64,000 bases of DNA. Source: Haematococcus lacustris. Lineage: Eukaryota > Chlorophyta > Chlorophyceae > Chlamydomonadales > Haematococcaceae. This document shows positions 1-64,000 of this stretch, in pieces. Location: NCBI GenBank assembly GCA_030144725.1, contig JASKMD010000017.1, forward strand, positions 6,691,992-6,755,991, given 5' to 3'. Position 1 is the stretch's first letter. Every line of letters begins with the position of its first letter. Both the position numbers and the translations under genes were made by a program. The notes beneath the pieces were generated by a model. That model ran no database searches and had not been told where the DNA came from. It saw only the letters and a program-made list of their open reading frames with translations.

Positions 1-3
1 GGT

Positions 4-855
4 GTGTCGGGACGCATCAAGATGACAGTGGAGGACACCAACAGCTGGTCTGGTGACTATCTGTCAGATGATGCCCTGAGAGCTGCAGCCAGCCGTGCGG
101 GGGCCCTCGGTGGTGCAGCCAGCCATGCGGGTGCCCTGGGAGCTGCAGCCAGCCATGCGGGTGCCCTGGGTGGTGCAGCCAGCCCTGTGGGTGCACTGGG
201 AGCTGCAGCCAGCCATGCGGGTGCCCTGGGTGGTGCAGCCAGCCCTGTGGGTGCCCTGGGTGGTGCAGCCAGCCCTGTGGGTGCCCTGGGTGATGCAGCC
301 AGCCGTGTGGGTGCACTGGGAGCTGCAGCCAGCCCTGCGGCTGCCCTGGGAGCTGCAACCAGCCCCACGGGTGCCCGGGGAGCTGCAGCCAGCCCTCATG
401 GTGCTCAGGGTGGGGCAGCCACTAAGCCTGTGCAGGCAGCCAAGCAGACATCACAGGCACGCAAGGTGTTGCAGGCTATGCAACGCATCACCCTCCCGGT
501 GAAGTTGCCCACAAGGGAGGAGTACAGCTCAGCGGCAAGTGCAAGGGATCAAAACACAGCACGACAGCAACGACTGGCGGACATCACCAACAAACTGCAG
601 CATCTTGAAGACACAGCTAGGCAGGTATACAGCTGTCAGCAGCCACACCTACCATCCTTGCCACAGAAGGGCATCACGCTGAGTCACCTCAAGCAGCTTT
701 GCGTCCGACTGAACCTAGCTACCAAGGGTGCCAAGAGTAGGATCCAATGCTTGGAAGCAATCTCACAGCATCAGCAACATCAGCAAGCACCAGCAGTGGC
801 AACAATCACCCCTTCCAAGCGCCATGCTCCCGACAGCGTTATGCGAATGCGCTGA
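4..855 (+). CDS. SAP-domain protein with Ala/Gly-rich tandem repeats (partial?)
   Basis: The frame is open from the window edge to the stop at 853-855. The first ATG is at 22, but the frame is open upstream, so this may be the last exon of a longer gene. Residues about 28-140 are a decapeptide repeat of the type GALGAAASHA encoded by 30-bp units. A basic, Gln-rich linker follows. Residues about 222-258 (KGITLSHLKQLCVRLNLATK onwards) fit a SAP motif: two amphipathic helices around a conserved hydrophobic/Gly core. SAP motifs bind AT-rich or scaffold DNA in chromatin and RNA-processing proteins, so a nuclear DNA-binding role is inferred. The repeat gives long open frames on both strands, so openness alone is weak evidence; the non-repetitive SAP part is the better support. 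A transposon-borne SAP protein cannot be excluded. Confidence 0.5.
   Translation: MSGRIKMTVEDTNSWSGDYLSDDALRAAASRAGALGGAASHAGALGAAASHAGALGGAASPVGALGAAASHAGALGGAASPVGALGGAASPVGALGDAASRVGALGAAASPAAALGAATSPTGARGAAASPHGAQGGAATKPVQAAKQTSQARKVLQAMQRITLPVKLPTREEYSSAASARDQNTARQQRLADITNKLQHLEDTARQVYSCQQPHLPSLPQKGITLSHLKQLCVRLNLATKGAKSRIQCLEAISQHQQHQQAPAVATITPSKRHAPDSVMRMR
91..420 (+). repeat. 30-bp coding minisatellite
   Basis: About eleven tandem units of GTGCAGCCAGCCNTGNGGGT type with period 30, so the reading frame is preserved. Units alternate between 'ctgggagctgcagcc' and 'ctgggtggtgcagcc' endings, which suggests higher-order (60-bp) expansion. Confidence 0.85.
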
Positions 856-1548
856 CAACAAAGCTTGCCTTTGTTGCCGAGCCCAGCCTTGCCCTGCCCA
901 GCCTTACTCAGCCCCCTGGAAACGGTGTTGACCCTGAGCCTAACCCTTCCAAGTGCCAGAGCCCTAGCCCATACCATGCATGCAGTGAATGCCACACAAC
1001 ACAGGTGACAGTTTACATAGAACACAAGTGCCAGTTTACTGAGGCACAAGTGCCAGTTTGTAATGATGTAGGTTGGATGTTATAATGTAATGATGTGAGG
1101 TTGGATGTAATGATGTATGGTCGAGGGCCGGACGGGCCAGCCGCAAACAGCTTTTTAGGCGAAGTCCACCGCACATGTTATGAGATAGGAGGGTTCGGAG
1201 CTGGAGTTTGTGGTTTCGGGGCAGTACTAACATTCACAGCTTTGCAGGAGCTAGGAAGCCGAGCTACCCAGTACAACCGCCTGAACGGACCTGGCTAGCG
1301 AGAGAGACGGGCCCCGGCCTTAGACTTCATACGTATGTATGTAGCTACCTACAGCGACCTTGTTGCGTGGACACAGCTTTAGGCCCAAACAACCATGTTC
1401 AGCCTGCGGGCCTGCGCTTCGAAGCCGCTAACTTTTCTAGCACGCCGAAGCTAGCGGTGCAATCGCGGTAGCAAATAGTGGTCTGAATGTGGAGAACAGC
1501 ATGGTACCCAAATTTCCCCTTGCTTGTCTAACCTGACTACAGGCACAC
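856..1548. other. No recognised gene
   Basis: Short tandem similarity 'gatgtaggttggatgttataatgtaatgatgtgaggttggatg' type is present near 1065-1110 (about 25-bp repeats with TGTAA motifs). No convincing ORF or splice-linked exons were seen. Confidence 0.4.
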
Positions 1549-1672
1549 GCACCAGAATGGCTAAGCTGAAGTGGGCAGTAGGCACACTAGCAGTAGCCTT
1601 TACAATGACGAACTCGCAGCCTATGCTTGATCACAACTCGTGCTTCATTTTGGTGTAGCATGAGGGCTGTAG
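1549..1672 (-). repeat. RPP0 3'-UTR segment duplicated at 45391-45513
   Basis: Read on the minus strand, this stretch (CAGCCCTCATG ... TTGTAAAGGCTACTG ... TACTGCCCACTTCAGCT) matches the plus strand at about 45391-45513 with scattered differences and small gaps. It lies where the RPP0 3' UTR should end and contains the TGTAA signal. A mobile-element origin or a duplicated 3' UTR are both possible. Confidence 0.7.
1600..1604 (-). terminator. Candidate TGTAA poly(A) signal of RPP0
   Basis: TGTAA on the minus strand about 250 nt downstream of the RPP0 stop. TGTAA is the usual poly(A) signal of chlorophycean algae (known); its use here is inferred from position. Confidence 0.5.
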
Positions 1673-1852
1673 GGATTCAACAATTGTGACGCACACCGAT
1701 ACCCCCTCGTGATGCGTGCAAGCAGCGCCACCTTTGCGTTGTTGCAGTTGGGCAAATAAGGACAGTGATCTGCCTGGTTACAGTCGCCACCTAGCATACG
1801 ATTGGACACCCCCTCATGCACCATCGTCCCACATTGCCTGGCGACACGGAGA

Positions 1853-4145
1853 CTAGTCGAACAGAGAGAAACCCATGTCCTCCTCCTCTGACTCCTCCTT
1901 GACCTCTTCCTTCTTGGCGGCGGGGGCGGCGGCGGGCGCAGCAGCAGCAGCGGGTGCAGCAGCCACTGCGAACTTGGAAGGGTCGGCCAGGAAGTCCTTG
2001 ACCTGCGTACATCAAGGCCGGAAGCAGAGGGGGTGGAAAACAGGCTCTTGCCCAACCTGGCGACACAGCTGCCCAGGACTCCTGCTAGCAATTTTTACCT
2101 TTTGCGCCAGTGGGAATGTGAAGTCGGTTGCCAGGGACAGTGCCAGCACATTCTTGTAGGAGTTGACCACAGAGTGCGGGATGGAGGCAAGCGTAGGGAA
2201 GTCCGCAGCCAGGGACAGCGCCGCGATGTTGGCAATGGCGGCTGACACGCTGCTCATGATGGCGTCATCGGTGATATCCAGCACGGCAGGGTCATACAGA
2301 GCGCCATTCTCAAACACCTTGAGCAGCTGCAGTCCGTACTTGAAGGGGCGCAGGCCCAGCTTGGACAGAAGGGTAGCCTGGGAGGCGCCCACCTGTAGTG
2401 GGGACAGCAGTGGCAATAATGCTTTCACACAGTAATGACCGCCAGCCTGGTATGGCTGCTTGGCCTTGCCCATCAGCAAGTTGGGATTAACAAGTGGCAG
2501 CAACGGCACCATGAGGGAGGTCGGGTGGATCAGGGGTCTAGAGCTTGCATGCCTGGCAGGCAGGGTGCAGTGCCATGGTCACGGCATCGAGGATGGCGAT
2601 GGTAACAGAATAGAGGACAGGTGCCTCGGGCATTAGTTAGTACTAGTGTTGCAAAGTGCACGACACAGGCGCACCCCCTTATGCCTGACGCTGGGGCTGT
2701 CAGACAGGTCACCAGAGCTGCAGCAATAGGGGCTGCCTCATCCAGTAGCACATCTGCCAACTCCGAGGGGCTGCGCCTGATTTGACTGCACATTGCTGTA
2801 GCCTGCATTCTGCTGGCAGCCAGCTCCTATTTGGTGCATGTCAGGCAACCCATCCCAGGTAAATCCCAGCAAGTCAGTGCAGGGAAGGCAAGAAGTGGGC
2901 GCACCTTATCACCAGCCTTGATCAGATGGTTGTCAGACACCATTTCAATGGTACCCTTGTTGATCTTGGTGGCAATACCCAGGGCCTGCATACAGCATCA
3001 CAACACAGGGCTGCCTGCTGCCAAAGCATTCACAAGTGATGCATGATGGCCATGATGTTCATCCCACACGTCCGAGCAACCACAGCCGTGTAGCCTCGGC
3101 GCACATTAAGAGGGGGCGCCGCCCAGGTCACGCTGCCACGCCACGCTGCCAAGCCACACTGCCAGGCCTGCTGCACTCTTAGCTACCACCTTGAGACCCT
3201 GCACCTCCCACATGCCCTAGCCTGCTTGCATCATGATGTAGCCATGGTGATGCAAATCACACCTGGAAGAAGGACGTCTGGGAGGGATCCATACCAGTGG
3301 GGCCAGCAGGGATGCGCACGTCATCGGGGGCGATGAGGCCCACGCGGGCAGGGGCCCCAACCTGCAATTGTGCCAAACTTGTACGGCTGAATAGCTGCCT
3401 AGCATTCTGGTTGGCGCGAATCATAGCGCTGCCACCCAACTGCTGAGACCACCATCGCCACAATGCAACATTGGCCTGCTTGCATTGTGGCTGACCCTGC
3501 AAGGTCCTAAGGATTGAGCCCACTTGTCTGATATGTTTCCTGTGACTTGGGCGGGCAGAAATGATCCACCTTGTACTTGTTGATCTCAGCCCGCACGTCG
3601 TTCAGGTCACCGTTGGTGAAGATGATGCCAACATTGCCAACCAGCTGATCCAGAATAACAGCCCACTTGTCACTGCCAGTTTGCTCACAGTACAGCCTGA
3701 TGGAGCGCTTCATCATGGTGTTCTTGCCCATCAGGATGATAGCGCCTGGGCGCAGGCCCTGCAGGAACCAGGCTTATAAGATCAGCTGTTGTGCAGACGC
3801 ATACAGACATGACGCCTTGCATAATGCCGTATCGCCCTCGCTGTTCTCCGCAACTGTTCACGCTATCTGCCATTGCTCTACGCTGGACTTGGATCGTTGC
3901 CAATGATAACTCGCCTTCCTGATGTTCTGAAACTGCATGGAGCCGACATTGTCGGCGCCCACGATGAATGCCTTTTCATAGGTGTCCAGCAGCTTGCAAA
4001 GCTTGGCGTGGTCTGCGGTCGCGGTTGCACCGCGAAGGTAGCTTGAGCTCAGCTTGTAAACACATAGATACGCTATGAGCTGGCTGTTCGGCGCGTCCTG
4101 TCACCCACATGCCTCTTTCTTGTCGATCTTCGATGGGCTGGGCAT
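1853..4145 (-). CDS. RPP0: 60S acidic ribosomal protein P0
   Basis: P0 anchors the P1/P2 stalk dimers on the large ribosomal subunit and helps recruit elongation factors. Seven exons join in frame to 315 aa: 4109-4145, 3915-4012, 3570-3758, 3263-3361, 2905-2985, 2099-2392, 1853-2002. Visible landmarks are the start [20 protein letters not shown], the L10 core GADNVGS...[32 protein letters not shown], the block ending [33 protein letters not shown] and FPLAQK. The C-terminus has an Ala-rich hinge followed by [11 protein letters not shown], the acidic stalk tail shared by P proteins. Length matches the plant/algal family (about 315-320). Intron 2 uses a GC donor (3913-3914, AAG|GCGAGT), judged from exact conservation of NIRK-GLRPG across the junction. 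Other introns are GT-AG. No break was found, so the gene should be functional. Confidence 0.95.
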
Positions 4146-4786
4146 TTTATAGTCTGACCCTGTGCAGCACCAGACCGGCTATGCGACCGGCAGGCGACGG
4201 AGCTTTAAGCTGCAACTGGAAGAGAGGTTGCCGAGCAGTCGAGCAGCCATGTTGTTGGATGGCGGTCACTCCCTGCCATGCACCATGTCAACATTGTCCG
4301 GGTGCGTAAAGACGCGCTTCGGCAAGGGCAGCAAGTGCTGGCTAGAGCCATGCTTTGGGTAGTGTTAGGGCCAACGCTGAAGTTGCACCCAAGTGGTGAC
4401 AATTAGCAGCGAGTCTGTCGTACAGTTGGCCTGAGCACTGCCCTCGCTTGGGTCCCGACTGTCGAGTGGGAAGCGGGGGGTGGAGTGGCCTGTTGGCTGG
4501 GCTGGCGGCGGCTGGACAGGCGTGTCTAGCCTAGCCTGGTGTGCCTGGGAGGAGGAGGTGCTTGTCTAGCAGAATTGAAGGCAAGGGGGAAGGTGGGCCG
4601 CCCCAGAGTTACTGGTGTGCCTGCTCGCCGTAGAACCCCCACTCGCTGGGTAAATAATGGCACTACCTTGAGCGGAACTTGTGTGCTGCATATGAGCAGT
4701 CCAGCCACAACAGCCTTAGTTGCTTGCTGCTGCCAGTGCTGGCCCTGCCCCTGCTGCTCTTGCCCCCCGGTCCCCTTTGCTTTTCA
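4146..4786. promoter_or_regulatory. Presumed RPP0 5' flank
   Basis: Upstream region of RPP0. No other gene was recognised. No clear TATA box was seen near the ATG, so the promoter is assigned only by position. Confidence 0.3.
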
Positions 4787-4958
4787 ACACCGACACCAGC
4801 ACATGCATGGTGCACAACGATGGCCTGACCTGCGTCTTCATAGCACTCCACTTGTGCTCAGCTCAACTGCTGACGCTGTTTCCTTGGCGCTGCATTTCCG
4901 TTGCTTGCCGTGAGGCATTGACGTGGTTATGACGCGATTGGACGCGATGAGACTGAGG
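4787..4958 (+). repeat. Direct repeat, copy 1 (copy 2 at 5579-5752)
   Basis: The segment starting 'gacaccagcacatgcatg' and ending 'gagactgagg' recurs at 5579-5752 in the same orientation with about a dozen changes. The copies flank a minisatellite and a GC-rich stretch, giving an LTR-like or duplication-like arrangement. No coding potential is shared. Confidence 0.75.
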
Positions 4959-5130
4959 GAGTGGGGCAGGGCTGGGCAGGGAGGGAAGGGGCAACGCAAG
5001 GCTGGGAGGGGGTGGGGCAGGGCTGGGAGGGGGTGGGGCAGGGCTGGGCAGGGAGAGGAGGGGCAACGCAAGCCTGGGAGGGGGTGGGGCAGGGCTGGGA
5101 GGGGGCGGGGCAGGGCTGGGATGCGGCGGT
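4955..5130 (+). repeat. G-rich minisatellite, about 22-bp units
   Basis: Tandem units of 'gctgggagggggtggggcag' type, with interspersed 'ggagaggaggggcaacgcaag' variants. Strongly G-rich on the plus strand, so it could form G-quadruplexes. Confidence 0.8.
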
Positions 5131-5578
5131 CCTAGAGCTCCGGCTGGTCGTGGGTTGCACGTTGAGATGCACGCAGGGGAGCAGGCTGACCAGGGCGGCT
5201 CCGCCTTCGCATAGGCTGGGCTGGCTGCGGGGCAGCACCGCTCGTGCTGAACTACACGGTGTGGCCTGCGCCCCGCTCTCGGCGTGGGTTACCTGGCTGC
5301 ATTGCGGAGCGTTTAGCGTTGGGGTGGGGGCGGGCGCAGGGAAGCCAGCGCTTTGGCTGCCCCGCAACGTGCTGGTAACGGCTTGTTGCGGCTGGGTGCG
5401 GCTGCGGCCTGGCGGAGCTGGCGGTTGGGACTTTTGCTGATGTACAGAATCTGAGAATGGTCCGATTTCTAACCGTGTGTATTATCTGGGCGACCTCATC
5501 CGTGCAGAAATGAGTTAGATGTTATCTCTTGAGCCATGGGGGTGCCGCTAATGGCGGGGGTTACCTGCTGCTCTTCAC

Positions 5579-5752
5579 CTCCGACACCAGCACATGCATG
5601 ATGCACATGATAGCCTGACCTGCGTGTTCATCGCACTCCACAAGTTTGTGCTCAGCTCAACTGCTGACGCTGTTTCCTTGGCGCTGCTTTTCCGTTTCTT
5701 GCCGTGAGGCATGGACGTGGTTATGACGCGCTGGTACGCAATGAGACTGAGG
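5579..5752 (+). repeat. Direct repeat, copy 2
   Basis: Second copy of 4787-4958, ending just upstream of the hAT element. It differs by small indels (for example an extra 'aagtt'). Confidence 0.75.
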
Positions 5753-5776
5753 TGCTCTTAGCGGATCACATATGTT

Positions 5777-6563
5777 TAAGGTTCCCAAATAGACATCTCT
5801 ATGTCCATGTAGTAAATAGTATAGACTAGAGATAGTAAATAGTGTAGACTAGTCGACTATTTCGTCACCAAATCAGCTCGTTTCAGTCGCAACGGGGCGT
5901 ACATTAGCTCACCAGACACGTCGTGCTAGTCTTAAGAGCAGTCAGTATCAGTTGCTATTCTGTTGATCTGCCGGCCAAAGGATTGCCCACTTCCTTATCG
6001 ACGAACTCCGATGGCTGCAGCTGCTGGCCCATCGGGCGGCACGCAGCCAAAGAGGAAGCTGGGAGCATTAGAGTTGCATCTAGCGCTTCTCATTTCAGGT
6101 CTATAAGTTTCAAGGACAAAGCGTTTGCAAAGCCGTTTGCGGCGATTGTGACCAGTCCTATAGCTGCGTGAACATGTCTACAACAAATGAACACAAGTGC
6201 AAGCCAAAGCGACAGCGTGCGGACACGACACCAGATAAACCAGCAGCAGCAGCAGCCGCAGAGCTGGGTTGTGGAGCAATTCTGGCAGAAATTCCATATG
6301 TTCTATTCCGTATGTGCAGAGATCCCCTTCAACAAGGTCTGTCAAGATGTCAATGCCCGTGTCTTTGACTCTATATACATGTGAATGTTAACTGCAACAA
6401 TGATGACAACGAGTCTTCCCGCTGAAACTGCTAATAGCTCTGCAATCGCCCAGGACAATTTCTATTGCATGGAGCGACTAGACTATCTCTATTCTAGTCA
6501 AAAATAGTACTATTTCGACTAGTACTATATCTAGTCTATTTATAGTCTATTTTAGGAACCTTA
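5777..6563. mobile_element. Non-autonomous hAT-type transposon with 8-bp TSD
   Basis: The ends are inverted: TAAGGTTCC(C)AAATAGAC on the left and GTCTATTTTAGGAACCTTA on the right. The element (787 bp) is flanked by identical 8-bp CATATGTT copies (5769-5776 and 6564-6571). An 8-bp duplication and short inverted ends are hallmarks of hAT elements. Both subterminal regions are rich in TAGACTAG/CTAGTCTA motifs, probable transposase binding sites. The interior keeps only a degraded N-terminal transposase-like fragment, so movement would need a partner element. Confidence 0.88.
6011..6384 (+). pseudogene. Degraded hAT transposase N-terminus (BED-finger-like)
   Basis: Inside the hAT-type element. 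ATG at 6011 opens MAAAAGPSGGTQPKRKLG, then the frame must shift at about 6098 to reach a segment with CKAVCGDCDQSYSCVNM...NEHKC, which has the C-x2-C...H spacing of a BED zinc finger. A second shift leads to a Gln run and EQFWQKFHMFYSV...IPFNKV, resembling the F...lPF motif after the BED finger in hAT transposases. The catalytic DDE region and dimerisation domain are absent. Assignment rests on motif resemblance plus the 8-bp TSD. Confidence 0.5.
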
Positions 6564-6790
6564 CATATGTTGAACATTCATCAAACTACGAGTTTAAGTA
6601 AAGCAACAAGTACTATTACTACCATCAGGAGTTCCACGGTGGTTCAATGATGGTTCGTGCAGCAATGCACCTGCCCGTACCCATCATTCTGCATCATGCA
6701 GCATATGATGCCTGCAGAGCTTGAATGCCAGGCATGCTTTGTCAACCGTGGTGGGCGCTGCACTACTGCTGCCCCTGCTGCTGCTAGTAC
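6564..6790. other. No recognised gene
   Basis: Non-coding spacer between the hAT element and the next insertion. Nothing specific seen. Confidence 0.4.
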
Positions 6791-6808
6791 CAAGGCTGTG
6801 TGCCAGCA

Positions 6809-7003
6809 CCTTTGGCCCTCAACCTTGAGCCTTCATTGCAGTCGAACACACTAACTGTGGACCACTACAAAACGGTGTTTTGTCTGTGTGGTGTTCCCAT
6901 CACATGGCATGCTCATAGCCTATACATGGCATACACATGGTCATGGTCGCCTACCACCTACAGCATTGCCTGACCCCTGTGACAGGGCTATGCGTAGAGT
7001 TGG
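6809..7003 (-). mobile_element. 5'-truncated Fanzor-element 3' end, 18-bp TSD
   Basis: Minus-strand copy of the conserved 3' non-coding block, from GCCAACTCTACGCATAGCC to the fixed end ...CTCAAGGTTGAGGGCC. It is flanked by identical 18-bp copies CAAGGCTGTGTGCCAGCA at 6791-6808 and 7004-7021. The coding part is missing entirely. A fixed 3' end, 5' truncation and a long duplication resemble target-primed insertion. Confidence 0.8.
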
Positions 7004-7135
7004 CAAGGCTGTGTGCCAGCATGCAGTCGCTTGCCAGTATGCCGTGCACCTTGCTGCCCCATGGACCTGATCGCCCTCTCCCCACCATGACCTTTCAGCA
7101 GCAGTGCCTTGCACCCCTTAGGCCCAGTCAGCTCT
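7004..7135 (+). repeat. Dispersed repeat, copy 1 (copy 2 at 10115-10262)
   Basis: 'ggctgtgtgccagcatgcag' through 'caggcccagtcagctcta' recurs at 10115-10262 in the same orientation. One copy is the target of the truncated Fanzor-end insertion. Confidence 0.7.
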
Positions 7136-7190
7136 AATGACGCAACCCCTGCGTGCAGTGCCCCTCGTCTACCTGTTTGTCCAGTTCGCG

Positions 7191-10100
7191 TCACAGGTGC
7201 TGTATGGGGTCAGGCACCAGCAGGGAGCTACGGTAAAGGCCAGCTGCGCCCGCGAGCCTGAGACTGCCAATGGAGGGCACCTGGGCTAAGTCCAGCGCCG
7301 AGTTAGGGAGGCCCGGGCCGGACGTGCGTGTCATGGCTGGGCGCAGCACTTGGCCGCTTGCAGAGGCGGCGTGTGGAGGTGTAAGTGGCGTGTCACAACC
7401 CAGTGGGACTGCTTCGCCTGCTCTCGGCAGCTGTCCGATACCCCAGTCAAGGTTTTCGCTGCCAGCCATGCTGCCTTGCCGTTTGGGCTGGGTGGTGGGT
7501 CCATGGGCTGACTTGCCTAATGGGCTGACAGCGGAGGGGAGAGTGGCAGGCCCGAGATCAGATGCTCGGCGGAGAGCTGCCTGGCCTGGGCCAACGGCAG
7601 GCCGAGTAGGGTCAACCCCTGGGGCGCCCCCCACGGCCTGATCCTGCCCCCTCCCTGTTCGCATCTCCGTGGACGGCGCCCTAGCTGCCACAGCCCCTGC
7701 TCCCAGCACTGGTGCAGGGCCCACAGCCACCAGGGGTGCATAGCCCACCGGGATCATGCCTGGCCCCACCACCGCATTCATGGACCAGTCCGCCGCAGCC
7801 AGCAGGGAGGCCAGGGACAGCTCATTGTAGGCAGCTGCCTCAGGGGGCCAGGCTGGCACTGCCAGGTTGGACACAGGTGGTGGAGGGCCACGGCTTGGAG
7901 CGCCTGCTGGTGGGCAGGGGAGCACGACGGAGGCTCGCCGGCCTGCGGTGCTGGGCACAACGATGGCGGCAGCAGCAGCGGGAGCTAGGCTCTCGTCGTC
8001 CGGGGTGGCATCCACAGTGTGGGGGTAGGTGCGGGGCATGGTGAAAGACAGCGGGCGCATCTGGCCAAGCTGATAGACAGGCAAGCTGGCGCTGGGGGCG
8101 CTGGGGGCCACATGGGCAAGGCGGCTGGGCGGCGGGCCGTGTAGCACGGGCGGGTGGAGGGGGGCGCTCGGCCCTGACCCTGAACCTGCCTGGTCCATTT
8201 GGAACAGCCTGCATCAGCACACACACGCACACGCACACACACACGCACACACACACTGCTAGGACAGCTGTTGTTGCAGGCGAGCTGTGCTATGATGTGG
8301 TGGGGAAACATCGGCACGCCATGGTGACACCAGGCCGAACAGGCAGTGGCGCCAGCAACAGCCCAAAGAGGCCATACATTATGCAGCCTTGACAAAGAAA
8401 TGAGGTGGCCCCAGGCAGGACAGCCAGGTTGGGGCTGCGAAGGAACACTCCGTTGCCTAGTCAAGCTGGCTAAGCCGGCAGCGTGCTGCACACAGCCCCC
8501 AGCCAGCCCCTGGTACAGCAGCAGCAGTCGGTGGTGGATAGGATGAGGAAGGTGTGGATGGGCGCAGGGACTGGCAAGAAGGCAGTGCCAGTGTGTTCTG
8601 ACACAAACAGTGGGGCAGCAAGGAGCACTGCATGCTGCAGCCGCATTACTAGGTGCTGCCTGCCGTGCCGCCTGGCAATGCCTGGGCTGTGGCTCTGTGG
8701 CCCCCCTCTCAAGCCATGCTCTGCCTCTGTCCCTCAGTGCCTCAGGCTTGACAAGATCACATGCCAGAGCAGCAGCGGCAGGGCCACACGCATGTGATGT
8801 AGCAGGCACCGCACCACTCACAGGATGTGCTCTGTGCGGCTGCTGGCGCGCTGCAGCAGGGCCATGTCCGCTGATGCCTGGCCTCCCCCACTGGCGTTGG
8901 CTGCCGCATACTGAGCATAGTGCTCGCTGGGCTGCAGGCTGTCCACCTCCACCCGGGACGCCCGCCTTGATGCAGGCCAGAAGGGCCACTGCATGCCGCG
9001 GGGTGCCAGCCCACTCTGCCTGCGCTGCATGGGCCAAGGGGGGCTGGTGTGCAGGTCGGCCGGCCCTGAAGGCAGCTGGCTGGAGCCAGGCGGGTGTGGG
9101 GTGGCTGCCTGGGCCTGCACCTCCCAGCTGCTGGGAACCACTGTATTGGTCTGCTGCAGTCTGGGCACGGCAGCAGGAGCTGCCTCATCCACAGGGTTGG
9201 TCAAGATGTAGGTGGAGGGTCGGCGTGCGCCGCGTGCTGCTAGGCTGGGCAGGCTGGTGCGGCCACCTCCACCACAGATGTAGAGGGAAGTGTTTGAGGA
9301 CATGGCCTCGTCTGCGCCTAAGGTCACACAGGGCAGCTGGCTGCTGTGCAGAGACAGCTGGCTGGACACGCGCGCATGCTTGGGCAGGTGGGCACTGGAC
9401 GTCCTGCCTGGTGCACCCGCTGCCTGGTGCAGGGAGGTGCTGCTCAGCAGTTCTTCACCATCCCCCTCAGCCACAGCAGCCAGGTGGGGCAGCCACAGGA
9501 ACGTTTGCATCAGCCCCTGCGTGCCAGCAGAGCACTTTTAGATAGTTGCCGTGCATTCAGGCTAGCAAGCAAGAAAATAAGACTACGGGGCAGGCCGGCG
9601 CCAGGGCTGGTGCTGCAATGCCTGGCCCAGCAGGACTACGGAAAGAAAGAAAGACTATGCCCTTGCCATTGGGTGTGCATTTAGGGAGGAGGGTAGCCTC
9701 GGGGCACAGGGCCCTGGCTAGCCTCCCCGTCATCCTCTCCCTTACAGCTTCAGCCTCCACTCATTACCATTGGGGCTCATGAGTGAGGTGCTGCAAGGCT
9801 GTCAAGATGGCCCCTGGGGATGAGGGCCACCAGGGCCAAGCAGGCTATCACAGTGCCAAGGACTTCAGGCTCCCATGCAGTGCAAGCATAGCATGGATGA
9901 CTGTGGTTTTTCATAATGGCGTCAGTCAGCAGCCCACCTTGCCCTTGACCTCCACGCCCCCTGTGGGCTCCCACTGCTCATGAGGCAGCAGGCGGTAGGT
10001 CGCCTCAGTGACCTGGATGCGTCCAGGAGGAGCGGTGGACTGCAGGAGCAGACACAGCCTAGCGAGTCACACAGCTACCAGACCTTATTCAAGGAGCATG

Positions 10101-13100
10101 ACCAAACCAATAAAAATGGCTGTGTGCCAGCATGCAGGCGCTTGCCAGTATGCCGTGCACCTTGCTACCCCATGGACCTGGACTCCCTCTCTCCACCATG
10201 ACCTTCCAGCAGCAGTGCCCTGCACCCCTTTCCCCCATCCGCCTCAGGCCCAGTCAGCTCTACGCATAGCCCAACTCGCATAGCTCAACTCTACGCATAG
10301 CCCTGTCACAGGGGTCAGGCAATGCTGTAGGTGGTAGGTGACCATGACCATGTGTATGCCATGTATAGGCCATGTATAGGCCATGAGCATGCCATGTGAT
10401 GGGAACACCACACAGACAAAAACACCGTTTTGTAGTGGTCCACAATTAGTGTGTTTGACTGCAATGAAGGCTCAAGGTTGAGGGCCAAAGGTGCTGAGCG
10501 TGGCAGGGATTGTGGTGACAGCTGACTGTGTCGAGCATAGAAGGTGTCGGCATGATGGCTTGCGGGCAGCTCACCTCCATGCGGGAGGCGGTGTTCATGG
10601 AATCGCTGCAAGGAGGGTCAGCAGGCAGGTAGGGTCAGCGCAGGGATCAGTGGCAGAGCTAGCACCAGAGCAGACCAGGCAGTACTGAGCCAAGGTCTAA
10701 TGGTTTAGGGTGGGTGTCCAGGATGCTGTGTGCTGTCCCTCCTGTGAGGGTGACCAACGCTCATACAAACCAACACGGGGATGGCGTGGGTGTCACCTGG
10801 TGCCGTGCAACCACTCACCCAAAGATGGAGAACTTGGGCAAGCGGCTGCCAATGAGGCCGCTGGTGCAGTCGCCGGTGTGCAAGCCAATGCGTATGCAAG
10901 CTGGCTCTTGGTTGTGTGGCATGCGAACCTGGACAACAGATTACCACAGGCAGGTGGTGATGGTGGTGGTGGCTGTATGTGTAGAGCTGCATCAGCACTC
11001 ATGCATGCAGGGTGACTTGTCTTGCACCAGCTAGTCGCAGCATTGTGCTGGCCATACCTTTTGCGCTGCTGCAAGCATGTCTTTTGCAAAGCTCAGGACA
11101 CGGCGTGCACTGTCAGCAGCATCGTGTGAGGTCAGGACGTGCATGTAGCCGTCTGAGCCCTACACAGCAGCACCCACACAGCATCTAGCGGTGAGCTCAG
11201 GCTGCCATGTTCACGACCTTAGCAACCAGCACATCACCTAGCAGGCCACCATAGAATGCAAGTGCAATGGCTGGGCCTGCTGGTGCTTGCTAGGCAAACA
11301 TAGGACCTGTGCCCATCACCGCACAGCAGACATGTGCAGGCACCAGTTATATCAACAGCACTGATGGCATAAGGCATGCATCGTGCAGGCAGCAGCAGGC
11401 AACCACCCTGACGGCATCAGCAGCGGCATCAGCGGCATCAGCAGACTCAGCTCACCTGAGCCACCACACCAGCGCTGACAATGTAGCAGTCACCTGCAGG
11501 ACAGCGACGTAAGGCACCAACAGCAGCAGAACATGAAAGGCACCATAACCTTACAAACAAGTGATGAATGCAGGGCATTGCAATGTCGTAAAGGGTGCAG
11601 GAGGTTCGCTCTGCTCAATTCCAGCACAGCTTAATTTGAGCTTCAACTCTCAATGGTGACAAAATGGAAGCACATGGCGTGTTCCCACACAATAGCCTAG
11701 AAGATGCATGTACAGCCAAGAAGACACATGCGCAGTGTACAAGGCACAAGTGTTGGTAGCACGTGCATGGGACAAAACAGGGAGGGGGAAGGGAGCCCTC
11801 AGGGAGGGTGGAGCTCAAGGGTAAACCAATCCCAGCATTGGTTGAGTTTGAGGCCCCCGGCAGGCCAGGTGAACCTCCGCCTGCTGCGCCCAGCATAGTA
11901 GCAACGGTGTGACCAGCCAGTCCAGGGGCCTAATGTGGTGCCACGCAGTGGCCCCACGCATCGTGCCCGCAGCCACATGCAGCCAGACAACCCCACAGCC
12001 AGCAGCCTCTGAGCCTGGGCCCAGCACTCTAGCGCCAGCCAAGCGCACCAAGGCTGATCAGGCAGCTGAGCCCACCAAGGGCACAGGCCAAGGCAAGGGC
12101 AAGGCTGCCCGGGCCTAACAAGCCTCACAGCCAGGCAGGTGAGTAGACAGGGACTGCAATGCAGCGCTGAACATGCAGCGCATTGGGGAGAGCAAGTGGC
12201 GCCCACTGGAGCTGTGCTGGTGGCCAGAGCAGGGGAAGCTGCCCGCCAAGGGCAAGGAGTACCCTGGCCTGGGGTACAAGCGGCTGCGAGACAAGCCACC
12301 CAAGGCCCAGCAGCAGCAGCCTGCTGAGGCACAGTAGTTAGTGCCCCCCCTTTGAGCTGTCATCAGCTTTCCATTAGTGCATGTTTTGTCATGCCAACTC
12401 TACGGTGTAGCCCTCCGGGGTCAGGCAATGCTGTAGGTGGTAGGCGACCATGACCATGTGTATGCCATGTATAGGCCATGAGCATGCCATGTGATGGGAA
12501 CACCACATAGAAAAAACACTGTTTTGTAGTGGTCCACAATTAGTGTGTTCGACTGCCACGAAGGCTCAAGGTCGAGGGCCAAAGGTGCTGAGCGTGGCCT
12601 AGGTGCTGTGTCAGTGCATATGGGTGCATATGGGTGCATTTGAGCTACCACCGCGTTAAGCGTGTGCATCCAGACCTCTAGAGCTTGTTTGCTTTGAGCA
12701 GCTAGCTATCATGCCAAACTGGCTAGCATGCCACACTGGCTAGTCGCGCCTCAGGAACACCATTGTGGACGTGGTGGCCTTTGGTGGCTGATGTTAAGCT
12801 ACTGGACACAGACTGTACTGTGCTTGGCATGAACAACATACACAGTAGCCTAGAACCCGACACCCCCTTTGCCAGCATGCCGAGCATACACTGGTTGCTT
12901 TGCTGCATTGCATTCTTGCCAGACGTGAGGCTGAGCGCTTGCAGGCCTGCCTATGTATGCGTCCATAGAGCTGTGATGAGGCAGCGTCCTCTTACCTGCA
13001 GTCTCCACCTGCATGGGCAGCCACGTGCAGCACGCATGACATTCAGATGCCGCACTTTGTCACAGTGAAGCAGGAGCAGGCGCCCCAGTACAGGAGCTGG

Positions 13101-16100
13101 TGGTGGGCTGCTGAGTTAGGGCTGCGACAAACAAGCCATCTAGCCACCTCCTCAGAGGGCCAGTCAGCAGGGCAGGGGGTAGTCAGCTTCCTGATACTGT
13201 CAGGGACCTCTGACCAGGCATGCAATGTGCACAACGTGCTGCAAGCACACTGTGCAGCACAGCACCGGTCCCTCACCTTGTGCACGCCATGGCGTTCAAC
13301 GAGGCGGTCATACAGTGAGAACAACTGCAGTGTGCAGCACGACGTACCAGTCAAACAGGGGCACCACCTCGTCAAGCCAAAGGCACATCAGGTACCCTCA
13401 GCACACCCGCCAGCCTTAGCTTGGCTGCTGCCCCATTTTCACTCGTCACTGCCCACACGTCAGGCTCGAGCTCGACCCCTGCAGCATGATGCCCTGCCAC
13501 TACGAAGGCAGTGGGTGTGGGGGGAGGAGGGAGGCGGGCGTCAGGCATGATGTCCATCTGCTCACCTCGTTGAGGAAGGCCATGACCTCTCCAGCGCTGA
13601 TGGCCTTGGACATTGACGTGAACCCAACAATGCTGCACCACAGCCAGCACAGAGGATGAGAGCAGGTGTACAGTCACAGCTGCACCACACAGGCTGGATA
13701 TGACCTAGACCTAGACTCTGCATTAACAGACAGTGACAGTGAGCAGGAGCCACCATCCACTCTGCAGCTTCAAGTCTGAAGGGCCAGGACTGCATGTGGC
13801 TTGCATGATGGGAACACCACACAGACAAAACACTGTTTTGTAGTGGTCCACAATTAGTGTGTTCGACTGCAATGAAGGCTCAAGGTCGAGGGCCTAGGTG
13901 CTGTGAGAGAATGTCGGGAGTAGGGGCGGCCTGACCCTAGACTATCCATTAACAGACAGTGACAGCGAGCAAGGGCCACCATCCACTCTGCAGCTGCAAA
14001 TCTGCAGGGCCAGGCGCTCACTCCATGAAGAGCAGTGTGACGTCATGGTGCCCAGTTGCCACCGAGCTCATGCTCATGCTGGGATTCAGCCCACGCCCGT
14101 TGTTGCAGGCCAGGTATGCTATGATGTGGTGGGGAAACATCTGCACATCATGGTTACACAGGGCATCAGACCGAGGAGGCACACCAGACAGAGCAGGCAG
14201 TGGCGCCAGCAACAGCCCAAGCAGGTTATGTGACAGGCAGCCTTGACAAAGGAATGAGGCATGGCATTGCTCAAGCATGCCTGATCCCACTCTGACTGCT
14301 TAGCAAACCTGCCTATGGCACGGCAGAGTGTGTCATGCACAAACCACGTCAGCTTGCATAAGTGCATGTCTGTCATGCCAAAATGAATGTCACCCTTCGC
14401 ATGTTGAGATAACATAGCAGGTTGCACGATCCCGCAGCCCTCACAGACACCATGTGGGTGGATTTCAGGCTGTTTAAGAACAGAAACTGCAAATGGTATG
14501 TACTGTTTGCCTCAGCATAGGAAGGCATCGCAGGGTGCCTGCAAGGACCAAGCCTGGCGTGTGGCTTCCTCAGCTTTGTGTTGCTTATGTGGAGAGTATG
14601 ATGCTGCTGGGGTCATACCGCCCACCCCTTCCTTCCCCTTGTGTTTGAGTTGTATCCTGAGCGACAAACCAGATGCTGGCCATGGTGCGGCCAGCCATGC
14701 CCCTGGGTCCCCGGCCCCTGGGCTGCCACTGCACCTGTGACACCATCTGCAGCTGGCTGTCAGTGACCTGCACCAGCAGGTCCTCCAGCTGGGACCGCAC
14801 TGTGATGTCACACTGGCTCACCAACAGCACTTGCCTGCAGACAGGGGCATCACAGGGCCCAGCAGGCCAGCAGTGAAAGGGGGTGATAGCAGCAGCTGAT
14901 GGTACTGCCCGATGATGGCTGGACAGGCAGGTAAGAGCCAGCAACAGCCTGCCTTTACGGCATGGAGGCGCAGGGCTGCAGAGCAGCTGCTGCTTGCACA
15001 GTCTCACAGCCATGCTGGTGTCCAGCTACAGCTCTGGCTGAGGCAATGCGCTGAGCTCGTGGAGTGCAGCAGAGCGCACGCTGAGATGAGGGCGGCACCG
15101 CGCACTACTCACTGCAGCGTCTGAGGGTGTTGCACACAGCGCACCACCACCTCCTTCACACTGCGCACTGCCAGGTGGCCAGGGGCCCCGGCCAGCTCCT
15201 CAGGCCGGCTGGTTGCAGCAGGCTTGGCCAGGAAGGCCAAGGATGAAGGTCCCTGCTGCTGGACGCCTACCCGGGCTGTGGGCTGCTCTGCCAGTCCCAG
15301 GGAGGTGAGGAGCTGCACTTCCAAATCCAGCTTGCTGCTGGACCTGCTGGCTGGGGTCGTGATGGAGGCACAGGTGGGCAGCACTGCCTCCTGGGCTGCC
15401 TGCGCAAGGGCCTGGTGAGCACCCTGACCCGCATGCTCCTCAGTGCCTGCCGTTGCTGGCACGGCTGCTGGTGAGGGGAAGTCTGTGAATGCAGGGGCAG
15501 GCCCTGCTTGGGCTGGCCCTTCTGGTGCTGACAGGTGGCTGTGGCCGGTGCTGCTGAAATGAGTACTCTGGGGTGTAGGCATTTCCAGCTTGGTGCCTTG
15601 CAGGGAGGTGGGGTGGAAGTGCTGGCTCAGCACCAAGTCCGTGACAGAGCAGTTTAGGTGGTCTTGAGAAGACCCTGCCAGGCTGTGAAAGGGGACAGGG
15701 CGCGGGGGGAAGGGCAGCATGAGCTGGGGCATGTCTTCTGCTCCGCCCATGGCTGCAGCTGGCTTGCCTGGCTGGTCAGTGGTGGTGGCCTGGAACATAG
15801 TGGAGGACAGGGAGAGGGAGGGAGTGGAGGGGCTGGGGGAGCCTGGCGAGTGGGCTGCGTCCCCTGGCCCGTGCTGGTGGGAGGGTTCGGGGAACATTCT
15901 GCTGGTGCTGGGGACTGTCTGTGCTGTAGGGGGGCGGCTGCTGGCAGCCAGGGTTTGCAGCATGGCGGACACCTGGGAGGAGGGGAGCAGTGCAGGGCAC
16001 ACTGTGCACAATGGCCTAGTACACAGCAACTTGCCTTGAACACGCAGTGATGACAAGAGCATGTGGGGAAGCGAGGATGCCACCAAAGGCTAAGCCACGG

Positions 16101-19070
16101 CATCCATGGTGTGACACATGCCTCCAGCCTGCCTAATGCATCTAGATCATCATAGGCTATGCCAGCAACCAGCATGCATGCATGCAAGGATGCATGCAGT
16201 GGGCCAGCTCTTCCTTTAAAACCCACCGCGCTAGGGTTTGTAGCCGTGAAGGGTTCCCTAGGGATGTAGGAGGGTTTGCAGTGAGGGAGACTGCCCATAG
16301 GCCAACACCCTACACCCTACTTGAGGTCTCTTGCATGAGGACGAGTGTTGGTGACTTGTATGTCACACAAATCCAGCTGCCCTTAGGTGGTTGGGAAACA
16401 TGTGTTACTGCGTTTTACTATTGTTTGTTTCATTATTGTGCACGATGATCAGCAACTGACCTTGGGGTGAGCTGAGGCCACCCTGGCCACCATGCTCTCG
16501 TACATCACTGTTGACTCCTGGCTGTCCATCATCAGGCTGCGCTCCCTCAGGGGCTGCACACCCCATCACATCGCAACACCAGCAGCAGCAGTGAGACCAG
16601 TGGCAGCAGCACCAGCAGTAGCGGCAGTGAGACCAGCGGCAGCAACACCAGCAGTGAGACCAGCGGTAGCAGTGAGAACATGATGCAGCTGAACCAGCAC
16701 TGCGAGTTGCAGGAGCAGGAGCAGTGGCTGACATGTGTCAGGACTGTGCCAGCGTCAAGAGCAGCAGCAGCGATGCTGAGCTGAGCACAGGTGGAGTGCA
16801 ATGAAGACACAAGCAAGGCCCTCGCTGTTGGCCAGGCCTAGGTGCTATGCGCATGCCACCTGGAGTGCTGGTGCTGGTGCCAGTGCTGAGCCACAAAAGG
16901 CCGCTTAAAGCATGCCACCAGCAGGAGTTTGTGGTGCAGTAGTGAGTGCCATGGTTGAGCTGTGTCAGCTCATGTGAGGCTATGCCTGTCTTTATGCCAG
17001 CCTGGCCAGGAATCCATCCCCTGGGTGCTCCAGCAACTGTGCAGGGGCAGGCAGCCGCAGCCTTAGCCTCAAGGGTGCCAGGGTGCTGTGATGGTTCTGG
17101 GGCGAATACATGCACGGCCTCACCAGGTTGCTGCTCAAGGAGCTGGTTTTCAAGAGTTGGGCACGGTTGGGGTGGTATAGGGTTGAACCGCTGGCCAGCA
17201 CCCTCTCCCTGGGCGCTGGGACAGACTTGTTGGGGCTTGAGCAGGCCAGGCTGGCCCTGCTCAGGCTGTGCATGTGTCCGGATAACATGAACAGCTGTGC
17301 CTCCGTGGTGCTGCGTGCTTTGCTGATTGGGGCCTCAGCCGGCGCCATGGGCATGGCGGATTCTGATGCACAACCTTGAGCCAAGCTGCAGGGAAGCGAT
17401 GAGCTATGGCTGGCTGGGGTGCTGCCGTCAGCCTCGCCCTGGTCCCCATCGGAGCTGTTGCTGATGGCCAGGGCAGGGGTGGGGTCAGAGATGGCGTGGT
17501 GTGCTTCGCTGAAGGGGCGAGGGCCGGGGTGCTGGGAGGTGGTGTGGTGAGCTGGAGGGACTGAAGGTGGGCACAGGTGCTGCATGCTAGGCATGCTACT
17601 GCTGCCGGTGTGGTGTTCCTCCAGCGTTGCCACAGGGCTGGGGTGCGGAGGAGAACAGGGCGCTAAGGTTGTGCTATTCATGCTTTTGGCTTTAATGGGC
17701 AGGCTGCCACGGGGTGTGGCTGCGCTGTTGCCGGCTGGGTTGTTGAGTGAGGTGCTGTAGCTGCTGTCTGCCATGCTGTATGCGCTGGATATGCTGTGTA
17801 GGTAGGAGCTGGCTATGTCCAGGGGGTGGCTGGTGGGGGCAGCAGCAGGGAGGGCATGGGGGCCAGATGCTGCACCCTCCTGCCTGCCAGGTACTGCGCT
17901 GCTGCAGGCCTCAGACACTTGTTCAGCAGCAGTGGTGGCAGGCAAGGGGAGGAGTGGCAAGGCCAGGCAGGGCTGAGGAAGGGCGTCCAGGCTTTCAGAG
18001 CTGTGAGGTGCACAGTGCTGCCAGCAGGCGGGCGTCAGGTCACCATGGGAAGAGACGGGTGGCTGTGGGGCCTGTGAGGTAAGCACTGGACCTGAGGTAG
18101 GCAGCTCGAGGAAGGAGTTGCACAGGTTGACAGTATGGCCTGCACCACACCGATAACAGCCAGGTACGTTAGCCAGGCCCATCAGCCAGGCTGCACCCAT
18201 ATCAGCTAGGTAGGTCCTGCCCTGCCCTACCCTGCCTTACGGTTGTCAGCTAAGCTCATCATTGGATGCATATCTGGTGGCGGACATGGGGGTGGGTGCC
18301 CATCCCATGGCTGGCAACCAGATGCTGCGGAGCAAGGCAGAGGCCTTCCAGCTGTGCTCACCTCCTGCATGATCCTCAACCTCTCCCTCCCTGCCCTCAT
18401 CACGTCGCTGGACGAGGTCATAGAGCCCTGGTGTGTGAGCCAGACATCATCAGCACGCGATGTAGTTGTGACATCATCAGCACGCGATGTAGTTATGACA
18501 TCATCAGCACGCGATGTAGTTGTGACATCATCAGCACGCGATGTAGTTGTGGTCTGTGCTGTGCACCAATTAGGGTTGGTAGGGTAAAAAAGGTGTGCAA
18601 GACCGGAACCAAAGACAGCAAAAGAGGAGGGCAGAACAGGCCGGTAGAAGAAGACGGCACAAGAGGATAGCAGAAGAGGTTGTTGGGAGACCCCTTCCAG
18701 GTGAGACACAGAGAGGTAGGCGCTATGCAAGGTCCTTAATGTGAGGGGGCGCTATGTTTTCCTGCAATGTCCCTGTTGTGCACCAGAACCTAACCTTGCC
18801 CTTACCCTGTCGAGCGTCAGCAAAACCTATTGTTCCCTTTGCCCCACCTTTGAAGTAAGAGTCCGGACTTTGTTGGATAGAGGTTGGCTGCTGGGGCAGA
18901 AACAGGCGTTCTTCCACAACCTGCCCAGCCCACATGCTGTGTGCCCTCACTGTGGCAAGGACCACACTCAGGTCGTTGTTAGGTCCCAAGAGATCAGCCA
19001 GGGTGTGGTGTGTCTCCACGCCCTGGCTGTTCCAGAGCTGGTGCAGGCCATCCAGCGTCCACACTGATAA
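7191..19070 (-). CDS. PAS-linked class III guanylate/adenylate cyclase
   Basis: Converts GTP or ATP to a cyclic nucleotide. Seventeen exons join in frame (1580 codons plus stop): 18806-19070, 18362-18427, 17124-18139, 16461-16553, 15113-15972, 14735-14834, 14022-14140, 13566-13632, 13277-13324, 12996-13008, 11456-11493, 11058-11159, 10819-10928, 10575-10605, 9938-10039, 8822-9516, 7191-8208. Order: PAS-like sequence (LWNSQG..., STLYHP...), Ser/Pro-rich linkers, signalling helix (SQCDITVRSQLEDLLVQ), MFPHHIIAYLA, then the catalytic domain. Metal aspartates are in DIVGFTSMSKA and AGDCYIV; the transition-state pair is in MNTASRM. KVETAGD has the Glu of guanylyl cyclases; the partner Cys is Ser (KFSIFGD). 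A roughly 570-residue Ser/Pro/Ala-rich tail follows. The start is not located, and the first two exons and the PAS call are the least certain. Confidence 0.85.
8217..8256. repeat. (CACACG/CA)n microsatellite in cyclase intron
   Basis: About 40 bp of alternating CACACG/CACA directly next to the acceptor of the last cyclase exon. Confidence 0.85.
8283..8400 (-). pseudogene. Duplicated relic of the cyclase MFPHHII exon
   Basis: Minus strand reads MFPHHIIAQLACNN and flanking intron sequence that matches 14105-14265, which spans the real exon 14022-14140 (MFPHHIIAYLACNN) and its upstream intron. It lies in the last intron (8209-8821), far from its parent. It probably arose by segmental duplication and is not needed for the joined frame. 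Confidence 0.65.
10115..10262 (+). repeat. Dispersed repeat, copy 2
   Basis: Matches 7004-7135. It sits in a cyclase intron immediately before a Fanzor 3'-end copy, with a short 'ctacgcatagcccaactcgcatag' junction duplication. Confidence 0.7.
10275..10490 (+). mobile_element. Solo Fanzor-element 3' end
   Basis: Plus-strand copy of the 3' block, from CTCTACGCATAGCCCTGTCA to GGTTGAGGGCC, in a cyclase intron. No coding part. No clear flanking duplication was found. Confidence 0.7.
11850..12338 (+). pseudogene. Fanzor-like C-terminal pseudogene (copy F6)
   Basis: Homologous to the last third of the Fanzor-like ORF. It has a segment like GRQVNLRLLRPA, a degraded MWCHAVAPR, the linker ASEPGPSTLAPAKRTKAD, then VDRDCNAALNMQRIGESKWR, CWWPEQGKLPAKGKEYPGLG and the usual end ...QQPAEAQ stop. 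In-frame stops interrupt it near 11900, 12116 and 12140. RuvC-I and the VDEH part are absent. It lies in a cyclase intron in the opposite orientation. Confidence 0.8.
12339..12590 (+). mobile_element. 3' non-coding block of copy F6
   Basis: Follows the F6 stop directly: TGAGCTGTCATCAGCTTTC ... GCAATGCTGTAGGTGGTAGG ... GGTCGAGGGCCAAAGGTGCTG. This shows that the block is the natural 3' flank of the Fanzor ORF. The end is repeated nearby as 'ggcctaggtgctg'. Confidence 0.75.
13700..13795 (+). repeat. Intronic direct repeat (second copy 13930-14015)
   Basis: 'cattaacagacagtgacag' ... 'ccaccatccactctgcagc' ... 'gggccagg' is present twice and brackets a truncated Fanzor 3' end. The second copy runs into the donor of the cyclase exon 14022-14140. 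Confidence 0.65.
13806..13898 (+). mobile_element. Short 5'-truncated Fanzor-element 3' end
   Basis: Only the last ~93 bp of the block, from GATGGGAACACCACACAGAC to GTCGAGGGCCTAGG. It lies between the two intronic direct repeats. Confidence 0.65.
16570..16685. repeat. AGCAGCACCAGCAGT-type minisatellite in cyclase intron
   Basis: Imperfect repeats of 'cagcagtgagaccagcggcag' type with period about 15-33. Located upstream of the exon 16461-16553. Confidence 0.7.
18440..18552 (+). repeat. 27-bp minisatellite, four units
   Basis: Units 'gacatcatcagcacgcgatg' plus 'tagttgt' are repeated four times with no spacers, next to the proposed acceptor of cyclase exon 18362-18427. Confidence 0.85.
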
Positions 19071-19907
19071 CTGGGTAGCTGACTGGGACAAGGCTACCTG
19101 GTCCCACCTACGTTTGTGCGCGCAACTTCACATCATGCGCTCAATACAACATACAGTCAGCTTGGCAAGATGTTACGTTAACCCTGGCAATGAAAGCATG
19201 TTGCTTGACAGCACTCTAGCCCCCCTCAAACCAACCCTGTCACGTCTTGATGTCTCATCTTGACACAACAGAACTAGCAGAACCCTAAAGAGTTCTAGAC
19301 ATTTGCTGAGAACCTGAACGCTGCTAATCTTGTGTCTGCCTGACTGCCCCTTGCATTCCGCCAGGCTACACGTACCCGACTAGTTTTCTTTCTTCGAAAG
19401 ACACATCCTGTACGAGCAGCGATAGGTAAGATGCTATCACCAGCACGCGACCAAAGCGAACGCCACAGCACAATTTACTGGGTACCTTTTTGATTGAGCC
19501 TTGACCCGCGGCAGGCTCCTTCGCTGTAGAATGAGCGCGAGGCCTTAAGCACGGCAAGAGCCACATAGTTTGGCCAGAATCTTAAGACCTCTTGCACAAC
19601 TCCCGTTCCAGGATGGCCTGCTGCATAGCTCCCATTGCATTAAAAGTGCTCAGTTCTTGTGGTTTTGACTCATGCGAAGGACGTGCCCGGTACAAATGCC
19701 TGGTAAAAAATATCCGGAAATGATTTGGTGGTAGTTCATTCTGCCCACCATTGCAGTTGCACATTCGCACCTGGGCACCATTACCAAACATCAAAATACT
19801 TTCACCATCACCAACACCACCATGTATATGCGTATGCGAGCAGGTCATGGGCATGATGCACCCCCCAACAATGCACTGCCTCAATGCTGCGGGACAGGCA
19901 TTAAGGC
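19071..19907. other. Spacer between cyclase and coiled-coil gene
   Basis: About 840 bp without recognised exons. Possibly the 5' part of the cyclase or the 3' UTR of the coiled-coil gene. No definite element seen. Confidence 0.3.
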
Positions 19908-22455
<2,548 letters not shown>

Positions 22456-22728
22456 CTGTAGTCACACCATCGTACAAGTCAACACCACTCAAGAGGATGC
22501 CGGTATCTCAAGCAACTGTCTAAGTTCTCACATTGCTATCCTGAAGCCAATGATGCGAGTGAGATCAGACAGTGTGCGGTGAGAGTGAGTCGAAAACATT
22601 ATTGTAATATGTATTTGTTTGTCGCAATGTTGTATGACATGAATGAGCTTGTGTTGTGTCCTGTGTTGAGCACCACCAGCCAGACTCGCAGCAAACCACC
22701 GTACTGTTCCTGTCTCAGCAGGGTTGTA

Positions 22729-23228
22729 NNNNNNNNNNNNNNNNNNNNNNNNNNNNNNNNNNNNNNNNNNNNNNNNNNNNNNNNNNNNNNNNNNNNNNNN
22801 NNNNNNNNNNNNNNNNNNNNNNNNNNNNNNNNNNNNNNNNNNNNNNNNNNNNNNNNNNNNNNNNNNNNNNNNNNNNNNNNNNNNNNNNNNNNNNNNNNNN
22901 NNNNNNNNNNNNNNNNNNNNNNNNNNNNNNNNNNNNNNNNNNNNNNNNNNNNNNNNNNNNNNNNNNNNNNNNNNNNNNNNNNNNNNNNNNNNNNNNNNNN
23001 NNNNNNNNNNNNNNNNNNNNNNNNNNNNNNNNNNNNNNNNNNNNNNNNNNNNNNNNNNNNNNNNNNNNNNNNNNNNNNNNNNNNNNNNNNNNNNNNNNNN
23101 NNNNNNNNNNNNNNNNNNNNNNNNNNNNNNNNNNNNNNNNNNNNNNNNNNNNNNNNNNNNNNNNNNNNNNNNNNNNNNNNNNNNNNNNNNNNNNNNNNNN
23201 NNNNNNNNNNNNNNNNNNNNNNNNNNNN
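22729..23228. other. Assembly gap, 500 N
   Basis: Exactly 500 ambiguous bases, a conventional scaffold-gap size, so true distance and content are unknown. Confidence 0.99.
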
Positions 23229-23582
23229 CAAGCGGGGTGCGGGGTGTAGACGGGATGGCAGGGAGAGGGCTGCCAATAGCTGCAAGGATAGGGCTGCCAC
23301 CAGCACCAGCCCCAGATGAGATCGCAGCGCTTGCGCTTGCGCTTGAGCCCGTGCATGTGCTTGAAGCTGCGCCTGTAGCTGCGCTTGAGACTGCTGCGCT
23401 TGCACATGCTGTGCCGCTGGCAGCGTTTGCAGTGCTTGGACGTAGAGGGCGACTAAACGGGCTTGCTCCTCGCCCCCAACGGTGGATAAATTAAAGCCTC
23501 CTGAAGCGAACGCTCGTGCAGCCAGCTCCGTGAGGTGGGACATCGAGAGTATCTCAACGACCCAACCCCCGAGCAAGTTCAA
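23229..23582 (-). CDS. Putative N-terminal exon, Gln/Ala-rich protein (runs into gap)
   Basis: Open frame from ATG 23582, or a second in-frame ATG at 23543 (MSHLTELAARAFASGGFNLS), into the N gap. The first ~60 residues look helical (GGEEQARLVALYVQALQTLP). They are followed by a Gln/Ala-rich stretch (QAQLQAQLQAHARAQAQ). It may be the first exon of the coiled-coil gene on the other side of the gap: same strand and compatible character, but not demonstrable. No family recognised. Confidence 0.45.
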
Positions 23583-23938
23583 GTTTACTCGGGTCGTTTT
23601 CTAGGGGCCTGAATAAAGTTTGAACTTTCTCCGCGGTTGGGCGGTTGACGGCGCGAGTGACGGCTTCTAACAGCGTGTATTTGCAACGTTGAAACGAGCC
23701 CCGGGCAGAAGCTGGTACACAGGAGAATCGTGTATGGTTAACACTCGCATCGGTGCAGCCAGTCGGCGGGGCGGCCAAAAAGTGCAGCGGTTGGGGAGAA
23801 AACAGAAAATAGAATACCAAAAAAGTCGCGAATAGGGCCATCATGTCCACCTCACTTTCCCCCCAACTTCCTTAGGCCAGCGGTAGGTCGCACTGCGGAT
23901 GGATGAAGATTTTACTATTTGACATGGAGCCCACTAGT
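23583..23938. other. Possible 5' flank of the upstream exon
   Basis: No ORF or element recognised. May hold the promoter of the minus-strand gene. Confidence 0.3.
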
Positions 23939-23946
23939 CTGGAAGG

Positions 23947-24832
23947 CAGTGATGGGTAATACAAGATACGTGTATCGATACCGATACGTATTTTTTTGTA
24001 TACCAATAATACAAAAATACACGTATCGTGGACCTTTTTCTGAAACAACGCCAAATTCAAAGATTATTTGAACCTTGTTATGAAATTTGCCGTGATTGGG
24101 CAGCAGCTCAGCGACCGCCAGCAGCACTACGTGCATCGTGGAAGTGCGCTTCAGGTTCGGGACCACCAAGGAGGCGCTGAGGCGCAGTAGATGGCGCACA
24201 CACTTTTTCAAGTTACTCGAATTATCTACGAGCGGGGGTCCTTCGGTGACCACGTGCGGGGGTGCTCGTAGATAATCAAAGTAATTACAATTAACTTGAA
24301 AAAGTGTGTAAGCAACCTACTGCGCCTCAGCGCCTCCTTGGTGGTCCCGAACCTGAAGCGCACTTCCACGATGCACGTAGTGCTGCTGGCGGTCGCTGAG
24401 CTGCTGCCCAATCACGGCGAATTTCATAACAAGGTTCAAATAATCTTTGAATTTGGCGTTGTTTCAGAAAAAGGTCCCGTATTAAAAAATACAAGTGCCG
24501 GCCGGCAAGTTGCGTGGGTGCCTTCGCAGCAGCTGCTGGCTGCTGCCACAACTAGAGACCGCGCTAAAGCCATGCCGCGCGGGGCTAAAGCAATCGGCCT
24601 GCTCCCGGAGCAGTCGACCGCATGTGCCGGTTTTACATGCAAGAACATCAGAGTTGGGAGGCCCTGACTTTCCGCCGTCGCCGTCCCGCCCAGCCATCAA
24701 GGACAGGCTGCGGGACTGGCTGCGCTGCTCCTAGCTGCTCCTTTCCCGCGTGACATGTAGCCTCTGTATCGCTGTATTGTATCGATACAAAAATACACAT
24801 TTTTCGTGTATTTCCTTGTATTTCCATCACTG
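23947..24832. mobile_element. Non-autonomous hAT-type element with internal palindrome
   Basis: Ends are CAGTGATGG...AATACAAG and its inverse CTTGTATTTCCATCACTG. Perfect 8-bp duplications CTGGAAGG lie at 23939-23946 and 24833-24840. CAGTGRTGG-type ends plus an 8-bp TSD are typical of hAT elements. The interior has a long palindrome: 24033-24235 is repeated inverted at about 24250-24475 around a short loop. No transposase ORF remains. The 886-bp element could form a large hairpin if transcribed. Confidence 0.9.
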
Positions 24833-24844
24833 CTGGAAGGTAAT

Positions 24845-25425
24845 GTCACATTTGCGTTACGCCGCTATAGCCGTCAGCCGTTAGGCTGCTTGGCCGCCCT
24901 CCCCCTCTAGGGGTTCGGGACTTTCTGTAACGCACTTGAAAGCAAGGTGCATATGGGCTCAAAATAAAGTCATGCAAGTCCTCATTATTGTTCTAAAAAG
25001 ACATGGCAAACTCCGATTGCTCCCTGATGGGACTCGTAGCAGCACATGTGCACATGCATGGCGTCATCCACTACCCCCTCTGTGCATCTTGTGCATGTGC
25101 GATGGATGAAAGTAACCCCTCATATCGAGCCTTCTCCACCCGCAAACCGCTGTTGCCTAACCTGAACCTAGTGAAGCTCGTGCAAACTTCTGAAGAGAGC
25201 TGTCTATTAAGCAGGTGTGGTGCCATGTGATTGATGCCAATGCCGTCCTCATGCTTGAACCATGCAGCATACGTCTCAGGCAGCCTAGGGTCTCCCTCAA
25301 ACCCAGCCCAACGCCTCCCCCACCTCTCGAGCCACTTGACTTCCATAGCCTTGGTGCCTAGGATCATTGGGAAGGGGTTTATAGCTGTCAGGGGTGCGAT
25401 TAATGACGCAGTGGCATAGCTGAGC
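24845..25425 (-). pseudogene. 3' end of a non-LTR retrotransposon (truncated)
   Basis: Minus-strand reading contains KAMEVKWLERWGRRW, then RFRLGNSGLRVEKARYEG, as found after the reverse transcriptase domain of LINE-type ORFs, and a 3' tail with 'ggttcgggactttctgtaac'. The same end occurs in the other orientation at 36930-37290, where the following CxxC...H...C knuckle is better preserved. No RT catalytic motif is present. Confidence 0.6.
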
Positions 25426-25427
25426 AG

Positions 25428-27283
25428 CGTGAATTTGTGTTTAATCCAGCAACACAAATTGGGGTGGGCATTGACCCTGGCGTCACTCGAAGTCAGGCCA
25501 GCTGGTAGCTGACAAGCTGGCTTGGTAAAAGCTGACCGAAGGCCAGGCGAAGCATGCCAGTGGCCTGAACAATGCTGGCCGCACCACCCAGCGATGGCTA
25601 TCACCAATTCAGCCCCACCTCCAGCACCTCGCAGCAGCCAGCTCAGCCGGCACCTCCCTGGTCGCCAACCTTAAGCACATCACAGTCACCCTGGCCACCT
25701 GGGATGCGGTGTGGGAGGTGTACCTGGACCCCATGTGAGCACGGCAACGGCTGCGGCTGTACAGAGCCCAGGACCGGGCGCTGGAGCAGTTCTTTAAGAA
25801 GGTGAGGGTGGGTAGGTGGGAGGGAGGGTTAGGTACTGAGAGGCGGGCGGGCGGGCGGGCGGGCGGGCGGGCGGGCGGGCGGGCGGGCGGGCGGGCGGGC
25901 GGGCGGGCGGGCGGGCGGGCGGGCGGGCGGGCGGGCGGGCGGGCGGGCGGGCGGGCGGGCGGGCGGGCGGGCGGGCGGGCGGGCGGGCGGGCGGGCGGGC
26001 GGGCGGGCGGGCGGGCGGGCGGGCGGGCGGGCGGGCGGGCGGGCGGGCGGGCGGGCGGGCGGGCGGGCGGGCGGGCGGGCGGGCGGGCGGCGGGCGGGCG
26101 GGCGGGCGGGCGGGCGGGCGGGCGGGCGGGCGGGCGGGCGGGCGGGCGGGCGGGCGGGCGGGCGGGCGGGCGGGCGGGCGGGCGGGCGGGCGGGCGGGCG
26201 GGCGGGCGGGCGGGCGGGCGGGCGGGCGGGCGGGCGGGCGGGCGGGCGGGCGGGCGGGCGGGCGGGCGGGCGGGCGGGCGGGCGGGCGGGCGGGCGGGCG
26301 GGCGGGCGGGCGGGCGGCGGGCGGGCGGGCGGGCGGGCGGGCGGGCGGGCGGGCGGGCGGGCGGGCGGGCGGGCGGGCGGGCGGGCGGGCGGGCGGGCGG
26401 GCGGGCGGGCGGGCGGGCGGGCGGGCGGGCGGGCGGGCGGGCGGGCGGGCGGGCGGGCGGGCGGGCGGGCGGGCGGGCGGGCGGGCGGGCGGGCGGGCGG
26501 GCGGGCGGGCGGGCGGGCGGGCGGGCGGGCGGGCGGGCGGGCGGGCGGGCGGGCGGGCGGGCGGGCGGGCGGGCGGGCGGGCGGGCGGGCGGGCGGGCGG
26601 GCGGGCGGGCGGGCGGGCGGGCGGGCGGCGGGCGGGCGGGCGGGCGGGCGGGCGGGCGGGCGGGCGGGCGGGCGGGCGGGCGGGCGGGCGGGCGGGCGGG
26701 CGGGCGGGCGGGCGGGCGGGCGGGCGGGCGGGCGGGCGGGCGGGCGGGCGGGCGGGCGGGTCCATGGAGCGCCATGGGCGTGCCAAGCAGCTGGGGGTGT
26801 TCTTTGGTGCAGCTGGCATTGGCACCCGAGGAGCACCGCACCACCCGGGTCAGCTCAGCAGTGAATGGCCAGCAGCCCTGTGAGGAGCTGGACCATGAGC
26901 AGCCCACCAGGCGTGCAGGCTGAAAGCCCCCAGCAGGGCAGGTGGACCTCCGCCTGCTGCGCCCAGCCTGGAGCCAGCAGCGTGACCAGCCAGTGAAGGG
27001 CATGATGTGGTGCCCGGTAGTAGCCCCCCACCAGCCCCCACAGGCCCCATGCAGCAGCCAGGAGGCCACACAGCCAGCAGCCTCAGAGCAGGGGCCCAAC
27101 ACTCCCCCGCCAGCCAAGCGTAGCAAGCGCACCAAGGCTGAGCAGGCAGCTGAGCCCACCGAGCCTACTGAGGGAATTGGCAAGGGCCAGGGCAAGGCTA
27201 CCAAGCCCAAGCCATCCCCACAGCCAGGCAGGTGGCTGGACAGAGACCGCAATGCAGCGCTCAACATGCAGCGCATAGCGGAG
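25428..27283 (+). pseudogene. Fanzor-like pseudogene (copy F8) with giant intronic repeat
   Basis: Begins at the RuvC-I region (EFVFNPATQIGVGIDPGVTR) right after the LINE fragment, with frameshifts after it. The stretch to the intron donor at ~25800 corresponds to F1. The intron holds a ~920-bp tetranucleotide array. Next come MERHGRAKQLGVFFGAAGIG and a deletion that joins GIGT to RTTRVSSAVNGQQPCE, losing the VDEH residues. MMWCPVVAPHQPPQ, PAKRSKRTKAEQAAEP and RWLDRDRNAALNMQRI follow. Homology stops at AESI, where the sequence jumps into a variant 3' block. Not functional. Confidence 0.8.
25842..26760 (+). repeat. (GGGC)n tetranucleotide array, ~920 bp
   Basis: Almost uninterrupted GGCG/GGGC repeat with only three single-base slips (near 26090, 26314, 26626). 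It lies in the Fanzor F8 intron; in copy F1 the same intron is about 140 bp and lacks it. All six frames are open, hence long false Arg-Pro/Ala-Gly-Gly ORFs. Confidence 0.97.
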
Positions 27284-27460
27284 AGCATATTTCTCATGCC
27301 AACTCTACACCATAGCCCTATCGGTCAGGCAATAGTGTAGGTGGTAGGCACTTATGCATCATGTCGCGTACATTGGGTACACTCCACACAGCCCAATAAC
27401 ACATATAGCTCAGACATCATAACTGTGGTGCATCGCACAGCATACCCAGGTTCAACCATC
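27284..27460 (+). mobile_element. Variant Fanzor 3' block after F8
   Basis: 'catgccaactctacaccata' and 'caggcaatagtgtaggtggt' match the 3' block but with the diverged subfamily seen at 39050 and 41360. The block decays toward 27460. Confidence 0.6.
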
Positions 27461-27970
27461 AGCTGGCCAGTTCAAACGTGGGTGCGATCCAAGGGGGTTG
27501 TAATAAGCATGCCACGTCCCGTCCGTAGCCATGAGCTGAGAACCCTATCAACCCTATGGACCATGACTTTGCTGACCTGCAACAATGCTGACAGCTGACG
27601 AACGCTGATGCTACGGCCCTGTGTGAGAAGTGCCCTGCCACTGTTGATCCTTGGTTGGCATAGAAATCGCATGCAGCCTACGAATGGGATGCGACACCAT
27701 GCTTGTCGCAAAGCTCGCGGTGCAGCTGTGCAGCAGAGTGCGGACAAACCAATCTGGAAACCACCTCCTCAGGCTTAAACACCTGCCCGCTTCATTGGGC
27801 TCTGCTCAGCCCTGGCATGCACTGAGCTGGACCCCTAGGGGTCGCTTCCGTACCTCGAGGACTCCTGCTGTGCCACCTCTAGCAGAATGAGGCACGCTGT
27901 GTTGTCGTTGGAGTCGCTGCAGTGGCCTCAGCTTCCAGAATGGTGCGCACTACTTTGACGAAAGCGGCTT
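27461..27970. promoter_or_regulatory. 5' flank of TOM1-like gene
   Basis: No gene recognised. An in-frame TGA at about 27956 precedes the TOM1-like ATG, supporting the chosen start. Confidence 0.35.
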
Positions 27971-29394
27971 ATGAGCAACGCGCTGATGCTGATGACGTTT
28001 GCTGCTCCCCTGCTCGCTGCTGGTGACAGGTGGCAGCGCGTGGAGCAAGACCCCCAGTTCCAAGTGTATGCAAACTGGGGCATCGCCGCGGCTTATGGCC
28101 TGATTGGGTTGGTCGCGCTGGTGCGCCATTGTGCAATACGCGTCCGCTCTGGTCGAGCGCAGTCAGCTGAGGCAGGCGGGCCTGTTTGTGCAGGTGCAAC
28201 TCATCCGGATACACCTGAGGGTGCCAGAGTATGGCATGACGACGCAGGTGTGGTGGGCACGGCTAGGGAGGCTGCAGTTGCACACTGGTGACTTGCCATG
28301 CTCACAGCAGCACAGCTAGGGGCCTCCAGTGGCTGACGCAGGGTTGCAGATCATGTTTGCAGAAAGTTTTCCACCTACTGAACTGCCTGGTTTGTACCCT
28401 GCGAGCTGGCATCTTCTTGTACCGGGGGCAAATGGAGGACCTGCATCCTCAGCTTGTCAAGATCCTTCTCCTTGACCTACCAGGTATCACCCCTATGCAC
28501 AGTGTTGTGTGTTGGCAGCACCAGGGGTCAACCTTGTCTCCTGTTTTCCAGGTCTTCTCTTCTTCACCACCTACACCCTCCTGGTCTTGTTCTGGGCTGA
28601 GATCTACCACCAAGCACGCAGCATGCCCACGGGAGCGTTGCGGCCCATCTTTGTTGTTTTGAACCTGCTGGTGTACGCCACACAGGTATGCTTCAGGGGG
28701 CTGGGCTCCATGCAGCAGACTGATTTCCACAGACAGCAGTACAGGAGCGCTCTTAAGAAAGCGTCACCACCCACCCATCCCCCTTGATGCCTTGGTTGCC
28801 TTGGTTGTGCAGGTTGGTTTGTGGACGATGAGCACCTGGCCAGGCCAAGATGCTGAGAGGCAGCGGCTTGGCTTTGTCATCTCTGACGTGTTTCTGGCAG
28901 TCATGTCAGCAGGCGCAGCAGCTGGCTTCCTGCTGTATGGGGGCCGCTTGTTCCTCATGCTGCAGCGCTTCCCAATCGAATCGCGAGGCCGGCGCAAAAA
29001 GCTGAGGGAGGTCGGATTGGTGACCACCATCTGTGCTGGCTGCTTCAGCTTCAGGTCAGATGCACAGCCCTGCCCCTCAAGCGACCTGTCAATTATCATC
29101 ATCATTGCCATCATAACCATCACAGAATGTTACCATGAGCTGTGTGCGCTGCAATGCAGCTGGTGTGCTGACGGTGCTGTGCTGTTCATGTGACCCCTGT
29201 GCAGGGCAGTGATGGTGTCCCTGTCAGCCTTTGACCTCCAGGACCTAGAGCTGGACATGCTGGGCCACCCCCTGTTGAACATCCTGTACTACAGCCTGGT
29301 GGAGATCCTGCCCACCGCATGTGTGCTCTACATCCTGCGCAAGCTGCCACCCAAGCGCACTACACAGGGCTACCAGCAGATCCCAGCCCAGTGA
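27971..29394 (+). CDS. TOM1/THH1-family seven-pass membrane protein
   Basis: Six exons join to 296 aa: 27971-28120, 28194-28247, 28363-28483, 28552-28685, 28813-29054, 29205-29394. All introns are GT-AG and phases match. Family signatures in order: [15 protein letters not shown] (first membrane span), [98 protein letters not shown] and [17 protein letters not shown]...LRKLPPKR. Length equals plant TOM1/TOM3 (about 290 aa). Plant relatives are tonoplast/endomembrane proteins named for their role as host factors in tobamovirus multiplication; their normal cellular role is poorly defined. ATG choice is supported by an upstream in-frame stop. No defects seen. Confidence 0.93.
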
Positions 29395-29655
29395 TGCAGG
29401 AGGGGATCAAGAAGGAGATCATGGGCTGTGCACAGCTGCATAGCAGCGGCTGCACTAGCACTGGCAGTGTCAAGACAGGCCTGTGCGAAGGTCTGTGCCC
29501 TGCAGGATTTCATCTGAACGCATGCATTGTTTCAAATTAATGGCAGGTGGTGTCTGAACTTGTGCATGCTCTAGCCAGTCAAATGGTACACGCGTTGGTT
29601 TGTTGCCATGTTGCTGATTGTGATTTTGGAATACTAGCATTCAGTTGTCATGAGA
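29395..29655. other. TOM1-like 3' region
   Basis: Presumed 3' UTR and spacer up to the Fanzor element. No exact TGTAA noticed and no other feature seen. Confidence 0.3.
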
Positions 29656-29671
29656 TGCTGGATAAGCCAAG
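29656..29671 (+). repeat. Left 16-bp target-site duplication of F1 element
   Basis: TGCTGGATAAGCCAAG is identical to 33749-33764, immediately outside the other end of the element. Confidence 0.88.
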
Positions 29672-30952
29672 CCAAATTCATCCAGGGGAGAACATGGTTG
29701 ACATCTGGGAGAACATGGTTGGCCCTTTGGAGGGGCCCTTTGGAGGTGCCCTTTGGCAATGCCCTTTGGAGGTGCGAGAGTGAGTGACATCGCCTCCTGG
29801 GTATAAGTGGGTAGCAGCAGGTGTGTGCCGATATGAGCCTAGTGGCGCAATGCCTCCGAGGAAGCGGCCCAGTAGCGCGGATCAAGAGCCGCAATCTATT
29901 GAAATCCTAACTTATCTTATTTAAATGTTCGTCGTAGTCGTGGTGTGGTCCGCTGCAACTATGCAGTCCGGTGAGCTCTGCGCTGCTCACATCGCTACTG
30001 TTCATGCCAGCGCAGGTCCTTGCACCCCTCCAGGCAAACAACGCGAGGAGCGAAGGGCTGAATGGGCGACCCAGCGACGACAGGTGCGCATCCGCCTCCC
30101 CCGCCGCCTTGTATGCCCCCGCACTGTTTGTGTCCCCGCATTGTGGCCCCGGATTGTGTGGCGGCCTGTCAAAATGGTGATTGTAATTGGCTGCAGGTCA
30201 TCAAGGTCCCGGAGTGCGCTGTGCTGCGCGGGTGCAAGAAGACGAAGCGCAAGCTAAAGGCGCACTTCCAACTGAGGGCTGGTGTGCACAGCCAGCTCCG
30301 TGTCATCGCCTCGTTGTATGTGCTCAGGATCTTCCTGACATGCTTGGTGGGTTACTCCACCCCAGGGTTCCGCAGCGCCCTACACCTCCAACCGTGCAGC
30401 CTCCTCGTGCACTGGATGCTGCCCCTTTACCCCCACTCCCCCTGCGTGTCCCTGCCCAGCCAGCAGCCCTGGCTATGGACTGGGATCCTGAGGCTGAGCC
30501 GGAGCCTGAGCCAGAGCCTGAGCCAGAGCCTGCCCCAGCGCCACCCACGCTGCGGCCACCCAGTGCCCGCCTCGCTGCCCGCCACCCCCCAGCAGCAGCA
30601 CCCACTGGGCCACCCATGCCCCTTGACAGCGAAGATCCCGTCATGCTGCAGCAGCTGCAGGTATTCTGTGAATACTTTGCTAACTCCAAGAAGTTGACAC
30701 CCTACAACCAGCTGCAGCGGCGGCTTGGGCGCCCAAGGCAGATCCTACACTACAGCATCAAGCCCGCCTTTGATGACCCCAGCAACCAGGAGCTGCTGGC
30801 CAAGCTGCAGCAACTTGGCAGCGTCAACCTGACCGGGGACAACAACACCATCAGCCATCACTCCATGCAGCTTGCGGTTGCCATGCAGCAGCACTACTCC
30901 AACCCAGGCAAGTGATGGTGGTGCATAGAATCTGGACCTGGACCTTGATATA

Positions 30953-31052
30953 GACCTGACCCTGACCTGACCCTGACCCTGACCCTGACCCTGACCCTGA
31001 CCCTGACCCTGACCCTGGCCCTGACTCTGGCCCTGACCCTGACCCTGACCCT
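30953..31052 (+). repeat. (GACCCT)n array in Fanzor intron
   Basis: About 15 units of GACCCT/CCCTGA, with GGCCCTGACTCT variants, between the two N-terminal exons of F1. Confidence 0.9.
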
Positions 31053-32198
31053 GACCTGCATGCATGCAGAACGCTATCTCAAGCTGTACGCCAAGGCAGC
31101 CAGGGCCCGGCTATGCTGGAGCGGGGAGGAGGCTCAGCTGTTCATCAGGATGGCGTGTGGGTACAGCCTCGACGCTGACAGCCCTGAGCTGCAGGCAGCC
31201 ACCCTGGACAAGGGACACGTGGCTGACCTGATAGAGGAGGCAGCCAAGTAGCGGAGACTGCTGGCCCTGGAGGAAAATGAGTCCTTGCAGGACACCGTGC
31301 CCTCCCCTGCCGCATGCGCCATGCGGTGCATGTGTGCAGGTGCCTGGAGCAGTGGCAGCAGCCCCCCACCCCACCCGTGCCAGGCAAGCCAAAGAGTGGC
31401 AGGCGTAGGGTAGGTCCCCTGGTTCTGACCTGCCCACCCCCCTTCACCCTCACGCCCATGGCCAAGGTGGGCATCCACTTCATCAAGGTGGACAGCAGAG
31501 TGCTCCACGGGGTGTGCCAGCAGCTGGGGCTCACGAGGGAGACAGCGGATGTGTTCACCGCAGAGCCAGCCCGTAGCCAGCATTGAACCAGGTGGTTCAG
31601 CACGGGGAAGCTGGCCAACCAGGGGTTTGAGTTCGAGAGGACGGTAGAGACAGATGGCATCAGTGTGTGTGTGCAATACACCCGCCCCCTCCCAACCCCT
31701 CCTGCGCCACCCTCAGCAGCAAGCCCCTCCAGCAGCAACAGCAGCCCAGTGGCAGCCCCAGGTGCAGCAGCTGTAGCGGCCCATGAGTTGGGCCTGCCCC
31801 GCATTGGCAAGGGCCTAGCTGAAACACGGCAGTTTGTGTTCAACCCAGCCACCCAGATTGGGGTAGGCATTGACCCTGGCGTCACCCAGGCAGTCAGTGC
31901 AGCCTCAGGGGTGTGGGATCCGGCAACAGGCCAGCTGATGGCAGACCAGCTGCGCCGGTGGAAGCTGACCAAGGGCCAGGTCAAGCATGGCAGTGGCCTG
32001 AACAATGCCCGCCATGACACCGAGCGGTGGCTGGCTCCTATCAAGCCACACCTCCAGCACCTGGCAGCAGCAAGCTCAACCGGCACCTCCCTGGAGGCCA
32101 ACCTGAAGCACATCACCGTCACCCTGGCCACCTGGGATGCGGTGTGGGAGGTGTACCTGGACCCCAAGTGGGCACAACAGCGGCTCAGGCTGTACGGA

Positions 32199-32544
32199 CA
32201 CTCCTACAAATTAATCCCTGCGTCCGTCCCTGCGTTTTGACCAACCTTGTCCGATCGGGCTGAAAATTTGATAGATGGTAGTTTGCAGAATATAAAACAT
32301 ATTTTTAGGATAAAATATTTTAAAAAAATCAAAGGCGGCTGCGCTGTGGCCCTGTGGCTAGAGTGCAGGGATGAGTGCAGGGATAGGTTGCGGGCCACAG
32401 CGCAACAGCTTTTGGATTTTTCCAAATATTTTTCTTGAAAAATATGTTTTATTTTCCGAAAACTGCCATCTATCAAATTTTCAGCCCGATCGGACAAGGT
32501 CGGTAGAACGCAGGGACAAACGCAGGGACTAAATTGTAGGAGTG
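32199..32544. mobile_element. Foldback MITE inserted in Fanzor F1
   Basis: Inverted repeats of about 115 bp start CACTCCTACAAATTAATCCC and end with its inverse (TTTAGTCCC version). Both include CCTTGTCCGATCGGGCTGAA. The insertion separates 'gctgtacgga' from 'gctcaggaccgg', which are continuous in copy F8 as 'ctgtacagagcccaggaccgg'. No clear TSD beyond one base was found. Confidence 0.82.
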
Positions 32545-33498
32545 AGCTCAGGACCGGACACTGGAGCAGTTCTTCAAGAAGGTGCGGGTGGGTGGGAGGG
32601 AGGGAGGGTGAGGGACTGAGAGTTGGTGGGTTGGTAGGAAGTGAAAGAGGTGTTGCAAATGAAATGCCTAACTGTGTGCCACCATGTCAGCCATCCTCTG
32701 TTTGCCTTGTGTGCATGGCTGCAGTTGGAGGAGGACATGTAGGAGGTGTCCATGCAGTGGCATGGGCATGCCAAACAGCTGGTTTTCTTCTTTGGAGCAG
32801 CTGGCATTGGCACAAGGGGGGGCTGGGGTGCTGATGCGGTGCTGCGTGCCTGCTGCAAGGTGGTGTGCAGGCCCAGGGGCACAAACCAGCAGCGGGGCAG
32901 GGTGGTGCTTGTGGATGAGCACCGCACCAGCCGGGTCAGCTCAGCAGTGAATGGCCAGCAGCCCTGTGAGAGGCAGCTGAACAAGCGCAGGGCCACTAGG
33001 CCTGCAGGATGGAAGCCCCCAGCAGGGCAGGTGAAACACTGCCTGGTGCGCCCAGCCTGGAGCCAGCAGCGTGACCAGCCAGTGGGGGGCATGATGTGGT
33101 GCCCGGTAGTGGCCCCCCGCAAGCCCCCACAGGCCCCACGCAGCAGCCAGGAGGCCACACAGGCAGCAGCCTCAGAGCCTGGGCCCAACACTCCCCTGCC
33201 AGCCAAGCGCAGCAAGCGCACCAAGGCTGAGCCGGCAGCTGAGCCCGCAACGGGCAAGGGCAAGGCTGCCAAGGCAAAGCCAGCACCACAGCCAGGAAGG
33301 TGGCTGGACAGGGACTGCAATGCAGCGTTGAATATGCAGCGCATTGGGGAGAGCAAGTGGCGCCCACTGGAGCTGTGCTAGTGGCCAGAGCAGGGGAAGT
33401 TGCCAGCCAAGGGCAAGGAGTACCTTGGCCTGGGATACAAGCGGGTGCGAGACAAGCCACCCAAGGCCCAGCAGCAGCAGCCTGCTGAGGCACAGTAG

Positions 33499-33748
33499 TG
33501 TGTGCCCCCTCTTTGAGCTGTCATCAGCTTTCAATTAGTGCATGTTTGTCATGCCAACTCTACGCATAGCCCTGTTACAGGGGTCAGGCAATGCTGTAGG
33601 TGGTAGGCGACCATGACCATGTGTATGCCATGTATAGGCCGTGAGCATGCCATGTGATGGGAACACCACACAGACAAAAACACCGTTTTGTAGTGGTCCA
33701 CAATTAGTGTGTTCGACTGCAATGAAGGCTCAAGGTTGAGGGCCTAGG
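33499..33748 (+). mobile_element. 3' non-coding block of F1 (reference copy)
   Basis: Follows the F1 stop: CTTTGAGCTGTCATCAGCTT, CAATTAGTGCATGTTTGTCA, GGTCAGGCAATGCTGTAGG, ACCATGACCATGTGTATGCC, ACAAAAACACCGTTTTGTAG and GCTCAAGGTTGAGGGCC. The block includes self-complementary parts (CATGGTCATGGTC-type and AAAACACCGTTTT). It recurs in at least eight places. In TnpB systems the guide RNA overlaps this end of the element, so a candidate omega-RNA role is inferred only. Confidence 0.7.
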
Positions 33749-33764
33749 TGCTGGATAAGCCAAG

Positions 33765-34029
33765 GTGGTGATGAGCCAGTCCTGTATGGGCGACATGAGT
33801 ACTTGGTAAGGCTTTAATACTTCTCAGCCTGCTAGACGCTCGCTCTTGGGTTCCACTTTGTGCTGAAAACAGGGAGCATTCCTGTGGCCTGGACACTATC
33901 ACACTACAGAGCATGGCTAGCTTGTGGCGCCAGGCTGATACTGTTAAAACGTGTCCACAGGGAGCGTCAATGCTCTCACAGCCCCAGCCCAAGAGCCTTG
34001 GCGAACTCGAGGGCTGGTTAGGATAGGTT
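33765..34029. other. No recognised gene
   Basis: Spacer between the F1 element and dispersed repeat A. Nothing seen. Confidence 0.35.
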
Positions 34030-34242
34030 TGTTTCGCCAGGCTGTCAGCCTTTAAGCATTTAAGTTGTTAGTTTTGATGAGGTGCCCAGTGGTCAAGGGG
34101 GATTAGCCCCAGGAACGAGTGCCACCGAGGTGGGGTTGGTAGTCATCAAGGGTGCGACCGAGGATGCTTCAACTTGATTGGAGTAGCTGAGTGAGATTAC
34201 CCACAGGCAAACATGTCGTTCCTTGTTGAGTGAGTTTTGTTG
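34030..34242 (+). repeat. Dispersed repeat A (inverted copy 39941-40160)
   Basis: 'gttagttttgatgaggtgcc' ... 'caaacatgtcgttccttgtt' is found inverted at 39941-40160 with few changes. Non-coding. Confidence 0.75.
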
Positions 34243-34289
34243 GCCTGGACACTATCACAGGCGAAAGGTGACTTCTATGACCACGCCTT

Positions 34290-34420
34290 ACACATGACAA
34301 ACAAGATCAACAAATGCAACAGATCTGAACAGATGACAACAAATCTGCGACTCATTCCATGGTTGTTCATCACTGTGACCGAATTCAATGATAACAGGGG
34401 AGCGTCCAATGCCCATCAGC
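34290..34420 (+). repeat. Dispersed repeat C (direct copy 37306-37415)
   Basis: 'caaatgcaacagatctgaac' ... 'ccatggttgttc' ... 'gtccaatgccc' recurs at 37306-37415. That copy overlaps the end of the CAP-gene ORF. Confidence 0.7.
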
Positions 34421-34619
34421 CACTCCAGGCCAGGCAGGCCAATAAGATTGTGGATTCCAACCTTGTCATGGTTTTGGGTCACACGTGGCTTTGGGTCAAG
34501 GGTGGAGGCAGCCTGAGGGCCGCTCCAGGGTCACACACGGCTTTGGGTCAAGAGGAGGTCACGGCCGTCAAGCAGGCTATCATGGGCTGGGAATGTGGAA
34601 ACTAAGTGATATGTGTAAT

Positions 34620-34825
34620 GGATCTCACTTCCGCCTCATTCCGGTTGCCGCCACTCCGGTTGGATGGCGACCTGATGCACCACCCAGCACGGCCACTCCG
34701 CTTGGATGGTGTTGCTCAGTCCATGTGATGTCCCCGAAAAGGAACTGCAAGCGCCCCGTCTCCCCAGCACCCTCCGCAGCCGGTAAGCCGCAGAGCTCAA
34801 GGAGAGGCCCCGAAGCTAACTGACG
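34620..34825 (+). repeat. Dispersed repeat B / Fanzor F2 first exon (inverted copy 40195-40405)
   Basis: 'gttggatggcgacctgatgc' ... 'ggaactgcaagcgccccgtc' is repeated inverted at 40195-40405. The segment contains the proposed start and first exon of copy F2, so B is probably the 5' end of that Fanzor subfamily. Confidence 0.7.
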
Positions 34826-36688
34826 ACGCGGCGCAGTGTGCCCCACGCGACATTGCGACCTTGTGCATCAAGTCCTGCCGTGCGTGTGCTGTGCTTTTCC
34901 GTGTCTGCAGGCGCCAGTGGCAGTGGGCAGCAAGTCCAGGGGCAGGGGCAGGGGCAGGCTGCCAAGGTAGTGATTGCCGAGAGGCGCCAGGTCATCAAGG
35001 CTGGCCTGCGTGGCCTTGTGAAGGCAGCCCTGCCTGATCTCAGCCCCGCACAAGTCGACGCCATTGTGGCTGAGATTAACAAGCGTATGACCATGGGCAG
35101 CAAGCAGTGTGTTCTGGCAGCAGTCCTGTGCCTGTCAGTGTTGCTTTCCTCTTTCCTAGGCCAGCCCAGTCCAGCCCAACCCACCCAAGACTTCCCAGCA
35201 GCAGGTCCAGCCCCAGGCCCCCCTCCCCCACCTGACCCAGCCTGCCCTCCCTATGCCCACCCCCGCGTTGCCACACGCACCTCCCCCCGCACAGCAGCCG
35301 CCCCAGCCCAGCTGCCCCCCCCAGTGCAGCTCGACATCTGGGACCCACAGCTGCTGGCACAGATCAAGAATGCCATGCAGCTGCTCACCAAGGCCAGCGT
35401 TCTTGAGCACCTGATGCGTGGCCCCCACCACCCCGGCATCAAGCTGCTGCCCGGTGAGGTGGCGGTGTTTGAGCAGCCCAGCAGCGCTTGGCCGGTGGCA
35501 ATGCTCCAGCAGCTGGATGAGGTGCACCTGACAGGGGATGGCAACTCTCTCAACGCCAACGCCACCACCATCATCACCAGCATCCAGGAGTTCTACCGGC
35601 ACCCGGGGCGGTTCATCAACAAGTGGGGCAAGACGATGGGGGTGGTGGGGAGTGGGTTCAGCCGGGAGGTGAAGAAGCGCTTCCCCCAGCTAGTGCTAGG
35701 CCGCCTAGACTACAGCCAGCCGGACCCACAGCACAAGTGGCGCTTGCCGGCCAACAGCGTACTGCGGCAGCCTTGGTGGAAGGAAGAGGTAGTCATGCAC
35801 AGGAGGCTGCTGGGCCTGCCGGCCACGTGGCGGGAGGGACAGGACTCCATAGGGAAGGGGGGGGCAGGCAGGCTGCCTATAGAGTTTAGGGTGCGCTATG
35901 TCTTGTTCGTGAACCGCAGCCTAGAGGGCTGTCAGACAGCCCCCCACGCCAAACCCCATGGCAACAGCCACCTCCCTCGCACCTGCCCGCGCCCCTTCAC
36001 CATGCTCCCCATGGTGGGGGTGCGGGCCAGGCATTTCGTCATTGATGACAGAGTGCTGCATGGGGTGTTGACTGACCTGGGCATGACCACCCTCACAAGG
36101 GACCAGCTTCAGGCAGACAGCCTTCCTCATTGGCAGAAGTTCATCCAGTACAGCCAGCTGCAAAACAGCGGGTGGGACTTTGCGCGCAGGGTAGAGACTG
36201 ATGGGGTCAGCGTCAGTGTGCACTTCGTGCGCAACCAGGTAGTCAAGGAGCCAGTGGAGCCGCCTTGCATAGGGCGTGAGCTCACAGCCACCAGTGACTT
36301 CAGCGCAGCCACCCACATAGCAGTTGGGGTGGACCCAGGCGTCACACAGGCCATCAAGGCAGCGCATGCACAGCGGGACCTAGTCACAGGTCAGGTGGTG
36401 AGGCAGTGGGAGTGGGAGCTGACTAAGGGGCAGCTGAAGCATGACAGCGGGCTTACCAAAGCCAAGCAGGACACAGCCCGCTGGTCCACTGCCATCCAGC
36501 CACAGCTGCAGCAGCTGGCAGCTGCCACCCCAGCTGGCACCACCATGGACAGCCTCTAGGCCCACATCCTGGCCCTAAAGGCCGCCTGGGACGCACTGTG
36601 GGAGGAGTACCTCAAGCCACGCTGGCGCCGGCAACGTTTGGGGCTGCACCATGCCCAGGATCGTGTCATTGAGGCCTTCTGCAAGAAG
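34728..36688 (+). pseudogene. Fanzor-like copy F2, N-terminal two thirds
   Basis: Second subfamily of the TnpB-like gene. Proposed exons: 34728-34782 (MSPKRNCKRPVSPAPSAA), 34911-35084, 35160-36688, with GT-AG introns and matching phases; the 75-nt intron 35085-35159 is in frame and stop-free. Long open frame with a Pro-rich linker, LDIWDPQLLAQIKNAMQLL, EVHLTGDGNSLNANA, RPFTMLPMVGVRARHFVIDD, RuvC-I HIAVGVDPGVTQAIKAA and LTKGQLKHDSGLTKAKQDTA. One stop (36557-36559, SL*) precedes AHILALKAAWDALWEEYLKP, which continues in frame to a donor at 36688. The RuvC-II/III part is not downstream: the next sequence is unrelated, then a LINE tail. Copy F3 at 40.7 kb may be its separated 3' part. Least decayed N-terminal region of the family here. 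Confidence 0.8.
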
Positions 36689-36929
36689 GTATGACCTGAC
36701 CTGACAAGACTACTCGGGATCACTGATTAGAGAGCTGAGAAGAATGTAGAGACATGTAAGGATGGATCTTGGCCACTCGATGTCTGAAGCGCGCTACTTC
36801 CAGAGTACGAAAGCATCAGCGACAGCCACTAAGCAGCCACTACCACTGTCGGAATAGATTCTGGCCTCCGTCGCCAGCCATGTATACTGCTGCCCCGGCT
36901 AAACTCTAACACTCCTCACAACCTCCCAA

Positions 36930-37290
36930 CCCCTCTCGCACGAGCCTGACTAGGTTCAGGTTAGGCAACAGTGGTCTGGGGGTGGAGAAGGCTCGGTTTG
37001 AAGGGGTAACTTTCATTGATCGCACATGCACCAGATGCACAGAGGGGGTAGTGGATGACGCCATGCATTTCATCTTTGAGTGCACTGCCACGAGTTCCAT
37101 CAGGTAGCAACCGGAGTTTGCCATGACTTTACAGAACAATATTGAGAACTCGCATGACTTCATGTTGAGCCCATGTGCACCTTTGTTTGTGCACCTTGCT
37201 TTTAAGTGCGTTACAGAAAGTCCCGAACCCCTAGAGGGGGAGGGCGGCCTAGCAGCCTAACGGCTGACGGCTTAAGCGGTGTAAGCCACA
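36930..37290 (+). pseudogene. 3' end of non-LTR retrotransposon with zinc knuckle
   Basis: Reads RFRLGNSGLGVEKARFEGVT, then RTCTRCTEGVVDDAMHFIFE and C, giving the C-x2-C...H...C knuckle seen at the end of many LINE ORFs. The 3' tail 'gaaagtcccgaacccctaga' matches the inverted copy at 24845-25230. 5'-truncated, no RT motifs. Confidence 0.65.
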
Positions 37291-37390
37291 TCATCAGCAT
37301 TGACACATAAGATAAACAAATGCAACAGATCTGAACAGATGACAACAAAGCTGTGATTCATTCCATGGTTGTTCGTCACTGTGACCGGGT

Positions 37391-38763
37391 CTAACGATGA
37401 CAGGGTCCAATGCCCAAGTGCCTGCGTGCTACACCACGCGACAAGGACCACCGCCTTCTCATCACCTTCTGCCCTGACCCGGCACTGGTGGCAGGATGCT
37501 GTATTGCGTCAGCAACAGGCTTGGCTGCGTCAGTGTCATCACGACTGCCACCAGGCTGGCGATCTGCAGGCTGCGCTGAGGTTGCCTCCCCCAGGGCGTC
37601 ACTGCTGCCAGTGATCACCGGGCCAGATGAGGGGCTGCCAGTTGCATGTCCATAGCTGCCGGGTTGTGTGGCCGCAACAGCTGTTGCTGGCAGAGTCAGG
37701 GCGGTGGCACTGCGCCGAGAGCCTGAGGCGCTGAACTCCGCGCTGCTTTCCTCGCTGCTCTCCTGTATCGGCAGCACGTTCTGCAAGAAATAGTCGTCGT
37801 CAGCCACGTTCCCCTGCGGTCGCGATAGGTGTTGGCAGCAGCGCGGACAGTTGGTCACGCCTATGTGTTTTCCAGTCGCGCCGCTGCTTGCCAAGTAGGT
37901 GACAAGGGATGCGCGTCAAGAGCCTAGTGCCACTCACTGGGATGTAGAACTGGCACACGACCACATGGCACGAGAAGTCCGGTGCTTGCGCCATGCCGCA
38001 GCCAATGTTTGAAGTAGACGCCCACACGAGCTGCATGGACACACCATCCAGGTCAACAGCCACACGGAGGCAGGGGCGTGGCCCACTACTGGCATCAAGC
38101 TTGCAATGCGTGATGTGAGCTTATGCCACAAATCCCTTGCCTGTGTGAAGTCCCCGACATCTTGGAAGCTTTGCTGGTTATCAGCCCATGGAGTTGCAGT
38201 GAACCTGGATTTGCACATGCACAGAGTGCCAGCTACCATCTGCAGGGTAGCACCCAGTTGCCTTAAGCTGTGCAGCACTGCAGCCCCAGCATTGCTGCCA
38301 GGACCAAAGCTGCAGCGTGGCCGCACCTGTAGCTGTCCACCTCGTTGTACCAGGACTGTACAGCTGGTACGCACGACTGAGGCTCCATCCTGAACCCAGA
38401 GGAGAGACAGACAGCAGACCATGGCCTCAACACCATGGCTGTCCTCCTTTTAACAAGAGGAATGGGCACCTGCTCTGAACTGACCACACACGTGAGTGAG
38501 CTCTCATGCTGTGCTCAAACGCGACCTCCATGCAGTTCCATTGTAGCAGCAGTCCTCTACCAGCAAGGTGATGTGCAGGGTACACAGCAGACACCCACAC
38601 ATGCATGGATGCTGGTCAGGTTGCGGTGGCCTGCACCAACCACAAGGAGCTGACACTCATACCTGGCAGGGGTGTAGAATTCGTGATACAGGGTTTCACC
38701 CAGATCGGCGTCATCTGAATGGCTCAACCCACACGCGCCTGCAGCAAGCTGACGAGCGTGTGC
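37391..38763 (-). CDS. CAP/SCP (PR-1-like) domain protein, N-terminus missing
   Basis: CAP proteins are usually secreted; PR-1 members bind lipids/sterols. Five exons join in frame: 38663-38763, 38337-38399, 38141-38204, 37938-38030, 37391-37813. They read AHARQLAAGACGLSHSDDAD, LGETLYHEFYTPA, VQSWYNEVDSYR, FQDVGDFTQ, LVWASTSNIGCGMAQAP, CHVVVCQFYIP and GNVADDDYFLQNVLP. These match the CAP order: HS...GE(N)L, WY.E, H/DFTQLVW...GCG, VVC.Y.P, GN. The CAP glutamates (GET, NEV) are present, as is the second His-like position as Asp (DFTQ). A GC donor (38139-38140) follows FTQ. A Ser/Ala-rich tail ends at 37391 inside dispersed repeat C. The first CAP helix and signal peptide were not found upstream, where a Fanzor relic begins at ~38950, so the gene may be 5'-truncated. 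Confidence 0.82.
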
Positions 38764-38949
38764 CTGCACATAAGCAGTGCTGCAAACATCTGGCTGGGCT
38801 GCATAACTGCAATGAGTGCTGTCATGTCTTTGTTTGCATTTGCATTGTGAGTAAACCTCTGCTGAACCAGCAATGACCACCCTGACAGATAGGTCTGAAT
38901 CCACTATGTAAGTCACTCAGTGAAAGCCGTGAAAACCCAAGTTGCTTGA

Positions 38950-39240
38950 AAAGGTCACTGCTGGCCACCCAAGGCACAGCAGGAGCAGTCTGCTGCAGCA
39001 CAGTAGTGTGTGCCCCCATTCGAGCTGTCATTAGCTTACAATTAGTGCATGCAGGTCATGCCAAATCTAGACCATAGCCTTCATGGGTCAGGCAATGGTG
39101 TAGGTGGTAGGTGCCTGTGCACATGTGCATGTGCCATGTGCATGGGAACACGCCACACAGCCCCATAACACCATTCTGAGTTGTCCCTAGTGATCCCTAG
39201 TGGCCCGACTCGAATGGAGGCTCTAGTGAATGACGAGGGA
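38950..39240 (+). mobile_element. Fanzor 3' end relic, variant subfamily
   Basis: 'gccacccaaggcacagcagg' to the stop-like 'cacagtagtgtgtgccccc' corresponds to the ORF C-terminus. It is followed by a diverged 3' block (CATGCCAAATCTAGACCATA ... GTGTAGGTGGTAGG ... CCATTCTGAGTTGTCCCTAG). Shares this variant with 41311-41540. Confidence 0.65.
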
Positions 39241-39940
39241 GCTGAACTAACAATGCACCCCAAACCAAATGTAACAGTTGTTCTGCTGAGCCAGTATGCA
39301 TGCTACGTTCTGGTTGAAAGCTGCTGAAACTGCCAGAACTGCAGGGAGTCTACCTGGGCTGCAGTAGCAATGCTTGCGTCCCATACAAGGGGACTTGAGC
39401 TGTGCCTGCATGAGGAGTGCGGACAGGCATACTTGAGAGTCGGATGCAGTGAACGCGATGTTGCAATGGCGTATGAACACCTCTGCGATGCCCAGCTCAA
39501 AATGAGACACTGCATTTACATTGCAGTTTTGTAACGCACCGAATCCGGAACTCATTTGCTAGGGCTAAGACGGCGTCCTCATCTGGGCAGGTCGCTGAAA
39601 CTGCGTGTGCACGGGGAGGTTGTACTGCACACTCTGATCGGGCGGGCTGCTTTTCTGATAAAGCTAGCCCTAACCTTGAGCGATCAGCAGCACTAGCCAC
39701 ACAGCTCGGGCCAATGTCTTGGTGTCGGTTAACGTCGGCATCGCTGCGATTGTTGAGCAGCGGGATGCGTGCAAGTGTAGAAGATGCTAAGCTCGCCCTG
39801 TTTGTGCAGTCATGGCCGTTTGTACTGTTCGGAGGTTACTCTCTACACCTTCTTCATGGGTCCCTTCTGAAGACGGAGTACATGCGGGGCCTCTTTCGGA
39901 AGACGGAGGGGCCCCTTTCTGAAGTGGGTTGCAGATTCCG
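39241..39940. other. No recognised gene
   Basis: Only short, unconvincing ORFs. Contains a small internal repeat 'cttctgaagacggag/cttt.cggaagacggagg' near 39870-39910. Confidence 0.35.
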
Positions 39941-40160
39941 GCCAACAAAACTCACTCAACAAGGAACGACATGTTTGCCTGTGGGTAATCTCACTCAGCT
40001 ACTCCAATCAAGTTGAAGCATCCTCGGTCGCACCCTTGATGACTACAAACCCCACATCGGTGGCACTCTTTCCTGGGGCTAATCCCCCTTGACCACTGGG
40101 CACCTCATCAAAACTAACAACTTGATGCTTTGTAAGGCTGACAGCCTGTGTAAACTACTA
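39941..40160 (-). repeat. Dispersed repeat A, inverted copy
   Basis: Reverse complement of 34030-34242, with minor changes. Confidence 0.75.
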
Positions 40161-40194
40161 GGGCCTACGCATTGTTGCGGGCCCGTCCATCTGT

Positions 40195-40405
40195 GCCTTC
40201 ATCCAGCTTCGGGGCCTTTCCTTGAGCTTTGCGGCTTACCGGCTGCGGAGGGTGCTGGGGAGACGGGGCGCTTGCAGTTCCTTTTCGGGGACATCACAAG
40301 GACTGCGCAACACCATCGGAGCGGAGTGGCCGTGCTGGGGGGTGCATCAGGTCGCCGTCCAACCGGAGGGCCGGCAACCGAAGTGGGGCAACCGGAGTGA
40401 TTTCC
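40195..40405 (-). repeat. Dispersed repeat B, inverted copy
   Basis: Reverse complement of 34620-34825, including the sequence around the F2 first exon, but not followed by the rest of the gene. Confidence 0.75.
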
Positions 40406-40724
40406 ATTACGTATGGATTCAACAGCACGGAACGCGACTCATTGTTGCAGATTCAAGTCAGGCCGTCCTGTATCCCTATCCTCCTGTGGAGCGAAAGTCC
40501 CGAAACGCGGAGAGTGTTGCTAACTATAACTGATTGTGACTACTTACTGGTTTGGAGGGCGTCACACCCTCTTTACATTCGGGGTTCCCAGATAGGTTAG
40601 TGTGGTAATCTGCCACATGATCCTCTTGACTACAACCCGGTCATATCACATCTTTAAGCCATCATATTCAGTCATGTGACCTATTCCTCAGCAAGTCATA
40701 TGATCGGTCGCGCCCTAGTGTCTC

Positions 40725-41310
40725 CAGCTCAGCAGTGAATGGCCAGCAGCCCTGTGAGGAGGAGCTGGACCATGAGCAGCCCACCAGGCGTGCAGACTGG
40801 AAGCCCGCAACAGGGCAGGTGAAACACCGCCTGCTGCGCCCAGCCTGGAGCCAGCAGCGTGACCAGCCAGTGAAGGGCATGATGTGGTGCCCGGTAGTAG
40901 CCCCCCACAAGCCCCCACAGGCCCCATGCAGCAGCCAGGCAGCCACACAGCCAGCAGCCTCAGAGCAGGGGCCCAACACTCCCCCGCCAGCCAAGCGCAG
41001 CAAGCGCACCGAGACTGAGCAGGCAGTTGAGCCCATGCAGCCCACCAAGGGCAAAGGCAAGGGCAAGGGCAAGGGTGCCAAAGCCAAGCTAGCACTACAG
41101 CCAGGCAGGTGGCTGGACCAGGACTGAAATGCAGCGCTCAACATGCAGCGTATGAAGGAGAGCAGGTGGCGTCCACTGGAGCTGTGCTGGTGGCCGGAGC
41201 AGACGGCTCTTCTAGCCAAGGGCAAGGAGTACCCAGGCCTGGGCTACAAGCGGGTGCGAGTGCGGCTGCGGCCACCAAGGCCCAGCAGCAGCAACAGCAC
41301 CCTGCTGCGA
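40725..41310 (+). pseudogene. Fanzor-like C-terminal pseudogene (copy F3)
   Basis: Starts abruptly at SSAVNGQQPCEEELDHEQPT. Continues with VKHRLLRPAWSQQRDQPVKG, MMWCPVVAPHKPPQ, PAKRSKRTETEQ, a Lys/Gly-rich linker, then RWLDQD, stop (TGA), NAALNMQRMKESRWRPLELC and KGKEYPGLGYKRVR, after which the frame shifts. RuvC-I and the VDEH glutamate are absent, and the RuvC-III motif is interrupted by the stop. Could be the detached 3' part of F2. Confidence 0.8.
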
Positions 41311-41540
41311 CACAGTAGCGTGTGCCCCCTTTTGCTTCAGCTCACAATGAGCGCATGCAGGTTATACCGACTCTAGACTTTAGCCCTCAGGGGTCAGGCA
41401 ATAGTGTAGGTGGTAGACACTCGTGTGCCTTGTGCCATGTGCATGGGTATACTCCACACAGCTCCTTAACGCCATCCTGAGTTGTCCCTAGTGGTCCGAC
41501 TCAAATGGAGGCCCTAATGAGGGACGATGGAGCTGTAGTA
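41311..41540 (+). mobile_element. Variant 3' block after F3
   Basis: 'caggcaatagtgtaggtggt' and 'ccatcctgagttgtccctag' identify the variant subfamily. Confidence 0.6.
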
Positions 41541-42014
41541 CAGTGTAGGGTTTGAAATTGGGTCATACGCATTTACTGATTGACTGCATTTATTTAAGGA
41601 CATCGCTTCTTCCTTTAGCGCACCCGCCCACGGCATCATGGCATAGCATGGCATGGCACCAATGTCGAACAGCTCAAAAGCTCGGCAACTTGTCTGGCTG
41701 GAGCTGAAACTTGTGGCCTGTGCTTAAGGTTCAGTGCCATCCAGGCACAAATGTGTGCTTGCAAGCAAAATTCTGCCTTGCAAGAACAATGTGTCCTTGC
41801 ATACCAATCAGCTGCTGTGCATGACTGGGCCACCATGCGCACATAGGTGAACCGAGTGATGCTCATGCGCATTCTCATGCCGCTATGTAATTGCTGTGTT
41901 GCTCCAGCCACAAGCGTCCCGGTGCAGCCTATTGCAACATGTGGCCATTGTTCAGCGGGCTCCTTTTACTCCGCCCTTGTGTCGATGCTCCCGCTAGGCT
42001 GACATGGGAGGTGC
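41541..42014. other. No recognised gene
   Basis: No coding or repeat feature recognised. Confidence 0.35.
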
Positions 42015-42278
42015 TGTGTTGCTCCAGCACCTAGGCCCTCAACCTTGAGCCTTCATTGCAGTCGAACACACTAATTGTGGATCACTACAAAACGGTGTTT
42101 TTGTCTGTGGTGTTCCCATCACATGGCATGCTCACGGCCTATACATGGCATACACATGGTCATGGTCGCCTACCACCTACAGCATTGCCTGACCCCTGTG
42201 ACAGGGCTATGCGTAGAGTTGGCATGACAAAACATGCACTAATTGAAAGCTGATGACAGCTCAAAGGGGGGGCACACA

Positions 42279-42975
42279 CTACTGTGCCACAGCAGGCTGC
42301 TGTTGCTGGGCCTTGGGTGGCTTGTCTCGCACCCGCTTGTATCCCAGGCCAAGGTACTCCTTGCCCTTGGCTGGCAACTTCCCCTGCTCTGGCCACCAGC
42401 ACAGCTCCAGTGGGCGCCACTTGCTCTCCCCAATGCGCTGCATATTCAACGCTGCATTGCAGTCCCTGTCCAGCCACCTTCCTGGCTGTGGTGCTGGCTT
42501 TGCCTTGGCAGCCTTGCCCTTGCCCGTTGCGGGCTCAGCTGCCGGCTCAGCCTTGGTGCGCTTGCTGCGCTTGGCTGGCAGGGGAGTGTTGGGCCCAGGC
42601 TCTGAGGCTGCTGCCTGTGTGGCCTCCTGGCTGCTGCGTGGGGCCTGTGGGGGCTTGCGGGGGGCCACTACCGGGCACCACATCATGGCCCTCACTGGCT
42701 GGTCACGCTGCTGGCTCCAGGCTGGGCGCACCAGGCAGTGTTTCACCTGCCCTGCTGGGGGCTTCCAGTCTGCAGGCCTAGTTGCCCTGCGCTTGTTCAG
42801 CTGCCTCTCACAGGGCTGCTGGCCATTCACTGCTGAGCTGACCCGGCTGGTGCGGTGCTCATCCACAAGCACCACCCTGCCCCGCTGCTGGTTTGTGCCC
42901 CTGGGCCTGCACACCACCTTGCAGCAGGCACGCAGCACCGCATCAGCACCCCAGCCCCCCCTTGTGTCCGTGTCC
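42279..42975 (-). pseudogene. Fanzor-like C-terminal half (copy F4), open frame
   Basis: Uninterrupted from GGWGADAVLRACCKVVCRPR through VVLVDEHRTSRVSSAVNGQQ, RPAWSQQRDQPVRAMMWCPV, RKPPQAPRSSQEATQ, PAKRSKRTKAEPAAEP and RWLDRDCNAALNMQRIGESK to ...QQQQPAVAQ stop. It has no internal stop, unlike F1, so it is the best-preserved C-terminal half. RuvC-I is missing, so no complete nuclease is encoded. The shared SSAV in place of a CxxC pair is clear here. The linker lengths match F1. Confidence 0.85.
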
Positions 42976-43061
42976 CCACTAACCCACCACTCCCTCGTCT
43001 GCCCATGCACTACCATGCACCATACTGCCCGGGACGTCTCGTATCGCCGTAAACCGCACCA

Positions 43062-43140
43062 TGGCGGAGTCTTTGGTCGTAGCTGCGGACCGTGCGTTTG
43101 TAGAGTAGGACTACGACAAAGCAGTGCAAGGCTACACCGA
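43062..43140 (+). pseudogene. SGT1-like TPR N-terminal fragment
   Basis: ATG at 43062 reads MAESLVVAADRAFVE, TAG, DYDKAVQGYTD, which resembles the first TPR helices of SGT1-type co-chaperones (A..AF...DYD.A...Y). The frame has a stop, and the match ends at the TSD of the Fanzor element. It lies antisense at the 5' terminus of that element. Short, so the family call is tentative. Confidence 0.45.
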
Positions 43141-43155
43141 TGTGTTGCTCCAGCA

Positions 43156-43900
43156 TGAGTGCACAACTGTGCCGCTACGTGCGCTTGCCCAGCCTTTTTG
43201 CAACAGCTTGCAGGGTATTGTGCAAGGCCTGTGGATCAGCCGCCTGGCTGCCCAGATCCTGGAGGTCGCTCGCCTTGACCTACAGGCAGCCAGCAGCAGC
43301 ACCACCCGCCTGTCAGTCACCAGTGGTGCAACTGCCTTGCCAGCACCTGGCACCGCCCTGCTCCTGCTCTGATGTCTGTTGGGGCTGGCCTACGCCTGCT
43401 AGGCTTCCAAACACCGACAGTTAGTCCATCTGCCAGGGAGCCCGTGTCACCTGCCAGGAGCCCATGCCCCCTGTGACAGGTGTGACCTGCGAAATGCAGG
43501 CTTGCGCACAAATCTAGGGGCCCCACGATGAGGCTGTAACCACCCTCCAACACACCCTATGGGGTCCCTAACACTCCCTACGCAGGCACCATGCTGCCGT
43601 TAGCCTGGAGCCATCTGGTGAGGGCCCTCTAGTGCTGCCGCATGCTGCTCCCCCGCCCCAGCTCAGGCCCTGCCTCCTGGCCATCTGAACAGGCAGTGCT
43701 GGGCGCACTGGCAGCACCCAGAGCGCAAGGGGCGAGGGCAAGCCAGCCACGCAGCTAAGCACCTGTGTAACAGCTGCCACCCTGTGTGACCGCCTGTGTG
43801 ACGGCGGCCACTAGAGATGTGTGACAAGCCAGCCTAGCCCAGCCCAGCCCAGCCCCAGGCAGCCAGAGCGCCTAAACCCACCAGCCACCGCCCCACCAGC
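43156..43900. other. No recognised gene
   Basis: A plus frame from about 43160 to 43372 (LAAQILEVARLDLQAASSST) is open and looks helical, but has no family match by eye. Otherwise nothing seen. Confidence 0.3.
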
Positions 43901-43904
43901 CTAC

Positions 43905-44190
43905 AAAGGCAAGGGCAACGCTGCCCAGCGCAGCCCTGGGCATCTGGGCAAGTGTCGCTGCCGGGCTGCAACTAGCCCTCAGCCTCAAGCGTGCAGGGGA
44001 GGCCAAGTTCCGCTCAACAGCGCTGTGCTGGAGGCTAACTGCCAGGCTGGGCTGGCAGGAGAGCTGTGCTGGCGGCAGGGCAGCTAGCTCTGGCTGCAAG
44101 GGAAGAGAGCACCCTGGCCTGGATTTAAAGTAGTTGTTAGGACGCCCGCCCAAGGCACAGCAGTGAAAGCCTGGAGCACAGTAGTGAGTG
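43905..44190 (+). pseudogene. Ancient Fanzor C-terminal relic
   Basis: 'gagctgtgctggcggcaggg' ... 'agagcaccctggcctgga' ... 'cgcccaaggcacagcag' ... 'gcacagtagtgagtg' aligns with the final ~150 bp of the Fanzor ORF (ELCWWPEQ ... YPGLGYKR ... PPKAQQ ... stop) with many changes. A related relic is inverted at 52690-52830. Confidence 0.55.
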
Positions 44191-44260
44191 CTGAGCAACA
44201 TCAAGCCTGCATTATCTCTTAGTAATAAGAGCATGTGTGCTGTGCCAAGGTCAGGGTTAG

Positions 44261-44341
44261 GGGGCAGTGTTGATCTCGATGCCTAAGTTCCTCCCTCGGG
44301 GGGTCAGGGAGGAGCTTAGGCATCGAGATCAACACTGCCCC
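44261..44341. repeat. Perfect 27-bp hairpin with 27-nt loop
   Basis: Arms 44261-44287 (GGGGCAGTGTTGATCTCGAT...) and 44315-44341 are exact reverse complements. Parts of the loop (TCCTCCCT / AGGGAGGA) can pair too, giving a stem of about 35 bp. Sits just after the ancient Fanzor relic. Confidence 0.85.
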
Positions 44342-44793
44342 AGCTGATGTGGTGCTAGGGCCTATGCTATGTTGATGCAGGCCTAGCTGCCCCTGCCCAC
44401 CCCTAGTAGCCCAGGCAACAAGGTCAACACTGTCACAGTTGCCACTAGAGAGCATCAAGGGGCGATGCTTATGTAGATGCTGGATGCCATACATGCACCA
44501 TGCAGCTGCCACCTGGACGAAGATGTTAGCATGAGCATGTATGGTGTGAGGCAGGTGTGGAGCTACTCAATGCTCAGGCCAACATAGAGCCCCTGAGTGC
44601 TGTGTCCCTCATCAGCTTTGCCCCTGGCACTGCCCCTGCAGCAACTCAAGCTTGGTGTCACATTGTGCGGCCAGTGGGGCTCATAAGGCCCCTTGCTCAT
44701 GAGGCCCCATGCTCATGAGGCTGTGGCAGGCTGTGAGAGGCTGTGCCAGGTTGTGGCAAGCTGTGGCAGGTTGTAGCAGAAGAGCCCACTCAC

Positions 44794-45273
44794 CCGCCGC
44801 AGGCCCCGCTGCACCTCCTCTGCCGTCATGTCCTGCAGGTCAGACAGGCTGGCCTCGCCCCTCAGGTACTCCAGGAGCAGCTCTGCGGCCTCGCTGCTGG
44901 TGTCGGAGCCTGACCCTCCCTCCCCCCTGGCCTCCCCGGCCTCCTCGCTGCCCAGGCTAGTGCTTGACTGCCAGCTGTCGGTGTCAGGGCCCCAGCGGTA
45001 CCGCCGCCCCATGCCACGCAGCAGCTGCACACGCTGCACTCCAAAGATGCTAAGCTCCAGGACTGCTGCAAACTTTAACGCTTGGAGCAGCAGACGCACA
45101 GCTCCACGCCGCCGTCTCACCCACACACTGGTGTCATGTGCCTCTGCACTGCAACTGCTTAGCTGGGTTGCTGGGTTGGAGGGGGTAGATGTTGCTGGGT
45201 TGGCATCAACAGAGGGCTGCTCCGTGCTCCCGGGGGCTACTAGTTGGACGACGTGGTTCTTCTGCATCGGCAA
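44794..45273 (-). CDS. Hypothetical protein, first exon
   Basis: Open frame from ATG 45273 (MPMQKNHVVQLVAPGSTEQP) for 160 codons to a strong donor (CGG|GTGAGT, GT at 44792-44793). Contains a basic helical stretch VWVRRRRGAVRLLLQALKFA followed by an acidic Ser/Gly-rich segment and ELLLEYLRGEASLSDLQDMT...EVQRGLRR. Codon choice (GC-rich third positions) is gene-like. Following exons were not found toward 44000, where repeats begin. Family not recognised. Confidence 0.45.
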
Positions 45274-45390
45274 GGACTATGTTGAGTTCGTGACGGCGTG
45301 TGGACCGACCCGATGTGAAGTAGCCTGCGCACTAGCAGCGGAGTATATAAGGTTGCGTGCGTCAGGCTTACTTAATTACTTGTTTTTACT

Positions 45391-45513
45391 ACAGCCCTCA
45401 TGCAACACCAAAATTAATCATGAGTTGTAATCAAATACAGGCTGCGAGATCATTATTGTAAAGGCTACTGACAGTGTGCCTACTGCCCACTTCAGCTCAG
45501 CCTTCTGGTGTGA
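45391..45513 (+). repeat. Copy of RPP0 3'-UTR segment
   Basis: Inverted relative to 1549-1672, about 80-85% similar by eye, including TTGTAAAGGCTACTG. The upstream 'agtatataagg' (45342) could be a TATA box or part of the copy's flank. Confidence 0.7.
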
Positions 45514-45834
45514 TATTAATAAACATAAATAAATGTGATTTAAATAACCTTGTTGCCCGGAGAGTAACAGCCAAGTCACTGTGCTAGTCACTGTGCAGTA
45601 TGCATCCTAAAAACTGCGTAATAAGAACAATGTCTGTTTTGTTATGAAAACTAAAAGAATTTCTTTGTACACGGGCTGCAGCTCCCAGCTCACTGCAGCA
45701 TGTGATAGCAACAGCCTTCGTCAATCTAAGGACTAGCTATTGGCCTGGATGATAAAATCAAAACTCAAGCATGAGGGTAGTTAGGGTGTGTGGGGTGTTG
45801 TTCTTTCGCGGGTTCGCGGCCGACAGCTGCAAGG
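45514..45834. promoter_or_regulatory. 5' flank of F-box gene
   Basis: AT-richer than surroundings (e.g. 'gatattaataaacataaata'). No gene seen. Assigned as upstream region by position. Confidence 0.3.
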
Positions 45835-48800
45835 ATGGCTCTTCACGCACAGGATTCGCTGGCTGCCCTGGATGCATGTGCACTGCATTCCATTCTTGCG
45901 CACTTGGCTCCCAAAGACCTGCTCGCCGCGTGCTTGGTGTGCAAGAACTGGCGGACCCTCGGACTCGATGCCAGGCTGTGGGACAGACACTGCCAGGTAC
46001 ATAGGCCGTCATGTAGCCCAAACCCTAACCCACACATACACACATATACTTTGGAGCTGTAGGTGCCAAAGTTATAAGGTCAGAGGGCAGGCAGGGTCAA
46101 GCCGCATGGTCTTTTGGCACATTGGCAGCCTGCCTACGTGCACCTGCAGGAGTTGTGGGTGGGCAAGGTTTACGTGCCCTTGTCCATCAAGCATCACAGC
46201 AATCGGCTGACGGCCTACAGCCGCAGCATTGCCGACTGCCAGCGTTCTGCCATCACTCAGGTACTAGTCGTCAGCCACAGAACATCAACGATGGCCAGCA
46301 ACACTGCCTGCAATTAATGCAAAGGGTGTGAGTGACAGCGGCAGTGCCAGTGCTGCATATGGGCCTGTGCTCTAGGTCACATCTTGTTGGTCTTTGTCCA
46401 GTGACGGTCAGGCAGCAGGCAGCTCGTTATGCCAAATGTGGGCGATTGTCATTAACTGCCGATGGACAACTGCATGCCGCGTGGGTTAGCCATACCAGTA
46501 CAGCTCTCGTGACCATACCAGCACGAGGCTCTAGCACCGCTCTCAGGGCATGCACGCCTCTCATCCCGCCTGCCAGGCAAGAATGCGGTATGTGGATGGT
46601 GGCAGCCTTGGCAGCCCTGCTGAACCCTGGTGTGACAGTGTGACTAGGTCATGGCCAGTGCACGCGGGTGCTGCTGCCCGCTGCTGTGTGCAGGATGAGC
46701 TGGTGACCTTCACCTGGACCTTCTGCTTCAAGCACTCAGCTGGTGAGCACCGCGGGAGGGGCTAGGCTGACCTGGGCTGTTGGTCGTGGCAGCACCTTTC
46801 TTTCTCCTCATTGGATTGTAAGGTTAGGAAGGTTAGGAACCACACCTTCAAGAGAAGCCACACCTCGCTACCTCGCACACCCCATGTGCGCCATCATGCA
46901 GGTTGTGCAGCAGCCCAGTAACATTTACCAGCAAGTGCTGGCAGCACACCTCACCTCATTAACACCCCCAAGGCAGCAAACAATATGAGCGCTTAGATAT
47001 GTCAATGCCTGTGTGCGTACAGCCTGCCATGTGTGTGAGTGTGTGTGTGTGTGTTTTCATGGATGAGATGCAAGAGGGCCTTACTGAGTAGTGTGATATC
47101 AATTCTGCTGCCAGGGGGGTGCCTCGCCCTGGTGCACATCTCATACACTTGTGCGCCACACTTGTATCAACGTGCTTGGCTGGACTAGGTGGTTGAAAAG
47201 CACCACCACCACCCCTATACCCTAACATCAACCTCAGCCCCAAAGCCCTAACCCTAAGCTGTAGGCTGTGCGGGATAAGCCAGTCACATGGGCTGGTGTC
47301 GTGCAAGCCCCTGCCCATGTGTAGGGGCAGGCGAGGCTGGTGTCCCAGTGCTGGTGAGGGTGCTGCTAGAGAGGGTGCCAAGGGCAGGGGTGAGCAGGGG
47401 TGCCTGTCACCACATGACCCTGCACAGGCTGAGGCTGCTGGCTGAGGCTGAAGCTGCTGGCTGCTGTCCGCAGGGCCCTTCTGGCGAGTGCTCATAGGAG
47501 ACATCCCCTTGGTGGGTGCTGCTGTGGCTCCCAGCTCATGCAGCCCATGCAGCCCATGCAGCCCATGCAGCATCCCACTCACCTTGCCCTACACACCCCG
47601 TCATGCTCTCCTCTCATAGCTGACATACATGGCTTGTTTTGGCACTCCTTTGCATACCACACTCTAGCAGCAGAGGCTCGCAAACACGCGCTCAACCCCA
47701 ACAGCACCTAGGCCCTCAACCTTGAGCCTTCATTGCAGTCGAACACACTAATTGTGGACCACTACAGAATAGTGTTTTGTCTGTGTGGTGTTCCCATCAC
47801 ATGGCATGCTCATGGCCTGTACATGGCATACACATGGTCATGGTCGCCTACCACCTACAGCATTGCCTGACCTCTGTGACAGGGCTATGCGTAGAGTTGG
47901 CATGACCAAACATGCACTAATCGAAAGCTGATGACAGCTCAAAGGAGGGGCACACACTACTGTCTGTGATTTTGATCCGCGCTACTGGGCCGCTTCCTCG
48001 GAGGCATTGCGCCACTAGGCTCATATCTGCTAACACCTGCTCACACCAACTTATACCCAGGAGGCGATGTCACTCACTCTCGCACCTCCAAAGGGCAATT
48101 CCAAAGGGCACCCCAAAGGGCACCTCCAACTGGACCCCAACAGCATCAGCCAGCAGGGTTGGTGTCAGCGTCGCCCTTCAGGCAGGCATGAGCCACTACC
48201 GCAGGCTGGTCACTGATGATGGCATAATGTGGCAGGGCAAGGCACTCCAGCTCATCCCAGTCCTAGCACCAATGCACTCCAGCAGCTGTGGCTCAGGCCA
48301 GTGGTTCAAGCACAGGGCAGGCCATCTGCCCTGTTGCATGCGGACCTCCCAATCATAGAACAGGCAGGCTGTGCAGGGCTCTGTTGGTGAGGTGCCTGCC
48401 AGGCTGCTCAGGGTTGTTGCAAAGAGGCTCTTCTTCCCTGAAGGCCACTCCTACAATACGACAGGAACTTGTGTGGGAAGGAGTGTGGGTCCTGTTCCGT
48501 GCAGAGGCGTTGGTTCCACCGTGACCACACCATGACGGGACCCAAAGAAGGTCAGGCACCCGGCACTTCATGACATCATCAGCGCAGCCCCTAGGTAGTG
48601 GGGGCAGGCAATGCCCAGGCGGAAGTTCCTCCCTGGCACTGACACGCACCCTGGTTCCTCCTGAGATCCCTCTTCTTCTTCTTCTTCTTCTTCTTCTTCT
48701 TCTTCTTCTTCTTCTTTTTCTTCTTCTCCTTCTCAACTCCACCTACTTGCCTGATAGTGAACCACAGCCAAACTAGGAAACACCTGGAACCAACCCCTAC

Positions 48801-49530
48801 CTTGCCTGAGCCCGACAAGCATCCATGCATGCCAGCCAGCCACCCCATGCCTGTCACCCCCCTGTGGCAGGGCAGGCAGCCTTGGCTGGTGCTGTCCGCA
48901 GACCCTCTGAGCGCAGCAGGGCAGGGTCAGGAGTACCGCTGGCGCTTCTGCAGGAGCAAGCAGCACCGGCTAGGCACTTTCGTGCAGGTGGGGCCAGCAG
49001 GGAGCACCCACAGGGACGGCTCTGTGCACAGCCTTGCAAAGTTCTTCTCTTCAAACTCTTCCTTCAATGTTTTGTTGGAGATTCACATGCATGTGGTGAT
49101 GGTCAGCTGGGTAGGAGAGCACACGCATAAGGAGGGCATGATGGGTGATGTTGAGGGGAGGGTGACCTACAGCCAGGGCCTGTTTGCCTGATCTTGGGTT
49201 CCTAGCAATGAAGTGCCCTTCCTCCCTGTTGCCTGACTTGGACCCGCCTGCTGGGCCCTCCTGTGGGTGCCCTGGGCCTATGCGAGCGAGCCTGATCAGG
49301 CAACATGAGGCAACAACCTGTCCAGGGTAGCACTATGGCCCTCACTGGGGTGCCTGCCAGCCTGCAAAGCTCCTGCCTACCAAACGCCTGCCTGCCAACC
49401 GCCTGCCTGCCAACCGCCTGCCTGCCAACCGCCTGCCTGCCAACCGCCTGCCTGCCTGCAGATCAACCGCTACCCAAGCCTGGAGGTGCGCAGGACAGCT
49501 GACTGGGGCTGGACAATGCACAACAAGTGA
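45835..49530 (+). CDS. F-box protein
   Basis: F-box proteins are the substrate receptors of SCF ubiquitin ligases. Exon 1, 45835-45996, holds the F-box: SLAALDACALHSILAHLAPK...ACLVCKNWRTL...LWDRHCQ. Exon 2, 46129-46260 (PAYVHLQELWVGKVYVPLSI), and exon 3, 46694-46742 (DELVTFTWTFCFKHSA), join in phase. A further piece from 47474 (GPFWRVLIG) follows in phase. Near the end, about 48870-48987 (YRWRFCRSKQHRLGTFVQ) joins 49462-49530 (INRYPSLEVRRTADWGWTMH, stop). The pattern W.F.FK.SAG...YRWRF...NRYP...R..DWGW resembles a plant F-box family with a conserved C-terminal fold. Exons between 47.5 and 48.87 kb are not resolved. A mini-element sits in an intron at 47707-48133. Confidence 0.72.
47707..48133 (-). 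mobile_element. Internally deleted Fanzor mini-element (427 bp), 12-bp TSD
   Basis: Minus strand: left-end repeats (CCCTTTGGAGGTGCGAGAG), the leader and ATG region (GTGGCGCAATGCCTCCGAGG), then directly the 3' block (CAGTAGTGTGTGCCCC... to GAGGGCCTAGG). Identical 12-bp copies ACCCCAACAGCA lie at 47695-47706 and 48134-48145. Almost the whole ORF is deleted. It sits in an F-box intron. Confidence 0.88.
48672..48733 (+). repeat. (CTT)n microsatellite
   Basis: About 19 CTT units with one TTT interruption, in an F-box gene intron. It gives false poly-Ser/Leu/Lys frames. Confidence 0.92.
49375..49457 (+). repeat. 16-bp minisatellite before last F-box exon
   Basis: Units 'ccaaccgcctgcctgc' repeated five times, ending a few bases before the acceptor at 49460-49461. 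Confidence 0.85.
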
Positions 49531-49891
49531 GCCTGGCCTGGGCATGCAGGCAGGCTAGCAGCAGCACCCCATGCAACAGCCCATGAACCACCCCATGCAA
49601 TCCAAGCAACAGCTGATGCCTGGTGTAAGGAGGGGCACACAGCCCTCTCAAGGCCTGGAGAGCCAGCTTCTTGATGTTGATGGGACCTGGCTGGCGCAGT
49701 TGACGGCGACCATACCGTGCTCTTGTCCACTGCCCTGCCTGCCTGTTTGGTCATGTCAGCCTGTACATCCATCACGTCTGCCACAGTGTCCTGAGGCTGC
49801 GGGTGGCATCCCAATGCACTACTGACCAGCCAGTCAAGGGCGGCTAGCCAGGCTGGCATGATACACATGCACTAATGCAAGCTGACACAGC
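49531..49891. other. F-box 3' region, no other gene
   Basis: No further exon or element recognised up to the inverted Fanzor relic. Confidence 0.3.
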
Positions 49892-50204
49892 TTATGACAC
49901 ACCTCTGCTGGCCACAGGCTGCTGCTGCTGCCACCGTCGCTGCTGTTGCTGGGTCTTGGGGTCTAGGCCTTGCAGCCGCTTGCACCCCAGGCCAGGATAC
50001 TCCCTGGCTTTAAATGGCAGCTTCCCCTGCTCTGGCCACCAGCACAGCTCCAGTGGGCGCCACTTGCTCTCCCCAGTGTGCTGCCTGCTCAGCGCTGCAT
50101 TGCGGTCCCTGTCTACCCACCTGCCTGGCTGTGGTGGGCACAGTATTGCCCTGGCAGCCTGGCGCCCTGGCACTGCACCTGCTATGCAGTGCACGACTGG
50201 GCAA
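49892..50204 (-). pseudogene. Fanzor-like C-terminal relic (copy F7)
   Basis: Reads PQPGRWVDRDRNAALSRQHT, GESKWRPLELCWWPEQGKLP and KAREYPGLGCKRLQ, then a degraded Gln-rich end. Upstream linker and RuvC-I/II parts are absent. A decayed variant 3' block does not follow directly. Confidence 0.75.
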
Positions 50205-50847
50205 GACCTGTCCTGTGCTTGTGGGCCCACATCACCCCATGAACAGCCTAACTAGGACACAGCCCCCTCGTCCCTCACTAGGGCCTCCATTTGAGTTGGA
50301 ACACTAGGGACCAAACAGCTGCTGGGGTCGTAGTAGTCCTGGAGACACACCGGAGGGCGGAGCTGAACCCAGGCACTGTACTACAGCCTACTCCGCAACT
50401 AGGGAACAGTCCAGGTTGGAATGTTTGACTGCATGCAGCCCAGGGGCCAAGCACAGCTTGCTAGCACAGACGCACGGCCTGTTGCCGTGGCAGTCTGGCC
50501 CAGTGACCTGCTCATCACTGTCTCAGGGTGACACCACGCCTCGGTGCTCCAGCCATCCCGCACACAGGAAGACCAACTGGCCATCAGAGCTGTCAGGAAG
50601 CTTGACGCAGCCCCCATGCCATGATGTTGGGCGTCCCTGCGAGTAGACCCTGCTTTGATATTCTGCGAGCTGTGTGCGGGCACGGAGTTGAGGTGATGTG
50701 CATGGTGTATGGTAGGGATGTAGACACGGAGGTGCATGGAGGGAAATAGCCTGATAGCATGTGGTGTTTTCACATGCCCGCCATGGTGGGACCTTTCGTG
50801 CATAGCCAAAGTGTGAACATGCCTGTCTAGGCAACACCCTACCCAGG
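50205..50847. other. No recognised gene
   Basis: Contains traces of the variant Fanzor 3' block near 50260-50320 ('tagggcctccatttgagttg'). No convincing exon. Confidence 0.3.
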
Positions 50848-51201
50848 TTGACCCCCCTGACCTTCTGCTGCACCAGGTGGGTTGTTTTCGCCGCAAGCTT
50901 GTCTGAGGGCCCCAATCCAGGCGCTGGCAATGAGCCCACACACAACCCACAGCTGCCGCCGGGCATCAACTTTAACTCTGCCTTCGTGGAGGCAGTGGCA
51001 GAGGCGGTGGTGGCTGCTGCTACGGCAGTGGGTGCGGATGAGCAGGCACATCTGGCCCTGCTGACAGCTGGCGACTTGGAAGATGGGGAGCTGGAAAGTG
51101 AGGAGGAGGAGGACGAGGAGGAGGAGGAGGAGGAGGAGGAGGAGGATCAGGAGCAGGCAGCGCAGGAAGAGGAGGAAGAGGTGGGGGATGAGGGCCTATG
51201 A
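50848..51201 (+). CDS. Acidic hypothetical protein (exon)
   Basis: Open frame ending at 51199-51201. The supported part runs from about 50935 (NEPTHNPQLPPGINFNSAFV) through a helical Ala/Val-rich segment (EAVAEAVVAAATAVGADEQA) into a Glu/Asp-rich tail (GAG)n of about 40 residues. The N-terminal boundary is unclear, since a splice acceptor before 50878 (CACCAG) is possible. No family recognised. The acidic tail is low complexity, so confidence rests on the middle segment. Confidence 0.4.
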   Translation: MTPLTFCCTRWVVFAASLSEGPNPGAGNEPTHNPQLPPGINFNSAFVEAVAEAVVAAATAVGADEQAHLALLTAGDLEDGELESEEEEDEEEEEEEEEEDQEQAAQEEEEEVGDEGL

Positions 51202-52034
51202 GGGAGAGAGAGGAAGAGGTGGGCAGTAGTGGGTAGGTGGGTGGCCCACCCGCCACTCATGTCCTCGCCTGACGGCAGTCCAGGTTTGAGGAGTGCATGA
51301 CATGCTGTACCCATGAGCAGTGGTCCTGCCAGCAGCTCTGCTCCAATAGCTGGCACGCCCTTGTAGTTCCATGTCCACCTGCCAGTTTGTATGTATGTTT
51401 GTCTGTGGCCATGTCAACCTTCCAAGTGTGAAGTGTGTCAAGGTCTCCCTAGTAGAGCCTCCCTAGTACATCATGCCTGGGCTATATGAGAGTGCGAGAC
51501 AGCCCGCCCAAGGCCCTGCTTTTAGCCATGCCAACAGGCCACGTTTGCAAAGGTGAACTAATTACTTGGTTGTGTTTGGCAGGTAGCCCCTTAATGCCCA
51601 CGACCCTGCGCTGTATGCCAGGCAACAACGCTTGGCATGCTAGGAATGGGGAGAACATGCTCAACCGTCTTTTGTTACACAGCAGCTGTATGTATGCCTC
51701 AAGGCACAACTTGTGCCGCACAAGGTATGCCGCCATGCATTGTCTTACACAATCTTCACAAGTTTACAAGTGATTGTGCAGACCAGCTCAATCAGTCGAT
51801 GTTTAAACCTCAGTATGTAGCCGTCCTGCTTTCAGACGCCGTTGCCCGCTAAGATGCCTGCAACTGTAGACGCCTGAGTCCGTGTTGAAAGTTACAGGTG
51901 TGGCATGTGAGGAGTGTATGAAATGCAGGCCGCGTGCTCGCAGCATGAATTGTCCGTACAGTATTATCAACGCTTATCTTGTACCCATCCCGACTTAACT
52001 TTGGTTGAACGCCCTACTCGCCAACTCGCCAGCG
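51202..52034. other. No gene; small Fanzor relic at ~51465-51530
   Basis: 'gcctgggctatatgagagtg' then 'cgagacagcccgcccaaggc' resembles the GLGYKRVRDKPPKA end of the Fanzor ORF. Otherwise nothing recognised. Confidence 0.35.
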
Positions 52035-55000
52035 ATGACTTCCGTGGACCGCGCTGGGTACATGGACAGCCAAATGTCCAGCATCATCACGGAGCAGATA
52101 CAAAAGGAACGCAAGTGAGTTCCCGCATGTTCGCTGCTCCTTCGAGCACTGCATCTCACCGACTTGGAAAGACCTCCACACCCCAACACACACAATTGTC
52201 TGCTCTTGGCCCTCATAGGATTCAGCGTAATTACTTTGAAGAGCAGGAGGCAGCGGGCTTGATCATCCCTAAGCCCCCAACACCCCCAGTCCCTACAAAG
52301 ACTGTACTGGAGACAGTTGGCCTTCCACAACACGTGCGAACATTGCATGCGGACCCCATCCAGACCATGAACACCACCATCTCCAGTGAGTGCAGTCAGG
52401 GATCCAAGCCTAACCATGACTTGCTCATGTGCTGCCAACAAATGCCTGACCCTCGTGGGCTCAGGCCTGACAATGCCCTGGGGCTCTCTGATGGCTTACA
52501 CAGCCTGCAGCTTCTGTGGCACCTTTCTACGATTGTGTCTTTTTGTTTCCCACATGGACAGTAGCATCACCATCACACTCTTACCATCACCATCGCCACC
52601 ACTAACAGGCACCCACATCAATAAGCACCCATACAAATGTCAGATAGCATGGCAGACTAGTCAATTACCAGTTCCTCGCTAAATACAGGCCAGACATAGC
52701 TCAGCACACACTACTGCGCTCCAGGCCCATCCTGCTGTGCCCTGGAGGGGCATCCTCCCAGACTTTTGAAACCCGAGCCAGGGCGCTCTCTTCCCTTGGC
52801 AGCCAGAGCTAGCTGCCCTGGCCGCTAGCACAGCTGCAGCATGTACCACATGGTCTGTGGAAAGATCCTTACACGGCAAGATGGTGGTGGCCTTGCTTGA
52901 CAGCCTTCACCCCCTCTTCCCAACACCATGAACACAACATGGAGTGGGGCCATAACCACAGGACCCAGTTTGAGAGAACCTGTATCTGCCCCTACACAAT
53001 GCCATGTAGGAACATGACCTGCCACTTTGCCTGCTATCAATCGCCCTATCTTGTTGTACTGACTGTAGTGCTCTTGGTAGACCTCCGTCAGCACCTTGGC
53101 CCTCAACCTTGAGCCTTCATTGCAGTCGAACACACTAATTGTGAACCACTACAAAGCAGTGTTTTATCTGTGTGGTGTTCCCATCACATGGCATGCTCAT
53201 GGCCTATACATGGCATACACATGGTCATGGTCGCCTACCACCTACAGCATTGCCTGACCCCTGTGACAGGGCTATGCGTAGAGTTGGCATGACAAAACAT
53301 GCACTAATTGAAAGCTGATGACAGCTCAAAGGGGGAGCACACACTACTGTGCCACAGCAGGCTGCTGCTGCTGGGCCTTGGGTGGCTTGTCTCGCACCCG
53401 CTTGTATCCCAGCTCAGGGTACTCCTTGCCCTTGGCGGGCAGCTTCCCCTGCTCTGGCCACCAGCACAGCTCCAGTGGGCGCCACTTGCTCTCCCCAATG
53501 CGCTGCATGTTCAGCGCTGCATTGCAGTCCCTGTCCAGCCACCTGCCTGGCTGTGGTGCTGGCTTTGCCTTGGCAGTCTTGCCCTTGCCCTTGCCCTTTG
53601 TGGGCTCAGCTGCCGGCTCAGCCTTGGTGCGCTTGCTGCGCTTGGCTGGCAGGGGAGTGCTGGGCCCAGGCTCTGAGGCTGCTGCCGGTGTGGCTTCCTG
53701 GCTGCTGCGTGGGGCCTGTGGGGGCTTGCGGGGGGCTACTACCACAGTTGCAGCAAACCACACCACGACTACGACAAACCTTGTTTTTGCGGGCTTTCAG
53801 TCGGATGCGGCTCTTGCTCCGCGCTACTGGGCCGCTTCCTCGAGGCATTGCGCCACTAGGCTCATATCGGCTCACACCTGCTGATACCTACTGATACCCA
53901 GGAGGCGATGTCACTCACTTTCGCACCTCCAAAGGGCATTGCCAAAGGGCACCCCAAAGGGCACCTCCAAAGGGCCAACCGTGTTCTCCCAGCGCAGCGT
54001 CAGCGCAGTGTCAGCGCAGTGTCAGCGCAGTGTCCTGGCCTGCAATGGCTGCAAGATCATGTTAGATGCTAGATGGTGCAACAGATGGCCCTCTGATCTT
54101 ACCGTAGTGCACTAAGCCTTGGCCAGTAGCTGTCAGGCAGCTACTACACATGCCATGGACACACTCGTGCTGCTGCTTACATAGCTAGTATGGCGGGCAG
54201 TCCCATCGTCATGAGGCTGCTCGCACTACTAGCTATGAGTACCATCATGAGCACAAGGCACCATGCCAAACTGCACCGCTGCAGGCCACCAACCCAAAGT
54301 CATGCTGGGCAGGCTGACAGCCCCAAGCGTGGTGTTGTCTCGCCGCAGAATCCATGTGGGTCAGCAATGCTGGGTACCTTGTGCGTGATGGCCCTCGCAT
54401 GGCGTCCACCACCAAGAAGGACTTCCTATATGACGAGGAGGAGCTGGCTTATCAGAAGTCCCTGGGCTTCATGGACAAGACACACAACAGGTGGGCATGA
54501 CCCATCTGCTTTGCCCTGCAATGTACTGCCTGTCCGGCATCACACTTCAGCCCTGCACCACTCATTCATGGGGTAGGCAGTGTAGGGTGGATTCATGCAG
54601 TGGCTGCCATGCTGAGAGGTTGCGCCAAGTCACAAATGATACTGCTCACATGGAGGCGTAGCTTGCTGGTGAGCAGGATGCATCTGGCAACAGCCAGCGG
54701 TCAAGCAGTCGGTCAGTCTATACTGCAAGTGCCCCAATCTCAGCCACCACCACCACCTTTCAGCTTACATCCACCTTTGCCCTGGCCAAGTGCTTCCCCT
54801 CATCTTAACCAACCCCAGCCGGCCAGGCATGAGTACAAAATCATCAGCAACAGCCACTACATATCCACCGCCCCTGTCATCAAACCACTTCGCTATTGCC
54901 GCAAGCCCTGTACACTGGGGGTGGATAGCAGCCCGGACACAACACCTTGGAACATGTCCTGCCATTGTGCCAGTCAACGGTCAGCTCTGCGGAGTCCACC

Positions 55001-55268
55001 CTAGCTCATGTGAAGCTCCTCCATCATAGTGTGTACCCCGTGGCAATTGTCTGACCCGCATGGCATGTTCATGGGCAACAAGGCGACTTCACCCCACAGT
55101 CAGCACAAGAGAGGGTGGGCACCAACATGTGCTGCTCGCCACAAGTAGCACACTGAATGCAGCGCTCCCATGCCTCATGTTGGTTGCAGGCGGAGGGACG
55201 AGTTCGTTTTGTACGTAGAGGCCAGCAGCCGCATGAAGCACCTTAGCAAGGCATTGCCAAGCAAGTGA
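52035..55268 (+). CDS. Small conserved-looking protein, 155 aa, four exons
   Basis: Exons 52035-52114, 52219-52385, 54349-54490 and 55190-55268 join in frame with GT-AG junctions and matching phases (total 468 nt). Sequence parts: MTSVDRAGYMDSQMSSIITE, QIQKER|KIQRNYFEEQEAAG, IIPKPPTPPVPTKTVLETVG, SMWVSNAGYLVRDGPRMAST, FLYDEEELAYQKSLGFMDKT and DEFVLYVEASSRMKHLSKAL. It has no membrane span or signal peptide and is charged with short helices. Size and composition recall small axonemal/flagellar proteins, but I cannot name a family, so that is speculation. Intron 2 (about 2 kb) contains the Fanzor element F5 and an older relic, yet splice phases are kept. Confidence 0.72.
52690..52830 (-). pseudogene. 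Ancient Fanzor C-terminal relic, inverted
   Basis: Matches the relic at 44030-44190 on the opposite strand ('gggaagagagcgccctggc' ... 'gcagtagtgtgtgctgag'). In intron 2 of the 52-kb gene. Confidence 0.5.
53094..53997 (-). mobile_element. Internally deleted Fanzor element F5
   Basis: Minus strand: left end GGGAGAACACGGTTGG and CCCTTTGGAGGTG units, leader, ATG-containing first exon (MPRGSGPVARSKSRIRLKAR) with donor-like 'aaacaaggtttgtcgtag', then a junction straight into the ORF C-terminus (VAPRKPPQ...), followed by the 3' block ending GAGGGCCAAGG. A 7-bp repeat CGTCAGC is at 53086-53092 and 53998-54004; this is weak because local repeats are present. Confidence 0.8.
53344..53745 (-). pseudogene. 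Fanzor-like C-terminus of F5, open
   Basis: VVAPRKPPQAPRSSQEAT, PLPAKRSKRTKAEPAAEPTK, RWLDRDCNAALNMQRIGESK, WWPEQGKLPAKGKEYPELG and ...QQQQPAVAQ stop, without internal stops. All catalytic parts upstream of DRDCNAA are deleted. Confidence 0.82.
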
Positions 55269-56313
55269 GCCAGTTGTGGCGTCCCGTTTCTGCCCCAACA
55301 GTTGGCCCACTGAAGTCCTTGTAGTTGTAGAGTGATATAGGAACGTCAATTGGTAGGCTTGTATTGTTGCCCACCATTTGGATTCAACTGCCGGGGGCTG
55401 CTACATGCCCTAGCCTTGTTGTAGCCATGCGGCCTCAAGAGCAGTGGTAGTGCAAGGTCATTGCATTGCATGTGTCCGGGCTGTGACTGGTTGCTTATTT
55501 AGTATTACCGGCCTCAAAAGAGATTAGGAAGAGCTAATACCATCGCTTGGTGAGACCAACATCATCCTCAGTCGTGCCTTAAGCGAGGGGGCTGGTCCGG
55601 TCTCTGGCTCAGGTGTCCCCAACATTCAAAAAATGGCTGGAAATGATAGGAAACCGACCCCTGGTAATCAAAACGACGCCGCGTCTCAGCCACGTTGTTT
55701 CTATTTAGGTTTCGCACATCCCTGGATAGAGGACTCTGTCAGCTATGCGGTGCAGCTTGTAACATTAAATACTGTGCACTGTGCTGAGTGCTATGGCGGC
55801 TCGAATCTTGACATTCAAATTCATGTCAGTTTTGCTCATGCGGGCCTCGCCGCGACCGACCGCCGCGACCGACGTGGCCCAGTAGCCTCTGCAAACAGTC
55901 AGGGACAGTCGCCGCAGTCAAAACAATGCACATGGCACGCAAAACCGATGTAACGACGCCCCTCCACCCATGCTCGGAAGTATACAACGCTGGTGCATTG
56001 CTTGACCGCTTCGTGAGTAGTACCTACTACCTGGCCACTCTGTAAGGCCACACAAGGTGTGTAGGCCATTGCTACGTTACCTTGCTCGACTTGATGGGTC
56101 CGGTCCCTCCCGCCCGCCCTCCGCTTGCGTGTCGAGCTGGTGTCCAGCTCCGCCCTGACCCCCTGCTGCTCAGAGTCTGGCAGCTGGATGGTCCCACAAT
56201 GGGTCACTTACTCTGCAATGGCTCAACAATGAAGTCTTTTGTAACAATGACATCAGTGTTCACGGTACCACATGTGTTTCTGTGGCATGCTATTGTAACC
56301 GCACCCTCCGCAA
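55269..56313. other. No confidently recognised gene
   Basis: A plus ORF at 55633-55953 (MAGNDRKPTPGNQNDAASQP...) is open for 106 codons but not recognised. No splice partners were found. Otherwise unassigned. Confidence 0.3.
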
Positions 56314-57958
56314 AGTCAGGCGTTCCCAACATGGGGTTGGTAATCTTCATGCAACTGCGGCCCATCTACTCCATCATTTGATGTAACGTTTGCTGCGTCT
56401 GCTGCAATGCGATATTGCGCGTTTAATGTCCGACTGGAATTGCCATCGGAGTCTTTCGATGCGGGCAGCCACATGTGACCCCGGATGTGTCCCAATCGCA
56501 GACCGTGGTTAGCTACACTGGTAAGCTACGTCCTTGGCTATCCGTTAGCGATGCACGACATGTCGGTGGCGCACACCACTGAAGTCCGGCAAACATGGCT
56601 GCGCGAGCTTCTTGATGGTGCAGGCCGCATGGCGAGGATGTGAAGGAACCCCGGTTTGTGTGTGGCAGCGCTGTATCGCTGTAATGGTGGGCGGCACAGT
56701 AGGGACTAGTCACCCCCTCCAGCTATGATCCGCTTTATGTTTTGCACCATTAAACAAACAGCCTGCCCTCACACATACCATTTGTAGCATACTCATTAAC
56801 GCGTCCATGACACTATGCAACTCAATCATTGGGTTTGTATGTGACAAGTTATACCGCTTACAAGGTACACATGCTGATGGCTACAGGTGCACGAGCAGCC
56901 GACTGAGCTTGGCTTACCACTCCGCCACGTGGCCACCACCAACACATCCTAACCCACCACCTCCCAACCTCGTCTACCCCGCCCAGCTCCCAGTAGCCCC
57001 TCCTCCCAGCCTGCCATCAGCCTCCTGCCCCCTAACTCTCCTTCTCCCCGCCTCCTACCTCTCCCCTACCTCTCCTTCACCCATCTCCCCCCTACCTCTC
57101 CTTCACCCATCTCCGTATCCATCACCCCCCATCACCCTGACCACCGAGCCAAGCCCGTAGCCCCGCTCAGCCACCTCTTGATCCCAAACCATGAAGAAGA
57201 AGAAATTAAGCAAGGCAAAGAGTGCTGATCTCCATGCACTAAACAAGTCGCCAAGGGCTGGCTATCTGCATTGCCCTAACAACATCAAGGCTGCAGCTTG
57301 TACGGCACAAGCGACAAACCGTGATCTGCAGGCTGAGGTGCAGCGGTTGAGGGATGTGGGGCAGTCCCTTATGGGCACAGTGGATGGGTTGCAGGGCAAC
57401 CTAGGGGCACAGTGGATGGGTTGCAGGGCGACCTGCAGGCAGCACACCAAGGCCTGCAGGGTGAGCACACGGCTTTGCAGCAGGTGGCATGCAGAGCGGC
57501 AGCTACCAATCACTCCCTACGGGCTGCTCGACGCAGCCTCAAGTGTCAGGTGCATAACTACCGGCACAAACGCCGCCCCCACCACTCCCCTCATGTGGGC
57601 CAGCTCATGTGGGCCAGCAAGGATGACGGCCTGCACGCTTTTGAGCTCTACCGCCACACCCAGGATGTGCTAGCTCGTCTGGGGACCTGGGACACATTGC
57701 CCCTTCTGGCAGGTCTGCATAGCCAGCTGCAACACTTGGTGCCAGCAGATCAGCGCGAGCAGCAGAAGCAGCAGCTTGCGACCTATTTGCAGGAGCACTG
57801 TGGTGCTATGTGGACTTACTACCAGCATCATGTGCAGGCTCAAATGGCCTTGCCCCACCTCTTCGCTGCTCTCGGCAGCTCAGACCAAGCTACGCGCATG
57901 GAAGTGGCGATTGATGTGGTGTACCATGCCGAGCTACGGCTGCCGCCGCCTGAGGATG

Positions 57959-57994
<36 letters not shown>

Positions 57995-57998
57995 GGAT

Positions 57999-58029
<31 letters not shown>

Positions 58030-58163
58030 GAGGACCCTTATGGCACTTGGCGTCAATATGCATCTGACATTCGTGCCATGGCTGTGAACGGCGACCCTGG
58101 CAGCCCCGCATTGCGCCTTCACCTCGAACAGTACTACCTTGCCTGCCCCATCTCCAATGCCCC
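56314..58163 (+). repeat. Tandem duplication, unit 1 (1850 bp)
   Basis: 'agtcaggcgttcccaacatg' at 56314 recurs exactly 1850 bp later at 58164. Sequence 56314-56926 is nearly identical to 58164-58776, and 56920-57012 to 63913-64000. The unit start encodes the C-terminal tail of the same ORF (RRSQHGVGNLHATAAHLLHH), so this is a head-to-tail gene array rather than a pair of LTRs. Confidence 0.85.
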
Positions 58164-58236
58164 AGTCAGGCGTTCCCAACATGGGGTTGGTAATCTTCAT
58201 GCAACTGCGGCCCATCTACTCCATCATTTGATGTAA
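57191..58236 (+). CDS. Coiled-coil/poly-Gln protein with frame-shifting duplication
   Basis: Starts MKKKKLSKAKSADLHALNKS and continues with a coiled coil (AQATNRDLQAEVQRLRDVGQ). At about 57375-57438 a 32-bp segment (ggcacagtggatgggttgca...) is present twice, shifting the frame by one. The downstream frame resumes the same repeat (VDGLQGDLQAAHQGLQGEHT) and stays open to 58236. Later parts are helical (DGLHAFELYRHTQDVLARLG, DQREQQKQQLATYLQEHCGA), then a Gln run (57961-58027), EDPYGTWRQYASDIRAMA and a short tail. No family recognised. Either the 32-bp duplication inactivates this copy or it is an assembly error. The second array copy is interrupted by an element. Confidence 0.5.
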
Positions 58237-58776
58237 CGTTTGCTGCGTCTGCTGCAATGCGATATTGCGCGTTTAATGTCCGACTGGAATTGCCATCGGA
58301 GTCTTTCGATGCGGGCAGCCACATGTGACCCCGGATGTGTCCCAATCGCAGACCGTGGTTAGCTACACTGGTAAGCTACGTCCTTGGCTATCCGTTAGCG
58401 ATGCACGACATGTCGGTGGCGCACACCACTGAAGTCCGGCAAACATGGCTGCGCGAGCTTCTTGATGGTGCAGGCCGCATGGCGAGGATGTGAAGGAACC
58501 CCGGTTTGTGTGTGGCAGCGCTGTATCGCTGTAATGGTGGGCGGCACAGTAGGGACTAGTCACCCCCTCCAGCTATGATCCGCTTTATGTTTTGCACCAT
58601 TAAACAAACAGCCTGCCCTCACACATACCATTTGTAGCATACTCATTAACGCGTCCATGACACTATGCAACTCAATCATTGGGTTTGTATGTGACAAGTT
58701 ATACCGCTTACAAGGTACACATGCTGATGGCTACAGGTGCACGAGCAGCCGACTGAGCTTGGCTTACCACTCCGCC
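58164..58776 (+). repeat. Tandem duplication, unit 2 (interrupted)
   Basis: Second unit of the 1850-bp array. It stops at 58776 at the element insertion and resumes at 63913, running off the window. Confidence 0.85.
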
Positions 58777-59767
58777 CAATCAGGTCTCCCGGAGAAAAGT
58801 ACCCAAATAGTACCTTTTTTGTTGTCAGGGAAAGGGGTACATTTGCCCAACCGCCAACCGCCCACTCCGCCCTGCCTGCCCGCTCTGCCCGTCCTCCGTC
58901 GAGGATTGTTGCTGCAGTGAAGAGGGCATCAGCAGGATGTTTGCAGCGCTATTAGAAGCGACCCAGATGCAGCGCCATTAGTAGCGACCCAGCTGCAGGC
59001 CCTTCAATGCGACCCAGCAAGGGCTTAAGAAACGCACCTAAACGGCGTGGTTAGCACCCACCAGCTCGTAACGCAGAGCCTCAGGCTGACCAGGACAATG
59101 CCCCAGAGCCACCCGCATTAACGAATGTAAGCTCGTGGCTGTGTGCCCAGTTCAGTTTAGTCCTCAGTTCCGAGCTCGCATTTTCGAGTCCGGGCATTTA
59201 CAAGTATACACGACGAGCGACGAACGCTACAAGACGCAGCAAGGACGCAGCAACTGCAGTACACAAGTGTATATGCTGCAGTGCATGAGCAACAGCAGGC
59301 TGCAGTGCAGGCTGCAGTGCATGAGCAGCAGCAGCAGTCTGGAGGACATGTGCTGCAGTGCACACGGTAAGTGGCTATCCCTTGCAACTATGTGGCTTTA
59401 TATACCTAGTCTGACCGCTAGCATGCCCTTGTTTGCTGCAGGTTGTAATGGCCACACCCATTCCCCTTTCCCACTACCACCACTGGCCCCTCCCCCCCCC
59501 TTCCCTATATGCCCACCCCCTCCCAACCCGTCAACAAACTCCCCACGCCCAGCCCAGCCCCAGTTTAATGATACCCTCCTTCCCCATTGCCCCTCCCCTC
59601 CCCTCCCCAGAGTAGCCATGAGCAGCCGCTAGGAGGAGCAAGGAGCAGCAGCCAGGAGCAGCAGCCAGGAGCAACAGCCAGGAGCAGCAGCCAGGAGCAG
59701 CAGCCAGGAGCAGCCAGGAGCGGCAGCTGAGCCCAACCTTATGACATGTCCATGACCTGACATGTCC

Positions 59768-59897
59768 ATGCACCACCCTCCCCCTCCCCTCCCCTCCCCT
59801 CCCCTCCCCTCCCCTCCCCTCCCCTCCCCTCCCCTCCCCTCCCCTCCCCTCCCCTCCCCTCCCCTCCCCTCCCCTCCCCTCCCCTCCCCTCCCCTCC
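59768..59897 (+). repeat. (CCCCT)n pentanucleotide array
   Basis: About 25 units of CTCCC/CCCCT near the inner end of the left inverted repeat;. The right arm has only short 'ggggaggggagggg', so it has expanded on one side. Confidence 0.92.
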
Positions 59898-61350
59898 TCC
59901 ACCCTTCTCTTGCTGTCCCTTGTCATGGTGTTGAGCACTTGCGTTGAGCAGGTGTGCACCACAACAGCCTCCCCCCCCCCCCCCGCAGCCATGAGCCATC
60001 TCCATGAGCAGCAGCCATGAGCAGTACCCAAGAGCAGATGCAAAAGCAACAAGCAGGAGGCGCTTGGAGCGGCAGCCAGGACTTCCGGTGAGTGCACATG
60101 CTGATGTGGTGTCAGCCTAACCTGCTTGATTATGGTCATGCATGTCCTTATTCATCTGCTTGCTGGCTGATGTTTGCTTGCAGTTGTCGATAGCTGGGGC
60201 ATGACAAGAGTAGCATGGCTTGGTGGTTGCAAGCAAGGCGGTAGCGGCGTAGGGCAGCAACCAACAAGGAGCCCGCACCCCGTACCCCTCCCCCATCCCA
60301 CCACCACCACTTCCGAGTCTGCCACCCACCTACCCTCCTCCCCTCTCCTCTCCCCCACCCCACGGCATCTAGCAGCCCTTGGAGTAGCAGCCTGGAGCTG
60401 GTAGCATAGAGCAGACAGCATGGAGCGGGCACATGGAGCGGGCAGCATGGAGCGGGTGGTGCTGCCAGTGGTAACGGTGCTGCATCTAGTGCTGTTGTTG
60501 TTGCTGCTGCTTGAGCTGCTGAGCAGCCTAGTAGTAGCAACCAACCCAGTTTGGGGACATGGGGCAGGGGCAGCAAGTCACCTCCTTCCCCCCCTCCCCT
60601 CACCCTCACCCCACGGCTCACGCTGCAGCCCCCTCCCTACCCCACCCAGCAGCCCTTGGCGTACCAGCTTGGAGCGACAGGGATAGGTGCACCTAGCAGC
60701 AAGCTCTGCTGCTTATGGAGCATGGCCGGCTGCTTGTCTGGCTGCGGCACATGATTGTTGTGTGCAAGGAGGCATGCGGTGAGCCTGAGCCGCATGGTGA
60801 GGCTGAGTCAGGGCAGCTGCAGCAGTCATTGCAGTTAGGGCGGTTGTTCAATATCAAACAACACATGCAAAGGCTACACATACAACTTGTATACATACAA
60901 CACTTACCAATTGTACCACCCTTGTAATCCCTTGTAACATGGTGGCCATGTAATGTTATCCAACTAGTTATGTAATTCCTAACCGTTGAGAGCTAACCTA
61001 ACTAGACTTCCAGAGTCACCTAGTCCCAACCTATGCATACCTATGCATGTAACCAGCCGCATCCCTAGGTGCCTATCTCCTGGTTGGAATAGTAGCTCTT
61101 TGCTAAAGCCCAGGCCAAATAGGAAGGGCCGCGCCTAAGCCTAAGCCTTTCCAGCCTAAACACTGCTAGCACCGCCCTGCCTCCTAGCCAACACAACTGC
61201 TGTGGTACAATTCGATGTAAGCCAACACAGTTGGTGTGGTTGATGTCAGCCAACACAGTTGATGTCAGCCAACACAGTTGATGTCAGCCAACACGACTAC
61301 CGTAGTGACTGTGGCACACTGTGGACACCACCCCGCCATACCACTAGCTG

Positions 61351-61825
61351 GTGGTGTTGTCCATACAAGGGGCATGTGGCGCACCACACCCTAGCATGTG
61401 GCTGGATCTGGTGAGCCTCCACTATAGGCACCGTCCGTAGTCCAGCTAGCTGTGACACGTTGGGTGCGGATCACTGCCAGGCCTGCACTTGCTAGGCATG
61501 ACCGTGATGCATACATGCAAGGGGGGTATGTAGAAGGTGGCTACCATGTTTGCAGCATTAGCGCATCACCGCGTGGTGGTGTTGTCCATACAAGGGGCAT
61601 GTGGCGCACCACACCCTAGCATGTGGCTGGATCTGGTGAGCCTCCACTATAGGTACCGTCCGTAGTCCAGCTAGCTGTGACACATTGGGTGTGGATCACT
61701 GCCAGGCCTGCACTTGCTAGGCATCACCGTGATGCATACATGCAAAGGGGGTATGTAGCAGGTGGCTACCACGTTCGCAGCATTAGCGCAAGACCGCGGG
61801 GTGGTGTTGTCCATACAAGGGGCGT
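61351..61825 (+). repeat. 225-bp tandem repeat, 2.1 units
   Basis: 'gtggtgttgtccatacaagg' occurs at 61351, 61576 and 61801, an exact period of 225 bp, with about 95% identity between the first two units. Inside the TIR element. Confidence 0.9.
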
Positions 61826-63124
61826 AAGTATTATATGTGATTGCGATTCATTGCTCATGACCACCACTGTCACCAATACATCTTCATCTTACATCTTCAT
61901 CATTACATCTTGATCATTCACTGCTTACAAATCATGGTGTGTGGCATGGAATTGAACGGAAGCTCAGGACAGCCATGCTGCTTATTGCTGATACAGGGCT
62001 GCATTGCCACACATACAACCTGCTGTCCATGCATGCTGCGCATGGACTACAACCTGCTGCTGCTGCTTATCCACTGCAACACATGCACTACAGCCTGCTT
62101 CTGCTGCTCATGCACTGCAGCCTAGGCGGTGGCTGTGTTGTGGCGGGTAGGGGGAAAATGGAAGGGAAGAGGAGGTGCCCGTCAGACCTGCAACCAAGGG
62201 ACGTGCACGTGAGGGAGGGGGATCAGGGCTGGGTATTGGGTGTCAGTCACTTACTGGCAGGCAATTGGCCATTTATAAGAAGGGTTGGGGAGAAGTGGGA
62301 GAAGAGGGAGAAGAGAGGGTAGGCAGGAAAGGGAGATGACGAATGAGAGGGGGCAGGGAGAAGAGGGAGAAGAGGGGGCTTGCTCCTAGCTGCTGGGTAG
62401 GGTAGGGAGGTCGGGGGTAGGGAGGTAGGGGAGGGAGGTGAGGGGGAGATGAGGAGGACGAGGTGGGGGCGCAGGAGACTGGGAGGTGTTGGTAATGGTA
62501 CAGGGTAGGATGCCGCTGCTGGCTGCCGCTCCTGGCTGGGCTGGGGACGAGGCAAGGGCGGAAATGGAACTGGGCGTTTCACTTACCACAACATTAAGGT
62601 GACATCACAACATTAACATAAGAACACAACACAACAGCATGCTCATGCTCAAGGCTCATGCTCAAGGCTCATGCTCAAGGCTGTTGCCAGACTGCTGGCA
62701 AGCATGGAGGCATGGCTGCAACAGCCTATGCTAGCGCCACACACCTGCTGCCTTGACCTGGGCAATCAACATGTCATGGACATGTCATAAGGTTGGGCTC
62801 AGCTGCCGCTCCTGGCTGCTGCTCCTGGCTGCTGCTCCTTGCTCCTCCTAGCGGCTGCTCATGGCTACTCTGGGGAGGGGAGGGGAGGGGCAATGGGGAA
62901 GGAGGGTATCATTAAACTGGGGCTGGGCTGGGCGTGGGGAGTTTGTTGACGGATTGGGAGGGGGTGGGCATATAGGGAAGGGGGGGGGAGGGGCCAGTGG
63001 TGGTAGTGGGAAAGGGGAATGGGTGTGGCCATTACAACCTGCAGCAAACAAGGGCATGCTAGCGGTCAGACTAGGTATATAAGGCCACATAGTTGCAAGG
63101 GATAGCCACTTACCGTGTGCACTG

Positions 63125-63415
63125 CAGCACATGTCCTCCAGCCTGCTGCTGCTGCTCATGCACTACAGCCTGCTGTTGCTGCTCATGCACTGCAGCCTGC
63201 AGCTGCTGCTCATGCACTGCAGCTGCTGCTCATGCATTGCAGCCTGCTGCTGCTGCTCATGCACTGCAGCCTGCTGCTGCTGCTCATGCACTGCAGCCTG
63301 CAGCTGCTGCTCATGCATTGCAGCCTGCTGCTGCTGCTCATGCACTGCAGCCTGCTGCTGCTGCTCATGCACTGCAGCCTGCACTGCAGCCTGCTGTTGC
63401 TCATGCACTGCAGCA
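63125..63415 (+). repeat. 24-bp minisatellite expanded in right TIR only
   Basis: About eleven units of 'ctgctgctgctcatgcactg' plus 'cagc'. The matching place in the left arm (59275-59345) has only two to three units, so the arms have diverged by repeat expansion. Confidence 0.88.
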
Positions 63416-63912
63416 TATACACTTGTGTACCGCAGTTGCTGCGTCCTTGCTGCGTCTTGTAGCGTTCGTCGCTCGTCGTGTATACTTGGAAATGCCCGGA
63501 CTCGAAAATGCGAGCTCGGAACTGAGGACTAAACTGAACTGGGCACACAGCCACGAGCTTACATTCGTTAATGCGGGTGGCTCTGGGGCATTGTCCTGGT
63601 CAGCCTGAGGCTCTGCGTTACGAGCTGGTGGGTGCTAACCACGCCGTTTAGGTGCGTTTCTTAAGCCCTTGCTGGGTCGCATTGAAGGGCCTGCAGCTGG
63701 GTCGCTACTAATGGCGCTGCATCTGGGTCGCTTCTAATAGCGCTGCAAACATCCTGCTGATGCCCTCTTCACTGCAGCAACAATCCTCGACGGAGGACGG
63801 TCAGAGCGGGCAGGCAGGGCGGAGTGGGCGGTTGGCGGTTGGGCAAATGTACCCCTTTCCCTGACAACAAAAAAGGTACTATTTGGGTACTTTTCTCCGG
63901 GAGACCTGATTG

Positions 63913-64000
63913 CTCCGCCACGTGGCCACCACCAACACATCCTAACCCACCACCTCCCAACCTCGTCTACCCCGCCCAGCTCCCAGTAGCCCCTCCTCCC
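63913..64000 (+). repeat. Continuation of tandem unit 2
   Basis: Identical to 56920-57012 apart from the window end. The downstream gene copy lies outside the window. Confidence 0.85.

Follow-up and report, generated by a model that had tools for sequence, protein, structure and literature searches.

Fanzor elements are mobile elements with a gene for a CRISPR-like nuclease. How do they insert into the genome of Haematococcus lacustris? The question is raised by a stretch of 64,000 nucleotides (the window), in which the Fanzor element F1 is bordered on both sides by the same short sequence starting with TGCTG. As described below, insertion of these elements is very probably one-ended, 3'-anchored and accompanied by the formation of target-site duplications (TSDs). 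F1 and its parts are arranged as follows.

29656 to 29671, forward strand: 5' TSD of F1, TGCTGGATAAGCCAAG, preceded by A
29672 to 33748, forward strand: degenerate Fanzor element F1 with a 346-bp palindromic insert
29725 to 29778, forward strand: 5' subrepeats, TGCCCTTTGGAGG-type units whose number differs among copies
29802 to 29806, forward strand: TATAA, upstream of the first ATG (29850)
30912 to 31069, forward strand: likely GT-AG intron, which contains a microsatellite of CCCTGA type
31665 to 32240, forward strand: frame with RuvC-I motif GIDPG, interrupted by the palindromic insert
32199 to 32544, no strand: palindromic insertion that the other copies lack (query 2544-2889 missing)
32582 to 32724, forward strand: GT-AG intron, its splice also in gene model P0001
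32746 to 33381, forward strand: C-terminal Fanzor frame (VDEHRTS, DRDCNAALNMQRI)
33727 to 33744, forward strand: 3' hairpin GGCTC/GRGCC, stopping 4 nt short of the junction
33749 to 33764, forward strand: 3' TSD of F1, TGCTGGATAAGCCAAG

In RuvC-I, the consensus of 14 proteins and that of 50 proteins contain the DPG motif as GIDPG; according to the part of PMC10711439 that was available to us, this motif is specific to Fanzors and the TnpBs nearest to them. With PF07282 (TNB/RuvC-III), five of 16 paralogues scored over the cut-off (best 38.4 bits), while the C-terminal frame of F1 stayed under it with 16 bits, and the zinc-ribbon cysteines are mostly lost. A protein search with residues 1-110 of P0009 gave Haematococcus proteins among the matches listed. 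PDB sequence searches yielded no match to a Fanzor, and an AlphaFold2 model of a paralogue (pLDDT 47.8) was too poor for use. Rfam returned a single weak microRNA match, under its cut-off and located within the palindromic insert, and nothing was matched in a plasmid DNA search.

Nine copies of the Fanzor 3' end are present in the window. Besides F1, these belong to the following copies.

6791 to 7021, reverse strand: truncated copy, 18-bp TSDs TGCTGGCACACAGCCTTG at 6791-6808 and 7004-7021
10286 to 10491, forward strand: truncated copy, 5' TSD not found
10492 to 12598, forward strand: copy with its 3' end at 12585; TSDs of 13 bp are probable (10492-10504, 12586-12598)
13806 to 13898, forward strand: truncated copy followed by TGCTG, 5' TSD not found
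20962 to 21194, reverse strand: 5' subrepeats fused to the terminal 71 bp; TSDs TGCTGGAYAGTGCTCTC of 17 bp (20962-20978 and 21178-21194) that differ by one mismatch
42015 to 43155, reverse strand: 5'-truncated copy, foreign sequence of about 174 bp on its 5' side, 15-bp TSDs TGCTGGAGCAACACA at 42015-42029 and 43141-43155
47695 to 48145, reverse strand: internally deleted copy, 12-bp TSDs TGCTGTTGGGGT at 47695-47706 and 48134-48145
53094 to 53992, reverse strand: internally deleted copy followed by TGCTG, 5' TSD not found

The five repeats named in an earlier reading made from the sequence alone (the sequence-only reading) were all recovered, each bordering a Fanzor copy. The evidence is less clear for the copy ending at 12585, which is among the eight exact cases counted below: its 5' TSD is at once the 3' flank of the neighbouring copy (3' end at 10491), and a stretch of 1.35 kb in between is unmatched.

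The sequence-only reading had further proposed that the 3' end is fixed and that all repeats begin with TGCTG. Across the 308-Mb genome, which contains at least 1510 exact 3' ends, TGCTG directly follows 1341 of 1510. Among the 19 ends analysed for duplications (see below), 18 were followed by TGCTG and one by TGGTG. TGCTG itself has a frequency of one in 187 bases on each strand, and the motif is broader than these five bases: despite the C-rich background, a purine precedes it in 9/9 sites and the base after it was other than C in 18/18. The target motif is thus R|TGCTG-D. The sequence-only reading did not contain this wider motif, nor was it seen in those parts of the related literature at hand. 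A 3' subterminal hairpin would be expected of a CRe-type Helitron2 (see below); in the Haematococcus elements, the hairpin has a 5-bp stem in family A ends, and folding placed family B in another register. No covariation between the two families is therefore claimed, although visual comparison of their hairpins had been promising. Sequence conservation does not peak sharply at the 3' end, being 94% in the last 50 bp versus 78-98% elsewhere.

To describe the TSDs beyond the five repeats, a sample was assembled from the window, 200 kb of contigs C136/C166 (chosen regardless of content) and seven loci with long copies. It contained 22 ends at the 3' terminus, while ten other matches ended before the terminus; one end (L002) and both ends of L004 were excluded because they lie in duplicated regions, leaving 19. 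An exact upstream duplication of 12-19 bp was found at 8/19 of these non-duplicate ends, and permitting one mismatch added two more (17 bp each). Two ends were doubtful, with upstream repeats of 10 and 8 bp, and at seven no upstream repeat longer than 7 bp was detected within the 1500 bp upstream of the breakpoint that were searched (a shorter stretch at one locus). The variable length asserted in the sequence-only reading, together with the TGCTG start, thus holds in the wider sample. In total, 10/19 ends have a duplication of at least 12 bp with at most one mismatch, and 7/19 show none. The long copies F1, L005 and L008 possess TSDs; one imperfect duplication of about 85-105 bp was seen in L008.

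Since TGCTG is so frequent, the repeats could be chance matches or repeats that pre-existed in a CTG-rich genome. In a control in which the flank of one copy was paired with the upstream sequence of another, only 4/342 pairs reached 12 bp, compared with 8/19 exact duplications in the true pairs, and the bases flanking TGCTG are unlike the background. The four control hits, reported as a count and not pair by pair, probably stem from pairs with overlapping windows (10491/12585/13898 and the two L006 ends). Based on this control the chance reading was rejected, and we consider it extremely unlikely.

At the other end of the element the picture is different. As the sequence-only reading had stated, 5' ends vary: they are truncated, extended, or fused to the 3' end through internal deletion. 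Three internal-deletion junctions were examined and none corresponds to a splice junction. The foreign 5' sequence of the copy at 42 kb recurs at C330:33630-33801, and L006 and L007 have about 110 bp of 5' sequence in common. The retention of introns was likewise confirmed, as the intron at 32582-32724 was kept in 36/36 spanning matches, a count derived from the best hits of an intron-bearing query. All long copies that were inspected (8/8) extend upstream of the TATA box. With the same reservation about the intron-bearing query, kept introns and non-splice deletion junctions led us to reject spliced mRNA as the template for the copies seen.

A DNA template is therefore somewhat favoured: it is supported by the kept introns, the copies reaching past the TATA box, the non-splice deletion junctions, the tail-less 3' ends and the foreign 5' sequence of the 42-kb copy and the 5' sequence common to L006 and L007. 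As main reading we propose, with a probability of about 0.5, that these non-autonomous Fanzor1-like elements insert by one-ended, 3'-anchored copying from DNA in a rolling-circle, Helitron-like manner. The enzyme would be supplied in trans. Insertion would start at the left edge of the motif R|TGCTG-D, with a cut in the strand that lies opposite the future TSD. The element would be joined to this cut by its exact 3' terminus (hairpin, 4 nt, junction), or this terminus would be primed from the cut. Copying would then proceed 5'-ward and could stop anywhere, with occasional jumps within the element or to other sequence. Finally, the other strand would be cut 12-19 nt downstream and host repair would seal the loose 5' end, which would account for the variable TSD.

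A precedent for such an event is provided by CRe-1/2/3 of Chlamydomonas reinhardtii, which belongs to the same order as H. lacustris. These Fanzor1 elements were assigned to non-autonomous Helitron2 and show 5' truncation, over-abundance of 3' ends, internal deletions, 5' fillers and TSDs that measure about 7-19 bp or, in a few cases, 44-443 bp (Bao and Jurka 2013, PMC3627910). The Haematococcus elements resemble them in the intron-bearing Fanzor gene, the intact 3' ends, 5' truncation, internal deletions and 5' fillers; the TSD lengths are also comparable, with 12-19 bp plus the longer one of L008. However, CRe elements have a TTTT motif upstream of the TSD, whereas TGCTG lies inside the TSD in Haematococcus. 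Full-length CRe copies lack TSDs, as expected for complete copies of a CRe-type Helitron2, while the long Haematococcus copies F1, L005 and L008 carry them. Resident Helitrons of Chlamydomonas have ends similar to those of CRe elements. Among the PF14214 places followed up in Haematococcus, the resident Helitron with placed ends (C22/C56) had no end in common with the Fanzor element, and a divergent Helitron pair on C1/C100 shared nothing within the fetched parts, in which its ends were not reached. The asymmetric terminal inverted repeats of Helitron2 were absent from F1, whose longest 5'/3' inverted match was 7 bp versus a shuffle mean of 6.9; this comparison covered F1 alone, the 5' end of which may differ from the ancestral one. 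The lack of an end in common with the Helitrons compared, the absent inverted repeats, the TSDs of long copies and the 7/19 ends without a TSD speak against the Helitron-like reading.

The sequence-only reading had pointed to target-primed reverse transcription. Its arguments, 5' truncation and variable TSDs, apply to the Fanzor copies, but the L1 form of this process, i.e. poly(A) retrotransposition in trans, is disfavoured because the resident L1-like LINE (L017/L018) has a tail of about 26 A whereas neither a poly(A) nor a simple-repeat tail was present at any of the 19 Fanzor ends. This LINE, which copies by reverse transcription, also has a flanking duplication (1.18 kb). Its 3'-end sequence is not shared with the Fanzor elements, so that a resident LINE with the Fanzor 3' terminus, as had been suggested, was not found with the one LINE compared. 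Instead, the machinery acting in trans could be that of a retroelement other than L1, either a LINE of RTE- or L2-like type or a Penelope-like element. It would recognise the 3' hairpin of a transcript that was begun upstream and left unspliced, and UGCUG at the RNA end would pair with the cut strand, which ends in CAGCA. Penelope-like elements keep introns. In line with such a non-L1 route, copies are 5'-truncated with a fixed 3' end and TSDs of 12-19 bp, the TSD start coincides exactly with the 3' junction motif, and the genome is rich in reverse transcriptases (PF00078 gave 4540 first-look candidates, of which 150 were scored). The lack of a tail and of a common terminus with the LINE compared, and the inclusion of introns, TATA box and upstream repeats in the copies, argue against it, and the three PF00078 loci that were fetched are Ty3/gypsy-like (L033 is 95% identical to L034). 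We take this non-L1 route, the main rival of a DNA template, seriously as a possibility without leaning towards it.

TnpB carriers of the IS200/IS605 and IS607 types resemble the Haematococcus elements in their RuvC-type TnpB/Fanzor nuclease gene. They make no TSDs, as the sequence-only reading had stated and as is also given in PMC3627910; the TSDs of the Haematococcus copies contradict such a mode. The suggestion that the insertion mechanism may be new was not supported, as the architecture was reported in 2013 for CRe-1/2/3 and MCi-2 (PMC3627910) and is not new in kind. In Mucor, the 5' ends of MCi-2 are fuzzy and its TSDs start with a motif (PMC3627910). MCi-2A and MCi-2D of Mucor circinelloides share with the Haematococcus elements a fixed 3' and a variable 5' region, and the TSD start is fixed in both, as ATAATTNNNN(N) or as TGCTG plus variable bases. 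They differ in that MCi-2 comprises 11 copies with TSDs of 11 or 12 bp, against the far larger Haematococcus family with its 12-19 bp, and in that MCi-2A carries a partial Crypton transposase, none being seen in the Haematococcus copies read.

Motif-linked TSDs occur in three Fanzor1 families with different partners (CRe, MCi-2 and Haematococcus), which would fit the idea that the insertion site is determined by the Fanzor nuclease. The guide RNA (reRNA) would begin at the element 3' end, TGCTG would form the last scaffold or first seed bases, and every insertion at TGCTG would pass the same start to the next guide. TSD and element meet at the position which in known elements is the reRNA/guide boundary, and TSDs are predicted as part of Fanzor1 reRNA scaffolds in the portion of PMC10711439 at hand. 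Here, cleavage and the guide role are predictions. Against this reading, many copies are short and have no Fanzor gene, therefore the nuclease would have to act in trans, and TGCTG is intact next to the inserted element, which would therefore be exposed to cutting. We regard a nuclease-set site as very improbable, and equally so the broader proposal that Fanzor1 proteins direct a distinct one-ended, 3'-anchored pathway, with the reRNA end setting a motif that is copied forward at each insertion. If it were true, one pathway would underlie what CRe, MCi-2 and the Haematococcus elements have in common despite their different partner machinery and motifs: TSDs linked to a motif, 3' ends fixed where reRNA and guide meet, and 5' ends that are fuzzy.

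The role of Fanzor for its host transposon and the insertion mode of CRe- and MCi-2-like elements are open in the related literature. As the Haematococcus family is very abundant, has a sharp junction motif and readable TSDs, and belongs to the order of a laboratory model, the mechanism can be tested here.

The degenerate Fanzor element F1 serves as the reference copy in the window and has the following features.

29672-33748: Fanzor element F1, with the target-site duplication (TSD) TGCTGGATAAGCCAAG on both sides
5' part of the element: subrepeats, TATAA at 29802 and ATG at 29850

The element probably contains two or more GT-AG introns, and its 3' hairpin stops 4 nt short of the junction. Nine copies of the F1 3' end were found within the window. 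A sequence-only reading had proposed that Fanzor elements are flanked by direct repeats starting with TGCTG; on re-check, all five repeats that it named proved real, the pair around the 21-kb copy containing one mismatch. The sample combined the window with 200 kb of two other contigs and with seven loci of long copies; the 3' terminus was reached by 22 ends, and another 10 matches fell short of it. After removal of three ends in duplicated regions (n = 19), an exact upstream repeat of at least 12 bp was obtained for 8 ends and a 17-bp repeat with one mismatch for 2 additional ends; two ends had doubtful repeats of 10 and 8 bp, and no upstream repeat longer than 7 bp was found for 7/19. When flanks were mispaired with the wrong copy, matches of at least 12 bp were seen in 4 of 342 control pairs, which, without itemising them, we attribute to overlapping windows. 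Imperfect duplication of about 85-105 bp was observed at locus L008, outside the window. Across the 307.9 Mb assembly of Haematococcus lacustris, a member of the Chlamydomonadales, CTCAAGGTTGAGRGCCWAGG occurs 1510 times (reversed-sequence control: 0) and is directly followed by TGCTG in 1341 of these occurrences.

TGCTG is a common background sequence, occurring once per 187 bases per strand, with mostly C as neighbour on both sides. A purine precedes the 5' TSD at 9/9 insertion sites, with the two doubtful repeats and the copy ending at 12585 omitted, compared to a background frequency of 31%. The base 3' of the 3'-side TGCTG is G, T or A at 18/18 ends (two of which have one flank in common), compared to a background of 52% C; both tests are post hoc, and the background contains CTG repeats and the Fanzor elements themselves.

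Sequence upstream of the TATA box is included in 8/8 long copies. The intron at 32582-32724 was kept in all 36 spanning matches, F1 counted among them, these being best hits of an intron-bearing query in which intron-less copies are possibly under-sampled. In shorter copies the retained 3' portion measures between 71 and about 1080 bp; in three of them an internal deletion fuses the 3' end to 5' sequence, with short homology or filler at the junctions, none of which (0/3) is a splice junction. Some copies have a different sequence at their 5' end: in the 42-kb copy it amounts to about 174 bp, 172 bp of which is found at C330:33630-33801 (98%), and about 110 bp of such 5' sequence is common to loci L006 and L007.

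A precise 3' end combined with a variable 5' end and a TSD of variable length implies that the first strand is joined at the 3' terminus and that repair completes the opposite end. Target-primed reverse transcription follows this order, and so does one-ended rolling-circle insertion. A mature mRNA template and copying in the manner of L1 are both unlikely, because the copies contain introns, promoter and upstream sequence and have no tail. The resident L1-like LINE (L017/L018), the one LINE compared, carries a 3' A-tail and has nothing in common with the Fanzor 3' end. On the rolling-circle side, the resident Helitron with placeable ends (5' TCTACATATAAAA, 3' CCCTAG) showed no sequence in common with the Fanzor ends, and Helitron2-type asymmetric inverted repeats were not found in F1. 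We conclude that the elements insert by a 3'-anchored, one-ended mechanism at R|TGCTG-D (a purine, the TSD start TGCTG, then any base but C), a DNA template being somewhat favoured over RNA.

The insertion syndrome itself is already known, because an earlier paper (Bao and Jurka 2013, PMC3627910) describes it for the Chlamydomonas Fanzor1 elements CRe-1/2/3, assigned there to Helitron2, and reports TSDs of the form ATAATTNNNN(N) together with fuzzy 5' ends for Mucor MCi-2. What the Haematococcus family adds is its abundance, a motif that lies within the TSD and whose neighbouring bases are constrained, and the presence of TSDs on long copies. No description of this family was found in the literature on Fanzor, within a search covering subscription journals poorly; the combination with Haematococcus surfaced one Auxenochlorella paper alone, and that with target site duplication and Chlamydomonas the 2013 paper and one on Ectocarpus.

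The predicted proteins of the family contain GIDPG, VDEHRTS and DRDCNAALNMQRI; according to PMC10711439, the DPG motif is specific to Fanzors and the TnpBs closest to them. Pfam TNB was weak in F1 and over the cut-off in 5/16 paralogues, the zinc-ribbon cysteines are mostly lost, and the AlphaFold2 model was of poor quality and gives no usable fold.

A second Fanzor 3'-end family in the sample has the terminus GCTG; seven such ends were found.

Window: 39244; 41535; 50260, minus strand
Outside the window: L009 6612, minus strand; L012 8707, minus strand; L019 2179; L021 747

The target motif may differ from one Fanzor family to another, since a convincing repeat was obtained at one of these seven ends, namely CTGCAGCGGTACAGGGC (17 bp), which starts with CTG.

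Several further repeats were observed. F1 contains a 346-bp palindromic insertion (32199-32544) which is absent from the other Fanzor copies, and these therefore display its empty site. A long GGCAGGC-type minisatellite (about 25770-26830) occupies the second-intron position of a Fanzor copy. At C136:3569821-3570027 and C136:4839290-4839508, an inverted piece of the last 66 bp of the element adjoins an internal element piece. Several window copies (C64, about 6.70-6.74 Mb) are near-identical to counterparts near 8.55 Mb (8.54-8.57 Mb), the pairs appearing as in an inverted segmental duplication. The L017/L018 LINE (L017:2356 to L018:1747 plus flanks; C136, about 2,081,000-2,093,400) has long open frames with RVT_1 and Exo_endo_phos and a tail of about 26 A; its flanks contain a direct duplication of 1.18 kb (99.7%), far above the usual TSD length. 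C22:7539001-7549000 (L038, L029, L036) harbors a Helitron with 5' TC and 3' CTAG ends, and the 5' end of another copy begins immediately 3' of CTAG. Finally, the window contains a 613-bp direct repeat with 100% identity (56314-56926 and 58164-58776) and a 582-bp inverted repeat with 98% identity (58777-59358 and 63331-63912).
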